From Sporichthyaceae bacterium (GTDB lineage: Bacteria > Actinomycetota > Actinomycetes > Sporichthyales > Sporichthyaceae): DNA of 45,530 bases. Location of the stretch: positions 1 to 45,530 of the forward strand of contig DASXPS010000031.1 of assembly GCA_036493475.1 (NCBI GenBank), in the 5' to 3' direction. The notes beneath the pieces are model-generated. The model ran no database searches and had not been told where the DNA came from. It worked only from the letters and a program-made list of their open reading frames with translations. Shown one piece after another: positions 1-45,530 of the stretch. The position numbers and the translations under genes were made by a program. Within the stretch, counting starts at the first letter, position 1, and the number at the start of each line of letters is the position of its first letter.

Positions 1-1274
1 CGGGTACTGCGCCACAGTCGGGTGGCGCCGAGGATCGCCGCGGCCACCAGCAACACGTTGCGCACGGTCACCAGCAGTACGGCGTTGCGCTGCGAGGCCA
101 TCAACTCGTCGAACCAGTACGGGAACTCCAGACAGCTCAGCGCGGTGGCGGCGAGGATCAAACAGATCGGTAGCCGCATCAGCGAGCCGTGCAGCGCGCA
201 CACCGCGGCCAGACCGACCAGCCACACCATGTACTGCGGGCTGATCACCCGGCTGGTGACCACGAACAGCAACACCGCGACCAGACTCGCGTCGGCCACC
301 GTCGAGGCCCGCCAGGTGCCCACGCTGACCCGCCACAGCACCAGCCAGCCCAGGGCCAACACGCTGGCCGCCAGGCTCAGTTGGGTGACCAGGTGCACAT
401 GCGGGCCGAGGTACTCCATCGAGCCGTAATTCAGCGCGACCCGCCCGGACCAGCCGTGATGGATCGCGATGTGGAACGGCAGGGCGCCCAGCGATTCGAT
501 CTCGATGCCCCGACCGCCCTGCGCGGAGACGAACGACAGTGCGTCAGGCATGGTCCACCAGAACGCAAGCAGCACGGCGGCGGCGGTGACCGCCGCGCTC
601 GCCCACACCGCCCGCGCCCGACGCACCGGGCCGATCGGCAGCAGCAGCAATGCCGGCCACACCTTCAGCAGCGCGCCGATCGAGATCAGCGTCCCGGCAC
701 CCACGCGGCGCAGCAACGGCCGCGGACCCTCGGGCAGCCGACCCGCGACCAGGACCAGACCGCACACCGCGATGGCGGTGGTGATCAGGTCGTACCGGCC
801 GTAGGCGATGGGACCGCCCAGGGCCACCCCCACCGTCCACACCCAGGCCGCCCACGGCTGGCTGCGCCACTCCACCAGCGCGCGCCACCCGATGGCGCGC
901 CCGACCGTGCGCCGCGGCCGGCAGGCCCCGACCAATACCGCGAACGCGAGCACATCGAAGAAGAAGGAAATCCAGTAGAAGGACACCGCGTAGCTGAACG
1001 GCAGCAGCGCGGGCGCCAGGATCACCAGCGCCGCCGCGGGCGGGTATTGCCACATCACGTCGTGATGCGGAAAGCGCCCGTGGGAGAGCACGTAGTACCA
1101 CTGCGTGTAGATGTACTTCACGTCGTTGGTCACCGAGGGCAGGATGAAGTGCCGCTCGCGCACCGTGAACAACAACAAGACAGTCCGGGTGGCCACGAAG
1201 AAGGCGCTGACCAGGACAAACGGTGCGACAACGGGCCACTTTCCCGTTATCGCGCGCCCACGTGTCAGAAGCAC
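1..1274 (-). CDS. GT87/DUF2029-type integral membrane glycosyltransferase, C-terminus cut by window edge
   Basis: Translating the minus strand inward from about 1274 gives one continuous hydrophobic frame that runs off the left edge. It contains many membrane helices and loop motifs such as FTVRERHF, WQYPPAAAL, AYGRYDLITT and SPQYMVW. The periplasmic YPP and Y(G)RYD motifs and the late SPQYMVW loop are typical of polyprenyl-phosphomannose-dependent GT-C enzymes (GT87/DUF2029), which elongate cell-envelope glycolipids or glycans. I chose the GTG at 1274; a GATAGT -10-like box ends 9 nt upstream, suggesting a very short leader. The frame stays open further upstream without a good ribosome site, so the start is uncertain. 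It is divergent from femX. Substrate cannot be named. Confidence 0.72.
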   Translation of the reverse strand, partial: MLLTRGRAITGKWPVVAPFVLVSAFFVATRTVLLLFTVRERHFILPSVTNDVKYIYTQWYYVLSHGRFPHHDVMWQYPPAAALVILAPALLPFSYAVSFYWISFFFDVLAFAVLVGACRPRRTVGRAIGWRALVEWRSQPWAAWVWTVGVALGGPIAYGRYDLITTAIAVCGLVLVAGRLPEGPRPLLRRVGAGTLISIGALLKVWPALLLLPIGPVRRARAVWASAAVTAAAVLLAFWWTMPDALSFVSAQGGRGIEIESLGALPFHIAIHHGWSGRVALNYGSMEYLGPHVHLVTQLSLAASVLALGWLVLWRVSVGTWRASTVADASLVAVLLFVVTSRVISPQYMVWLVGLAAVCALHGSLMRLPICLILAATALSCLEFPYWFDELMASQRNAVLLVTVRNVLLVAAAILGATRLWRST

Positions 1275-1401
1275 CTGGAGTCCACTATCCGGTCGGTCGG
1301 ATGCGGGCAACCGCCCGCCGGTGTGATCAACGAGCTTATCGAGGACAGGGGCACGCCAGGGTCGATAGCCTCTAATCGATCAGTCATGCCGCGGCGGCGC
1401 A

Positions 1402-1418
1402 GATCACAATTTGTAATC
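1402..1418. promoter_or_regulatory. 17-bp near-perfect palindrome in the femX leader, operator candidate
   Basis: GATCACAATTTGTAATC reads the same on both strands except for one symmetric mismatched pair and the centre base (half-site TTGTnATC). It is AT-rich in a GC-rich surrounding and abuts the femX Shine-Dalgarno (GGGGAG, 1419-1424). A TAGCCT -10-like box lies upstream at 1366-1371. The position suits a repressor site that would block transcription or translation of the femX operon. Regulatory function is inferred. Confidence 0.4.
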
Positions 1419-1434
1419 GGGGAGCCGTACGTCC

Positions 1435-2565
1435 ATGTCCTGGCAGGTCCGGCAAATCAGCCGGGAAGAGCACCTCGCTTTCATCAGCGCCCGACCCGCG
1501 GTGAGCTTTCTGCAGTGCCCGGCCTGGGGTGCGGTGAAGAATGAATGGCGATCGGAGTCGATCGGGTGGTGCGACCCCGACGGCAAAATCGTCGGCGCCG
1601 GTTTGGTGCTCTACCGCCAGATCCCCAAGGTCAAACGCTTCCTGGCCTACCTGCCCGAGGGCCCGGCGCTGGACTGGTCGGCTGTCTCCTCGCTCACCGA
1701 TCTGCGCGGATTGATGGACCCGATGTTGGCCCACCTGCGCCGGCGTAAGGCGTTCGGCGTGCGGATGGGCCCGATGGTGGTCACCCGGCGCTGGTCCGCG
1801 GAGACCATCAAGGCCGCCGTGGCGGGCGGCGCGGCAACCAAGCTCGGTGACCTGACCCCGGACCTGGTGGACCCCGACGCCACCCGCATCGGCGAGATGC
1901 TGACCTCGCTGGGCTGGATGCCACCGTCGGGGGCGGCCGGTTTCACCGCGGGTCAGCCGCAATACGTGTTCCAGGTACCGCTGGCCGGGCGCACGTTGGA
2001 CGAGGTCTCGGCGGGGTTCAACCAGCTGTGGCGGCGCAACATCAAGAAGGCGGAGAAGTCGGGGGTCACCGTCGAGGTGGGCGCCCCGGCCGACCTGCCG
2101 GAGTTCCACCAGCTCTACGAAATCACCGCTGTTCGCGACCATTTCACCCCGCGGCCGCTCGGCTACTTCCAGACCATGATGGACACCCTCGGCGGCGAGG
2201 ACCCGGAACGCTTCCGCCTGTACCTGGCCCGGCACTCCGGCGAGCTATTGGCCGCCACCATCTGGATCCGGGTGGGCACCCACGCCTGGTACTCCTACGG
2301 CGCGTCGGCCGACCACAAGCGAGAATTGCGTCCGTCCAACGCCATTCAGTGGCGCATGCTGTCCGACGCGCATGCCGCCGGGGCCACGGTCTACGACCTG
2401 CGCGGCATCACCGACACCCTCGACCCGAACGACCACCTGTTCGGGCTGATCCAGTTCAAGCTCGGCACCGGCGGGCAGGCGGTGGAATACCTCGGCGAGT
2501 GGGACTACCCGCTCAATCCGCTGTTGCACAAGGCCTTCCAGCTCTACCTGGCCCGGCGCGGCTGA
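1435..2565 (+). CDS. femX: FemX-type lipid II:glycine glycyltransferase (FemABX family)
   Basis: A 376-aa cytoplasmic aminoacyltransferase of the FemABX family, which uses aminoacyl-tRNA to add the first bridge residue to lipid II. The tandem GNAT-like fold is visible as two acetyltransferase halves. The N-terminal half carries SFLQCPAWGAVKNEW, and the C-terminal half carries LWRRNIKKAEKSGV and a late YDLRGI...HLFGLIQFKLGTGG block typical of Fem proteins. Length matches the family. The ATG has a GGGGAG ribosome site 10 nt upstream. The next gene overlaps its stop by one base (TGATG), so the two are translationally coupled. The acceptor amino acid is assumed from family membership. Confidence 0.88.
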   Translation: MSWQVRQISREEHLAFISARPAVSFLQCPAWGAVKNEWRSESIGWCDPDGKIVGAGLVLYRQIPKVKRFLAYLPEGPALDWSAVSSLTDLRGLMDPMLAHLRRRKAFGVRMGPMVVTRRWSAETIKAAVAGGAATKLGDLTPDLVDPDATRIGEMLTSLGWMPPSGAAGFTAGQPQYVFQVPLAGRTLDEVSAGFNQLWRRNIKKAEKSGVTVEVGAPADLPEFHQLYEITAVRDHFTPRPLGYFQTMMDTLGGEDPERFRLYLARHSGELLAATIWIRVGTHAWYSYGASADHKRELRPSNAIQWRMLSDAHAAGATVYDLRGITDTLDPNDHLFGLIQFKLGTGGQAVEYLGEWDYPLNPLLHKAFQLYLARRG

Positions 2566-3608
2566 TGCTGCGCCTGGAGATCGACCGGGCCCGGTTCGAC
2601 GCCGGCCTGAAGAAGGTGGCCGGGGAGTTCCCCGGCCTGGTGCCGGTGGCCAAGGGCAACGGATACGGGCTCGGCATCCCGCGGTTGGCCGTCGAGGCCG
2701 CTGCGTTGGGCGCGGACACCATCGCGGTCGGCACCGCGGCCGAAGTGAGCTCGGTGGGTGCGGTGCCCTTCGAGCGGGTCGTCGTGCTCACCCCGCACCT
2801 GCCCGGCGACGCCCCGCCGAACGGGCAGCACGTGGTGCACACGGTGGCCGGCGCCGCCGGGATACGCGAACTCACCGGCCGGGCCGTGGTCGTCGAGTGC
2901 CGCACCTCGCTGCGTCGGCACGGCGTCGACGCGGGTGAACTCGCGGCGGTTGCCGACGCGCTGACCGGTTGCCGGCCGGAGGGATTTGCGCTGCACCTGC
3001 CGATGAACCGGCCGTCCGGGGTGAACCCGGTGGCCGAGGTCGACAAGTGGCTGGGTCGGTTGGCCGGGGCCGGGTTGCCCACCGACACCGTCTGGGTGAG
3101 CCACCTGTCCGCCGCGGAGATCAACGATCTGACGCAGCGTCATCCAGGTACTCGGTTCCGGCCGCGCATCGGCACCCGGTTGTGGCTGGGCGATCGGGGC
3201 GCGTTGCGCGCCCGCGCCCGGGTGTTGGACGTCGAGCAGCTCTGCCGGGGCGAGCGATTCGGCTACCGACAACGCCGGGCCCGCGCGGCCGGACATCTGT
3301 TGGTGGTGGCCGGCGGCACCGCACACGGCATCGGGTTGGCCGCCCCGCGGGCACTGGCGGGCGTGGTGTCCCGGGCCAAGTTGGCCGCCGAGGCCGGGTT
3401 GGCCGAGGTGAACATGGCGCTCAGTCCGTTCAGCTGGGCCGGGCGGCAGCGCTGGTTCGCCGAGCCCCCGCACATGCAGGTCTCACTGCTGTGGCTGCCG
3501 GCCGGTGTGTCGCCGCCCGCCGTCGGGGAGTACCTGGACGTGGACACCCGGATGACCACCACGACGTTCGACGCCGTGGTGGATGTCTCGGGGAGACTGA
3601 GCGAGTGA
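2565..3608 (+). CDS. Alanine racemase N-terminal-fold PLP protein
   Basis: A 347-aa protein with the PLP-binding barrel of alanine racemase. The motif VPVAKGNGYGLG near residue 30 corresponds to the VKADAYG motif whose lysine holds PLP, and RPRIGTRLWLG and NMALSPFSWAG follow later. It is a little shorter than a true Alr and I could not recognise the usual second-domain catalytic tyrosine, so racemase activity is uncertain. The start overlaps the femX stop by one base and its own stop overlaps the next ATG by one base. This puts it in a femX operon and suggests a task in peptidoglycan bridge or amino-acid supply. Members of this family may not be authentic racemases. Confidence 0.75.
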   Translation: MLRLEIDRARFDAGLKKVAGEFPGLVPVAKGNGYGLGIPRLAVEAAALGADTIAVGTAAEVSSVGAVPFERVVVLTPHLPGDAPPNGQHVVHTVAGAAGIRELTGRAVVVECRTSLRRHGVDAGELAAVADALTGCRPEGFALHLPMNRPSGVNPVAEVDKWLGRLAGAGLPTDTVWVSHLSAAEINDLTQRHPGTRFRPRIGTRLWLGDRGALRARARVLDVEQLCRGERFGYRQRRARAAGHLLVVAGGTAHGIGLAAPRALAGVVSRAKLAAEAGLAEVNMALSPFSWAGRQRWFAEPPHMQVSLLWLPAGVSPPAVGEYLDVDTRMTTTTFDAVVDVSGRLSE

Positions 3609-3994
3609 TGGCCCGCGCGACCAAGGCCGCCCGCGCGCAGCGTCGGCGCCGGGTGTGGCGTTTCCTGCGCAACAGCGTGCTGTTCATGGCGGTGGCCGCG
3701 GCGGTCGGCTACGGCCTGGGCTTCCACCACCGGTACGGGGCCTGGCCGGGGCTGAACGTCGGCGACCGAATCAGCTGGTGCGGGCAGAACTACCGGGCTT
3801 CGGTCACCGACCTCACCCTGACCGAGGTGAACGCCGACCCCAACCACCCGGTCGAGCAGCTGTTCAGCTATCCACCGCACCTGCCGCGGGCCGACGTGTT
3901 CGGCGTGCCCACGCCGGCCGGCTCCTGCCCCACCGCCCTATTCGTGGACAGCGGTTCGGATCGCTACACCAAGTACCTCCCACCGGCCGGTTGA
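3608..3994 (+). CDS. Small single-pass membrane protein in the femX operon
   Basis: A 128-aa protein that begins with a strongly basic cytoplasmic stretch (KAARAQRRRR), followed by one membrane helix at about residues 24-42 (VLFMAVAAAVGYGLG). The remainder is an extracytoplasmic domain with two cysteines (ISWCGQNY and AGSCPTAL) that could form a disulfide. Its ATG overlaps the stop of the PLP-barrel gene by one base, so it is almost certainly co-translated with femX and that gene. I do not recognise a named family. The context suggests an envelope-side accessory factor for the femX pathway, but that is inference. Confidence 0.7.
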   Translation: MARATKAARAQRRRRVWRFLRNSVLFMAVAAAVGYGLGFHHRYGAWPGLNVGDRISWCGQNYRASVTDLTLTEVNADPNHPVEQLFSYPPHLPRADVFGVPTPAGSCPTALFVDSGSDRYTKYLPPAG

Positions 3995-3997
3995 TCC

Positions 3998-4417
3998 TCA
4001 GCGCTTCAGGTTGAACACCGACCCGGTGGTCTGCAACAGCTGGCACTCGTTGGCGAAGGTGCGCTTGTAGGTGACTACGTGCCCGCGGTAGACGCCGGTC
4101 GCCCGGGCGGTCACCGGCTGGTAGATCATCGGGCAGGCGACGAACTGCTCCCGCGGGTGCAGCTTGGAGATCTTGCCGTGCGCCAGGGCCAGTGCGTGGC
4201 AGGCGTCGGCGGCATGCGGGTGCGACCCGCGGGCCGGATCGCATTTGAGCGTGGCGGTGTGTTTGCCGGCGCTGGAGGAAACACTGAGCACCAGGCGCGT
4301 CGCCGGGTACCGGTGATGGTGCGTGGTGGATGCCGAGGCGGCCGCGGCGGGCACCACACTCAGCGCCGCGGCCAGGCCGATACCGGCGGCCAGCGGACGG
4401 ATGAAAATCGAACGCAT
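3998..4417 (-). CDS. Secreted subtilisin-inhibitor-like (SSI, family I16) protease inhibitor
   Basis: A 139-aa protein with a Sec signal peptide (MRSIFIRP, hydrophobic core, ASA cleavage region) and an SSI domain. The diagnostic order is present: CDPARGSHPHAADAC, then a reactive-loop CPMIYQPV, then the VVTYKRTFANECQ block and the terminal SVFNL. In Streptomyces SSI the reactive bond is Met-Val inside CPMVYDP; here the equivalent is Met-Ile, so a methionine P1 is kept, consistent with inhibition of subtilisin-like proteases. Four cysteines match the two conserved disulfides. The ATG at 4417 follows an AAGGGGAG ribosome site; an upstream in-frame start would spoil the signal peptide. It is convergent with the femX operon, 3 bp from its end. 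Confidence 0.9.
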   Translation of the reverse strand: MRSIFIRPLAAGIGLAAALSVVPAAAASASTTHHHRYPATRLVLSVSSSAGKHTATLKCDPARGSHPHAADACHALALAHGKISKLHPREQFVACPMIYQPVTARATGVYRGHVVTYKRTFANECQLLQTTGSVFNLKR

Positions 4418-4525
4418 GCGCTCCCCTTCGTGTGCGGTCGTCCCTCCCCCGGGACTCACCCACTCCGACGGCCGGGCGGGTGAGAACGTTCGTCATGAAC
4501 CGGTGATGATTTCCCGGGCACCTGC

Positions 4526-5101
4526 TCACGGTCGCGCGATGAGCATGGCCTCGTAGTCCCCGCGGGTGAGCAATCGGTTGGTTTGCGCACCGTTGGCCAG
4601 TGGGGCGTTGATCGGCTTGCCGTTGAACGTCAGCCGCACCCGGCGCACGCCGGGCAGCGAGGTGGTGGTGAGCACAATCTGGGCGATCGCGGTGGTCTGG
4701 TCGGGGGGCGGCTGGTCCACGGCAAGGTCCACGATCGCCACGTCGCCCTGCAGGGAGGTCACCCGCAACCGGGTGGCCGGTGGCAGCGCGCTGCTGTAGC
4801 CGCGCTCGCGGTCCCGGCCGTCGGGACCCGCGGAAAGGTCATCGAGCAGCTCCTGCAGCGCGGGTTGACCGGGTGCTGCGTTCAGGGTGCGCATGGCCTG
4901 CACCAACACCTCGTCGCTGCTGAAGTACACGTCGCCGGTGGCCCGCGCCGGTTCCGCGGTGTTCGTCGGGGACGGCGTCGAGCTGCCCACCAGTCGCTGC
5001 GGCAAGCTCATCGGGTCGATGTCGACCACGTTGCCGCGGCCCAGCCCGCAGCCGGCGAGCACCAGGGCGAGCAGTAGCACCCGGACGATCCGACCTCGCA
5101 T
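4526..5101 (-). CDS. GerMN-domain lipoprotein coupled to the two-component pair
   Basis: A 191-aa exported lipoprotein. The N-terminus has a lipobox (LVLAGC), and a threonine/proline/serine-rich linker leads into a GerMN-like domain (SSDEVLVQAMRTLNA, LPPATRLRVTSLQGDVAIVDLA, AIAQIVLTTTSLPGVRRVRLTFNG). GerMN domains occur in spore-germination GerM and in LpqB, the lipoprotein partner of MtrAB in actinobacteria. The ATG at 5101 overlaps the kinase stop by one base (TGATG), so it is translationally coupled to the kinase. A GTG one codon earlier is possible. It is much shorter than LpqB, whose C-terminal propeller domain is absent, and likely modulates the sensor at the outer membrane face. Confidence 0.82.
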   Translation of the reverse strand: MRGRIVRVLLLALVLAGCGLGRGNVVDIDPMSLPQRLVGSSTPSPTNTAEPARATGDVYFSSDEVLVQAMRTLNAAPGQPALQELLDDLSAGPDGRDRERGYSSALPPATRLRVTSLQGDVAIVDLAVDQPPPDQTTAIAQIVLTTTSLPGVRRVRLTFNGKPINAPLANGAQTNRLLTRGDYEAMLIARP

Positions 5102-6480
5102 CACTCAGCCTCCGTCCGAGCGGCCGGTAACCGGACCACGAACCGCGCCCCGGGCCCGTCGTGCTCGGTGCACCACACCGATCCACCGTGCGCCTCCACC
5201 GATTCGGCGACGATGGCCAACCCCAGCCCGGTGCCCGAGGAGGAGCCGCGGGCGGTCCGGTTGGTCGCGAACCGCTCGAAGATCCGCTCGCGTTCGGTCG
5301 CCGGTACCCCCGGCCCGTGGTCGTCGATGAGCACCAGCACGTCGCCGGTGGATTGCTCGACGCGGACCGCGGTCAGCCCGTGGCCATGCCGCTGCGCGTT
5401 GTCGATCAGGTTGAAGAAGGCCCGCTCCAGCAGATCCTTGTCACCGTCCACCATCGAGTCGCCGTCCACGCTCAACACCCCGGCGGGCAGCCCGGCGCGG
5501 CCCAATGCGCGAACGATCAGCTCCACCACGGCCACCGGCTGCAGGCGGTCCTCCAGCCCGGCTTCGGTGCGGGCCAGGGTGAGCAGGCTGTCCATCAGTT
5601 GCTGGAAACGGTCCAGTTCGGCGGTGACCAGGTCCAGGGCCAGCCGGGAGCGATCCGGCAACTCCTCGCGGCGACGTTCCATCACGTCCACCGCGGCGAC
5701 CAACGTGGTCAGCGGGGAGCGCAGTTCGTGTGCCACGTCGGCGGCGAACCGGCTGTCCCGCTCGATGCGCCGACGCAGGGTGTCCACCATCGCGTTGAAC
5801 GACCCGACGATGGTGGCCAAATCCGGGTCGTTGGTCGGCGGCAGCCGGGTGTCCAACAGGCCCCCGGCCACCTGGGCCGCGGTGGCGGCCACCAGGTTCA
5901 GCGGTTGCACCACCCGTCGGCTGGCCCAGCTGCCCAACGCGATGCCACCCGCCGCAGCCACGATCGCGCCGGTGGCCAGCACGATCTGCAGGATCCGAAT
6001 GGTCTCCTTCAACTCGCGCAGCGGCACCACCCGGTAGAAGTCGGCGTCCGGTCGGTGCAGCGGGATGCCGACGATAACCGTGGGCAGCCCGGTGCGGTTG
6101 ACGGTGATCCGGGCCGGGTGCCCGGACTGCACCCGGCGGCTCAGCGCCGCGGGGATCACCTCCGAACCGACGCCGAGTTGGGAGGAGTACCACTCACCGG
6201 CGCGCTCGATGAGGATCGACCCGGACCCGGAGCCGGACCCGGGAGGCCCGGCCTCGGTGAGGATCGCCGGGATATCCGCGTCGGCGCTGTCCAGTTGGTC
6301 GGAGACGTAGACGGCATCCAACGAGGCCTGCCGCACCGCGGTCTGCTCCCGCTGGTGGTACAGGTACGCCCGGGAGAAGAGGAACGTCGAGATGGCCAGC
6401 GTGCCCGCGATCAGCAGCGCGCCGGCACCGAACGTCATGGCGATGCGACCACGCAGACCGCGGGGCAGGACCCGGATCAT
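5101..6480 (-). CDS. Membrane histidine kinase (HAMP, HisKA, HATPase)
   Basis: A 459-aa sensor kinase. There are two membrane helices at about residues 15-37 and 163-186, flanking an extracytoplasmic sensor region of about 120 residues that includes an unusual GSGSGSGS tract near residue 81. A HAMP domain follows at about 187-240 (PLNLVAATAAQVAGG). The HisKA domain holds the phospho-accepting H251 in DVAHELRSPLTTL, then come the N-box (N361), DDHGPG (G1) and GTGLGLAI (G2). The ATG at 6480 overlaps the regulator stop by 4 nt (ATGA). Organisation and the downstream GerMN lipoprotein resemble MtrB-LpqB; a CseC-like envelope-stress sensor is the alternative. The ligand is unknown. Confidence 0.9.
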   Translation of the reverse strand: MIRVLPRGLRGRIAMTFGAGALLIAGTLAISTFLFSRAYLYHQREQTAVRQASLDAVYVSDQLDSADADIPAILTEAGPPGSGSGSGSILIERAGEWYSSQLGVGSEVIPAALSRRVQSGHPARITVNRTGLPTVIVGIPLHRPDADFYRVVPLRELKETIRILQIVLATGAIVAAAGGIALGSWASRRVVQPLNLVAATAAQVAGGLLDTRLPPTNDPDLATIVGSFNAMVDTLRRRIERDSRFAADVAHELRSPLTTLVAAVDVMERRREELPDRSRLALDLVTAELDRFQQLMDSLLTLARTEAGLEDRLQPVAVVELIVRALGRAGLPAGVLSVDGDSMVDGDKDLLERAFFNLIDNAQRHGHGLTAVRVEQSTGDVLVLIDDHGPGVPATERERIFERFATNRTARGSSSGTGLGLAIVAESVEAHGGSVWCTEHDGPGARFVVRLPAARTEAE

Positions 6481-7187
6481 TGCCGGTCGAGGCGATACCC
6501 CATGCCACGGACCGTGACCACGAGCTCGGGGTTGCCCGGATCCCGCTCGATCTTGGTGCGCAGCCGCCGGATGTGTGCGTCGACAAGGCGCTCGTCGCCG
6601 TAGAACCCGTGCTCCCACACGCGTTCCAGCAGAATGCCGCGGCTGAGCACCACCCCCGGGTTGGCCGCGAGCTCGTTGAGCAACTGAAACTCGGTGAGGG
6701 TGAGTGCGATCTCGGTGACGCCGAGCCGCAGGATGCCTGCGGCCGGGGCGAGCACCAGCGCCCGGCTGGAGTCGAGGACCAGGTCCGGGGTGGTGGCGCG
6801 ATCGGTGTTCGCCGTCGCCGCCGCGGCCCGGCGGCGCAGCGCGCGCAGCCGGGCGCTGATCTCCTTGATCTGGAAGGGTTTGGTGACGTAGTCGTCCGCG
6901 CCGGCCTCCAGGCCGGCCACGATGTCGTGCGTGTCCAGTCGGGCGCTGACGATGATGATCGGTACATCGCTGAACCGGCGTACCTCGCGAATGCAGGTGA
7001 AGCCGTCCACCTCCCCGAGCATCAGATCGACGATCATCACGTCCGGCGCCACGCGACGCATCTGCTGCAGTGCCGACTCGGCCCGATCGGCCTCGCTGAC
7101 CTCGTAACCCTCGTCCTCCAGGGCCAGTCGCATCGCCGCGCGGATCCGGTCGTCGTCCTCGACGATCAACAATCGGCCCGCCTGCAC
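6477..7187 (-). CDS. OmpR/PhoB-family response regulator
   Basis: A 236-aa regulator. The receiver domain has the acidic pocket VEDDD, the phospho-acceptor D54 in MIVDLMLGEVDG, and the conserved lysine K103 in DDYVTKPF. The winged-helix C-terminal domain shows LTLTEFQLLNELAANPG and VDAHIRRLRTKIE. It is the first gene of an operon with the histidine kinase (4-nt overlap) and a GerMN lipoprotein. The start is a GTG with a weak ribosome site. About 20 bp upstream sits a GC-rich hairpin (GGGGGCC...GGCCCC, 7212-7229) that may influence expression. It resembles MtrA and CseB, and the targets are unknown. Confidence 0.92.
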   Translation of the reverse strand: MQAGRLLIVEDDDRIRAAMRLALEDEGYEVSEADRAESALQQMRRVAPDVMIVDLMLGEVDGFTCIREVRRFSDVPIIIVSARLDTHDIVAGLEAGADDYVTKPFQIKEISARLRALRRRAAAATANTDRATTPDLVLDSSRALVLAPAAGILRLGVTEIALTLTEFQLLNELAANPGVVLSRGILLERVWEHGFYGDERLVDAHIRRLRTKIERDPGNPELVVTVRGMGYRLDRQ

Positions 7188-7419
7188 GGGCGCATCGTGG
7201 CAGAGCTACCCGGGGGCCCGGCAGGCCCCACGAGCCGTCACAACGCGATCATCACAGAACCGCAAAGATCGGCCCGCACCGTTGCAACACGACGCCGCGA
7301 CACTGTGTGCGGTGTCGAAGGCGCCGCGGTGGCCGGTTGATGATTCGTCATCCGAGCCGGCGCGCACTGGATCAATTGGCCCGGACCGGGCTGTGGCGGG
7401 TGCTGGAGGTCGAGTCCCG

Positions 7420-7635
7420 GTGAATCTTCCGCCGCGTTCGGTGCCCGACGTTGCCGAGCAGCTGATGCGTGAGTTCGAGTCGGTGTGCTCGGTCTCGTTG
7501 GTGACCGAGATCGTGATGCGGTTGAGCCGCAACGGTGCGGTGTCGCTGCCGGCGCTGGCGGAGCTGGCGCGGCGGGAACTCGCTGCGCTGGCCGGTCCCC
7601 CGCAGCCGGTGAGCGAGTTCGGGTGCGCGCCGTAG
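7420..7635 (+). CDS. Small helical protein, three-helix-bundle-like
   Basis: A 71-aa protein starting at a GTG with a GGAGGT ribosome site 10 nt upstream. After a short leader (NLPPRSVPD) it is predicted mostly helical: VAEQLMREFESV, then SLVTEIVMRLSR, then LPALAELARRELAAL. The arrangement resembles the small three-helix dimerisation domain proteins common in actinobacteria, but I cannot confirm the family. It is convergent with kup, whose stop lies 12 bp away. The frame is open for 46 codons upstream, but the sequence there is not protein-like. Confidence 0.5.
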   Translation: MNLPPRSVPDVAEQLMREFESVCSVSLVTEIVMRLSRNGAVSLPALAELARRELAALAGPPQPVSEFGCAP

Positions 7636-7646
7636 CCTCCGCCGGG

Positions 7647-9560
7647 TCATACCTCGACGTGTTCGCCGAGCAGCACGGTCTGGTTGCGCGGTAGGCCGAA
7701 GTGTTCCGCGGCGTCCGCGGTGATGTGCGAGGTGGCGATGAACAGCCGCTTGCGCCACATCGCGAGACCGGGCGTTCGACCGGTCTGCAGTTCGATCTTG
7801 GACAGGAAATACGTCGCGTCGGACAGGTCGATGCCCCCCTCGGTCTGCTCGGTGGTGAGCGGGGCCAAAGCCCGCGGGACGTCCGGGGTTTCCAGGTAGC
7901 CGAAGCGGATAGCGACGTGCGTGATGCCGTCGCGGGGATCACCGAGGTGATCGACGACGAGGCGATCGTCCTCGGGCACCCGGGGGATGATGTCGATTTC
8001 GACCGAGGCGATCACCACGCGCCGGTGGCGCACATGATTGTGCGTCACATTCGTGCGTAGGGCGAGCGGCGCGGTCTCCCGGCCCCGGTTCAAGAAGATC
8101 GCGGTGCCGGGCACGACGGTGGTCAACCCGCGCATGGCCCGCATGTCCTCGACGAAGGCCTGCAGCGGCCCCTCCAATTCCAGCCGGCGGCGGGTGACCA
8201 GCTGACGTCCACGCTGCCAAGTGACCATCACGGTGAACGCGGTGATGGCGATAACCAGGGGCAGCCACCCGCCATGCACGAACTTGGTGGCATTCGCGGC
8301 GAAGAACAAAAGGTCAACCGACAGCAGGCCGGTGGCGGCCACCGGAATCAGCCATCGCGGCCCGCGCCAGGTGCGCGCCGCGATGTAGAAGAACAGGATC
8401 GTGGTGATCGTGATCGTGCCGGTCACCGCGATGCCGTAGGCGTAGGCCAACGCCGCAGAGCTGCGGAACCCGAACACCAAGGCGAGTACAGACACGGCGA
8501 GCAGCCAGTTCATCCACGGCACGTAGATCTGCCCATACGTCGAGCGGGACGTGTGCACAATGCGCAGCCGCGGTAGGTAGCCCAACTGTGCGGCCTGCGC
8601 CGCCACGGAGAAGGCGCCGGTGATCACCGCCTGGGCAGCGATCACTGTGGCGGCGGTGGCCAGGATGACCAGGGGTATGCGCAGGGCGTGCGGCGCCAGC
8701 AAAAAGAACGGTGCGCTGATGTGTGCCGGGTCCTGCAGGATCAGCGCCCCCTGGCCCAGATAGCTCAGCGCACAGGCCGGAAACACGAAGAACAGCCAGG
8801 CGATGCTGATCGGCTTCCGACCGAAATGGCCCATGTCCGCGTACAGCGCCTCGGCGCCGGTGACCGACAACACGACCGCGGCCAGCGCGAAGAACGCGAC
8901 CTCGAAGTGACCGGTCACGTATTGCACTGCGTAGGTCGGCGACAGCGCCTTGAGGATCGCCGGGTGGTGGTGGATACCCCAGAGCCCCAGGGCACCGATG
9001 GTGCTGAACCAGACGATCATCACCGGCCCGAAGATGCGTCCGACCGCCGCGGTGCCGAAGCGTTGGGCCAGAAACAGCAGCAAAATAATCACCGCGGTGA
9101 CCGGGACGACCGCGTGTGCGAACCCCGGCCGGATCACCTTGATGCCTTCGACCGCGGACAGCACCGAGATCGCGGGGGTGATCATGCTGTCGCCCAGGAA
9201 CAGCGCGGCGCCCAGGACCCCGAGGCCGGCCAGCACCAGCGCGGTGCGACGACCGGTGCGGCGCCCGGACGATCCCCACCGGCGCAGCAGCGTGATCAGT
9301 GCCATGATCCCGCCCTCGCCGTGGTTGTCCACGCGCATGGCCAGCGAGACGTAGGTGACCGTCACGATCAACACCACCGACCAGACGATCAGCGACACCA
9401 CGCCGAAGACCGCGGTGGACGACACCGCAACCGGGTGCGGGTCTCCCGGATTGAAGACGGTCTGCAGGGTGTAGATCGGGCTGGTCCCGATGTCACCGAA
9501 CACGACCCCCAGCGCGCCCACCACCACGCCCGCGCGCACCAGGTCGGTGGAGGCCGCCAC
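7647..9560 (-). CDS. kup: Kup-family low-affinity K+ uptake transporter
   Basis: A 637-aa integral membrane protein with about twelve helices in the N-terminal 450 residues and a soluble C-terminal domain. The hallmark GVVFGDIGTSPIYTLQ is at the start, followed by NHGEGGIMALITLL and SMITPAISVLSAVEG. The protein imports potassium by proton symport in characterised relatives. I chose the GTG at 9560 because a TAGGGT -10 box ends exactly 7 nt upstream and no ribosome site exists. This is the leaderless arrangement common in actinobacteria. Another GTG at 9569 overlaps that box. It is divergent from the DUF1214 gene, with 45 bp between starts. Confidence 0.92.
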   Translation of the reverse strand: MAASTDLVRAGVVVGALGVVFGDIGTSPIYTLQTVFNPGDPHPVAVSSTAVFGVVSLIVWSVVLIVTVTYVSLAMRVDNHGEGGIMALITLLRRWGSSGRRTGRRTALVLAGLGVLGAALFLGDSMITPAISVLSAVEGIKVIRPGFAHAVVPVTAVIILLLFLAQRFGTAAVGRIFGPVMIVWFSTIGALGLWGIHHHPAILKALSPTYAVQYVTGHFEVAFFALAAVVLSVTGAEALYADMGHFGRKPISIAWLFFVFPACALSYLGQGALILQDPAHISAPFFLLAPHALRIPLVILATAATVIAAQAVITGAFSVAAQAAQLGYLPRLRIVHTSRSTYGQIYVPWMNWLLAVSVLALVFGFRSSAALAYAYGIAVTGTITITTILFFYIAARTWRGPRWLIPVAATGLLSVDLLFFAANATKFVHGGWLPLVIAITAFTVMVTWQRGRQLVTRRRLELEGPLQAFVEDMRAMRGLTTVVPGTAIFLNRGRETAPLALRTNVTHNHVRHRRVVIASVEIDIIPRVPEDDRLVVDHLGDPRDGITHVAIRFGYLETPDVPRALAPLTTEQTEGGIDLSDATYFLSKIELQTGRTPGLAMWRKRLFIATSHITADAAEHFGLPRNQTVLLGEHVEV

Positions 9561-9567
9561 GCGCGGC

Positions 9568-9573
9568 ACCCTA
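9568..9573 (-). promoter_or_regulatory. -10 box of a leaderless kup transcript
   Basis: TAGGGT on the minus strand is followed by exactly 7 nt and then the GTG start codon of kup. That spacing places transcription initiation at or next to the start codon. The -35 is weak. Confidence 0.45.
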
Positions 9574-9605
9574 GTCTGCGGCGCACCGACGGAAAGAAGG
9601 TGGCC

Positions 9606-10814
9606 ATGCCCGGTGAGCTGCAGGAGGCCTGGGCCGAGTACCGGGACGCGTCCGAGCGATCCCGCGAACTGCTGGAGTCCACCGCCCGGTTCACCGGTGA
9701 TCCCGACCTCCAAGGCCCGGCCTACGCCGGTCTGCTGGAGGCGCAGGCGATGGCGTACAACTTCCTGATCGCGCCCACCCGCAGCGATACGCCCGAGGTC
9801 TTCTGGCAGTCCACCTGGCACGCCGACCTCTACTGCCTGGGGCAGCCCATCTCCGACTTCCAGTACGGCGGGCTGTTCCTGGACGGCCGCGGCCGCTACC
9901 GCGTGCACGGCGGAATCGGCGACCTGCGACTGCTGCCCCTGCAGGTGCACACCCGGGTGCAGGGCGCACCCGGGTCGGCAGAGATCGGCAACTACCTGCT
10001 GGACGACCACACCGATGACCGGGGCCGGTTCAGCCTCACCGTCGGTGCGCACGACGACGCCGACATCCGGTTGGACCCGACGTCGGCAGACAACTTCCTG
10101 CTGGTCCGGCGCATCGTGGGCGACTGGTTCGACGACGTCGGCACCCTCGACGTCGAGGTGCTGGATGCGCCACCGGCACGGTCCATTGACGCGGCGACCA
10201 CCGCCGCCGCGATCCGCGCAGCCGCGGGGTTCCTGGAGTACCTGGTGCGGGTGTTCACCGTCGGCCTGCACGATCTCTACATCGCCCGCGCGGACGGCCG
10301 GACGAATGCGTGGGCGGTGATGCCCGGCCAGGAAGTGGCCACCTCGCTGGTCGGCAGCCCGTCGACCACCTACGTCCCGGCGGTGTTCCAGATCGCCGAG
10401 GACGAGGCGGTGCTCGTGGAATGGGAGCCGCCGAAATCGGCGTACTGGTCATTCCAGGTCGGCGATGTGTGGTCGCGGTCGCTGGACTTCACCCATCGTC
10501 AGACGGACCTGAACATGGTCCGTGCCGCCGTCGACCCGGACGGCCGGGTCCGGGTGGTGCTGTGCCTGACCGACCCCGGCTACGCGAACTGGCTGGACCC
10601 GTGCGGGCATCGCACCGGCACGCTGGTGGTCCGCAACTACCGAGCGCCCGACGACACCGTCGTACCGACAATGCGGGTGGTGCGGCTCGCCGACCTGCCC
10701 GCTCAGCTACCCGCCGGTGCAGCCCGGCGCACTGACGAGGAACGTCGTCGCGATCTCGCCCATCGCCGCGCGGGTATCCGCGCCTTTTTCGGAGGTGACC
10801 ATGTCCGTTCCTGA
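9606..10814 (+). CDS. DUF1214-domain protein
   Basis: A 402-aa soluble protein with no signal peptide. The C-terminal third carries the DUF1214 signature: AYWSFQVGDVWSRSLDF followed by HRQTDLNMVRA and later GYANWLDPCGHRTGTLVVR. The N-terminal two thirds (FWQSTWHADLYCLGQPISDFQYGGLFLDG) look like those of DUF1214 and DUF1254 proteins found near lipid or xenobiotic metabolism genes. The biochemical role is not established. The ATG has a GAAAGAAGG ribosome site. Its 3' end overlaps the start of the sulfotransferase gene by 14 nt, so the two probably form an operon acting on the same substrate. Confidence 0.8.
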   Translation: MPGELQEAWAEYRDASERSRELLESTARFTGDPDLQGPAYAGLLEAQAMAYNFLIAPTRSDTPEVFWQSTWHADLYCLGQPISDFQYGGLFLDGRGRYRVHGGIGDLRLLPLQVHTRVQGAPGSAEIGNYLLDDHTDDRGRFSLTVGAHDDADIRLDPTSADNFLLVRRIVGDWFDDVGTLDVEVLDAPPARSIDAATTAAAIRAAAGFLEYLVRVFTVGLHDLYIARADGRTNAWAVMPGQEVATSLVGSPSTTYVPAVFQIAEDEAVLVEWEPPKSAYWSFQVGDVWSRSLDFTHRQTDLNMVRAAVDPDGRVRVVLCLTDPGYANWLDPCGHRTGTLVVRNYRAPDDTVVPTMRVVRLADLPAQLPAGAARRTDEERRRDLAHRRAGIRAFFGGDHVRS

Positions 10815-12066
10815 CCGCCGCGCCGTGTGGACGCCGCCGGCCCGTCCGGAGTGGGTGGCCCGGATCAATGCCGAGGGTGCGGGGATGGACCTGCGCCACC
10901 TGGTGCCGCTGGACGCCGACTCCCTGCTCACCGCGGCGCGGGAGGCCACCGGCCTGGACGATTTCGGCGTCGACGACTGGCGGGAACCGTTCGGCATCCT
11001 GCTGCGGGCCCTGGACGATGAGGCGCAGCTGACCCTGATGGGCCGGCTGATGACGCGCACCGATCTGCTGCTGTTCCTGCAGGCCCGACTGCAGGTCGAG
11101 CAGGCGTACTGCGACCACCCGCAGATCGAGGACGAGCAGATCACCCAGCCGCTGTTCATCGTCGGCCAGGGTCGAACCGGAACCACGTTCCTGCAGGGCC
11201 TGCTCGCCGCGGATCCGGAGAACGGCACGCTGCGCACCTGGGAGGTGATGTTCCCCTGCCCGCCACCGGAGGCGGCGAGCTACGACACCGACCCGCGCAT
11301 CGCGGTCGCCGATCACCTGGCCACGCAGTGGAACCGGGTCACTCCCGAGATCGAGGCCATCCATGAGTTCGCCGGTCATCTGCCGACCGAGAACATCCAC
11401 CTGCATTGTTTGTCGTTCCGCTCACCCGGCTGGTTGAACCTGCTCGGCCAGGTGCCCAGCTACGTCAGCTGGACGATGACGCAGGACCCAGCGATCGCCT
11501 ACCGCTACGAGAAGCGGGTGCTGAAGCTGCTGCAGTGGCGCAACCCGCGGCAGCGCTGGATTCTCAAGAGCCCGGTGTGCCTCGCGCAGATGCCCGCGAT
11601 CCTGCAGATCTACCCGGACGCGGGCTTCATCTGGACGCACCGCGACCCGGTTCGCGCGGTGGCCTCGGTGGTCTCGCTGATCGGCACGCTGTACTGGATG
11701 CGCACCGATCAGCCGTTCGTCGGTGACTCGCTGGAGATGTTCACCAGTGCGGACATGGCGGCCGGGATGATGACGTTGCCCATCGGGTGGCTCGAGGACG
11801 GCGCCGTGCCGCGCGACCGGGTGCATCACGTCGCCTACCGCGATTTCGTCGCCGACCCGGTCGCGAGTGTGGAGGACATCTACCGACATTTCGGTATTGC
11901 GTTGACGCCGCAGCGCCGGGCGATCCTGCAGGACTACACCGACACCCACGCCCGGTCCTCCCGCCCGGCGCACCGCTACGAGTTCGGTTCCGAGGAATTG
12001 GTCGCCCACGAGCGCGCCGCGTTCAAGACCTATCAGGACTACTTCAATGTTCCCGACGAGCCGTGA
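10801..12066 (+). CDS. PAPS-dependent sulfotransferase family protein
   Basis: A 421-aa protein of the Sulfotransfer_3 type common in actinobacteria. The 5'-phosphosulfate loop is FIVGQGRTGTTFLQGLL at about residues 118-134. The 3'-phosphate-binding region follows as WILKSPVCLAQMPAIL...FIWTHRDPVRAVAS. The family transfers sulfate from PAPS to hydroxyl groups of lipids, sterols or glycans. The acceptor here is unknown. The ATG at 10801 has a strong GGAGG site and lies inside the last codons of the DUF1214 gene. The weakly coding extension upstream of this ATG overlaps that gene and was rejected. Confidence 0.87.
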   Translation: MSVPDRRAVWTPPARPEWVARINAEGAGMDLRHLVPLDADSLLTAAREATGLDDFGVDDWREPFGILLRALDDEAQLTLMGRLMTRTDLLLFLQARLQVEQAYCDHPQIEDEQITQPLFIVGQGRTGTTFLQGLLAADPENGTLRTWEVMFPCPPPEAASYDTDPRIAVADHLATQWNRVTPEIEAIHEFAGHLPTENIHLHCLSFRSPGWLNLLGQVPSYVSWTMTQDPAIAYRYEKRVLKLLQWRNPRQRWILKSPVCLAQMPAILQIYPDAGFIWTHRDPVRAVASVVSLIGTLYWMRTDQPFVGDSLEMFTSADMAAGMMTLPIGWLEDGAVPRDRVHHVAYRDFVADPVASVEDIYRHFGIALTPQRRAILQDYTDTHARSSRPAHRYEFGSEELVAHERAAFKTYQDYFNVPDEP

Positions 12067-12115
12067 ACCCTACGATGCCCGGGTAGCTTGATCATCGGCG
12101 ACCGTGGGGGGAACG

Positions 12116-12946
12116 ATGGACAGCGGCCAGGCGATCCTGCTCGGAATCGTCGAGGGCGTGACCGAGTTCCTACCGGTGTCCAGCACCGGCCACCTGACCA
12201 TCGTCGAGAAATTGATGCACCTGCCGATTCGCGACGACGGCGTGACCGCGTTCACCGCGATCATTCAGCTCGGTGCGATCGCCGCGGCGATCATCTACTT
12301 CCGCAACGACATCCTGCGGTTGGCCCTCGGGTTCATCAACGGACTGATCAGCGAATCGGTCCGCCGCGGGCCGGACTTCCGCGAGGCGCTGATGGTGATC
12401 GGCGGGACGGTGCCGATCGCGATCGTGGGGCTGGCCGCCAAGCACGCGATCGAGGGTCCGTTGCGTCGGATGAGCGTGATCGCGGTGGCGCTGATCGCGT
12501 GGAGTGCGGTGATGTATTACGCCGAACGGGTGGCGAACAAACGCCGCGGCGAGTCCGATCTCACCTGGACCGACACGGTGGTGATCGGCGTCGCGCAATG
12601 CTTCGCGCTGGTGCCGGGCGTCTCCCGTTCCGGCGCCACCATCAGCGCCGGGCTGATCCGTGGCCTGGATCGGGTCGCCGCGACCCGTATCTCCTTCCTG
12701 CTGGCCATCCCGGCGTTGACCGCGGCCGGCGCCCTGGAAGCGGTGACCAAGGCCTCCGATGTCACCCGGGCGGTGGGCTGGGGTCCGACGCTGCTGGCCA
12801 CCGGGGTCAGCTTCGTGATCGCCTACGCCTCGATCGCCTGGCTGCTGCGGTTGGTCGCCGGGCACCCGATCACCGTGTTCATCGGCTACCGGGTGGTGCT
12901 GGGCCTGCTGATCCTCGACGTGCTGGTGGTGCGCGCGCTCAGTTGA
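12116..12946 (+). CDS. uppP: Undecaprenyl-diphosphatase UppP (BacA)
   Basis: A 276-aa polytopic membrane protein that recycles undecaprenyl diphosphate to the monophosphate carrier used for peptidoglycan and wall polymers. The two conserved regions are clear: GIVEGVTEFLPVSSTGHL at the N-terminus, and the second active-site motif PGVSRSGATISAGL in the middle. It has at least seven hydrophobic segments. The ATG at 12116 follows a GGGGGGAA ribosome site. The last 8 nt overlap the convergent PEP mutase-family gene. Confidence 0.95.
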   Translation: MDSGQAILLGIVEGVTEFLPVSSTGHLTIVEKLMHLPIRDDGVTAFTAIIQLGAIAAAIIYFRNDILRLALGFINGLISESVRRGPDFREALMVIGGTVPIAIVGLAAKHAIEGPLRRMSVIAVALIAWSAVMYYAERVANKRRGESDLTWTDTVVIGVAQCFALVPGVSRSGATISAGLIRGLDRVAATRISFLLAIPALTAAGALEAVTKASDVTRAVGWGPTLLATGVSFVIAYASIAWLLRLVAGHPITVFIGYRVVLGLLILDVLVVRALS

Positions 12947-13718
12947 GCCTGCGGGTGCCCTCCGGCAGGCCACCGCCGGCGTAGACGTCAATCGCGAGGT
13001 TCGCCAGCGCGGTCAGGGCGACGTTCTGGCTCCAAGGGCCATAGGACACCCGGGCCACCCCGAGTCGCGCGGCGGTGGCCAGGTCGATGGCGGCGGGGAT
13101 GCCGATGATGTTCACCTTCTGCGGGCCCAGGGCGTCGACCAGTGCGGCCACCGTGGCCTCGTCGAGTTTGCCCGGCGCGAAGAAGTTCGACGCGCCCGCG
13201 TCCAGGTAGGCGCGGCCGCGCTCGATCGCCTCGGCGAGCACCGCCTTGGGGTCGCGGTCACCGGCCTTGATGAAGATGTCGGTGCGCGCGTTCAGCACGA
13301 ACGGCACGCCCGCGGACTCGGCGGCCTTCACCGCGGCCTCGACCGCGCGCACCGCGTCGGGCAAGGGCTTCATCTGGTCCTCGAGGTTCGCGCCCACGAT
13401 GCCGACGTCGATGGCGCGGGAGATCGTCGAGCCGGCATCGCCGTACCCGCCCTCCAGGTCGGCGGTCACCGGCAGGTCGCCCGCGACCCACGCGATCAGC
13501 CCGACCGCGGCGATCATCTCCTCGACCGGGATCTTCTCCCCGTCCGGATAGCCGTGGGACGCCGCGACGGAGTGGCTGGCGGTGGCCAACGCCTTGGTGC
13601 CCTCGGTCTGGGCCACCACCTTCGCGCTGATCGCATCCCACACGTTGACCACGAGCAGCAACTCGGGATCGGCGTGCAACTGCTGCAGGCGCTTGGCCTT
13701 CTCCACGATGTCGGTCAT
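12939..13718 (-). CDS. Isocitrate lyase/PEP mutase superfamily enzyme
   Basis: A 259-aa TIM-barrel enzyme. NVWDAISAKVV, the metal-binding ADLEGGYGD and NLEDQ place it in the ICL/PEPM superfamily. It lacks the KKCGH loop of true isocitrate lyase, and I did not see a PEP mutase gating loop. Oxaloacetate decarboxylase or carboxyphosphonoenolpyruvate mutase-like lyase activity is more likely. FVLNARTDIF and GVARVSYGPW near the C-terminus are typical of this subgroup. It is convergent with uppP (8-nt overlap) and lies just downstream of the acyl-CoA synthetase gene on the same strand, with about 20 bp between them. Substrate unknown. Confidence 0.85.
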   Translation of the reverse strand: MTDIVEKAKRLQQLHADPELLLVVNVWDAISAKVVAQTEGTKALATASHSVAASHGYPDGEKIPVEEMIAAVGLIAWVAGDLPVTADLEGGYGDAGSTISRAIDVGIVGANLEDQMKPLPDAVRAVEAAVKAAESAGVPFVLNARTDIFIKAGDRDPKAVLAEAIERGRAYLDAGASNFFAPGKLDEATVAALVDALGPQKVNIIGIPAAIDLATAARLGVARVSYGPWSQNVALTALANLAIDVYAGGGLPEGTRRLN

Positions 13719-13738
13719 GGCTCCACTGTGCCAACGCG

Positions 13739-15265
13739 CTACCGACCGCGGAGGATCGGCCCCCAGTCGGTGGTCTCGCGCAACTGCCGCTTCAACACCT
13801 TGCCGCCGGGGTTGCGGGGCAGCGGCGTCTCGCTGATCGCCACGTACTGCGGGATCTTGAACTCGGCCAGTCGTCCTTCGAGGTGGGCGAACATCGCGTC
13901 GGGGTCGAACGCGGCCGGTGCGGTGGCCACCACGACCACGCCGACCTTCTCGCCCATGACGTCATCGGGCACGCCGACCACCGCCGCCTCGGCGATGCCG
14001 GGCGCGCCGGCCAACGCGTTCTCCACCTCCACGGAGTACACGTTCTCACCGCCGCGATTGATCATGTCCTTGGCGCGGTCGACGATGTAGACAAGTCCCT
14101 CGTCGTCGATGCGGGCCAGGTCGCCGGTGTGCAGCCAGCCGTCGACGAACGCGGCCGCGGTTGCCTCGGGCTTGTGCCAATAGCCGGCCACCACGTTCGG
14201 GCCACGCACCAGCAACTCCCCCACACCTGACACCAAGTCAGGGTCCTTCAGCCGTAGATCGACCACCGGTGCCGCGAAGCCGACCGAGTCGGCGTGCTCG
14301 GCGGACCACTCGTCGGGCAGGTAGGTCGCGATCGAGGAGGTCTCGGTGAGCCCGAACCCATTGCCCAACCGTGCCAAGGGGTACGCCTTCTTCAGCCGTT
14401 CGACCAGCGCAGATGCGATCGGCGCCCCCCCGTAGGCGACCCGGATCACCGAGCTGATGTCAGTGCCGGCGAAGTCAGGGTTGGCAATGGCCATCGCGTG
14501 GATCGCCGGGACGGTGACCAGAATGTTGATCCGTTCGATGGCGATCGTCTGCAGGAATGTGCTGACCCCGAATACGGGCAGGATCACCGTGGCGCCGCCG
14601 ACTGCCAACTGCACCAGCAGCTGGGTGTTGCAGCCGGTGACGTGGAACAGCGGTACCGACACCAGATTGCGCAACGTCGGGCCCTGTGCACGATCGATCG
14701 GCACCACGCGGACCGCGGTCTCGATGTTGGCCACGAAGTTCTCGTGGGTGGTGATCGCGCCCTTGGGCGCCCCGGTGGTGCCGCTGGTGTAGAAGATCGC
14801 GGCTGGGTCCTCCGGCCGCAGCCCCTGGACCACCTGCGCCGCCCCGCACGGCAGCGCCTCGCCCGGTCGGAACACGTGGGTGGCGCCGGAATCGGCGAGC
14901 ACGTAGTCGATCTCCGGCTCGGCGAAACGGGTATTGACCGGCACCACCACCCCGCCGGCGAACAGCGTGCCGAGGAACGCGAGCACCCACTCAACGCCGG
15001 CGGGCAGCAGGATCGCGGCCCGATCGCCGGTACGGAATCCGTCCGCCCGCAGGCCACCGGCAACCTCGGCCGCCCGATCCCAGAGCTCGGTATAGGTGAG
15101 TCGCGGGCCGCCGACCTCGACGACCGCCTCATGGTCCGGGTAGGCCGCGACGGACGCCCGGATCGCCTCCATCAGGGACTCGGGCAGGTTGTCGTAGCGG
15201 GCCACCCCGGAGGCATCGCGGGTGATGCCGTCGAGGGCGAACGGTCCGTGCTTGGTCTCGGTCAC
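13739..15265 (-). CDS. AMP-dependent acyl-CoA synthetase/ligase
   Basis: A 508-aa adenylate-forming enzyme (ANL superfamily) that activates a carboxylic acid as acyl-AMP and passes it to CoA. Motifs in order are FYTSGTTGAPKGAITTH (P-loop), GNGFGLTETSS, then WLHTGDLARIDDEGLVYIVDRAKDMINRGGENVYSVEVE, and a C-terminal catalytic lysine in NPGGKVLKRQL. The GTG at 15265 gives a usual family length and follows the zinc peptidase stop (15270) by 4 bp. Further upstream sequence is not ligase-like. The chain or aromatic specificity cannot be told from sequence. Confidence 0.9.
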   Translation of the reverse strand: MTETKHGPFALDGITRDASGVARYDNLPESLMEAIRASVAAYPDHEAVVEVGGPRLTYTELWDRAAEVAGGLRADGFRTGDRAAILLPAGVEWVLAFLGTLFAGGVVVPVNTRFAEPEIDYVLADSGATHVFRPGEALPCGAAQVVQGLRPEDPAAIFYTSGTTGAPKGAITTHENFVANIETAVRVVPIDRAQGPTLRNLVSVPLFHVTGCNTQLLVQLAVGGATVILPVFGVSTFLQTIAIERINILVTVPAIHAMAIANPDFAGTDISSVIRVAYGGAPIASALVERLKKAYPLARLGNGFGLTETSSIATYLPDEWSAEHADSVGFAAPVVDLRLKDPDLVSGVGELLVRGPNVVAGYWHKPEATAAAFVDGWLHTGDLARIDDEGLVYIVDRAKDMINRGGENVYSVEVENALAGAPGIAEAAVVGVPDDVMGEKVGVVVVATAPAAFDPDAMFAHLEGRLAEFKIPQYVAISETPLPRNPGGKVLKRQLRETTDWGPILRGR

Positions 15266-15269
15266 GCCC

Positions 15270-15962
15270 TCAGTCTTTCGTTCGCCTCCTCGGCTGGGGA
15301 AGGTCGCAGCGGGCCGGGTCGCCGTTGCGATATCCGACGCTGAGTTCGCGTTCCCGCTGCCGGGGGGTGCCGTGGTGGTCCGGTGAGCGGTAGTCGTAAT
15401 CCCCCAGCGCGTACAACGCCTGCCCGGCACCCGCCAGATCGCCCGCGTCGAGTAACCCCCGGTCCCCCGCATCGTGCGCCCACACCCCCGCCCAACAGTC
15501 GGCCTGCAGCTCGGCGATCTCCACCGTGGGCGGATGCAGTTTGTGCAGCCGCTGTACGTGGTGGGACCACTCGTGTGCCAGCGCCACCGCCGCGGCGAGG
15601 TCCCCGAAGTTTCGATAGATCACCCGGTACAGCCAGCCCGCGGACATGTACACGGTGTCGTCGCGCGGGCAGTAGAACGCGGGCGACGCATCATCGGCGC
15701 CGTCCACCGGATCGGCCACGGCCACGCCGCACGCGCTGTTGCGGGACCGACCCTGCGGCGCAAGTACCAGCCGAGCCGAGTGGTACGGCGCGGAGTGCTC
15801 GCGAGACCAACTCGCCCAGAAGCTGTCCACGTCGTCGGCCACCGCCTGCTCGAAGGCCACGAAGTGGTTGTAGGTCAAGCCGTCGTCGGCCCGCGCCGCT
15901 TGCATGGGCGTGCCCACCAGGGCCGCCGCCACCAGCACGCCGAGGAACCCCACCCGCCGCAT
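15270..15962 (-). CDS. Secreted putative neutral zinc metallopeptidase (YpfJ-like)
   Basis: A 230-aa exported protein with a Sec signal peptide (MRRVGFLGVLVAAALVGTPMQ, cleavage near ARADD). The zinc site is HEWSHH, an HExxH motif at about residue 132, followed by the ELQADCWAGVW helix that supplies the third ligand in the YpfJ/neutral zinc metallopeptidase family. A preceding CPRDDTVYMS is also characteristic. Three extra cysteines may form disulfides. The stop lies 4 bp before the start of the acyl-CoA synthetase gene. Function and substrate of this family are poorly known. Confidence 0.82.
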   Translation of the reverse strand: MRRVGFLGVLVAAALVGTPMQAARADDGLTYNHFVAFEQAVADDVDSFWASWSREHSAPYHSARLVLAPQGRSRNSACGVAVADPVDGADDASPAFYCPRDDTVYMSAGWLYRVIYRNFGDLAAAVALAHEWSHHVQRLHKLHPPTVEIAELQADCWAGVWAHDAGDRGLLDAGDLAGAGQALYALGDYDYRSPDHHGTPRQRERELSVGYRNGDPARCDLPQPRRRTKD

Positions 15963-16071
15963 AACCGCCCCTTCCGCGTCGGGCCGGGCGCCCGAGTGCA
16001 GCCGCGACGTTAGGCGGCCGGCGGAGGATTTCGCGGGGTTTTGGCGGCTCTGTGGATAAGCCCTGCGTCAA

Positions 16072-16566
16072 TCAAAGAAGAGGTGAGCCGTACATATTGC
16101 CGAGCGGATCGGAGATGAGCTCCAGGCGCGCACCATCGGGGTCGGAGAAGTACATGGAAGAGCCGCCGTGGATCACGTGCTCCACCCCGGCTGCGGTCAA
16201 CCTGTCGCGCAACCGCGTCCAGCTCTCCGGCGGTACCGAGATCGCCAGATGGTGCAGGCCGCCGAGCACCTCCGCGTACGGGCCGAGGTCGAGGCCGGGG
16301 AAGTCGAAGAACGCCAGCAGGTTGCCGTTGCCGATGTCGAAGAAGAAGTGGTTGGAGCCCTGGTAGTCCCGGTTCTCGAAGATCTCGGTCAGCGGGAACT
16401 CCAACAAGCCCTGGTAGAACTCGATCGTGCGCCGCACGTCCTGCGAGAGCAGCGCGATGTGGTGCACGCCGCGCGCGCTGCTCGGTGGTCGCTTCCCCGG
16501 TTCGGCCAGATATTGCGCCTGGATCCGCTCGCGGTCGGCGTTGATGGCGGCCAGATCGATACCCAT
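16072..16566 (-). CDS. VOC-family (glyoxalase/dioxygenase-like) protein 1
   Basis: A 164-aa vicinal-oxygen-chelate protein with two paired beta-alpha modules. Likely metal ligands are the histidines in HHIALLS and LHHLAIS and the glutamate in GARLELIS. NHFFFDIGNGNLLAFFDFPG is a strong match to ring-cleavage dioxygenase or lactoylglutathione-lyase-like VOC proteins. It starts at an ATG behind GGGGGAGAT and is 9 bp downstream of a second VOC gene on the same strand. The pair, plus the broken mycothiol-enzyme gene just upstream, suggests a small thiol- or aromatic-detoxification operon. Confidence 0.85.
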   Translation of the reverse strand: MGIDLAAINADRERIQAQYLAEPGKRPPSSARGVHHIALLSQDVRRTIEFYQGLLEFPLTEIFENRDYQGSNHFFFDIGNGNLLAFFDFPGLDLGPYAEVLGGLHHLAISVPPESWTRLRDRLTAAGVEHVIHGGSSMYFSDPDGARLELISDPLGNMYGSPLL

Positions 16567-16575
16567 ATCTCCCCC

Positions 16576-17049
16576 TCAGACGCCCGCAACCGGTTCGGGA
16601 TCGGTGAGGAAGGGTTCAGCGTCCAGGTCACGCGCGGAGACCGAGAACTCCAGGGAGATGCCGTTCGGGTCGGTGACGTACACCGACCGGACGATGCCGT
16701 GATCGATGATCTCGCTCACGTCGGCGCCGACGTCGGTCAACCGCTCGCGCAACGACTCCAGGTCAACGTCGGATTCGACGCTGACCGAGACGTGATCGAA
16801 CTGTCTGCCCGACCCGGGCACACCGGAATCCTTCCGGGGTGGCAGTTCGGCGTCCTTCCACTCGAAGAACGCGATGGCCGCGCCGCGTCCGATGGACAGA
16901 AAATAGTGACGGTACGGCAGGTGCTCGTTGTTGCCCAGGGTCGCCACCACCGGCATGCCCAGCACGTCGCGGTAGAACCGCACAGTGGCGTCCATGTCGT
17001 TGGTGACCAGCACGATGTGGTTCGCCCCGGCGTAGTTAATCTCGGACAT
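16576..17049 (-). CDS. VOC-family protein 2
   Basis: A 157-aa VOC protein. Candidate metal ligands are in NHIVLVTNDMDATVRFY, FDHVSVSV and the C-terminal ISLEFSV. It has the same module order as its neighbour (NGISLEFS against DGARLELI) but only modest similarity, so this is probably an old duplication or a heteromeric partner. I chose the ATG at 17049, which sits behind a GGGGA ribosome site and begins MSEINYAGANH, 11 bp after the true stop of the degraded mycothiol-enzyme gene. The genes were likely one operon before that gene decayed. Substrate unknown. Confidence 0.84.
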   Translation of the reverse strand: MSEINYAGANHIVLVTNDMDATVRFYRDVLGMPVVATLGNNEHLPYRHYFLSIGRGAAIAFFEWKDAELPPRKDSGVPGSGRQFDHVSVSVESDVDLESLRERLTDVGADVSEIIDHGIVRSVYVTDPNGISLEFSVSARDLDAEPFLTDPEPVAGV

Positions 17050-17060
17050 CGGATTCCCCG

Positions 17061-17602
17061 TCAGATCTGGAAGGACAGCGAACGGAAGCGATCGGCCACC
17101 GCCGCGTCGCCGCGAGTGGTACCGCCGCGGATCCGCCCGTAGGACGTGAGCACGAGCGAGGCCGGGTCGAAGTCGATGACGGCGGGCAGGTCGTCGACCG
17201 GGCCGGGCTCGTAGGCGAGGGGTGCAAGACCTGCATGCCCATCCAGTCCTCGGCGGAGAGGCTTTCGTAGATGCCGGTAGCGGTGTCCAGGTCGGACTGG
17301 AGCCGGTCGAGGGCCTCACTCTGCGACAGCACCCGGTGGGACCGGGCCCGCTCGTCCAGCCGGGCCGCCATGGCGCGCAGACCGATCGGCATGTCCGTGG
17401 ATTCCTGGTTGGCCCGGGCCAACTCGAAGCCGGGGAAGTAGCCCTCGGTGGCGTCGATCATGTGCCCGACCTGGTCGCGCACCTGCCAATTGCTGCACGC
17501 GGTCGGCGCCTCCCACGTATCGGATTCGGAGGCCAATCCGATCAAACCCGCCGCCTCCCGACGGACCAACCCCAACAGGGTGTCCTTCGCGGCGAAATCC
17601 AT
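17061..17602 (-). pseudogene. Remnant of a mycothiol-dependent MDMPI/DinB-type gene with internal deletion and frameshift
   Basis: The 5' part encodes MDFAAKDTLLGLVRREAAG... through GIYESLSAEDWMGMQVLHP, a MDMPI N-terminal four-helix domain (TIGR03083-like) with CSNWQVRDQVGHMIDATEG. Immediately after VLHP the frame changes. In another frame the sequence becomes LAYEPGPVDDLPAVIDFDP and then ASLVLTSYGRIRGGTTRGD and AVADRFRSLSFQI, with its stop at 17061. That is the end of the SCP2-like C-terminal domain of the same family. From memory, intact relatives have roughly 90 more residues between these parts, so DNA seems to have been lost at the junction near 17225-17232 with a shift of frame. The start is taken as the ATG at 17602; 17662 is possible. 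Confidence 0.75.
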
Positions 17603-17665
17603 GGCGTTGAACTTCGCGGACGTGGTGCCTCCTCGGTGGGGGGATCCGTCCTGTGGTGGCATCCT

Positions 17666-18505
17666 TCAGGACGCTTCGCGCTGCGTGAAGCCCCCGAGCG
17701 CCACCGAATACTCGTCGCGGGTCGCGTCGTAATGAACGGTGTACGTGGTCGGGTAGAGACCACTGCGCTGGTAGGCGGCCGGCTCCTTGAGCTGCTCGTC
17801 GAGCGGGGTGTGGGAGAGCAGCCAATCGCGGGTGATCATCGGCTCGAGAAAGATGACGTTGCCGTTCCAGGAGCCGCGGATCATCTCCTCGGTGAAGTCG
17901 TACTGGTGCGGCGTCCGGATGATTGCCTTGTCCGCCCAGTGCAGGCCCATCAGCGGAACGGTGTTGCTGACCGCGGTACCCGGCGGCGGGGCAAAGTCCG
18001 TCGGCATGTACTTGGTATCGGGTAGGTTCTCCGCCTTGGTGGCGAAGTCCTCGTTGGCCGGATCGACCTCCTTGGACACCGACTCGTCCGCGATGAAGAA
18101 GTGGTAGTCGAAGTGCGGCTTGTCCCAGATGCCGGGCGGCTCGTGCCCCATCGGGTTCCAGTAGAACTCGACGTGGTTGAGCACACCGGTACCCACCGCG
18201 CTGGGGAACTCGAGCATCACCGGCACGGGGTGTCCCTCGGGCATGTCGTTCGGCAGTGCGCGCAAGGCGGCCCCAGTCATCCGCACCCCGACCTCGACCG
18301 GCTTCCCCGCCGCGTCATTGACCACGTAGGTCCATACGGCGCCATCGCCCATCGGCTTGCTCGGCCCGGTCGCCGTCTGGCCCGGAGCGGCTGTGGCCGT
18401 GGCCGTGGGAACCACCGCGGCGGACGCGGTGGAGTGCCCGTCGGTGCAGCCGGCCAGCAGGGTCACCGCGACGGACGCGGCGGCCGCCGCACAGATTGCT
18501 TTCAT
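17666..18505 (-). CDS. Lipoprotein of the DUF5602/TTHB210-like family
   Basis: A 279-aa exported lipoprotein. A short signal ends in the lipobox LLAGC, and an Ala/Thr-rich linker follows. The mature part contains PEGHPVPVMLEFP, HVEFYWNPMGHEPPGIWDKPHFDYHFF and NTVPLMGLHWAD, resembling TTHB210-like (DUF5602) proteins. The many histidines (GHEPP, HFDYHF, GLHW) suggest metal binding, which is inference. The ATG at 18505 has a GAGAGG ribosome site. The protein is probably anchored to the outer leaflet of the membrane. Its biological role is unknown to me. Confidence 0.72.
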   Translation of the reverse strand: MKAICAAAAASVAVTLLAGCTDGHSTASAAVVPTATATAAPGQTATGPSKPMGDGAVWTYVVNDAAGKPVEVGVRMTGAALRALPNDMPEGHPVPVMLEFPSAVGTGVLNHVEFYWNPMGHEPPGIWDKPHFDYHFFIADESVSKEVDPANEDFATKAENLPDTKYMPTDFAPPPGTAVSNTVPLMGLHWADKAIIRTPHQYDFTEEMIRGSWNGNVIFLEPMITRDWLLSHTPLDEQLKEPAAYQRSGLYPTTYTVHYDATRDEYSVALGGFTQREAS

Positions 18506-18687
18506 GGCACAACCTCTCGGGTGCGGCCCACGACGACCTCGGAGCGGTCGATGGGCACCTCGTATGTGGGGACGTGGCGACGTGCGTTGAGGCGATGCAC
18601 TGCGAATCAGGGATGCGCGGTGGCCTGGTGCGCTGTGAGCACGATGGTCGGCACCCGCTCCGGGCCGAGCCATCGCCCGAACCGGTG

Positions 18688-19722
18688 CTACTTGCGCGCG
18701 ATCGCTGCGGAGGCGGGCCCGGCCAGCGGCAGGATCTCGACCGAACGGAAGCCGGCTTCGGCGCACCAGCCGCGGAAGTCCGCGCCGGAGAAGTCGAAGG
18801 CGTCCCCGAACTCGATGAGCATGTTCAGCGACATCATCAGACCGAAGGCGTTCTCCCGACGGTCGTCATCGATGATATTCTCCACCGCGATGAACACACC
18901 GCCGGCGGGCAGCGCCTCGTAGGCCTGGCGGATCAAGTGCAGTTTCCGCTCCAGGTTCCAGTCGTGCAGGATCATGCCCATCGTGATCACGTCGGCCTTG
19001 GGCAGCCGGTCGGCGAAAAAGTCACCGCCCACCGCCTCGACGCGGTCGGTCAGCTTGGCGTCGGTGATGGTGCGCTCGGCGATCGGCACCACGACCGGCA
19101 GGTCGAAGCTGGTGCAGCGCAGATGCGGATGGTGCTGCGCGAGGATGATCGAGAGCTGACCGGTGGCCCCGCCGACGTCGCAGGTGGTCTGGTACGGCGA
19201 GAAGTCGAACTTTTGCGCCAGTGCGGTGAAGTTGCCCACCGAGATACCGGCCATGGCCCGCATGAACTGCTCCAGCCGCGCCGGGTCGGCGTAGAACTGC
19301 TCGAACATCGAGGTGCCGGTCTGCTTGACCTCGTTCTGCGGCCGGCCCGTCTGCAGCGCCTCGGTCAGCCCACCCCAGAACGGGTACAGCCGCGCGTCGG
19401 CCATCTCCAAAAAGCCGCCGAAGTAGGCGGGCGACTTCTCGTCGAGGAAGGTCCCGGTGTCCAGGGTGTTGCGGTAGGTCGCGGACGGCCCGGAGCCGTC
19501 GCGCTCCAACAGCCGCAGGGCGACCAGCGTATCGAGGAAGTCATAGGTGGCCCGCGAGCCGAAGCGCAGTCGGTCGTGGAGCTGGTCGCCGGTCATCGGC
19601 CCCTCGCCGAGCACCGTGAACAGGCCGAGACCCACCGCGGACAGCAACGTCTTGGACGGCCAGAAACCCATACCGATCTGCAGGATCGCGGTGGGGTCCG
19701 GCGCGGTGGGTTGAGCGCTCAT
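18688..19722 (-). CDS. O-methyltransferase, class I SAM-dependent (hydroxyneurosporene/COMT-like)
   Basis: A 344-aa SAM-dependent methyltransferase. The N-terminal winged-helix dimerisation domain (LHDRLRFGSRATYDFLDTL, ALRLLERDGSGPSATYRNT) is followed by a Rossmann domain. Its SAM motif is CDVGGATGQLSIIL, then GDFFADRLPKADVITMG and the catalytic-region ILHDWN. This is the plan of caffeate/hydroxyneurosporene O-methyltransferases, usually acting on phenolic or polyketide hydroxyls. The ATG at 19722 follows a GGAG site. The next gene downstream is the DUF5602-like lipoprotein, 182 bp away. The acceptor is unknown. Confidence 0.88.
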   Translation of the reverse strand: MSAQPTAPDPTAILQIGMGFWPSKTLLSAVGLGLFTVLGEGPMTGDQLHDRLRFGSRATYDFLDTLVALRLLERDGSGPSATYRNTLDTGTFLDEKSPAYFGGFLEMADARLYPFWGGLTEALQTGRPQNEVKQTGTSMFEQFYADPARLEQFMRAMAGISVGNFTALAQKFDFSPYQTTCDVGGATGQLSIILAQHHPHLRCTSFDLPVVVPIAERTITDAKLTDRVEAVGGDFFADRLPKADVITMGMILHDWNLERKLHLIRQAYEALPAGGVFIAVENIIDDDRRENAFGLMMSLNMLIEFGDAFDFSGADFRGWCAEAGFRSVEILPLAGPASAAIARK

Positions 19723-19905
19723 GGTGGCTCCGATCGGCAGTGGGCGCCCGGCAGGGCACGGGCGGGGTATTGCGGTCCGGCCGTCATCCGCGGCGGTACG
19801 GATACCGTGATACACGCTCACCTTCGGACGCGCCAGAGACGCGCGGGCACGGGCAGTCGGCACGCCACTGCCGGCCCATCGATTTGCCGAGATCAGTGGC
19901 TGACG

Positions 19906-20634
19906 TCAACGCGTAGCGCGAAGCTTGGGCAGCGGCGCCCAGGTGACTGGAACCTCCCGCATGATCAGCGCCGAGTCGAGCACCACGCTCCCGGCCGGGA
20001 AACGGGTCCGGTCGTCGAAATATGACGAGTGCGCGCGGATGACCACCGCCGGCTCGACCTTCCATGCGGCAGTGCGCAGCTCCAGGCCGTCGAAGTGTGC
20101 GGAATCACGGGTGGCGGAGAAGCCCACGGCGCCCCTTTCGAAGAAAGCCGAGGCCTCCGCAACGTTCCGGAAGATAGCGCTCCCTTCCAGCTCGTCGACG
20201 ACGCGGATCGCGACGTCGACCTCGGCTGAACCGTCGCGCGCGGTGTACGCGACGTGCACCTCGCTCGGCGTTTCCTGCACCCGGAACGTGGCCGGGAAGT
20301 GCAACCCCGGATACAGCCGGCCGCCGACTGCTCGGTTCACCATCGAATCGCTGTCCCGTCGGGGAATGTAGACCCCGGTACCGCGCCCTTGCGGGGATTC
20401 CCATTCAACAGCGACCCGATGTGCCGCGTTCTCACTGCGCAACCCCAGCTGCCGGGGCAGGCCCTTGATGCGCATTCCGCCGAGCCGGATCAGACAGATC
20501 CCGGCCACCGCCGCACCGTCGACCAGGTGCGGCTCAAACGGTGCAGGAAGGTGGCGGGCCATAACCTCGGGATCCACCCGATAGTTAATGAGCAATCGGC
20601 GTTCGATCTCGCCCTGAATCAGCGGCGGCTTCAT
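19906..20634 (-). CDS. DUF2071 (YqjF-like) protein
   Basis: A 242-aa soluble protein of the YqjF/DUF2071 acetoacetate-decarboxylase-like fold. Visible blocks are INYRVDPEVMARHLPAPFEP, ENAAHRVAVEWES and GTGVYIPRRDSDS. No enzymatic role is established. The ATG at 20634 lies behind GAGGGGG. The frame stays open further upstream into the tRNA-derived fragment at 20815, but that stretch is not protein-like. The gene is the first intact CDS on the DUF2071 side of the tRNA-Ala scar. Confidence 0.82.
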   Translation of the reverse strand: MKPPLIQGEIERRLLINYRVDPEVMARHLPAPFEPHLVDGAAVAGICLIRLGGMRIKGLPRQLGLRSENAAHRVAVEWESPQGRGTGVYIPRRDSDSMVNRAVGGRLYPGLHFPATFRVQETPSEVHVAYTARDGSAEVDVAIRVVDELEGSAIFRNVAEASAFFERGAVGFSATRDSAHFDGLELRTAAWKVEPAVVIRAHSSYFDDRTRFPAGSVVLDSALIMREVPVTWAPLPKLRATR

Positions 20635-20814
20635 TGCGACCCCCTCGGGCTCCGGGCCATCCGTCTTCAGGATGCGCCACCACAACGTCGGCCGCGTCCT
20701 GACCGCCCAATTCGGGGCTCGGAATGCAGGTTGCAACGAGGGTGGCGTCAGAGGCGCCGCGATCGCCTCAATCGGCGCAACGTGCATCCCGAGCCGCGCC
20801 GCGGCCATCTTTTG

Positions 20815-20856
20815 TGGAGCTGAGGGGATTCGAACTCCTGACCCCTTCCATGCCAT
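20815..20856 (-). repeat. 42-bp copy of the 3' half of tRNA-Ala, distal att-like repeat
   Basis: The minus strand reproduces the tRNA-Ala(GGC) gene at 21724-21796 from the first base of its anticodon loop to the discriminator base, 41 of 42 positions identical. One change breaks a T-stem pair. Homology stops exactly at the 5' edge of the anticodon loop, so it is not a functional tRNA. The same orientation and tRNA boundary are what a tyrosine-recombinase element leaves after integrating into a tRNA. Confidence 0.85.
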
Positions 20857-21030
20857 CACGGTCCGAGGGGTCCTTTACAGCCCGTGTAGTGCGAGGTCAG
20901 GATCCTGGCCGTCCGCCGCCGTCGGCCCAAATCCAGGGCGGTTGCTACAGAATCTGCTACACGCCGTAGCCGGAGAAATGGTCATCGGCTCGCGCCGGGC
21001 GCGGACTCGACCACGTCGATGATGCGGCGG
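20857..21030. other. Non-coding stretch inside the tRNA-Ala direct repeat
   Basis: Between the partial tRNA copy and the cupin gene I find no convincing coding frame. The sequence has several short CTACA/TGTAG words (GGTTGCTACAGAATCTGCTACA near 20939-20960, GGCTACAGG near 21030, TTACAGCCCGTGTAG near 20874). They could be arm-type integrase-binding sites of a vanished element. No integrase reading frame is recognisable. The flank 20635-20814 towards DUF2071 also looks empty. Confidence 0.4.
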
Positions 21031-21519
21031 CTACAGGGGCGGATCTTCCAGCGGTGGCCCGATGATCTGGATGCCGTTCTCGGCCGCTGCCCGCATCAGT
21101 CGGTCGATGTCAGGAGGGGTCGGCGCGGGCAGGCCGGGGGCCGACGCCGGTTCGCCGGCCGCCCGGACGAAGTCCTCGAACCCCGCGGGGGTGGTCAACA
21201 AGAGGAAGTGGGCTTCCTCGGAGTCGACGCGGAAGCGGTGCTCGACATTGCGTGGGCCGAAGACGAAACCGCCGTCCGTGACCGTGCGCTGCTCACCGGC
21301 GAATTCGACCGTGAGTTGGCCATTCAGCACGTAGAACATCTCGTCCGCGGCGGTATGCACGTGCAGCGGCGCTCCGTGGCCGCGCGGAGCGTGAAACTCG
21401 GCGAGGAACAGTCCGCCGCCGTTCTGCGTGCTCGTCGTCTTGTAGGTGACGCGGGCACCGAGGAACCAGTGCGGCTCTCCTTCGGTGGCGTCCAGTACGT
21501 AGCCGATCGGAGCACTCAC
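21031..21519 (-). CDS. Single-domain cupin protein
   Basis: A 162-aa cupin. Motif 1 is PLHVHTAADEMFYVLNGQLTV with metal-binding H, H and E. Motif 2 is PRNVEHRFRV with the second histidine. The ending APTPPDIDRLMRAAAENG is typical of quercetinase-like cupins in actinobacteria. I chose the GTG at 21519, with an AGGA site 8 nt upstream. A TTG 18 codons earlier is possible. It is the only clear gene between the intact tRNA-Ala and its partial copy, so it may be cargo of the element that left the scar. Reaction unknown. Confidence 0.8.
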   Translation of the reverse strand: MSAPIGYVLDATEGEPHWFLGARVTYKTTSTQNGGGLFLAEFHAPRGHGAPLHVHTAADEMFYVLNGQLTVEFAGEQRTVTDGGFVFGPRNVEHRFRVDSEEAHFLLLTTPAGFEDFVRAAGEPASAPGLPAPTPPDIDRLMRAAAENGIQIIGPPLEDPPL

Positions 21520-21676
21520 TTGTGCCGTCCTGTCCGTGGCAACGGGTCGCGCCCAGCGGAACGTGGCCGCCAATAAAGACTTTCATATGGTCACGGGACA
21601 ACGAGGCACTGATGCGGCCGTGTCATCGGCACGACGCGAGTCGCCAGGTGTTCGGCAATGCGTCAGGTGGCCCACG

Positions 21677-21708
21677 AGAAACGCCCCCGACCGATTCGGT
21701 CGGAGGCG
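21677..21708 (-). terminator. Rho-independent terminator of tRNA-Ala
   Basis: Reading the minus strand after the tRNA, a 12-bp stem with one G-T pair (CGCCTCCGACCG / CGGTCGGGGGCG) and an AAT loop is followed by TTTCT. It starts about 16 nt beyond the tRNA 3' end. Confidence 0.8.
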
Positions 21709-21723
21709 CTCGGGCGGCTCGAG

Positions 21724-21796
21724 TGGAGCTGAGGGGATTCGAACCCCTGACCCCTTCCATGCCATGGAAGTGCGCTACCAACTGCGCTACAGCCCC
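21724..21796 (-). tRNA. tRNA-Ala (anticodon GGC)
   Basis: A full cloverleaf of 73 nt without encoded CCA. The acceptor stem GGGGCTG/CAGCTCC includes the G3-U70 wobble pair that identifies alanine tRNA. The anticodon stem is CTTCC/GGAAG with the loop ATGGCAT (anticodon GGC, plus-strand positions 21761-21763), and the T-arm is AGGGG-TTCGAAT-CCCCT. A TAGCCT -10-like box lies upstream at 21824-21829 and a small hairpin leader lies between. Its 3' half is copied at 20815, so it is the likely attachment site of a mobile element. Confidence 0.96.
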
Positions 21797-21861
21797 GATC
21801 GACGCCCCTGGCGTCGGGGATGCAGGCTAGCAGCCGACGGCCGTCGCCCGCGAAAACACCG

Positions 21862-22095
21862 TCAGCGGGCGCCCTCTTCGCGGCTTTGCTGCAATGACGG
21901 CGCCCCGGCATCGTGGGAGTCCCACGGCGGGCGCACCACGTTGACGCAGGCCGACGTCGACTCTGCCTGCTCCGATCCGGACGCGTCGCCGCCAGGACGC
22001 GCGTCCTGCTCGGCGCCGCGCAGAAGGTCGCTCGTGGAGCCCGAGTTCACGCCCTCGGGCTCCACCAGGTCGCGGCGGTGTTTTCCCTCACTCAT
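21862..22095 (-). CDS. Small hypothetical protein coupled to the upstream gene
   Basis: A 77-aa hydrophilic protein rich in Gly, Ser, Glu and Asp (MSEGKHRRDLVEPEGVNSG). Its ATG overlaps the stop of the upstream gene (ATGA, 4 nt), which argues for coupled translation and against a shadow frame. It has no helix, signal or motif that I recognise and looks partly disordered. It ends about 65 bp before the tRNA-Ala promoter. It could also be an incidental frame. Confidence 0.4.
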   Translation of the reverse strand: MSEGKHRRDLVEPEGVNSGSTSDLLRGAEQDARPGGDASGSEQAESTSACVNVVRPPWDSHDAGAPSLQQSREEGAR

Positions 22096-22556
22096 CCGGC
22101 GTGCAACGGTGCCTCGGCGGGCGCCTTCTTTTGGCCGGCCTGTGCGGCCGGGGGCGCTGCGGTTTCGGCGGGCATCCAGTCGTCGCTGTCGTGCGGCAAC
22201 TTCCAGGCCTTCCAGGCCGCGGCGGCACCCGCGCCGAGCAGCGTCAGCATGAGGGCCTTGCGGCCCCAGCGGCGCGACTTCGGCTCCACCATCGCATGGC
22301 CGGCCAACGCCTGCGCGGCCGCGCTGCCGCGGCGGGCGGCCTCGGCGCGCCACGGCTCGGTGGCCGCGATGCCGTCCTTCACCCGGGGCAGCACCTCATC
22401 GACCATCATGTCGCGGGTCTTCATGCCTGCGGTGGCCAGCGCCGGGGCAACCACCTCTCGGGTCTTGGCACCCGCGGTGGCCAGCGTCGGGACGACGTAG
22501 CTCCTCAGGTCCTCGGCGTTGTCGCGCAGCACAGCAGTGGCCTGGTTGCGGCTCAT
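22092..22556 (-). CDS. Conserved hypothetical protein, DUF5324-like, single membrane segment
   Basis: A 154-aa protein. The N-terminal half is amphipathic and repetitive (VVPTLATAGAKTREVVAPALATAGMKTRDMMVDEVLP), with an almost duplicated module of about 17 residues. A basic stretch (EPKSRRWGRKALM) then precedes a hydrophobic segment (LTLLGAGAAAAWKAW), and the tail is Ala/Pro-rich. This matches my memory of a small conserved protein family next to ppiA and the rhomboid gene in actinomycetes, but I could not verify it. The ATG follows AAGGGGA. It is divergent from ppiA across a 131-bp promoter region. Confidence 0.65.
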   Translation of the reverse strand: MSRNQATAVLRDNAEDLRSYVVPTLATAGAKTREVVAPALATAGMKTRDMMVDEVLPRVKDGIAATEPWRAEAARRGSAAAQALAGHAMVEPKSRRWGRKALMLTLLGAGAAAAWKAWKLPHDSDDWMPAETAAPPAAQAGQKKAPAEAPLHAG

Positions 22557-22687
22557 TCTGGGTTCCCCTTTCAATTTCGTCTCCCCTGTTCCTTCCCGCC
22601 CGTGGCCCCGCCACTCCCGCGCGCTCTCGCGTGCAAGGATTGTCACGACCGCCGAGCGGGCGGTCGTTGTGCCGGGAAGAGGTGCCA

Positions 22688-23209
22688 GTGGCCGCGCAGC
22701 ACGCCGTCATCCACACGAACTTGGGCGACATCAGGGTTCGCCTGTTCCCCGACCACGCTCCGACCACGGTGAAGAACTTCACCGAACTGGCCGAGGGCAA
22801 GCGGGAGTGGACCGATCCGCGGACCAACGCGCCCTCCACCGAGCCGCTGTACAACGGCACGATCTTCCACCGGGTGATCTCCGGGTTCATGATTCAGGGC
22901 GGTGACCCGCTGGGCACCGGCACCGGCGGCCCCGGCTACCGGTTCAAGGACGAGTTCCACTCCGAGCTGATCTTCGACCGGCCGTACCTGCTGGCCATGG
23001 CCAACGCCGGCCCGAGCACCAACGGCTCCCAGTTCTTCATCACCGTGGTGCCCACTCCGTGGCTGACCATGAAACACACGATCTTCGGTGAGGTGGCCGA
23101 CGAGAGCAGCCGCGACGTGGTGGAGGAGATCGGCGCCGTACGCACCGGCCCGCGCGACCGTCCGACCCGAGACGTCGAGATCACCAGCATCGACGTCGAG
23201 TACAGCTAG
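22688..23209 (+). CDS. ppiA: Cyclophilin-type peptidyl-prolyl cis-trans isomerase
   Basis: A 173-aa cytoplasmic cyclophilin. It shows TNLGDIRVRLFPDHAPTTVKNFTELAEG, the catalytic FHRVISGFMIQGGDPLGTGTGGPGY, LAMANAGPSTNGSQFFITV and TPWLTMKHTIFGEV. All the usual active-site residues (the R of FHR, and FMIQGG) are present. The GTG at 22688 lies behind AAGAGG. A 9-bp inverted repeat (22645-22667) sits in the leader. It is followed 12 bp later by the rhomboid gene on the same strand, the usual actinobacterial pairing. It speeds proline isomerisation in folding proteins. Confidence 0.95.
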   Translation: MAAQHAVIHTNLGDIRVRLFPDHAPTTVKNFTELAEGKREWTDPRTNAPSTEPLYNGTIFHRVISGFMIQGGDPLGTGTGGPGYRFKDEFHSELIFDRPYLLAMANAGPSTNGSQFFITVVPTPWLTMKHTIFGEVADESSRDVVEEIGAVRTGPRDRPTRDVEITSIDVEYS

Positions 23210-23221
23210 CCCAGCGCGCTC

Positions 23222-24172
23222 GTGGCCAATATCGACAGCGTCCCCGGCGGTCCCCCGGTCTGTTACCGCCACCCGGATCGGGAGAGCCATGTCCGCTGCG
23301 GGCGGTGCGGCCGGTACATCTGCCCGGACGACATGGTGTCCGCGGCGGTCGGTTTCCAGTGCCATGAGTGCGTCCGGGCGGGCAACAAAGGGGTTCGCAC
23401 CCCGCGCACGGTGACCGGCGGGGTCGCGCGAACCAACACCGGCGTGATCACCATGGCGATCATCGGGATCAACGTCTTCGTGTTCCTCGCCGTGCAGGGC
23501 TCGGATCGATTGCTGGAACGGCTGCTGCTGACCGCGTACTCCAGCGACGGTCACGGGGTGGCCCAGGGCGGCTGGTACCGACTGATCAGTGCGACATTCC
23601 TGCACCAGCAGACCTTCCACATCCTGCTGAACATGATCGTGTTGTGGATGTTCGGCCGACCGCTGGAGGCTCAGCTCGGCCGGGTCCGCTACATCGTCAC
23701 CTACCTGATCTGCGGACTCGGTGGCTCCTGCGCGTCCTATTTGTTCAACCCGCCGGGTACCGCGTCGCTGGGTGCCTCCGGCGCGGTGTTCGGGCTGATC
23801 GGCGTGCTGCTGGTGGTGGAACGCCGGTTCGGCTCGAGCACCCCGAGCGCGCTGATCTACCTGGCCATCCTGCTGTTACCGGGCATCGTGATCAGCAACG
23901 TGGACTGGCGCGCGCACGTGGGCGGGCTCATCGTCGGCTTCGCGCTGGGCGGGATCTACGCCTACACCCCGCGGTCGAACCGCACGTATTGGCACGCCGG
24001 GCTGTGCGTGGCGATCACCGCAGCGCTGCTGGTCTCCGTCGGCGTGCGCACGCATCGGATCAAGGAGCAGGTGGCCCAGCGGTTCGGGCCGGGCATCTCC
24101 TTCGAGCTGGTTGTCCACACTGGGGACAACCCATGTGGAGAACTACAGCGGTGTAACTCGGTCCGCGGCTAG
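23222..24172 (+). CDS. Rhomboid-family intramembrane serine protease with N-terminal zinc-binding domain
   Basis: A 316-aa protein. The first 50 residues hold a Cys/His cluster (C14, H17, H23, C26, C29, C34, C47, C50) resembling a B-box-type zinc finger. Six or seven helices follow. The catalytic serine is S186 in GASGAVFG, the partner histidine is H232 in WRAHVGG, and HQQTFHILLNMIVLWMFG carries the conserved oxyanion asparagine. The GTG at 23222 has no good ribosome site and is 12 bp after the ppiA stop. The last codons contain a DnaA-box cluster. The stop overlaps that of the convergent crgA gene by 4 nt. Substrate unknown. Confidence 0.9.
   Translation: MANIDSVPGGPPVCYRHPDRESHVRCGRCGRYICPDDMVSAAVGFQCHECVRAGNKGVRTPRTVTGGVARTNTGVITMAIIGINVFVFLAVQGSDRLLERLLLTAYSSDGHGVAQGGWYRLISATFLHQQTFHILLNMIVLWMFGRPLEAQLGRVRYIVTYLICGLGGSCASYLFNPPGTASLGASGAVFGLIGVLLVVERRFGSSTPSALIYLAILLLPGIVISNVDWRAHVGGLIVGFALGGIYAYTPRSNRTYWHAGLCVAITAALLVSVGVRTHRIKEQVAQRFGPGISFELVVHTGDNPCGELQRCNSVRG
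24111..24142. promoter_or_regulatory. Three DnaA-box-like 9-mers at the rhomboid/crgA junction
   Basis: TTGTCCACA (24111-24119, plus), TTGTCCCCA (24121-24129, minus) and TTCTCCACA (24134-24142, minus) lie within 32 bp. The first two form an inverted repeat, GTTGTCC...GGACAAC. TTGTCCACA is the DnaA-box form favoured in GC-rich actinomycetes. They lie within the 3' end of the rhomboid gene. Binding is inferred. Confidence 0.45.
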
Positions 24173-24417
24173 CGCCACTGGGTGGCGGTGACGAACCCGC
24201 CGGTGATGAACGCGAAGCCGACCAACAGATTGGCGTTGCCGATGCCCGGCATCGGCCAGTCGCCGTTGCTCACGTAATAGACGACGATCCACAGCAGCCC
24301 CACCATGAACAGGCCGACCATCAGCGGCGCCACCCAGTTCGCGCTCGGACCCAGCTTGACCGCCTTGGGCGTGGGCGCCGACTTGTCATCCTTCTTCCGC
24401 ACCCGCGACTTGGGCAT
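24169..24417 (-). CDS. crgA: Cell division protein CrgA
   Basis: An 82-aa septation regulator of actinobacteria that interacts with FtsZ-ring and peptidoglycan-synthesis proteins at the division site. It has a basic N-terminus (MPKSRVRKKDDKS), then two membrane helices at about residues 29-46 and 63-79, joined by the conserved YYVSNGDWPMPGIGNANLLVGF. Length and motifs are standard. The ATG is directly behind GGAGGGGAC. It is divergent from the DUF881/sortase operon (55 bp between starts) and convergent with rhomboid. Confidence 0.95.
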   Translation of the reverse strand: MPKSRVRKKDDKSAPTPKAVKLGPSANWVAPLMVGLFMVGLLWIVVYYVSNGDWPMPGIGNANLLVGFAFITGGFVTATQWR

Positions 24418-24459
24418 GTCCCCTCCTGCTGCGCACCATTCCCGACGTCAACGCTGAGC

Positions 24460-24465
24460 TAGCGT
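24460..24465 (+). promoter_or_regulatory. -10 box of a leaderless DUF881-sortase operon
   Basis: TAGCGT is followed by 7 nt and the ATG of the DUF881 gene, with no ribosome site. Transcription would start at or beside the start codon. It overlaps the divergent crgA promoter region. Confidence 0.45.
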
Positions 24466-24472
24466 AGCGGCC

Positions 24473-25264
24473 ATGACCGTGCCCGGGCCGCCGTCGGGGC
24501 GTTCCGCCTGGCGGGTCGGGGTGCCGCTCGTGCTGGCCATGGCCGGCCTGCTGTTCGCGATCACCGCGAACACCGCGCGTGGCACCAACCTGCGCTCCGC
24601 GGAGAACACCCGGTTGGTCGACCTGATCCGGGCCGCCGAGCAGCGCAACGACCGGGTCAGCGCCACCGGCGACCGGTTGCGCGCCGAGGTGGACCGACTC
24701 TCTGCCGGCGCGCAGGACCCCCAGGCGCAGCAGGTGCGTGCCGATGCCGACGCGATCGCTCCACTGGCCGGGCTCACGGCGCTGACCGGGACCGCGCTGA
24801 CGGTCACCCTGGACGACGCCCCGCCCGCAGCGGCCGACCGCAGCTACCCCGGGCTGCCGCAGCCCACGCCGGACGACCTGGTGGTGCACCAGCAGGACCT
24901 GCAGGCGGTGGTCAATGCGTTGTGGTCCGGCGGTGCCAACGCCATCCAATTGATGGACCAACGGATCATCTCGACCAGCGCGGTGCGATGCGTGGGAAAT
25001 GTGCTGATCCTGCAGGACAGGGTGTACTCCCCCCCATATTCGGTGACCGCCATCGGTGATCTGTCCCGTCTGTCCAACGCGCTGAAATCTTCCTCGGCGA
25101 TTTCCAACTACCGGGACTATGTCGCCGCCTATGGTCTTGGGTATCGGGTGGTCAAGCATGCACGGCTGACCGTCCCGGCGTACTCGGGCACGCTCGATCT
25201 GCAGTACGCGTTGGAATCCACGGGGAACGAACCGAGCGCTTCGCCGACCAGGGGGAACGGTTGA
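24473..25264 (+). CDS. DUF881 family membrane-anchored protein
   Basis: A 263-aa protein with one N-terminal membrane helix (VPLVLAMAGLLFAITANTA, about residues 17-35), then a coiled-coil-like stretch rich in Arg/Glu (NTRLVDLIRAAEQRNDRV). The extracytoplasmic DUF881 domain follows, with LTVTLDDAP, VVHQQDLQAVVNALWSGGANAIQLMDQRI and CVGNVLILQDRVYSPPYSVTAIGD. Actinobacterial genomes carry this family beside crgA and sortase E, so a division or envelope role is likely, although the activity is unknown. The stop overlaps the sortase start by 4 nt (TTGA). It appears to be leaderless. Confidence 0.9.
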   Translation: MTVPGPPSGRSAWRVGVPLVLAMAGLLFAITANTARGTNLRSAENTRLVDLIRAAEQRNDRVSATGDRLRAEVDRLSAGAQDPQAQQVRADADAIAPLAGLTALTGTALTVTLDDAPPAAADRSYPGLPQPTPDDLVVHQQDLQAVVNALWSGGANAIQLMDQRIISTSAVRCVGNVLILQDRVYSPPYSVTAIGDLSRLSNALKSSSAISNYRDYVAAYGLGYRVVKHARLTVPAYSGTLDLQYALESTGNEPSASPTRGNG

Positions 25265-26004
25265 GCACCATCATCACGGCGCGGCCTGCCGGGGTACCGC
25301 GCCCGCGGCGGACGTCTCCCGGTCGCGCCCTTGTGCACGTGGTCGGCGAGCTGATGATCACCGTCGGCGTGGTCATGCTGCTGCTGGTCGTCTATCAACT
25401 CTTCTGGACCAACATCGAGTCCAACCACAAGGCCCACCAGATCGAGTCGCAGCTGCGCGAACAGTGGACGCAGCCGCCGACCAAGGGCGCGAAGATCCCC
25501 GGCGACGCGATCGGGATCATGTACATCCAGCGGCTCGGCAAGACCTGGGAGAAGCCGATTGTCGAGGGTGTCGACCTCGACGACCTGGCCAAGGGTGTCG
25601 GCCACTTCATCGGCACCCAGGATCCCGGCGACGTCGGCAACTTCGCGGTGGCCGCGCACCGGGCCACGCATGGTGAGCCGTTCGCGAATCTGAACGAGAT
25701 CCAGGTCGGCGACAAGATCGTGGTGGAGACCCGCACCGACTACTTCACCTACACCGTGGACAAGATGCCCGGTGGCTCGGCCGAGCACCCGGCCTGGAAG
25801 CTGGTCGACCCCAACTTCGGCGCGGTCGTGTTGCCGGTGCCGGAGAAGCCGGGCGCGGTGCCCACCAGGAAAGAAATCACGCTGGTCACCTGTAACCCAC
25901 GGTGGGGCCACACCACCCGGCTGATCGTGTACGGGCACCTGACCGATGACGTGAAGAAGAGCTCGGGCCAGCAGCCCGCCGCACTCACCTACTTCAAAGG
26001 CTGA
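25261..26004 (+). CDS. Class E sortase
   Basis: A 247-aa membrane-anchored cysteine transpeptidase that attaches LAXTG-type surface proteins to peptidoglycan. One N-terminal helix (LMITVGVVMLLLVVYQLF) follows a proline/arginine-rich cytoplasmic tail. The catalytic histidine is H133 (VAAHRATHGEPF), the cysteine is C211 in LVTCNPRWGHTTRLIVYGHL, and the arginine is R220. The start is a TTG overlapping the DUF881 stop, behind GGGGGAACGG. A 57-aa membrane protein follows 4 bp after the stop. Confidence 0.92.
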   Translation: MSTIITARPAGVPRPRRTSPGRALVHVVGELMITVGVVMLLLVVYQLFWTNIESNHKAHQIESQLREQWTQPPTKGAKIPGDAIGIMYIQRLGKTWEKPIVEGVDLDDLAKGVGHFIGTQDPGDVGNFAVAAHRATHGEPFANLNEIQVGDKIVVETRTDYFTYTVDKMPGGSAEHPAWKLVDPNFGAVVLPVPEKPGAVPTRKEITLVTCNPRWGHTTRLIVYGHLTDDVKKSSGQQPAALTYFKG

Positions 26005-26008
26005 ACCG

Positions 26009-26182
26009 ATGTACGGATGGATCTGGCGGCACCTGCCGGGCAACACCCCGATGCGCACCATGCTGAGCGCCCTGCTGCTGGCGCTGGCGCTGTACCTGCT
26101 GTTCACCCAGTTCTTCCCGTGGCTGGACCCGAAGCTGCCGTTCAACCAGGTCGGCCCCGAGGGCGGAGCGACCACCCCGTAA
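26009..26182 (+). CDS. Small 57-aa membrane protein after sortase E
   Basis: A short reading frame, MYGWIWRHLPGNTPM..., with one membrane helix (SALLLALALYLLFTQFF) and a proline-rich C-terminal tail (WLDPKLPFNQVGPEG). Coding potential is supported by its start 4 bp after the sortase stop, the balanced helix and tail, and the match to a small protein that I recall between the sortase and pabA/trpG genes in other actinomycetes. It is too short for most gene callers. It is probably part of the DUF881-sortase operon, and its function is unknown. Confidence 0.68.
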   Translation: MYGWIWRHLPGNTPMRTMLSALLLALALYLLFTQFFPWLDPKLPFNQVGPEGGATTP

Positions 26183-26210
26183 TCGCGGGGCGGTGCGGGC
26201 ACCCGTCGGT

Positions 26211-26216
26211 TAGGTT
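26211..26216 (+). promoter_or_regulatory. -10 box of a leaderless pabA/trpG transcript
   Basis: TAGGTT is followed by exactly 7 nt and the GTG start, and no ribosome site is present, the same layout as kup and DUF881. Confidence 0.45.
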
Positions 26217-26223
26217 TGCCGGC

Positions 26224-26853
26224 GTGACCCGCATCCTGGTCGTGGACAACTACGACAGCTTCGTGTTCAACCTCGTGCAGTACCTGCAGCAACTCGGCGC
26301 CGAGTGCGACGTCCGGCGCAACGACACCCTCGGCGTGGACGCAGCCGAGGACTTCGACGGGGTGTTGCTCTCGCCGGGCCCCGGCACGCCGGAGTCGGCC
26401 GGGGTGTGCATCGACATGGTGCGCCACGCCGCGACGGTCGGCGTCCCGCTGTTCGGGGTCTGCCTGGGCCTGCAGTCGATCGCCGTCGCCTACGGAGCAG
26501 TCGTCGACCGGGCCCCGGAACTGTTGCACGGCAAGACCAGCCTGGTGCGCCACGACGGGCTCGGCGTGCTGGCCGGCCTGCCCAACCCGTTCACCGCGAC
26601 CCGCTACCACTCACTGGCGGTGGACCCGGCAACCGTGCCGGCCGAACTGGAGATCACCGCGCGCACCGATTCCGGTGTGGTGATGGGCGCGCGGCACCGG
26701 GTGCACGACGTCGAGGGCGTGCAGTTCCACCCCGAGTCGGTGCTCACCGAGGGCGGGCATCGCATGCTGGCGAACTGGTTGGTGCGCTGTGGTCACCCCG
26801 ACGCCGTTGCTCGCTCGGCGGGCCTGGCGCCGGTGGTGGCCGGCAGTCAGTAG
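26224..26853 (+). CDS. Glutamine amidotransferase component of anthranilate or aminodeoxychorismate synthase
   Basis: A 209-aa class I glutamine amidotransferase that supplies ammonia to chorismate for tryptophan (TrpG) or p-aminobenzoate/folate (PabA). VVDNYDSFVFNLVQYL opens the domain. The nucleophile is C80 in GVCLGLQ, and H169 and E171 sit in VQFHPESVLTEGG. Amphibolic and PabA-only forms cannot be told apart from sequence, and no synthase subunit gene is adjacent. GTG start with no ribosome site. The last 7 nt overlap the convergent pknB. This pabA/trpG-pknB neighbourhood is standard in actinobacteria. Confidence 0.9.
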   Translation: MTRILVVDNYDSFVFNLVQYLQQLGAECDVRRNDTLGVDAAEDFDGVLLSPGPGTPESAGVCIDMVRHAATVGVPLFGVCLGLQSIAVAYGAVVDRAPELLHGKTSLVRHDGLGVLAGLPNPFTATRYHSLAVDPATVPAELEITARTDSGVVMGARHRVHDVEGVQFHPESVLTEGGHRMLANWLVRCGHPDAVARSAGLAPVVAGSQ

Positions 26854-28700
26854 CCTCGACGACCCAGCGGTGGGGTCGCCGGACCGGGCTTGGCCGGCGC
26901 GGCCTGCGCCGGGTCCGGCTGCTGCACCGGCGGCGGAGGGTTCTGGATGCCGCAGAACGGCGGAGTGCAGTTGCTCGGCGCCGGCGAGGCACTCGGCTGC
27001 GGCTGGCCCGGCGTGGTCGGCTGCCCCGGTCCGGGCACGGGCTGTCCCGGCTCCGGGGCCTTGGCCACGATGATCGAGACAATGCCGCCCTGCGGGATGC
27101 GTTTGCCGGCGTTCGGCGTCTGGCTGAGCACGTAGCCGTCCGGTTGCTTGTCGGAGATCTGCTGACCGGCCTGCGGGACCTGGAAGCCGGCCTGGGTCAG
27201 TGTTGCGTACGCGGTCGCGTACGGCATGCCGACCACGTTGGGCACGTCGACCAGCGGGACGCCGTTGGACACCGTGAGGTCCACCTTGGTGCTCGGCGGC
27301 AGTGCCTTGCCCGCCGGCGGGTTCGCGGTCAACACCTCGCCATTGGGTCGGTCGGAGTTCTGCGGGGTGACCTTGCCCAGCGTCAACCGGGCGTTCTTGA
27401 TCGCCTTCTTGGCCGCATCCAGCGGCAGTCCGACCAGATTGGGCACCACCGATTTCACCTCGCCCTGCGAGATGAAGATGTTGACGTGCGATCCGCTGGA
27501 TACGGTCGACTTGCCGTCCGGGTCCTGGGAGATGACCAGGCCCTCGGAGACGTCGGGGGAGTTCTCGAAGGAGACCACGGGGTCCAGCCCCTTGGCCTTG
27601 AGCGCGTCCTCGGCTGCCTTCTGCTCCAGGCCGGTGACCACCGGAACCTCGATCTTCGACGCGGAGGAGCTGAACACGTTGTGACCCACGGTCAGACCCA
27701 GCACGGCCACCACGATCGCGGCCACCACCAGCGCCGCGATGGAGGCGTAGCGTCGACCGCGGCCGGTCTCCGGCGGCAGCGGGGGCATCGCGGTGGTGGT
27801 CGAGCCGACCCGTCGCACCTCGGTCGGCGCGTCGATCATCACGGTGGGTGCCTGCACCGCGCGGCCGTCCAGCGCCCGCTCGATGTCCTCGCGCATCTCC
27901 GCGGCGCTCTGGTAGCGGTTGTCCGCGTTCTTCGCCAACGACTTCATCACGATGGCGTCCATCGCCGGGGTGACCGCCGTGTCGATCTGCGACGGCGGCT
28001 TCGGGTTCTCCCGCACGTGCTGGTAGGCCACCGCGACCGGGGAGTCGCCGGTGAACGGCGGCACGCCGGTGAGCAGTTCGTAGAGCAGGCAGCCGGCGGA
28101 GTACAGGTCCGAGCGCGCGTCGGTCTTCTCGCCCTTGGCCTGCTCGGGCGACAGGTACTGCGCGGTGCCGATCACCGCGGCGGTGGCGGTCATCGTGGAG
28201 GACGCGTCGGCCACCGCGCGGGCGATGCCGAAGTCCATCACCTTGACCGTGCCGGCCCGGGTCAGCATCACGTTGCCGGGCTTGATGTCGCGGTGAACGA
28301 TCCCGTTGTGGTGGCTGTAGTCCAGCGCCGCCAGGGTGCCCGCGGCGATCTCCATCGCCCGCTCGGGCAGCAGCTTGCGCCCGGAGTTGAGCAGCTCGCG
28401 CAGCGTCTGCCCGTCCACGTACTCCATGACGATGTAGGGCACCGGCATGCCGTCGGCGTAGTCCTCGCCGGTGTCGTAGACGGACACGATCGCCGGGTGG
28501 TTCAACGATGCCGCGGATTGCGCCTCGCGGCGAAACCGCGCCTGGAAGCTGGAGTCCAGGGCCAGGTCGGAACGCAGTGTCTTCACCGCGACGGTGCGAC
28601 CAAGCCGGATATCCCGGCCCAGCCGCACTTCGGCCATCCCGCCGCGGCCGAGAACCTCGCTCAGCTCGTAGCGCTCCCCCAGGAGCCGAGCCTGCTCCAT
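26847..28700 (-). CDS. pknB: PASTA-domain Ser/Thr protein kinase PknB
   Basis: A 617-aa membrane receptor-type kinase that senses peptidoglycan fragments and phosphorylates cell-wall and division proteins. The kinase domain is at residues 1-275, with GRGGMAEV, lysine K40, the catalytic D137 in HRDIKPGN and D156 in DFG. Activation-loop threonines (TMTATAAVIGTAQYLSPE) precede the helix at about 319-338. Three PASTA repeats then follow, beginning IEVPVVTGLE, KSVVPNLVGL and VDVPNVVGMP, and the tail is proline-rich. The ATG at 28700 overlaps the pknA-like stop by one base and lies behind GGAAGGAA. An upstream start at 28730 lacks a ribosome site. Confidence 0.95.
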   Translation of the reverse strand: MEQARLLGERYELSEVLGRGGMAEVRLGRDIRLGRTVAVKTLRSDLALDSSFQARFRREAQSAASLNHPAIVSVYDTGEDYADGMPVPYIVMEYVDGQTLRELLNSGRKLLPERAMEIAAGTLAALDYSHHNGIVHRDIKPGNVMLTRAGTVKVMDFGIARAVADASSTMTATAAVIGTAQYLSPEQAKGEKTDARSDLYSAGCLLYELLTGVPPFTGDSPVAVAYQHVRENPKPPSQIDTAVTPAMDAIVMKSLAKNADNRYQSAAEMREDIERALDGRAVQAPTVMIDAPTEVRRVGSTTTAMPPLPPETGRGRRYASIAALVVAAIVVAVLGLTVGHNVFSSSASKIEVPVVTGLEQKAAEDALKAKGLDPVVSFENSPDVSEGLVISQDPDGKSTVSSGSHVNIFISQGEVKSVVPNLVGLPLDAAKKAIKNARLTLGKVTPQNSDRPNGEVLTANPPAGKALPPSTKVDLTVSNGVPLVDVPNVVGMPYATAYATLTQAGFQVPQAGQQISDKQPDGYVLSQTPNAGKRIPQGGIVSIIVAKAPEPGQPVPGPGQPTTPGQPQPSASPAPSNCTPPFCGIQNPPPPVQQPDPAQAAPAKPGPATPPLGRRGY

Positions 28701-30415
28701 CACCGGTCGTTCCTTCCGCTGCTCAGCCATGAATACGTGCTGCCCCCCGGCGGCGGGTTGTACCTCGCCCCGCTGACGGCAGGTCCGACCACGCTGACCG
28801 TCACCGTTGCGCCGACCGGCACCGCTCCGTGCGGTGCGACGTCGGTCACCGTACCCGGCGCACCGCCGCCGACCACCTGACGACGCACGACCACCAAGCC
28901 CTGCGCGGTCAGGGCACGGGAAACCTCGGTGAACTGTCGGCCCAACAAGGCCGTCGGGTCGAGGGTCACCGCGTTCGGTCCGGCGGAGACCACGATGGAG
29001 ATTGCCGAGTGGGTGGCCGCCCTGGTGCCCGCCGCGGGGGACTGGGTCAACACCACCCCGGCCGGTACCGACTCATCCACGGTGCGGGCCACCCGAATGT
29101 CGAAGCCGCCGGCCCGGATGACCTTGGTGGCGTCGTTCTCGGCGGTGCCGGCCACGGCGGGCACCACGGCAACCGCGGGACCGTCGTCGTCGTTCAGCCA
29201 CAGCACGCTCAGACCGATCGCGGCCACCGCGATCGCGACGCCGAGGGCCACCGGGCGGTGCCCGGTCAACCATCCGGACTCCGCGGTGGCGCGGTGCCCG
29301 CGCCGGGGGGCGGCGCCCGCGGCGCGGTGTCGCCCCGCGGCGGATTCCTCCGGGCTGAGTTGGTTCGGAATGGCGGTTTCGCCGGTGCCCAGCACCACCG
29401 CCTCGGGCAGCGCGATCGCGCGCGGGTCGGGCGGGGCGGCCACCGCCACGGCCTGGGTGCGCCGGTGCCCGCCGAGCCGCGCGGAACGGGACGCGGCGCG
29501 ACGCACCACGGCCGAGTCGGCCTGTGCGCCGATGGACCGGGCCACCTCGTCGGGGGTTGGCGTCCCGGCGGCCAACTCGATACGCAACGCCAACAGTTGA
29601 TGGGCCAGGGCCTCCGCGGAGGCCGGGCGGTCGGCCGGGTCCTTGGCCAGCGCCCCGTCCAACACCCTCTGCACCGCGGGATGCAGACCGGGGATGGGCG
29701 GCGGTGTGGAGTTCAAATGCTCCATGGCCACCGACAGCGGGTTCTCCCCGATGAAAGGTCTACGCCCGGCCAGGCACTCGTAGAGCACCACGCCGAGGGC
29801 ATAGACGTCCGAGGATGCCGAGGCCACCCCGCGGCCGTTGACCAGCTCCGGGGCCAGGTAGTGCGCGGTGCCCATCACCGTGCCGGTGCGGGTCAACGGC
29901 AGCGCGTCGCCCGCCCGGGCGATACCGAAGTCGGTGATCTTCACCGTCCAGGTCGGGGTGACCAGCAGGTTGGCGGGCTTCACGTCGCGGTGCACCACAC
30001 CGCCCTCGTGGGCGGCGTGCAGCCCGCGGGCGGCCTGGGCGCACAGGTCCAATGCGCGGTCGCGGTCCAGCGCCCCGTCCCGCTCGATGATCTGGGACAG
30101 CGGCCGGCCGGGCACCAGCTCCATCACGATGAACGGCACCGTGGTGCGGGCCAGGGTGGCCTGCCCGAAGTCGTAGACCGCGGCGATGCCGGTGTGCACC
30201 AGAGCGGCGGTGTTGCGCGCCTCGTTACGGAAGCGCTCCAGGAACACCTGTTCGTCGGCGTACTCCGGACGCAACACCTTGACCGCCACCGGCCGGCCCA
30301 GCACCTCGTCGAAGGCGCGCCACACCTCGCCCATGCCGCCCCGGGCGATCCGCTCCACCAGGCGATAGCGGCCACCCAGCGCGGGCAGCGCGCCCTCGGG
30401 AGGTGTGGCCGTCAT
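28700..30415 (-). CDS. Ser/Thr protein kinase, PknA-like, with PASTA domains
   Basis: A 571-aa kinase upstream of pknB. The catalytic domain shows ARGGMGEVWRA, lysine K46, HRDVKPAN (D144), DFG (D162) and MGTAHYLAPE. A long, charged linker of about 100 residues follows, then one membrane helix at about 388-407. Two PASTA-like modules then start at about 417 and 485 (AVVPAVAGTAENDATKV; LLGRQFTEVSRALTAQGL). Mycobacterial PknA lacks PASTA domains, so the extracytoplasmic part is notable. The ATG lies behind GGAG, the pknB start overlaps its stop, and pbpA is upstream in the same operon. Confidence 0.9.
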   Translation of the reverse strand: MTATPPEGALPALGGRYRLVERIARGGMGEVWRAFDEVLGRPVAVKVLRPEYADEQVFLERFRNEARNTAALVHTGIAAVYDFGQATLARTTVPFIVMELVPGRPLSQIIERDGALDRDRALDLCAQAARGLHAAHEGGVVHRDVKPANLLVTPTWTVKITDFGIARAGDALPLTRTGTVMGTAHYLAPELVNGRGVASASSDVYALGVVLYECLAGRRPFIGENPLSVAMEHLNSTPPPIPGLHPAVQRVLDGALAKDPADRPASAEALAHQLLALRIELAAGTPTPDEVARSIGAQADSAVVRRAASRSARLGGHRRTQAVAVAAPPDPRAIALPEAVVLGTGETAIPNQLSPEESAAGRHRAAGAAPRRGHRATAESGWLTGHRPVALGVAIAVAAIGLSVLWLNDDDGPAVAVVPAVAGTAENDATKVIRAGGFDIRVARTVDESVPAGVVLTQSPAAGTRAATHSAISIVVSAGPNAVTLDPTALLGRQFTEVSRALTAQGLVVVRRQVVGGGAPGTVTDVAPHGAVPVGATVTVSVVGPAVSGARYNPPPGGSTYSWLSSGRNDR

Positions 30416-30533
30416 GGCAAAAGCTCCGGTTTGTCCGGGCCCGGGGCTACCGGGCGGTCAACAATCCAGGATCCCGCCGAGCGACCCGCCACGTTCGCGG
30501 TTCGACCGATTGCGCGCTCGGTTCGTGACGTCC

Positions 30534-31991
30534 TCACTGCCCCAGCACCGCCCGCATCACCGCGCGTGCAATCGGTGCGGCCAACAAGTTGCCGCCCACC
30601 TCGATCTGCCGGTCGCTGCCGCCGTTCTCCAGCACCACCGCAACGGCGATTGTCGGGTTCAACGCCGGGGCGAAGGAGACGAACCAGGCGTGTGGGTTCT
30701 TCCCGTTGCCCACCTGGGCGGTGCCGGTCTTGCCGGCCACCTGCACGCCGGAGATCTGCGCGTTGGTCGCGGTGCCGTTTTCCACCACCGAGACCATGAT
30801 CTTGGTCAGCTCCGCGGCCACCTGCGGGGACATGGCCCGGCCCAACTCCTGCGGGTCGGTGCGGCTGAGCACGTCCAGGTCGCGGGCACGCAGTTCCTCG
30901 ACCAGGTACGGGGCCATCAGCACGCCCTGATTGGCGATCGCCGCGGCCACCATCGCCATTTGCAGCGGGGTCGCCCGCACGTCGAACTGCCCGATCGCGG
31001 ACTGCGCGGTCTGCGGAGCGTTCAGGTTGGACGGGAACACACTGCGGGCCACCGGCATCGGTACGGCGAGGCTCTCCCCGAAGCCGAATGCCTCGGCCTG
31101 GCGGCGCAGCGCGTCCTGGCCGAGGGCCATGCCGATCGCGCCGAACGTGGTGTTGCAGGACTTCTCCAGCGCGTGGGTGATCGTGGTCTTGTCGCTGCCC
31201 GGTGTGCAGGTGCCCTTGAAGTAGTTGGGCAGATCCACGCTGGTCTGCGGCAGGTTCAGCTTCTCCGGTCCGGGCACCGGCGAGGTCGGGGTGTACTGGC
31301 CCGAGGACAGCGCCGCGGCTGCGGTGACCAACTTGAAGGTGGAGCCGGGCGGGTAGGTCTGGCTCAGCGCCCGGTCCAGCAGCGGCGTCGCCTCATCGGT
31401 GGTGAGCTTGTCCCAGGCCTTGCGCACGGTGTCGCTGTCGTGCGCGGACAGGTCGTTGGGGTCATAGGACGGGGACGAGACCAACGCCAGGATCCGCCCG
31501 GTGGACGGCTCGATCGCGACCACCGCACCGCGCCGACCGTCCAGGCCCTTCCAAGCGGCCTCCTGTGCGGCGGCGTTGAGCGTCAGCGTGACGTCCCCGC
31601 CCTTGGTGCCCTCTTGAGTGAGCAGTTCGACGACCCGCTTGACGAACAACCGGTCGTCGGTGCCGGCCAGGATGCTGTTCTCGTAGCGCTCCACCCCGGT
31701 GGAGCCATAGATGTGGGAGTAATAGCCGGTGGCGAACGCGTACATCATCGCGTCGGAGTAGGTGCGCAGGTATTTCAGGACGTCGTCGGTGGCCTTGGAA
31801 ATGACGATTGGCTCGTTGCCCACCAGGATCGCGCCGCGTTCCCGGTCGTACTCCTCCAACAGCACCCGACTGTTGCGTGGGTCGGTGCGGTAGTCGTTGG
31901 CCTTGATCACCTGCAGGAAGTTCAGGTTCAACAGCAGTACGACCATGAGCACGCCGCAGGCGACGGCGACGCGACGTAGCGGACGGTTCAT
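30534..31991 (-). CDS. pbpA: Class B penicillin-binding protein PbpA (transpeptidase)
   Basis: A 485-aa single-pass membrane transpeptidase that cross-links peptidoglycan. The membrane helix is at residues 8-28. The transpeptidase motifs are S217-T-F-K220 (PPGSTFKL), S278-C-N, and K421-T-G (VAGKTGTAQ). There is no glycosyltransferase domain, as expected for the partner of RodA. It lies 64 bp downstream of rodA and is preceded by a GGAGG ribosome site. The gap holds a direct repeat. The fhaA-fhaB-pstP-rodA-pbpA-pknA-pknB order is conserved in actinobacteria. Confidence 0.95.
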   Translation of the reverse strand: MNRPLRRVAVACGVLMVVLLLNLNFLQVIKANDYRTDPRNSRVLLEEYDRERGAILVGNEPIVISKATDDVLKYLRTYSDAMMYAFATGYYSHIYGSTGVERYENSILAGTDDRLFVKRVVELLTQEGTKGGDVTLTLNAAAQEAAWKGLDGRRGAVVAIEPSTGRILALVSSPSYDPNDLSAHDSDTVRKAWDKLTTDEATPLLDRALSQTYPPGSTFKLVTAAAALSSGQYTPTSPVPGPEKLNLPQTSVDLPNYFKGTCTPGSDKTTITHALEKSCNTTFGAIGMALGQDALRRQAEAFGFGESLAVPMPVARSVFPSNLNAPQTAQSAIGQFDVRATPLQMAMVAAAIANQGVLMAPYLVEELRARDLDVLSRTDPQELGRAMSPQVAAELTKIMVSVVENGTATNAQISGVQVAGKTGTAQVGNGKNPHAWFVSFAPALNPTIAVAVVLENGGSDRQIEVGGNLLAAPIARAVMRAVLGQ

Positions 31992-32001
31992 CGCGCGCCT
32001 C

Positions 32002-32048
32002 CGAGCGGTAGCGAGGAGGCCATAGGCACGAGTTCGAGCGGTAGCGAG
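32002..32048. repeat. Direct repeat in the rodA-pbpA gap
   Basis: The 14-mer CGAGCGGTAGCGAG occurs at 32002-32015 and again at 32035-32048, exactly 33 bp apart, with further partial similarity on the 3' side of each copy. It fills most of the 64-bp gap between rodA and pbpA. GAGCG-GTA-GCGAG is itself a mirror palindrome. Confidence 0.7.
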
Positions 32049-32055
32049 AGGGCAA

Positions 32056-33453
32056 TCAACGCAGCACCATCGTTTCCGCTTCCTGGGTGGGCGGCAGTAC
32101 CGGCGCGGGGCGGCGCGCGGTGTCGCTGATACGCAGCACGAGGGCGATCAACGCCCAGTTGGCCACCAGGGAGGAACCCCCGTAGGACAGGAACGGAGTG
32201 GTCAGACCGGTCAGCGGGATGAGTCGGGTGACGCCGCCGACCACCACGAACACCTGCAGGGTGACGATCACCGCGAGGCCCGCGGCGAGCAGCTTGCCGA
32301 AGGAGTCCCGCGCGGCCACCGCGGTGCGCAGCGTGCGGTGCACGATCACGGCGTAGATCAACAGAATCGCCATGGTCCCGGTCAGGCCGAGTTCCTCCCC
32401 TGCGGTGGCCATGATGAAGTCGGTCTTCGGGTAGGGCACCGTGCTTGGTCGGCCGTGACCCAGGCCGGTGCCCAGGATGCCGCCGGTGGCGAAGCCGAAC
32501 AGCGACTGCACCAGCTGGTAGGAGCGGGAGCCGGAGTTCGCCGGGTCGAAGGCGTGCAGCCAGATGTCCACGCGCTCGTGCACGTGGCCGAACGCGTGGT
32601 AGGAGAAGTAGGCGCCGGCCATGAACAGGATCAGCCCGAAGAACAACCAGGAAACACGTTCGGTGGCGATGTAGAGCAGCACCACGAACACCCCGAAAAA
32701 CAACAGCGAGGTGCCCAGGTCGTGCTCGGCGACCAGCAGCAGCAGACTGCCCCCCCAGGCCACGAGAATCGGGCCGAGGTCACGTCCGCGGGGCAGGTCG
32801 ATGCCCAGGAACCGACGGCCCGCCAGCGCCAGAACGTCGCGTTTGACCACCAGGTAGCCGGCGAAGAACACGATCAGCGCGAGCTTGGCGAACTCACCGG
32901 GCTGGATGGAGAACCCGGCGAGGCGGACCCAGATACGCGCGCCGTTGACTTGGGAGTATCGCGCGGGCAGTACCGCGGGCAGGGCGAGCAGCACCAGACC
33001 GGCCGCGCCCAGGGTGTAGGTGTATCGCTGCAGCACGCGGTGGTCGCGCAGGGTCATCAGGACGCCGATGAACAACGCGATGCCGATCGCGGTCCAGACG
33101 AGTTGAACCCCGGAGTCGCCATGCGGGGTGAACGAGCCGATCTCCCGGCCCGCCTTCTTGTCGTCGAAGTCCAGCCGGTAGATCAGGGCCAGGCCCAGGC
33201 CGTTGAGCAGCACCACGCAGGGCAACAGCACCGGGTCGGCGTACCGGGCGAACTGACGCACCGCCAGGTGGGCGATGAACGCGTAGGCGCCGAGGGTCGC
33301 GGCGTAGCCGCCCAGGCCGCTGGGCCAGCGCCCGGCGACCCCGTAGCCGGCGTTGGCGTAGGCCGCCACCGAGATGCCCCAGGCGAAGACCAGCAGCACG
33401 AACTCGGTACCCCGGCGGGCCGGTAGCTCCTCGGGGGCGGCCATGGCGTTCAT
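32056..33453 (-). CDS. rodA: SEDS-family glycosyltransferase RodA (FtsW/RodA/SpoVE)
   Basis: A 465-aa polytopic protein with about ten helices that polymerises lipid II during wall elongation. Conserved SEDS elements are NGARIWVRLAGFSIQPGEFAKLALIVFFAGYL, AEHDLGTSLLFFG, FGFATGGILGTGLGHG, FIMATAGEELGL and a late LTGLTTPFLSYGGSS. The ATG at 33453 overlaps the pstP stop by 4 nt (ATGA). A second ATG three codons later is possible. It works with PbpA, encoded 64 bp downstream. Confidence 0.94.
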   Translation of the reverse strand: MNAMAAPEELPARRGTEFVLLVFAWGISVAAYANAGYGVAGRWPSGLGGYAATLGAYAFIAHLAVRQFARYADPVLLPCVVLLNGLGLALIYRLDFDDKKAGREIGSFTPHGDSGVQLVWTAIGIALFIGVLMTLRDHRVLQRYTYTLGAAGLVLLALPAVLPARYSQVNGARIWVRLAGFSIQPGEFAKLALIVFFAGYLVVKRDVLALAGRRFLGIDLPRGRDLGPILVAWGGSLLLLVAEHDLGTSLLFFGVFVVLLYIATERVSWLFFGLILFMAGAYFSYHAFGHVHERVDIWLHAFDPANSGSRSYQLVQSLFGFATGGILGTGLGHGRPSTVPYPKTDFIMATAGEELGLTGTMAILLIYAVIVHRTLRTAVAARDSFGKLLAAGLAVIVTLQVFVVVGGVTRLIPLTGLTTPFLSYGGSSLVANWALIALVLRISDTARRPAPVLPPTQEAETMVLR

Positions 33454-34829
33454 CCGGTCTCCCCCGAACAGCCGACTGCCGCAGGGGTTGGCTCCGGGCT
33501 GGGGGCGGTGCTGGGCTCGGAGATGTCCGTCGGGCTCGGGGAGGCGGTGGCCCGGCCGCTGCTCACCCCGGCGATCGGTTCCGTGGGCGTTGGTGACGGC
33601 GTCGCGGACGCAGCGGCCGCGGCCACGCCCGCAGCCGTCACGTTCGCCCGGTCTTGCCGGCAACTTGCCGCGGCCACCCGCAGTCGGGAGAGCACCTGGT
33701 GTGCCTCGTTCAGACTCGAGGCGAAGATCGAGTCCTGGACCTTGTCCCGGTCCAGCGTCGGCAGGTCGGACAGTGGCACTTCGGTGACTTCCACGCTGTG
33801 CGAAAGCGATTTGCCCAGCACCTGCTGGCGCAGCCCCTTGTAGATGGCGACCTGCCCGTTCTGCGCACCCACGTAGTACTGCGCCTGCGACCAGGCGTAA
33901 CCCGCCCAGCCGACGGCGATCAACGCGACAACGACGCCGGCGATGAGCGCCCGCAACCACCAACCCTGCAGGCGCCGCCCGCCACTCTCGCGCAGCGCGG
34001 CCTGCGCGACGGGCAGCCCGGACAGGTCGATCTCCGAGGTGATCGGACCGCCCTGCTTGTATTTGCCGGCCGCGGCGCCCACCACCACCGGGTGGGTGGG
34101 GGACGGCTCCCCGACGTCGACCACGTCAGCCACCACGCAGGTGATGTTGTCCGGACCGCCCGCGCGCAGCGCGAGCTCGATCAGGGTGTCCGCGACGGTG
34201 GCCAGGTCATCGCCGGCCAGCGCCTCGGCGAGTTGGTCATCGGAAACCACGCCGGACAGGCCATCGCTGCAGACCAGGTAGCGGTCACCGAGCATTACCT
34301 CACGCACGGACAGGTCCGGCTCGGGGTTGCTGCGCCCGTCCAGGCAACGCAGCAGCAGCGAGCGCTGCGGGTGTACCGCGGCCTCGTCGGCGGTGATCCG
34401 TCCCTCGTCCTGCAGTTGCTGAACGAAAGTGTGGTCGTGGGTGATCTGCTGGATCTGACCGCCCCTCAGCAGATAGGCGCGCGAATCGCCGACGTGCACC
34501 AGGCCGAGCCGGCGACCGGACCACAGCACCGCGGTGAGCGTGGTGCCCATGCCGTCGAGTTGCGGGTGTTTCTCCACCATGTCGCTGATCGCCTCGTTGG
34601 CCTGATTCACCGCGCCGGCCAGGGCATCGAGCAACTCCGTGGACGGGACGTCGTCCTCCAGCGTGGCCAGCGTGGACAGCGCCACCGAACTGGCCACCTC
34701 GCCCGCCGCGTGCCCGCCCATGCCGTCGGCGACCGCGAGCAGGAACGGGCCGGCGTACCCGGAGTCCTCGTTGCCCTCGCGGATCAGCCCGACGTCGGAG
34801 CGGGCGACATAACGCAGCGCCAGAGTCAT
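33450..34829 (-). CDS. pstP: PP2C-type Ser/Thr protein phosphatase PstP
   Basis: A 459-aa membrane phosphatase that reverses PknA/PknB signalling. The catalytic domain, residues 1-240, shows RSDVGLIREGNEDS, VADGMGGHAAGEVAS, GDSRAYLLRGG, CSDGLSGVVSD and GGPDNITCVVADV, giving the PP2C metal-binding aspartates. A membrane helix at about 307-328 leads to an extracytoplasmic region ending in a proline/serine/threonine-rich tail with three cysteines. The ATG at 34829 is 9 bp after the fhaB stop. Confidence 0.95.
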   Translation of the reverse strand: MTLALRYVARSDVGLIREGNEDSGYAGPFLLAVADGMGGHAAGEVASSVALSTLATLEDDVPSTELLDALAGAVNQANEAISDMVEKHPQLDGMGTTLTAVLWSGRRLGLVHVGDSRAYLLRGGQIQQITHDHTFVQQLQDEGRITADEAAVHPQRSLLLRCLDGRSNPEPDLSVREVMLGDRYLVCSDGLSGVVSDDQLAEALAGDDLATVADTLIELALRAGGPDNITCVVADVVDVGEPSPTHPVVVGAAAGKYKQGGPITSEIDLSGLPVAQAALRESGGRRLQGWWLRALIAGVVVALIAVGWAGYAWSQAQYYVGAQNGQVAIYKGLRQQVLGKSLSHSVEVTEVPLSDLPTLDRDKVQDSIFASSLNEAHQVLSRLRVAAASCRQDRANVTAAGVAAAAASATPSPTPTEPIAGVSSGRATASPSPTDISEPSTAPSPEPTPAAVGCSGETG

Positions 34830-34838
34830 CCGGGCCCG

Positions 34839-35321
34839 TTACTTCCGCAGCTCAAAGGTCGTCTTGCCGATGCGGATCGCCACACCCAGCGGCACCGGGG
34901 TGGGTCCGAGCACCCGGTCCCGACCCAGGTACGTGCCGTTGGTGGAGCCCAGGTCCTCGACCAGCCACTGGCCGTTGGCCGGGTAGATGCGGGCGTGCCG
35001 GTTGGAGGCGTAGTCGTCATCGAGCACGAGCGTGGAGTCCGGGGCGCGGCCGAGGTTGACCGGTACGCCGTCGGTGAGGGTGACCGCGGTGCCGGACAGC
35101 GCCCCGGCAGTGACCACCAGTCGGGACGGGGTGCCGCGGCGTTGCTTGGGTTGCTTGGGCGGCTTCGGTTGCCGCGGCGGCGGGGCGACGGGGACCGGGC
35201 GGGCGCCGGTCGGCCGGGTGCCGAACAGGTCCGAGCGCATCACCGAGACCGTCGTGAGCACGAACAGCCACAGCACGGCAAGGAAGCCGAGCCGGATGAC
35301 GGTGATGGTGAGTTCGGACAC
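34839..35321 (-). CDS. fhaB: FHA-domain protein FhaB (FipA-like)
   Basis: A 160-aa protein with an N-terminal membrane helix (VIRLGFLAVLWLFVLTTV), a Pro/Lys-rich linker, and a C-terminal FHA domain. The domain holds NLGRAPDSTLVLDDDYASNRHARIYP and VEDLGSTNGTYLGRDRV. The arginine, serine/histidine and asparagine needed to bind phosphothreonine are present. In mycobacteria FhaB (FipA) is phosphorylated by PknA and links FtsZ and FtsQ at the septum. The start is a GTG at 35321, 11 bp after the fhaA stop. Strong context supports it. Confidence 0.93.
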   Translation of the reverse strand: MSELTITVIRLGFLAVLWLFVLTTVSVMRSDLFGTRPTGARPVPVAPPPRQPKPPKQPKQRRGTPSRLVVTAGALSGTAVTLTDGVPVNLGRAPDSTLVLDDDYASNRHARIYPANGQWLVEDLGSTNGTYLGRDRVLGPTPVPLGVAIRIGKTTFELRK

Positions 35322-35332
35322 GGCGCCCCGGC

Positions 35333-36109
35333 CTACTCGGCGGGCTGCCGGTATACGAGCACGGTGTCGCCAATGCCGATGCACGCCCCGTCGTACAGCT
35401 CGGCCTTCCCGACCTGGGCGCCGTCCAGATGGGTGCCGTTGGTGGAGTCCAGGTCCACGATCAGGGCCGGCGGTCCGAGGTGGATCTCGGCATGCCGGCG
35501 GGACACGCCGGCATCGTCCACCCGCAGGTCGACCTGCGTGCCCCGGCCGAGGATGGTGATCGGGCGGGTCAGCGGATGTTGGTCCCCGTTCACCTCCAGG
35601 TATGGGGGCGCCGCCGGGGTCGGCGCCGGCTCCGGGCGCGGCTCGGCAATGACCTCGGTCTCCGCGCGGGCGTGCGAGGCGCGACGGGGGCGCGGGGGTT
35701 CGGCCTTTATCGGTTCCGGCGACTCCACCGCGGTCACGCTGGCCACCACGGTGCTCTTGATCCGGTGCACGCCGATGTCCAGGTCGGGCGCCTCGGTGAA
35801 GGTGACCTCGACGTCGCCGCGCAGTTGGTACTTCTGCTCCCGGGCGTGGTCGCGGACCACCTCGGCGAGTTCGATGCCGAGTGTCTCGGCGTACATGGCC
35901 AGGCGCTCGTAGTCGTGCGCGGACAGTTCCACGACGAACCGGTTGGGCACCAGCGTGGCGCCCTTTCCGACGATCGCCGCCCGGTCGTCGAGTTCCCGCT
36001 GCAGGGCGCTGGCGATCTCCACGGGCTGGACGTCGGCCTTGAAGGCCTTGGCGAAAGCGCCGCTGACCATGCCCTCGAGCCGGCGCTCGAAGCGCTGGAG
36101 AACTCCCAC
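35333..36109 (-). CDS. fhaA: FHA-domain protein FhaA
   Basis: A 258-aa cytoplasmic protein. The N-terminal domain (VGVLQRFERRLEGMVSGAFAKAFKADVQPVEIASALQREL) is the DUF3662/FhaA module. A proline-rich linker leads to a C-terminal FHA domain with ILGRGTQVDLRVDDAGVSRRHAEIHLG and DLDSTNGTHLDG. FhaA binds phosphorylated PknB and MviN-like flippases to restrain wall synthesis in relatives. The GTG at 36109 follows the strong ribosome site GGGGAGGTGG. A 19-bp palindrome lies 18 bp upstream. It is the first gene of the seven-gene operon. Confidence 0.94.
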   Translation of the reverse strand: MGVLQRFERRLEGMVSGAFAKAFKADVQPVEIASALQRELDDRAAIVGKGATLVPNRFVVELSAHDYERLAMYAETLGIELAEVVRDHAREQKYQLRGDVEVTFTEAPDLDIGVHRIKSTVVASVTAVESPEPIKAEPPRPRRASHARAETEVIAEPRPEPAPTPAAPPYLEVNGDQHPLTRPITILGRGTQVDLRVDDAGVSRRHAEIHLGPPALIVDLDSTNGTHLDGAQVGKAELYDGACIGIGDTVLVYRQPAE

Positions 36110-36126
36110 GTCCACCTCCCCTGGCG

Positions 36127-36145
36127 CGCGCCGGAATCCGGCGCG
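36127..36145. promoter_or_regulatory. Perfect 19-bp palindrome in the fhaA leader
   Basis: CGCGCCGGAATCCGGCGCG has 9-bp arms around one centre base. It ends 17 nt upstream of the fhaA start and just before the Shine-Dalgarno. It could be an operator, or an RNA hairpin hindering ribosome access. No factor is known. Confidence 0.4.
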
Positions 36146-36326
36146 AGTCGAGTGCCCACAGTGCGCGCGACTTGTGCAGGGCCGATCGTATCGGCGCCGG
36201 GTGGTGCTGCCCCGGATCTGAGCCTTGCCCACAGGTCACAGAACGAACGGGCCGGGGCGTGATTTCCGCAGGGGTTTGGCTTGGTCCGAGCCCCATGTGG
36301 CTGGTGTTAGCCTGTCCCCCACACTC

Positions 36327-36410
36327 GCGCGGGTGGCGGAATAGGCAGACGCGCTGGATTCAGGTTCCAGTGCCCGCAAGGGCGTGGGGGTTCAACTCCC
36401 CCCTCGCGCA
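36327..36410 (+). tRNA. tRNA-Leu (anticodon CAG)
   Basis: A class II tRNA of 84 nt without encoded CCA. Acceptor GCGCGGG/CTCGCGC, anticodon stem CTGGA/TCCAG with loop TTCAGGT (anticodon CAG at 36361-36363), long variable arm GTGCCCGCAAGGGCGT, and T-arm GGGGG-TTCAACT-CCCCC. A TAGCCT -10-like box lies at 36308-36313. An inverted-repeat terminator follows. Confidence 0.96.
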
Positions 36411-36423
36411 CGGTACGAACATG

Positions 36424-36453
36424 GCCCCTGACCTGCATGAATAGGTCGGGGGC
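36424..36453. terminator. Bidirectional terminator hairpin between tRNA-Leu and a convergent gene
   Basis: GCCCCTGACCT and AGGTCGGGGGC form an 11-bp stem with one G-T pair around an 8-nt loop (GCATGAAT). It lies 13 bp after tRNA-Leu and 22 bp after the end of the convergent minus-strand gene, so it can end both transcripts. A T-run is lacking. Confidence 0.65.
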
Positions 36454-36475
36454 TGCGTTGTGCCGGTTGGGTGGG

Positions 36476-37099
36476 TCAGGAGCGCTCGGCCAGCACCGCG
36501 ATGCCGGGGCCGGTGAGATCCCCAAGGGCGGCCTGGCGGCCGCCGGCCGCCAGCAGCAACGACATAACCGGGCCCTGCACCAGCGGCCCGGAGCCGACCC
36601 GGTAGTCGATATCGGTCGCGGTGAGGGTGAGCCCGGCGACCCTCTTGCGGCTGTGGATAACCGCCTGGCTTTTGGCGTAGAACGCGAGCGCGCGGGCCAC
36701 CTGCTCGAGCGGGTAGTCCCGCTTGATCCCCAGTGGGCGGCGGATGTCCTCGCCGTGCACAAAGGCCTCGCCGAGCCACGTTTCCTTGGGCCCCGGCGGC
36801 GCGTTCGTCCGCCCCGACTCGGCGCGGAATGCGGCCAGCGTGGCTGCCGGGCCTTCCGCACCCTCGATGCGGACCTGCTTGCCGGCGAACCGGGCGAAAT
36901 CGAAGCGGGCGGCGGCAATGTTCTTCAGGAACTTCGGCGGCGTCATCTTCGCCGCGGAGAGTTGGTGCGCCAGCACGTCGTGGATGGTCCACCCATCGCA
37001 CAGCGACGGCGTGGCCCACTGCTCGGGCGTGAGGTCGGCCAGGTCGTCGGCGAGGGCGCGGCGTTCGGCATGGATTGTGGGCCAGATGCTCTCCGACAC
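36476..37099 (-). CDS. MDMPI/DinB-fold maleylpyruvate isomerase-family, mycothiol-dependent protein
   Basis: A 207-aa protein of the actinobacterial MDMPI group (TIGR03083/TIGR03085-like). WPTIHAERRALADDLADLT and SLCDGWTIHDVLAHQLSAAKM form the four-helix DinB fold. The histidines in TIHDVLAHQL and EAFVHGEDIRR are likely metal ligands. It is complete, in contrast to the damaged relative near 17 kb. Members conjugate or isomerise substrates using mycothiol, but the target here is unknown. It is convergent with tRNA-Leu. Confidence 0.83.
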   Translation of the reverse strand: MSESIWPTIHAERRALADDLADLTPEQWATPSLCDGWTIHDVLAHQLSAAKMTPPKFLKNIAAARFDFARFAGKQVRIEGAEGPAATLAAFRAESGRTNAPPGPKETWLGEAFVHGEDIRRPLGIKRDYPLEQVARALAFYAKSQAVIHSRKRVAGLTLTATDIDYRVGSGPLVQGPVMSLLLAAGGRQAALGDLTGPGIAVLAERS

Positions 37100-37183
37100 G
37101 GTGATCCTCCTCGATCGCCCGCATCATGGCACCACCCGGTCTGTGGTGGGCCTACGAGCGCCCGGGCAACCTGCGCCCGCTGC

Positions 37184-38092
37184 TCAAGGACCGCTGACCT
37201 CGGCCTCCAACCGCTTGCGGGCCTCGGCGAGAGCCTCAAGGCGCTCCGGGGTCTGTTCGGGCACCCGCAGCTCCATGTTCTCCAGGGTGTGCAGAACGAT
37301 GCCGCAGACCATCGCGCGCATGGCGGGTTTGTCGTCGGCGGGGATGACGTACCACGGGGCGTACTTGGTGGAGGTCTGGCTGATCGCTTCTTCGTACGCA
37401 TCCTGATACGCGTCGAAGAACTCGCGCTCGGCCAGGTCCGCGGTGGAGAACTTCCAGTTCTTCTCCGGATGCTCGAGGCGATCCAGCAACCGGCGGCGCT
37501 GCTCCTTGCGCGAGACGTGCAGGAAGAACTTCGCCACCGTCGTGCCGCTGCGCACCAGGTGATGCTCGAAGTTGTTGATGTCGGAGAAGCGGGCCTTCCA
37601 CAGCCGGGCACCGGGCGGCGTGGCCTGCTCGGCCGCGAGTAGCTCCGGGTGCACCCGGACCACCAGCACGTCCTCGTAATATGACCGGTTGAACACGCCG
37701 ATCAACCCGAGTTCGGGCAGCGCCTTCACGCTGCGCCACAGGAAGTCGTGGTGCAGCTCTTCCTGGGACGGTTGTTTGAACGAGGACACCCGGAATCCCT
37801 GCGGGTTCAGCGGGTCCAGCACCCGCTCGATCGTGCCGTCCTTCCCGGCCGCATCCATGCCCTGGAAGATCAGCAGCAGCGCCTTGCCGTGATCGGCGAA
37901 CAACATCTCCTGCGCCTCGCGTAGCTCGGACTGCAACGCGGCGAGCCGTTCGTTGGTCGCGTCCTTGCCCTTGCCGGTCAACCAGTCCGCGGAGATTTCG
38001 TCGGTGCGGCGTTTGCCCAAATCGGCCGCGTCGCCGGGCGTCACCGCCAACTCCTTGATCGCCGATTTCGGCAACCGCACGTCCTTGCCCAT
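37184..38092 (-). CDS. ppk2: Polyphosphate kinase 2 (PPK2) family nucleotide phosphotransferase
   Basis: A 302-aa P-loop enzyme using polyphosphate as donor for nucleotide phosphorylation. The Walker A-like motif is FQGMDAAGKDGTIERVLDPL at about residues 77-96. VFNRSYYEDVLVVRVHPE and KFFLHVSRKEQRRRLLDRL (lid region) complete the PPK2 core. The ATG at 38092 follows GGAAGGG. AMP, ADP or GDP preference cannot be read from the sequence. A tiny plus-strand frame overlaps its last 14 nt. Confidence 0.93.
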   Translation of the reverse strand: MGKDVRLPKSAIKELAVTPGDAADLGKRRTDEISADWLTGKGKDATNERLAALQSELREAQEMLFADHGKALLLIFQGMDAAGKDGTIERVLDPLNPQGFRVSSFKQPSQEELHHDFLWRSVKALPELGLIGVFNRSYYEDVLVVRVHPELLAAEQATPPGARLWKARFSDINNFEHHLVRSGTTVAKFFLHVSRKEQRRRLLDRLEHPEKNWKFSTADLAEREFFDAYQDAYEEAISQTSTKYAPWYVIPADDKPAMRAMVCGIVLHTLENMELRVPEQTPERLEALAEARKRLEAEVSGP

Positions 38093-38210
38093 GCACTGAC
38101 CCTTCCACGCCGGCCGGGGACCACGCACGACCTACTCCGCGAACGAGGCATGTGGCAAGGTCGGCTTCGGTGGGTGAACGGCACCGAAATCAGCAACGAG
38201 AGGACCAACC

Positions 38211-39281
38211 ATGCAGCTTCGTGGCCGTGATGTGCTGTTGCCGACGACGCAGGTCGGGTCGTACCCGCGGCCGATCTACATGCAGGGTCGGGTCTTCGAC
38301 GTCGGCGCCGAGGCGCCGGAGTTCCCCAGCTACCGGACCCGTGAGCTCTACCGGGCCGCGGTCTCGGCGGTCGTGCACGACCAGGAGCGCATCGGTCTGG
38401 ACATCGTCACCGACGGCGGGCAGCACTACGAGAACGAGACCGACTACGAGCTCTCCGAGCTGTTCCATTACCTGCCCAACCGGCTGGCGGGCATCCGTCC
38501 CTACGGCGATCGCGTCCAGGTCGGCAGCTACGACATGCCGATCTACAAGCCCACCATCGTCGGTGAGATCGGCTGGGTGCGTCCGGTGTTCAAGCCGGTC
38601 GCCGAGGCCACGCTGGACGCCACCGACGGCCCGGTGAAGATCAATACCGGGATGGGCCCGCTGACCATGGCGCTGCTGTCCACCGACACCTACTACAACG
38701 ACCTGCCCGCGCTGGCGATGGCCTACGCGCGGGCCTACAACGCTGAGTTCTCCGACCTTGCCGCGCGCGGCGTGGATCAGATCCAGTTCTCCGAGGCCTA
38801 CCCCGTCCTGTTCGCGTTGCTGGACCCGGCCGACTGGATGCTCGACGTCATCAACACCGCGCTGGACGGCGTGGACCTCTACAAGGTCGTGCACATGTGT
38901 TACGGCCACGAGGAGGGTCAGGCCGCAGTGCCCGACTCGGGGCCGATGGGTTCGAAGATCTTCCCCTGGGCGTTCGACATTCACGCCGACCAGCTGCACC
39001 TGGAGATGGCCAGCCAAAACTTCGAGGACACCAAGGCACTGGCCGCGTGGCCCGCGGACAAGGACCTGGGCATTGGCGCGGTCACCGTGAAGAACCTCAA
39101 CGTTGATCCCACCGCGCGGATCGCCGACTGGATCCGGGCGACTATCGCTATGGTCCCGCCCGAGCGGGTGTGTATCTCCACCGACTGCTCGATCGCTTCG
39201 ATGCGCCGCATCGTCGCGCAGAAGAAGCTGGGCTCGATGGTCGCGGCGCGGGACATCGTGCGCCGGGAACTCACCGGGTGA
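38211..39281 (+). CDS. Cobalamin-independent methionine synthase (MetE C-terminal) family protein
   Basis: A 356-aa MetE/UROD-like barrel. TTQVGSYPRP at the N-terminus, EIGWVRPVF, INTGMGPLTMA and QFSEAYPVL are family motifs. Likely zinc ligands are H228 and C230 (VVHMCYGH), a glutamate near 265 and C326 (STDCSIASM). It has only the C-terminal catalytic half of MetE, so it may be a methyltransferase using a simple donor or a homocysteine-related enzyme. The ATG follows GAGAGGA. The stop overlaps the plsB start by 4 nt (GTGA). Confidence 0.88.
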   Translation: MQLRGRDVLLPTTQVGSYPRPIYMQGRVFDVGAEAPEFPSYRTRELYRAAVSAVVHDQERIGLDIVTDGGQHYENETDYELSELFHYLPNRLAGIRPYGDRVQVGSYDMPIYKPTIVGEIGWVRPVFKPVAEATLDATDGPVKINTGMGPLTMALLSTDTYYNDLPALAMAYARAYNAEFSDLAARGVDQIQFSEAYPVLFALLDPADWMLDVINTALDGVDLYKVVHMCYGHEEGQAAVPDSGPMGSKIFPWAFDIHADQLHLEMASQNFEDTKALAAWPADKDLGIGAVTVKNLNVDPTARIADWIRATIAMVPPERVCISTDCSIASMRRIVAQKKLGSMVAARDIVRRELTG

Positions 39282-41110
39282 GCATCGTGCACCTGCCGTC
39301 CCGTTCCCCCACCGCGAGCGCCGACCCACTGCCCGGCGACATGCCCGAAGTCGCCCAGCTGCTCACCGATGCCGGATTCCTCGACGGGTTGAGCAGGGTG
39401 GCGGAAAAATACGGCATCCCGCCGGGCGCGGCGCCGAGCCAAGCGGGCGCGTGCCTGCGGGAGATGTCCGCCGTACACAATGCGCGGGTCAGTGAGCTGT
39501 GGCAGCGCGCCGGTCGGTGGATGATCCGCGGGTACGACGTGCTGGTCGACGACGACGGGCTGGCCGAGCTGCGTCGGCTGGACCGCAAGCACACACTGAT
39601 CTTCCTGATCTCGCACCGCTCCTACCTGGACGAGTTCGTGCTGCCGGCCGCGCTGGTCAACGGCCACATGTCGCCGCTGTTCGGCATCGCGGGCGGCAAC
39701 CTGAACTTCTTTCCGCTGGGCGATCTGGCCCGCCGCAACGGAATCGTGCACGTGCGCCGGGACACCTCCGACGCACCGATCTATCGGTATGCGCTGCGTT
39801 CGTTCATCGGACAGCTGGTGGCCAACAAGCACAACCTGTGCTGGTCCATCGAGGGTGGCCGGACCCGCACCGGCAAGCTGCGCCCGCCGCGCTACGGACT
39901 GCTGCGGTACGTGGCCGATGCGGTCGACGCGATCCCGGACGCTGACCCCCTGCTGGTCCCGGTGTCGCTGATGTACGACCAACTTCCGGTGCACGAGGTG
40001 TCCCGAATGGCCTCGGAGGCCCGGGGGCGCGCCAAGGAGGCGGAGAACCTGCGCTGGTTGGTCTCCTACGCCGCCGGGCTGAAAGAACGCCGCGGGCGGA
40101 TCTACCTGGACTTCGGGGTGCCGCTGCCGCTGCGCGCCCGGTTGGACGAACTGCGCGCGGAATCGGTGACGCAGAATCAGGTGGAGCGGGTGGCGTTGGA
40201 CGTCTGCCATCGACTGAACGCGGCCACCCCGATCACCCCGACCGCGGCGGTGTGCATCGCATTGCTGGCCCAGGACCGGGCGTTGACCCTGGACGAGGTG
40301 CTGGCCACGGTTCGTCCGCTGGCCGACTACGTCGCCACCCGGCATTGGCCGGTGGCCGGTGCGGCGAACCTGGCGGACCGGTCCACGCTGCGCTGGGCGT
40401 TGCGGGAGCTGGTGCGCTCCGGGGTGCTCACCGAGTACAGCGGCGGCACCGAGACGGTGTGGCGGGTCGGGCGCGACCAGCATCTGATCGCCGCGGTGTA
40501 CCGCAACAGCGTGCTGCACGTGCTGCTCATGCGCGCGGTCGGCGAGCTGGCGCTGCTGGCCGTGGCCGAGGGCCGGGTGCAGGGCGCGACCGGTGGGCTG
40601 GGCGTGGCCACCAGGCTGCGCGAGCTGTTGAAGTTCGAGTTCTTCTTTGCCCAACGCGGCGGCTTCGTCGCCGACCTGCGCCGCGAGATCGAGATCCTGG
40701 CCGGGGACGTCGAGGAGTTCGAGGACCTGACGGCGGATCAGGCCGAGACATGGTTGGGTAAGTCGCGGCTGATGGTGTCCCCGCTGGTGCTCCGGCCGTA
40801 CCTGGACGCCTACCGGGTGGTGGCCCGGTGCCTGGCCGATCTGAACGAGGAACCCGCCGATGAGGCCGAGCTGGTTTCCGCCGCGCTGGGCATCGGGCAC
40901 CAGTGGGCGATGCAGCGCACGCTGGCCAACGAGGAATCGGTGTCCGGGGAGATGTTCACCACCGCGCTGAAGCTGGCCGCGCACCGCAACCTGCTCACCG
41001 CCGATGCACCGGAGCTGGCCGAGCGTCGGCGGCAGTTCGCAGAGGAGATCGAGGAGTTCGCGGCGGCCATTCGCCGGGTGACCGCGCGGCGCCCGGAACA
41101 GGAGGTCTGA
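39278..41110 (+). CDS. plsB: Glycerol-3-phosphate 1-O-acyltransferase PlsB-like
   Basis: A 610-aa membrane-associated enzyme starting phospholipid synthesis by acylating sn-1 of glycerol-3-phosphate. Catalytic motif I is H113RSYLD118 (ISHRSYLDEF). Motif II/III is GGNLNFFPLGD with EGGRTRTGKL, and motif IV is VPVSLMYD. The C-terminal half is a long helical region. The start is a GTG overlapping the stop of the MetE-like gene. The HAD-PlsC gene begins 1 bp after its stop, like the plsB2-plsC pair in mycobacteria. Confidence 0.93.
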   Translation: MSIVHLPSRSPTASADPLPGDMPEVAQLLTDAGFLDGLSRVAEKYGIPPGAAPSQAGACLREMSAVHNARVSELWQRAGRWMIRGYDVLVDDDGLAELRRLDRKHTLIFLISHRSYLDEFVLPAALVNGHMSPLFGIAGGNLNFFPLGDLARRNGIVHVRRDTSDAPIYRYALRSFIGQLVANKHNLCWSIEGGRTRTGKLRPPRYGLLRYVADAVDAIPDADPLLVPVSLMYDQLPVHEVSRMASEARGRAKEAENLRWLVSYAAGLKERRGRIYLDFGVPLPLRARLDELRAESVTQNQVERVALDVCHRLNAATPITPTAAVCIALLAQDRALTLDEVLATVRPLADYVATRHWPVAGAANLADRSTLRWALRELVRSGVLTEYSGGTETVWRVGRDQHLIAAVYRNSVLHVLLMRAVGELALLAVAEGRVQGATGGLGVATRLRELLKFEFFFAQRGGFVADLRREIEILAGDVEEFEDLTADQAETWLGKSRLMVSPLVLRPYLDAYRVVARCLADLNEEPADEAELVSAALGIGHQWAMQRTLANEESVSGEMFTTALKLAAHRNLLTADAPELAERRRQFAEEIEEFAAAIRRVTARRPEQEV

Positions 41111-41111
41111 C

Positions 41112-42569
41112 GTGGCGGCGGAGCCGGGCGTGACGCGGCTCATCGAAGAGATCCGGGCCGGTGCGCGCGGGCCGAAGCTCGGCGCGATCTTCGACTTCGA
41201 CGGCACGCTCATCGACGGGTATTCCGCGGCGACGCTGTACCAGTACCGGCTGCTGCACGGCGATCTCGGACCGTTCGAGATGTGGCGCACCATCCAACGC
41301 ATGCGCGGTCCGACGCTGGACGAGGACGGCTTTGTCGAGTTGGTGCACGACGGTCTGAAGAGCTGGAACGGTCGGTCCTGGGAGGACTTCCTCGCGGTGG
41401 GTCGCGAGCTGTGCTGCGGCACCGCGGGTGGGTTCATCGGCAACCTGTTCCACGACGCCTGGCGTTTGGTGCGCGCGCACAAGGCCATGGGTCACACCGT
41501 GGTGATCGCGACCTCGGCCACCGAGATGCAGGTCGCGCCGCTGGCCGAACAGCTCGAGGTGCCGCACGTGTTGTGCACCCGGCTGGAGGTGGTGGACGGC
41601 CTGCTCACCGGCCGGGTTGCGGGCCGCACGCTGTGGGGCGCCGGGAAGATCGCCGCGGTGAAGGAGTTTGCCGACGCGCACGATATCGATCTGACGCTCA
41701 GTCACGCTTACGCGAATGGCGACGAGGACGTGCCGCTGTTGGCCGCGGTCGGAGAGCCGCACCCGGTGAACCCACAGCCGGAGTTGGCGGTGGCCGCTGC
41801 CGCGGCGGGATGGACCCCGTTGCGGTTCGACTCCGGGAAGGCCGGCCGGCTGGACGTCCGCCCGGCGCTGCGCACCGCGACGCTGTTCGGCACGTTCTTC
41901 GGCGCCGCGGGCGCCGGGGCGGCCTTGGGTCTGCTCAATCGCAGTCGCCGCGCCGGGGTGGACGTGGCGGGCACCTTCTTCGACGCCTTCGCCGGGCCGC
42001 TCACCGGCATTGACGTCAAAGTGATCGGCCAGGAGAACGCCTGGGCGGCGCGTCCCGCCGTGTTCCTGATCAACCACCAGAGTCACCTCGTCGACTTCCT
42101 GGCCACGGTGCATGTGCTGCGTCGCGGCTTCACCGCGGTGGCCAAGGCCGAGGTCAAATCGATGCCGTTGGTCGGTCCGCTGTTCGACCTGGCGGGCGTC
42201 GCGTTCCTGGACCGTTCGGACCGGGACAAGGCCATCGAGGCGCTGGGCCCGGCGTTGGACAAGCTGCGCGAAGGCACCTCGATCGTCGTCGCCCCGGAGG
42301 GCACCCGCTCGCTGACCCCACTGCCGGGGCCGTTCAAGAAGGGCGGGTTCCACCTGGCCATGCAGGCCGGGGTGCCGATCGTGCCGGTCGTCATTCGGAA
42401 TGCCGGTGAGCTGATGTGGCGGCGGGCGCGCACTGTGCGGTCCGGCACCGTCGAGGTCGCGGTGCTGCCGCCGATCCCGACCGTCGGCTGGACCAAGCAG
42501 GACCTCGACGAGCACGTGGATGCCGTCCGGCAGTTGTACATCGACACCTTGGAGAACTGGCCGTCATGA
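41112..42569 (+). CDS. plsC: HAD-IB phosphatase fused to 1-acylglycerol-3-phosphate acyltransferase (PlsC)
   Basis: A 485-aa fusion. The N-terminal HAD-IB domain has AIFDFDGTLIDG (nucleophile D28) and ANGDEDVPLL. A short helical region (TLFGTFFGAAGAGAALGLL) follows, then the AGPAT domain, with NHQSHLVD, VAFLDRSDRDKA, VAPEGTRSLTP and VPIVPVVIRNAG. The catalytic histidine-aspartate spacing reads H322-x5-D328, one residue longer than the usual Hx4D. This fusion matches mycobacterial PlsC. GTG start. The next ATG overlaps its stop by 4 nt. Confidence 0.92.
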   Translation: MAAEPGVTRLIEEIRAGARGPKLGAIFDFDGTLIDGYSAATLYQYRLLHGDLGPFEMWRTIQRMRGPTLDEDGFVELVHDGLKSWNGRSWEDFLAVGRELCCGTAGGFIGNLFHDAWRLVRAHKAMGHTVVIATSATEMQVAPLAEQLEVPHVLCTRLEVVDGLLTGRVAGRTLWGAGKIAAVKEFADAHDIDLTLSHAYANGDEDVPLLAAVGEPHPVNPQPELAVAAAAAGWTPLRFDSGKAGRLDVRPALRTATLFGTFFGAAGAGAALGLLNRSRRAGVDVAGTFFDAFAGPLTGIDVKVIGQENAWAARPAVFLINHQSHLVDFLATVHVLRRGFTAVAKAEVKSMPLVGPLFDLAGVAFLDRSDRDKAIEALGPALDKLREGTSIVVAPEGTRSLTPLPGPFKKGGFHLAMQAGVPIVPVVIRNAGELMWRRARTVRSGTVEVAVLPPIPTVGWTKQDLDEHVDAVRQLYIDTLENWPS

Positions 42570-44218
42570 CCACCTACCTGCCCGCTGCCGGTGCCACGCA
42601 CGAGGTCGACAACCAGCCGCCGCCGCTCGCCCCGTACGACGCGTCAGCGGACATCGCGTTGCTGGAGGCGTTGCGGCGCGAGGGTGGCGCCTGGGCCGAG
42701 CCGGACATCCGGCGGGTGGGACGGCTGGCCGGCAGCGAGGAAGCACAGGAGTGGGCCGATCTCGCCAACCGCAACGAGCCCGTCCTGCGCACCCACGACC
42801 GGTTCGGCAACCGGATCGACGAGGTGGATTTCCACCCGGCGTGGCATCACCTGATGCGGGTGGCGGTGGCCGAAGGACTCGGCGGTAGCGCCTGGACCGA
42901 GAGCAAACCCGCGGCGCACGTGGTCCGTTTCGCCACCGCGCTGACGTGGGATCACACCGAACTCGGGCACGCCTGTCCGATGGCGATGACCTATGCGGTG
43001 ATCCCGGCGCTGCGCAAGGAGCCCGCGTTGGCCGCGCAGTACGAGGCGTTGTTGGGCAGCCGGGTCTACGACCCGGGTCTGCGTTTGCCGACGGAGAAGC
43101 GCGGCCTGCTCGCGGGCATGGGCATGACCGAGAAGCAGGGTGGCTCGGATGTGCGGGCCAACACCACGGTGGCCACGCCCACTGGTGAGGAGGGTGTCTA
43201 TCTGCTGCGCGGGCACAAGTGGTTCACCTCGGCGCCGATGTGCGACCTGTTCCTGGTGCTGGCGCAGGCTCCGGACGGGTTGACCTGTTTCCTGGTGCCG
43301 CGGGTGTTGCCGGATGGTTCCCGCAACCCGTTCCGGATTCAGCGGTTGAAGGACAAGCTCGGGAACCGATCGAACGCGTCGAGTGAGCCGGAGTTCGACG
43401 GCACGCTGGCCCGACGGGTGGGGCCGGAAGGCCGTGGCGTCAAGACCATCATCGAGATGGTCAATTGCACGCGGTTGGACTGCATCAGCGGTTCGGCGAC
43501 GCTGATGCGTAAGTCGTTGGTGGAGGCAGCGCACCATGTGCGACACCGTCGCGCGTTCGGGACGTTGTTGATCGATGCGCCGTTGATGCGCAATGTCTTG
43601 GCGGATTTGGCGTTGGAGTCCGAGGCGGCGACGGTGTTGACGTTGCGGTTGGCGGGGGCGACGGATCGGGCGATGGCCGGGGATGCGCAGGAGGCGTTGT
43701 TCCGGCGGATCGGGACGGCGGTGGGGAAGTACTGGGTGACCAAGCGGACGCCGCCGTTCACCGCGGAGGCGTTGGAATGCCTCGGTGGTAACGGATATGT
43801 CGAAGAGAGCGGGATGCCGCGGATTTATCGCGAGGCGCCGTTGAACTCGATCTGGGAGGGGTCGGGGAACGTCAACGCGTTGGATGTGTTGCGGGCGTTG
43901 GGGCGGGAGCCGGAGACGGCGGAGGCGTTTCTCGCGGAGTTGGAGTTGGCGCGGGGCGGGAACGGATACCTGGACGAGGAAATGACGGGGATCCGGGAGC
44001 ATCTGGTCGCCGGGAATCACCTGGATACGCAGGCCCGGCGCGGTGTGGAGATTATGGCGGTGGCGCTGCAGGCGTCGCTGTTGGTGCGGTACGCGCCGAG
44101 TGCGGTGGCGGATGCGTTTTGTGAGACGCGGATCGGGCGGCGGGGCGGGTTGGCGTTCGGGACGTTGCCCTTGTCTGCCGACGTGAACGCGATCCTCGAG
44201 CGGGCTGTGGTGGCCTGA
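42566..44218 (+). CDS. AidB-like acyl-CoA dehydrogenase
   Basis: A 550-aa FAD-dependent acyl-CoA dehydrogenase of the AidB group. GMGMTEKQGGSDVRANTT and GHKWFTSAPMCDLFLVLAQ are in the middle domain. TRLDCISGSATLMRKSLVEAAHHVRHRRAFG, ALECLGGNGYVEESGMPRIYREAPLNSIWEGSGNVNALDVLRAL closes the fold. E. coli AidB answers alkylation damage, but here the gene sits with plsB-plsC, so a lipid role is as likely. Codon usage changes sharply from about 43,500 on. The ATG overlaps the plsC stop by 4 nt. Confidence 0.9.
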   Translation: MTTYLPAAGATHEVDNQPPPLAPYDASADIALLEALRREGGAWAEPDIRRVGRLAGSEEAQEWADLANRNEPVLRTHDRFGNRIDEVDFHPAWHHLMRVAVAEGLGGSAWTESKPAAHVVRFATALTWDHTELGHACPMAMTYAVIPALRKEPALAAQYEALLGSRVYDPGLRLPTEKRGLLAGMGMTEKQGGSDVRANTTVATPTGEEGVYLLRGHKWFTSAPMCDLFLVLAQAPDGLTCFLVPRVLPDGSRNPFRIQRLKDKLGNRSNASSEPEFDGTLARRVGPEGRGVKTIIEMVNCTRLDCISGSATLMRKSLVEAAHHVRHRRAFGTLLIDAPLMRNVLADLALESEAATVLTLRLAGATDRAMAGDAQEALFRRIGTAVGKYWVTKRTPPFTAEALECLGGNGYVEESGMPRIYREAPLNSIWEGSGNVNALDVLRALGREPETAEAFLAELELARGGNGYLDEEMTGIREHLVAGNHLDTQARRGVEIMAVALQASLLVRYAPSAVADAFCETRIGRRGGLAFGTLPLSADVNAILERAVVA

Positions 44219-44313
44219 GTTCTCTGGTTGCCTGACGCGACTGTTAGTACGGCCTGGAGGTGGGGGGCGGGCGGGGTCTGCGTCACGGGTGCGGGCGGTC
44301 GGGGCGACGGGGG

Positions 44314-44337
44314 TCGAACAAAGATTCGAGTAATACT
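44314..44337 (+). promoter_or_regulatory. AT-rich promoter with inverted repeat before the DUF222/HNH gene
   Basis: TCGAA (44314-44318) and TTCGA (44325-44329) form a short inverted repeat with a 6-nt spacer. They lie directly before TAATACT (44331-44337), a strong -10-like box in an otherwise G-rich region. The sequence from here to 44380 is markedly AT-rich. A regulator binding the repeat would block the promoter. Confidence 0.4.
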
Positions 44338-44380
44338 AAAATATTGCTTACAGGGTGACGATGCCGTGAGAAAATAAGTC

Positions 44381-45530
44381 ATGTTCATCGACCGGGGGGA
44401 CGACCCGCGGCACAGCGGCGGCGGCGGCGGCCGTTCGGGCGCGGCCGGGGTTGATCATCTGGGCGAGATCGCCCGGTTGGACGTCGAGATCGCGAAGTTG
44501 CAGGGCCGCCAGTTGGTGCACATGGCCGCCCAGGTCGCCGCGGTGGAGCAATCAGACCGCCACCTGCACACCTTGAATCCGCTCAAGTCCGCCTACGCCG
44601 AGATCAACCTGATGCTCAACGCCTCGGGCCGGCACGCGGACGATCGCATCGGCGCGGCGTGCGCGATGGCCACCGACTGCCCGCGCACCCTGGCCGCGGT
44701 GTGCACCGGGGAGATCACCGAGTACCGCGCGATCGTCATCCTGGACCAGACCTGCGGATTGCGTGGTGCCGAACGCGCCGCGGGCGAGGCCGAGGCGCTG
44801 GGGGTGGCCGCGGGACTGACCCCGGCGCGGTTGCGCGAGAAGGTGCAGCGCATCGTGGCCCGGATCAACCCCGGCGCAGTGATCAAGCGGCGGCAGGCCG
44901 AACGCAGCAAGCGCAACGTCTCTGTCTATCCCCAACCCGATGGCATGGCCACCCTGGTCGCCTATCTGACCGCGGAGGACGCGCACGAGATCTTCGGGGT
45001 CATCGACACCGCCGCCCGCGGGGCCAAAACCCCGGGTGATGAGCGCAGCATCGAGGGGCGCCGCGCCGATGCCCTGCACGATCTGATCTGCGCACCGAGC
45101 ACCGGTGAGAAACGCGTTGGTTGGCACGCGCAGATCCTCATCCCGCTCGGCACGGTGCTCGGCTTGAACGGGGAACCCGGCTACCTACCCGGCTACGGGC
45201 CCATCCCCGCCGAGATCTGCCGAGAACTCGCCGCGGATGCCACCTGGCGGCGGATCCTCACCGACCCGGTCACCAACACCACCCTGGATGTTGCACCCAA
45301 GCGTTACCGCCCCGGCGCGCGGCTGTCCGAGCTCATCCACACCCGCGACAAAACCTGCCGTTGGCCCGGCTGCAACCGCACCCGCGTCGAAACCGACCAC
45401 ACCATCCGACGCGAACACGGCGGACTGACCGTGCGGGCCAACCTCGGTGACTTCTGCACCCACCACCACCAACTCAAGGACGCACCCGGCTGGAAGGTCT
45501 ACCAGGACCCCGACGGGAACTTCACCTTCA
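44381..45530 (+). CDS. DUF222/HNH endonuclease-domain protein (13E12-type), C-terminus cut by window edge
   Basis: The frame starts at the ATG at 44381 (MFIDRGDDPRHS, Gly-rich). It runs through the DUF222 helical domain (ARLDVEIAKLQGRQLVHMAAQVAAVEQ, ACAMATDCPRTLAAVCTGEITEYRAIVI, GRRADALHDLI). It ends in an HNH nuclease module with CRWPGCNRTRVETDH, NLGDFCTHHHQLKD and the following GW tail. Such proteins recur in many copies in actinobacterial genomes, often as repeat or mobile-like units. No ribosome site is obvious. The last few residues lie beyond the window. Confidence 0.88.
   Translation, partial: MFIDRGDDPRHSGGGGGRSGAAGVDHLGEIARLDVEIAKLQGRQLVHMAAQVAAVEQSDRHLHTLNPLKSAYAEINLMLNASGRHADDRIGAACAMATDCPRTLAAVCTGEITEYRAIVILDQTCGLRGAERAAGEAEALGVAAGLTPARLREKVQRIVARINPGAVIKRRQAERSKRNVSVYPQPDGMATLVAYLTAEDAHEIFGVIDTAARGAKTPGDERSIEGRRADALHDLICAPSTGEKRVGWHAQILIPLGTVLGLNGEPGYLPGYGPIPAEICRELAADATWRRILTDPVTNTTLDVAPKRYRPGARLSELIHTRDKTCRWPGCNRTRVETDHTIRREHGGLTVRANLGDFCTHHHQLKDAPGWKVYQDPDGNFTF

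Follow-up and report, generated by a model that had tools for sequence, protein, structure and literature searches.

Actinomycete integrative and conjugative elements (AICEs) of the pSAM2 type insert for the most part at the 3' ends of tRNA genes, and several of them carry Nudix and HD genes (PMC3218068). Such use of tRNA genes has been catalogued broadly by Islander, with 3919 tRNA islands, of which 2083 have an anticodon-centred crossover (PMC4383910), and the tRNA fragments that mobile elements leave behind have been described as widespread (PMC9897764). Here we analysed a stretch of 45,530 nucleotides from a Sporichthyaceae bacterium (hereafter, the window), in which a tRNA-Ala(GGC) gene is followed, 0.87 kb downstream and on the same strand, by a copy of its own 3' half (Table 1). 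An earlier note on this DNA had proposed that the pair is the scar of an integrative element. Our analysis leaves little doubt that it is a scar of tyrosine-integrase activity; the 0.87 kb block is most likely what a deletion has left of a relative of the element in another genome of the same genus (G001).

Table 1. Coordinates of the features discussed in the text (positions in the window unless a locus is given).
Feature	Position	Strand	Basis or remark
DUF2071 ORF, outside the scar	19906..20859	-	ORF list; Pfam DUF2071, residues 86-233
3'-half copy (tRNA bases 32-73, 41/42)	20815..20856	-	BLASTN; boundary common to relatives
Non-coding P arm, inner side of the half-copy	20857..21030	.	Outside the cupin ORF; position as P arms of G001, G002 and G003
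Tandem TGCTACA-N5-TGCTACA (TGCTACAGAATCTGCTACA)	20943..20961	+	Far arm of the window, 86 nt from the core
Cupin_2 ORF with an uncertain start codon, probable cargo	21031..21573	-	Pfam Cupin_2, 6e-14
Inner arm at the tRNA 3' end, with terminator-like hairpin (21680-21709)	21670..21723	-	Hairpin read from sequence
Intact tRNA-Ala(GGC) gene	21724..21796	-	ARAGORN; Rfam RF00005, 67.4 bits
Tyrosine integrase of G003	L025:7863-9044		

ARAGORN and Rfam make the same minus-strand call for a tRNA-Ala with anticodon GGC (21723/4-21796), and this intact gene is the integration target (attB), kept functional. A BLASTN search with the tRNA against the window's own genome bore out the partial copy in the orientation previously described (98% identity, 41/42, E = 4.7e-14). 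The copy extends from A32, the first base of the anticodon loop, to the discriminator A73, with one extra matching C, and its sole mismatch, a G to A change in the T-stem, breaks one pair. It is not called as a tRNA by either ARAGORN or Rfam. The window has no comparable tRNA match elsewhere, and the best matches outside the intact gene all fall inside the half-copy. In principle, the tRNA gene could have undergone an ordinary duplication, with one duplicate later losing its 5' half, since an 8-mer of that half (GGGCTGTA) lies upstream of the copy and is equalled in 1.5% of shuffles. Yet the 8-mer is 3 nt out of register, a weak match that was not found beside the half-copies of relatives, and the other bases of the 5' half are gone while the 3' half is intact at all positions but one. 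Other genomes also show the same sharp boundary amid different neighbours, in some cases next to integrases, which makes duplication very improbable. That the half-copy is the far attachment scar of mobile DNA inserted at tRNA-Ala is instead strongly supported.

The recurrence of this boundary was established in a lineage sample of five genomes, obtained by genus, family and order searches together: the window's own, G001 from the same genus, and G002, G003 and G004 from another genus of the family. All five carry the tRNA-Ala, and four of the five have a 3'-half copy that starts at bases 30-32, with unrelated content between copy and tRNA. The intervals span 0.87 kb in the window, 2.0 kb in G002, 17 kb in G003 and 5.5 kb in G001, the last being read across a contig break under the simplest joining (one contig ends in the tRNA, another in the 42-base core, and a second core lies 5.5 kb further in). 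G004 has no half-copy on its contig, which stops 2 kb from the tRNA. The window, G001 and G003 all have the boundary at base 32, and G002 has it at base 30, thus at most 2 nt away, which agrees with the earlier note's reading of an anticodon-loop boundary as a tyrosine-integrase crossover. That note had also named an interval conserved in all relatives, without variable content, as the outcome that would speak against it; the content was different in every case, and G003 carries an entire element, integrase included, as the suggested comparison of the locus was meant to reveal. We hardly credit the view that the half-copy stems from chance recombination or misassembly: the window's genome is a 217-contig draft, short repeats are prone to misjoining and the contigs of G001 do break at this repeat, but both copies lie inside one contig in the window and differ by one base, and the same architecture is present in G003, whose genome is a single contig. 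The comparisons thus support the view that this tRNA-Ala is a recurrent attachment site for tyrosine integrases in the window's small lineage. A class-level search of 297 genomes gave only full-length tRNA matches among the matches listed, and the exact attachment core has no match in IMG/VR.

The 17 kb interval of G003 is a complete AICE at this tRNA. Its tyrosine integrase is directly preceded by a gene for a 63-aa HTH_17 excisionase-like protein, and the interval also encodes RepSA (Pfam 1.3e-86), an FtsK/SpoIIIE transfer protein, a Nudix protein, an HD-domain protein and an HTH regulator. No relative of the integrase was confirmed in IMG/VR; compared with phage records, it shows 30-31% identity among the best matches, mainly mycobacteriophages. 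Between the integrase and the tRNA lies a Shedu SduA anti-phage gene (L025:9051-10325, PADLOC 8.8e-120). Further integrases, both pointing at the core, are found just outside the half-copies of G001 (I3, which loses its frame close to the C-terminus) and G003 (I2, which lacks the N-terminus). Since these damaged integrases abut the outer side of the half-copies, we infer serial insertions at tRNA-Ala: an integrase beside the core would mark the tRNA-proximal end of an earlier element, displaced as a later one entered the restored tRNA. The site would then have been used repeatedly in the lineage, by at least three integrase types. Element insertion at the tRNA, as previously proposed, stands, with the refinement that the insertions were repeated and serial rather than one event. 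Separately, the window's genome has two or three adjacent tyrosine recombinases on each of eight contigs (C26, C53, C71, C85, C94, C154, C170 and C199), clusters that resemble multi-copy recombinase-in-trio elements.

In the window, the interval holds the cupin ORF and two non-coding arms and nothing else, just as the earlier note had it, and its G+C content (67%) differs little from the 69% of the surrounding sequence. The absence of an integrase, which that note had considered informative, was confirmed: Pfam found no mobility genes in the interval, PF00589 had no match anywhere on the window's contig (C31), and tblastn with the integrases of three relatives returned only tRNA-derived matches and chance hits in the window. 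Because the interval has neither an integrase nor another mobility gene, membership of an element family cannot be demonstrated from the window alone. The inner arm beside the tRNA belongs to a region that matches, at 80.6%, the sequence adjoining the tRNA in G002. Its terminator-like stretch also resembles the sequence beside the G002 half-copy, and because of this likeness the terminator next to the tRNA could be native flank.

The TGTAG/CTACA words flagged by the earlier note proved to include the tandem TGCTACA-N5-TGCTACA, which occurs once in the 4.27 Mb genome of the window, inside the 0.87 kb block. Short direct repeats near the core are expected of integrase arm-binding sites. Across the genomes we found direct repeats spaced 11-12 bp apart, at about 60 nt from the core on the tRNA side and 85-105 nt on the far side, and these fall into three types. 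The TGCTACATC type is present on the tRNA side of G004 and, in degenerate form, on that of G002, and appears as a single unit at the 3' end of I3 in G001. In both G001 and G003, the GTCACTCA type is found at either end of the interval, reduced to one unit at the contig edge of G001, and the TGCTGACTTTCTGCTGAC type occurs at the 3' end of I2 in G003 and in the far arm of G002. The TGCTACA-N5-TGCTACA pattern itself is found twice in G004, with one copy 61 nt from the tRNA; the other, on a different contig next to a gene that on visual inspection resembles a transposase gene, was treated as a chance occurrence. Since we selected the pattern only after having seen it, and since tandem 7-mers with a spacing of 12 are not rare by themselves in this coding-rich DNA (0.13 per 190 nt), it is the G004 copy that provides the independent part of the evidence for an arm site; we estimate the chance of either G004 copy falling within 200 nt of the tRNA at about 2 in 10,000. 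Judged from its sequence and position, the window's tandem is probably an integrase arm-type site. The arm beside the intact tRNA of the window contains no clearly recognisable TGCTACA pair.

The cupin gene provides a second link to G001. Positions 20999-21426 of the window match an island on contig C108 of G001 at 94.6% nucleotide identity over 428 bp in the cupin region, whereas the longer backbone matches between the two genomes, right of the tRNA, reach about 72-85%. About 100 bp close to the 5' end have been lost from the G001 copy, which lies on the far side of I3; the same island holds both the cupin and this integrase with its TGCTACATC-bearing 3' end. That the window and G001 have an arm type as well as a cargo gene in common at this tRNA suggests elements of one kind in both. 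Among other bacterial genomes, the best cupin match is from Pseudonocardia (81% amino acid identity), beside which no tRNA-Ala half-copy was found.

These same data bear on whether the block might be no remnant at all: it could be a small non-autonomous element, made of arms, core and cupin cargo, that relied on an integrase acting in trans. Both ends with the core are present in the window, the 5.5 kb interval of G001 likewise lacks an integrase and has matching arm repeats at both ends, and the cupin is common to the islands of both genomes. On the other side, a search of the window's genome for the matching integrase, I3, gave no relative at E <= 1e-10, the arm motif on the tRNA side is not recognisable, the half-copy is mutated and the unit is known from one copy only. 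Such an element is possible, but we regard it as unlikely, and less likely than a deletion remnant. Somewhat more doubtful is a broader version, in which the window's 0.87 kb and the 5.5 kb of G001 would be non-autonomous cassettes passing between the tRNA-Ala sites of the lineage by means of AICE integrases and carrying single metabolic genes such as the cupin. In the absence of an I3 relative at that threshold, the 0.87 kb block is probably immobile.

We thus return to the deletion remnant, which accounts best for the interval. A tyrosine integrase with a crossover in the anticodon loop would have inserted an element at tRNA-Ala(GGC) and left its displaced 3' end; because the element brought a tRNA 3' half as its core, the gene would have been made whole again, with the original 3' half shifted to the far end of the element. 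The parent of the remnant would be a relative of the element whose integrase remnant survives in G001, and the two arms and the cupin cargo would have stayed in the window while the integrase and the remainder went. We infer that the window's element was once much larger, as we do its former size, the loss of its integrase, the role of the tandem repeat and the present immobility of the block.

The surroundings of the locus were also compared. The initial codons of the DUF2071 ORF run through the half tRNA (window 20808-20859, MAWKGSGVRIPSAP), an ORF at the G002 half-copy likewise reads through it, and the called start is for this reason probably too far upstream. Further out, from a FemAB-like gene to the half-copy (window 3982-20814), nearly all of the sequence is unalignable with its counterpart on contig C108 of G001 (L028/L013), which implies a variable island of about 17 kb rather than one of 0.87 kb only. 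On the side of the tRNA away from this island (window 21797-26000 against L025, L026 and L027), the neighbouring genes differ by genus, cwsA/ppiA in the window versus ponA-like in the other genus, which suggests a chromosomal rearrangement between the two genera with one end at tRNA-Ala.

In this under-sampled lineage of actinobacteria, then, one tRNA gene has long been used as an insertion hotspot, and its elements range from a complete AICE accompanied by a Shedu defence gene down to nothing more than a scar. Series of this sort reveal how islands build up and decay, and how remnants below the usual size thresholds can be read through their arm sites and their relatives. Our understanding of integration itself is unchanged by the window, which offers a good example, if an ordinary one, of a familiar kind of feature. 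The likeness to AICEs (PMC3218068) is full in G003, whose 17-kb element has the integrase, the excisionase-like protein, RepSA, the FtsK-like protein and Nudix. The window block, in contrast, shares only the site and the geometry with them: its interval encodes the cupin alone, with neither the FtsK/SpoIIIE-type transfer protein nor the replication initiator (RepSA, RepAM or Prim-Pol) expected of AICEs, and the G003 element has arm repeats that belong to a different sequence type. With the islands catalogued by Islander (PMC4383910), the window shares an intact tRNA, a downstream 3' fragment in the same orientation and a crossover in the anticodon loop (base 32), which is one of the known subsites together with the T loop and the T/acceptor junction. 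Islander further looks for an integrase in or overlapping the interval, which G003 has and the window does not, and for an interval of 2 to 200 kb, so that its pipeline would reject the window block, a scar of 0.87 kb without an integrase. Finally, the half-copy resembles the partial tRNA copies explained by partial duplication at element integration (PMC9897764), although that study centred on Thermococcaceae and on misannotation, whereas the fragment in the window is not called as a tRNA.
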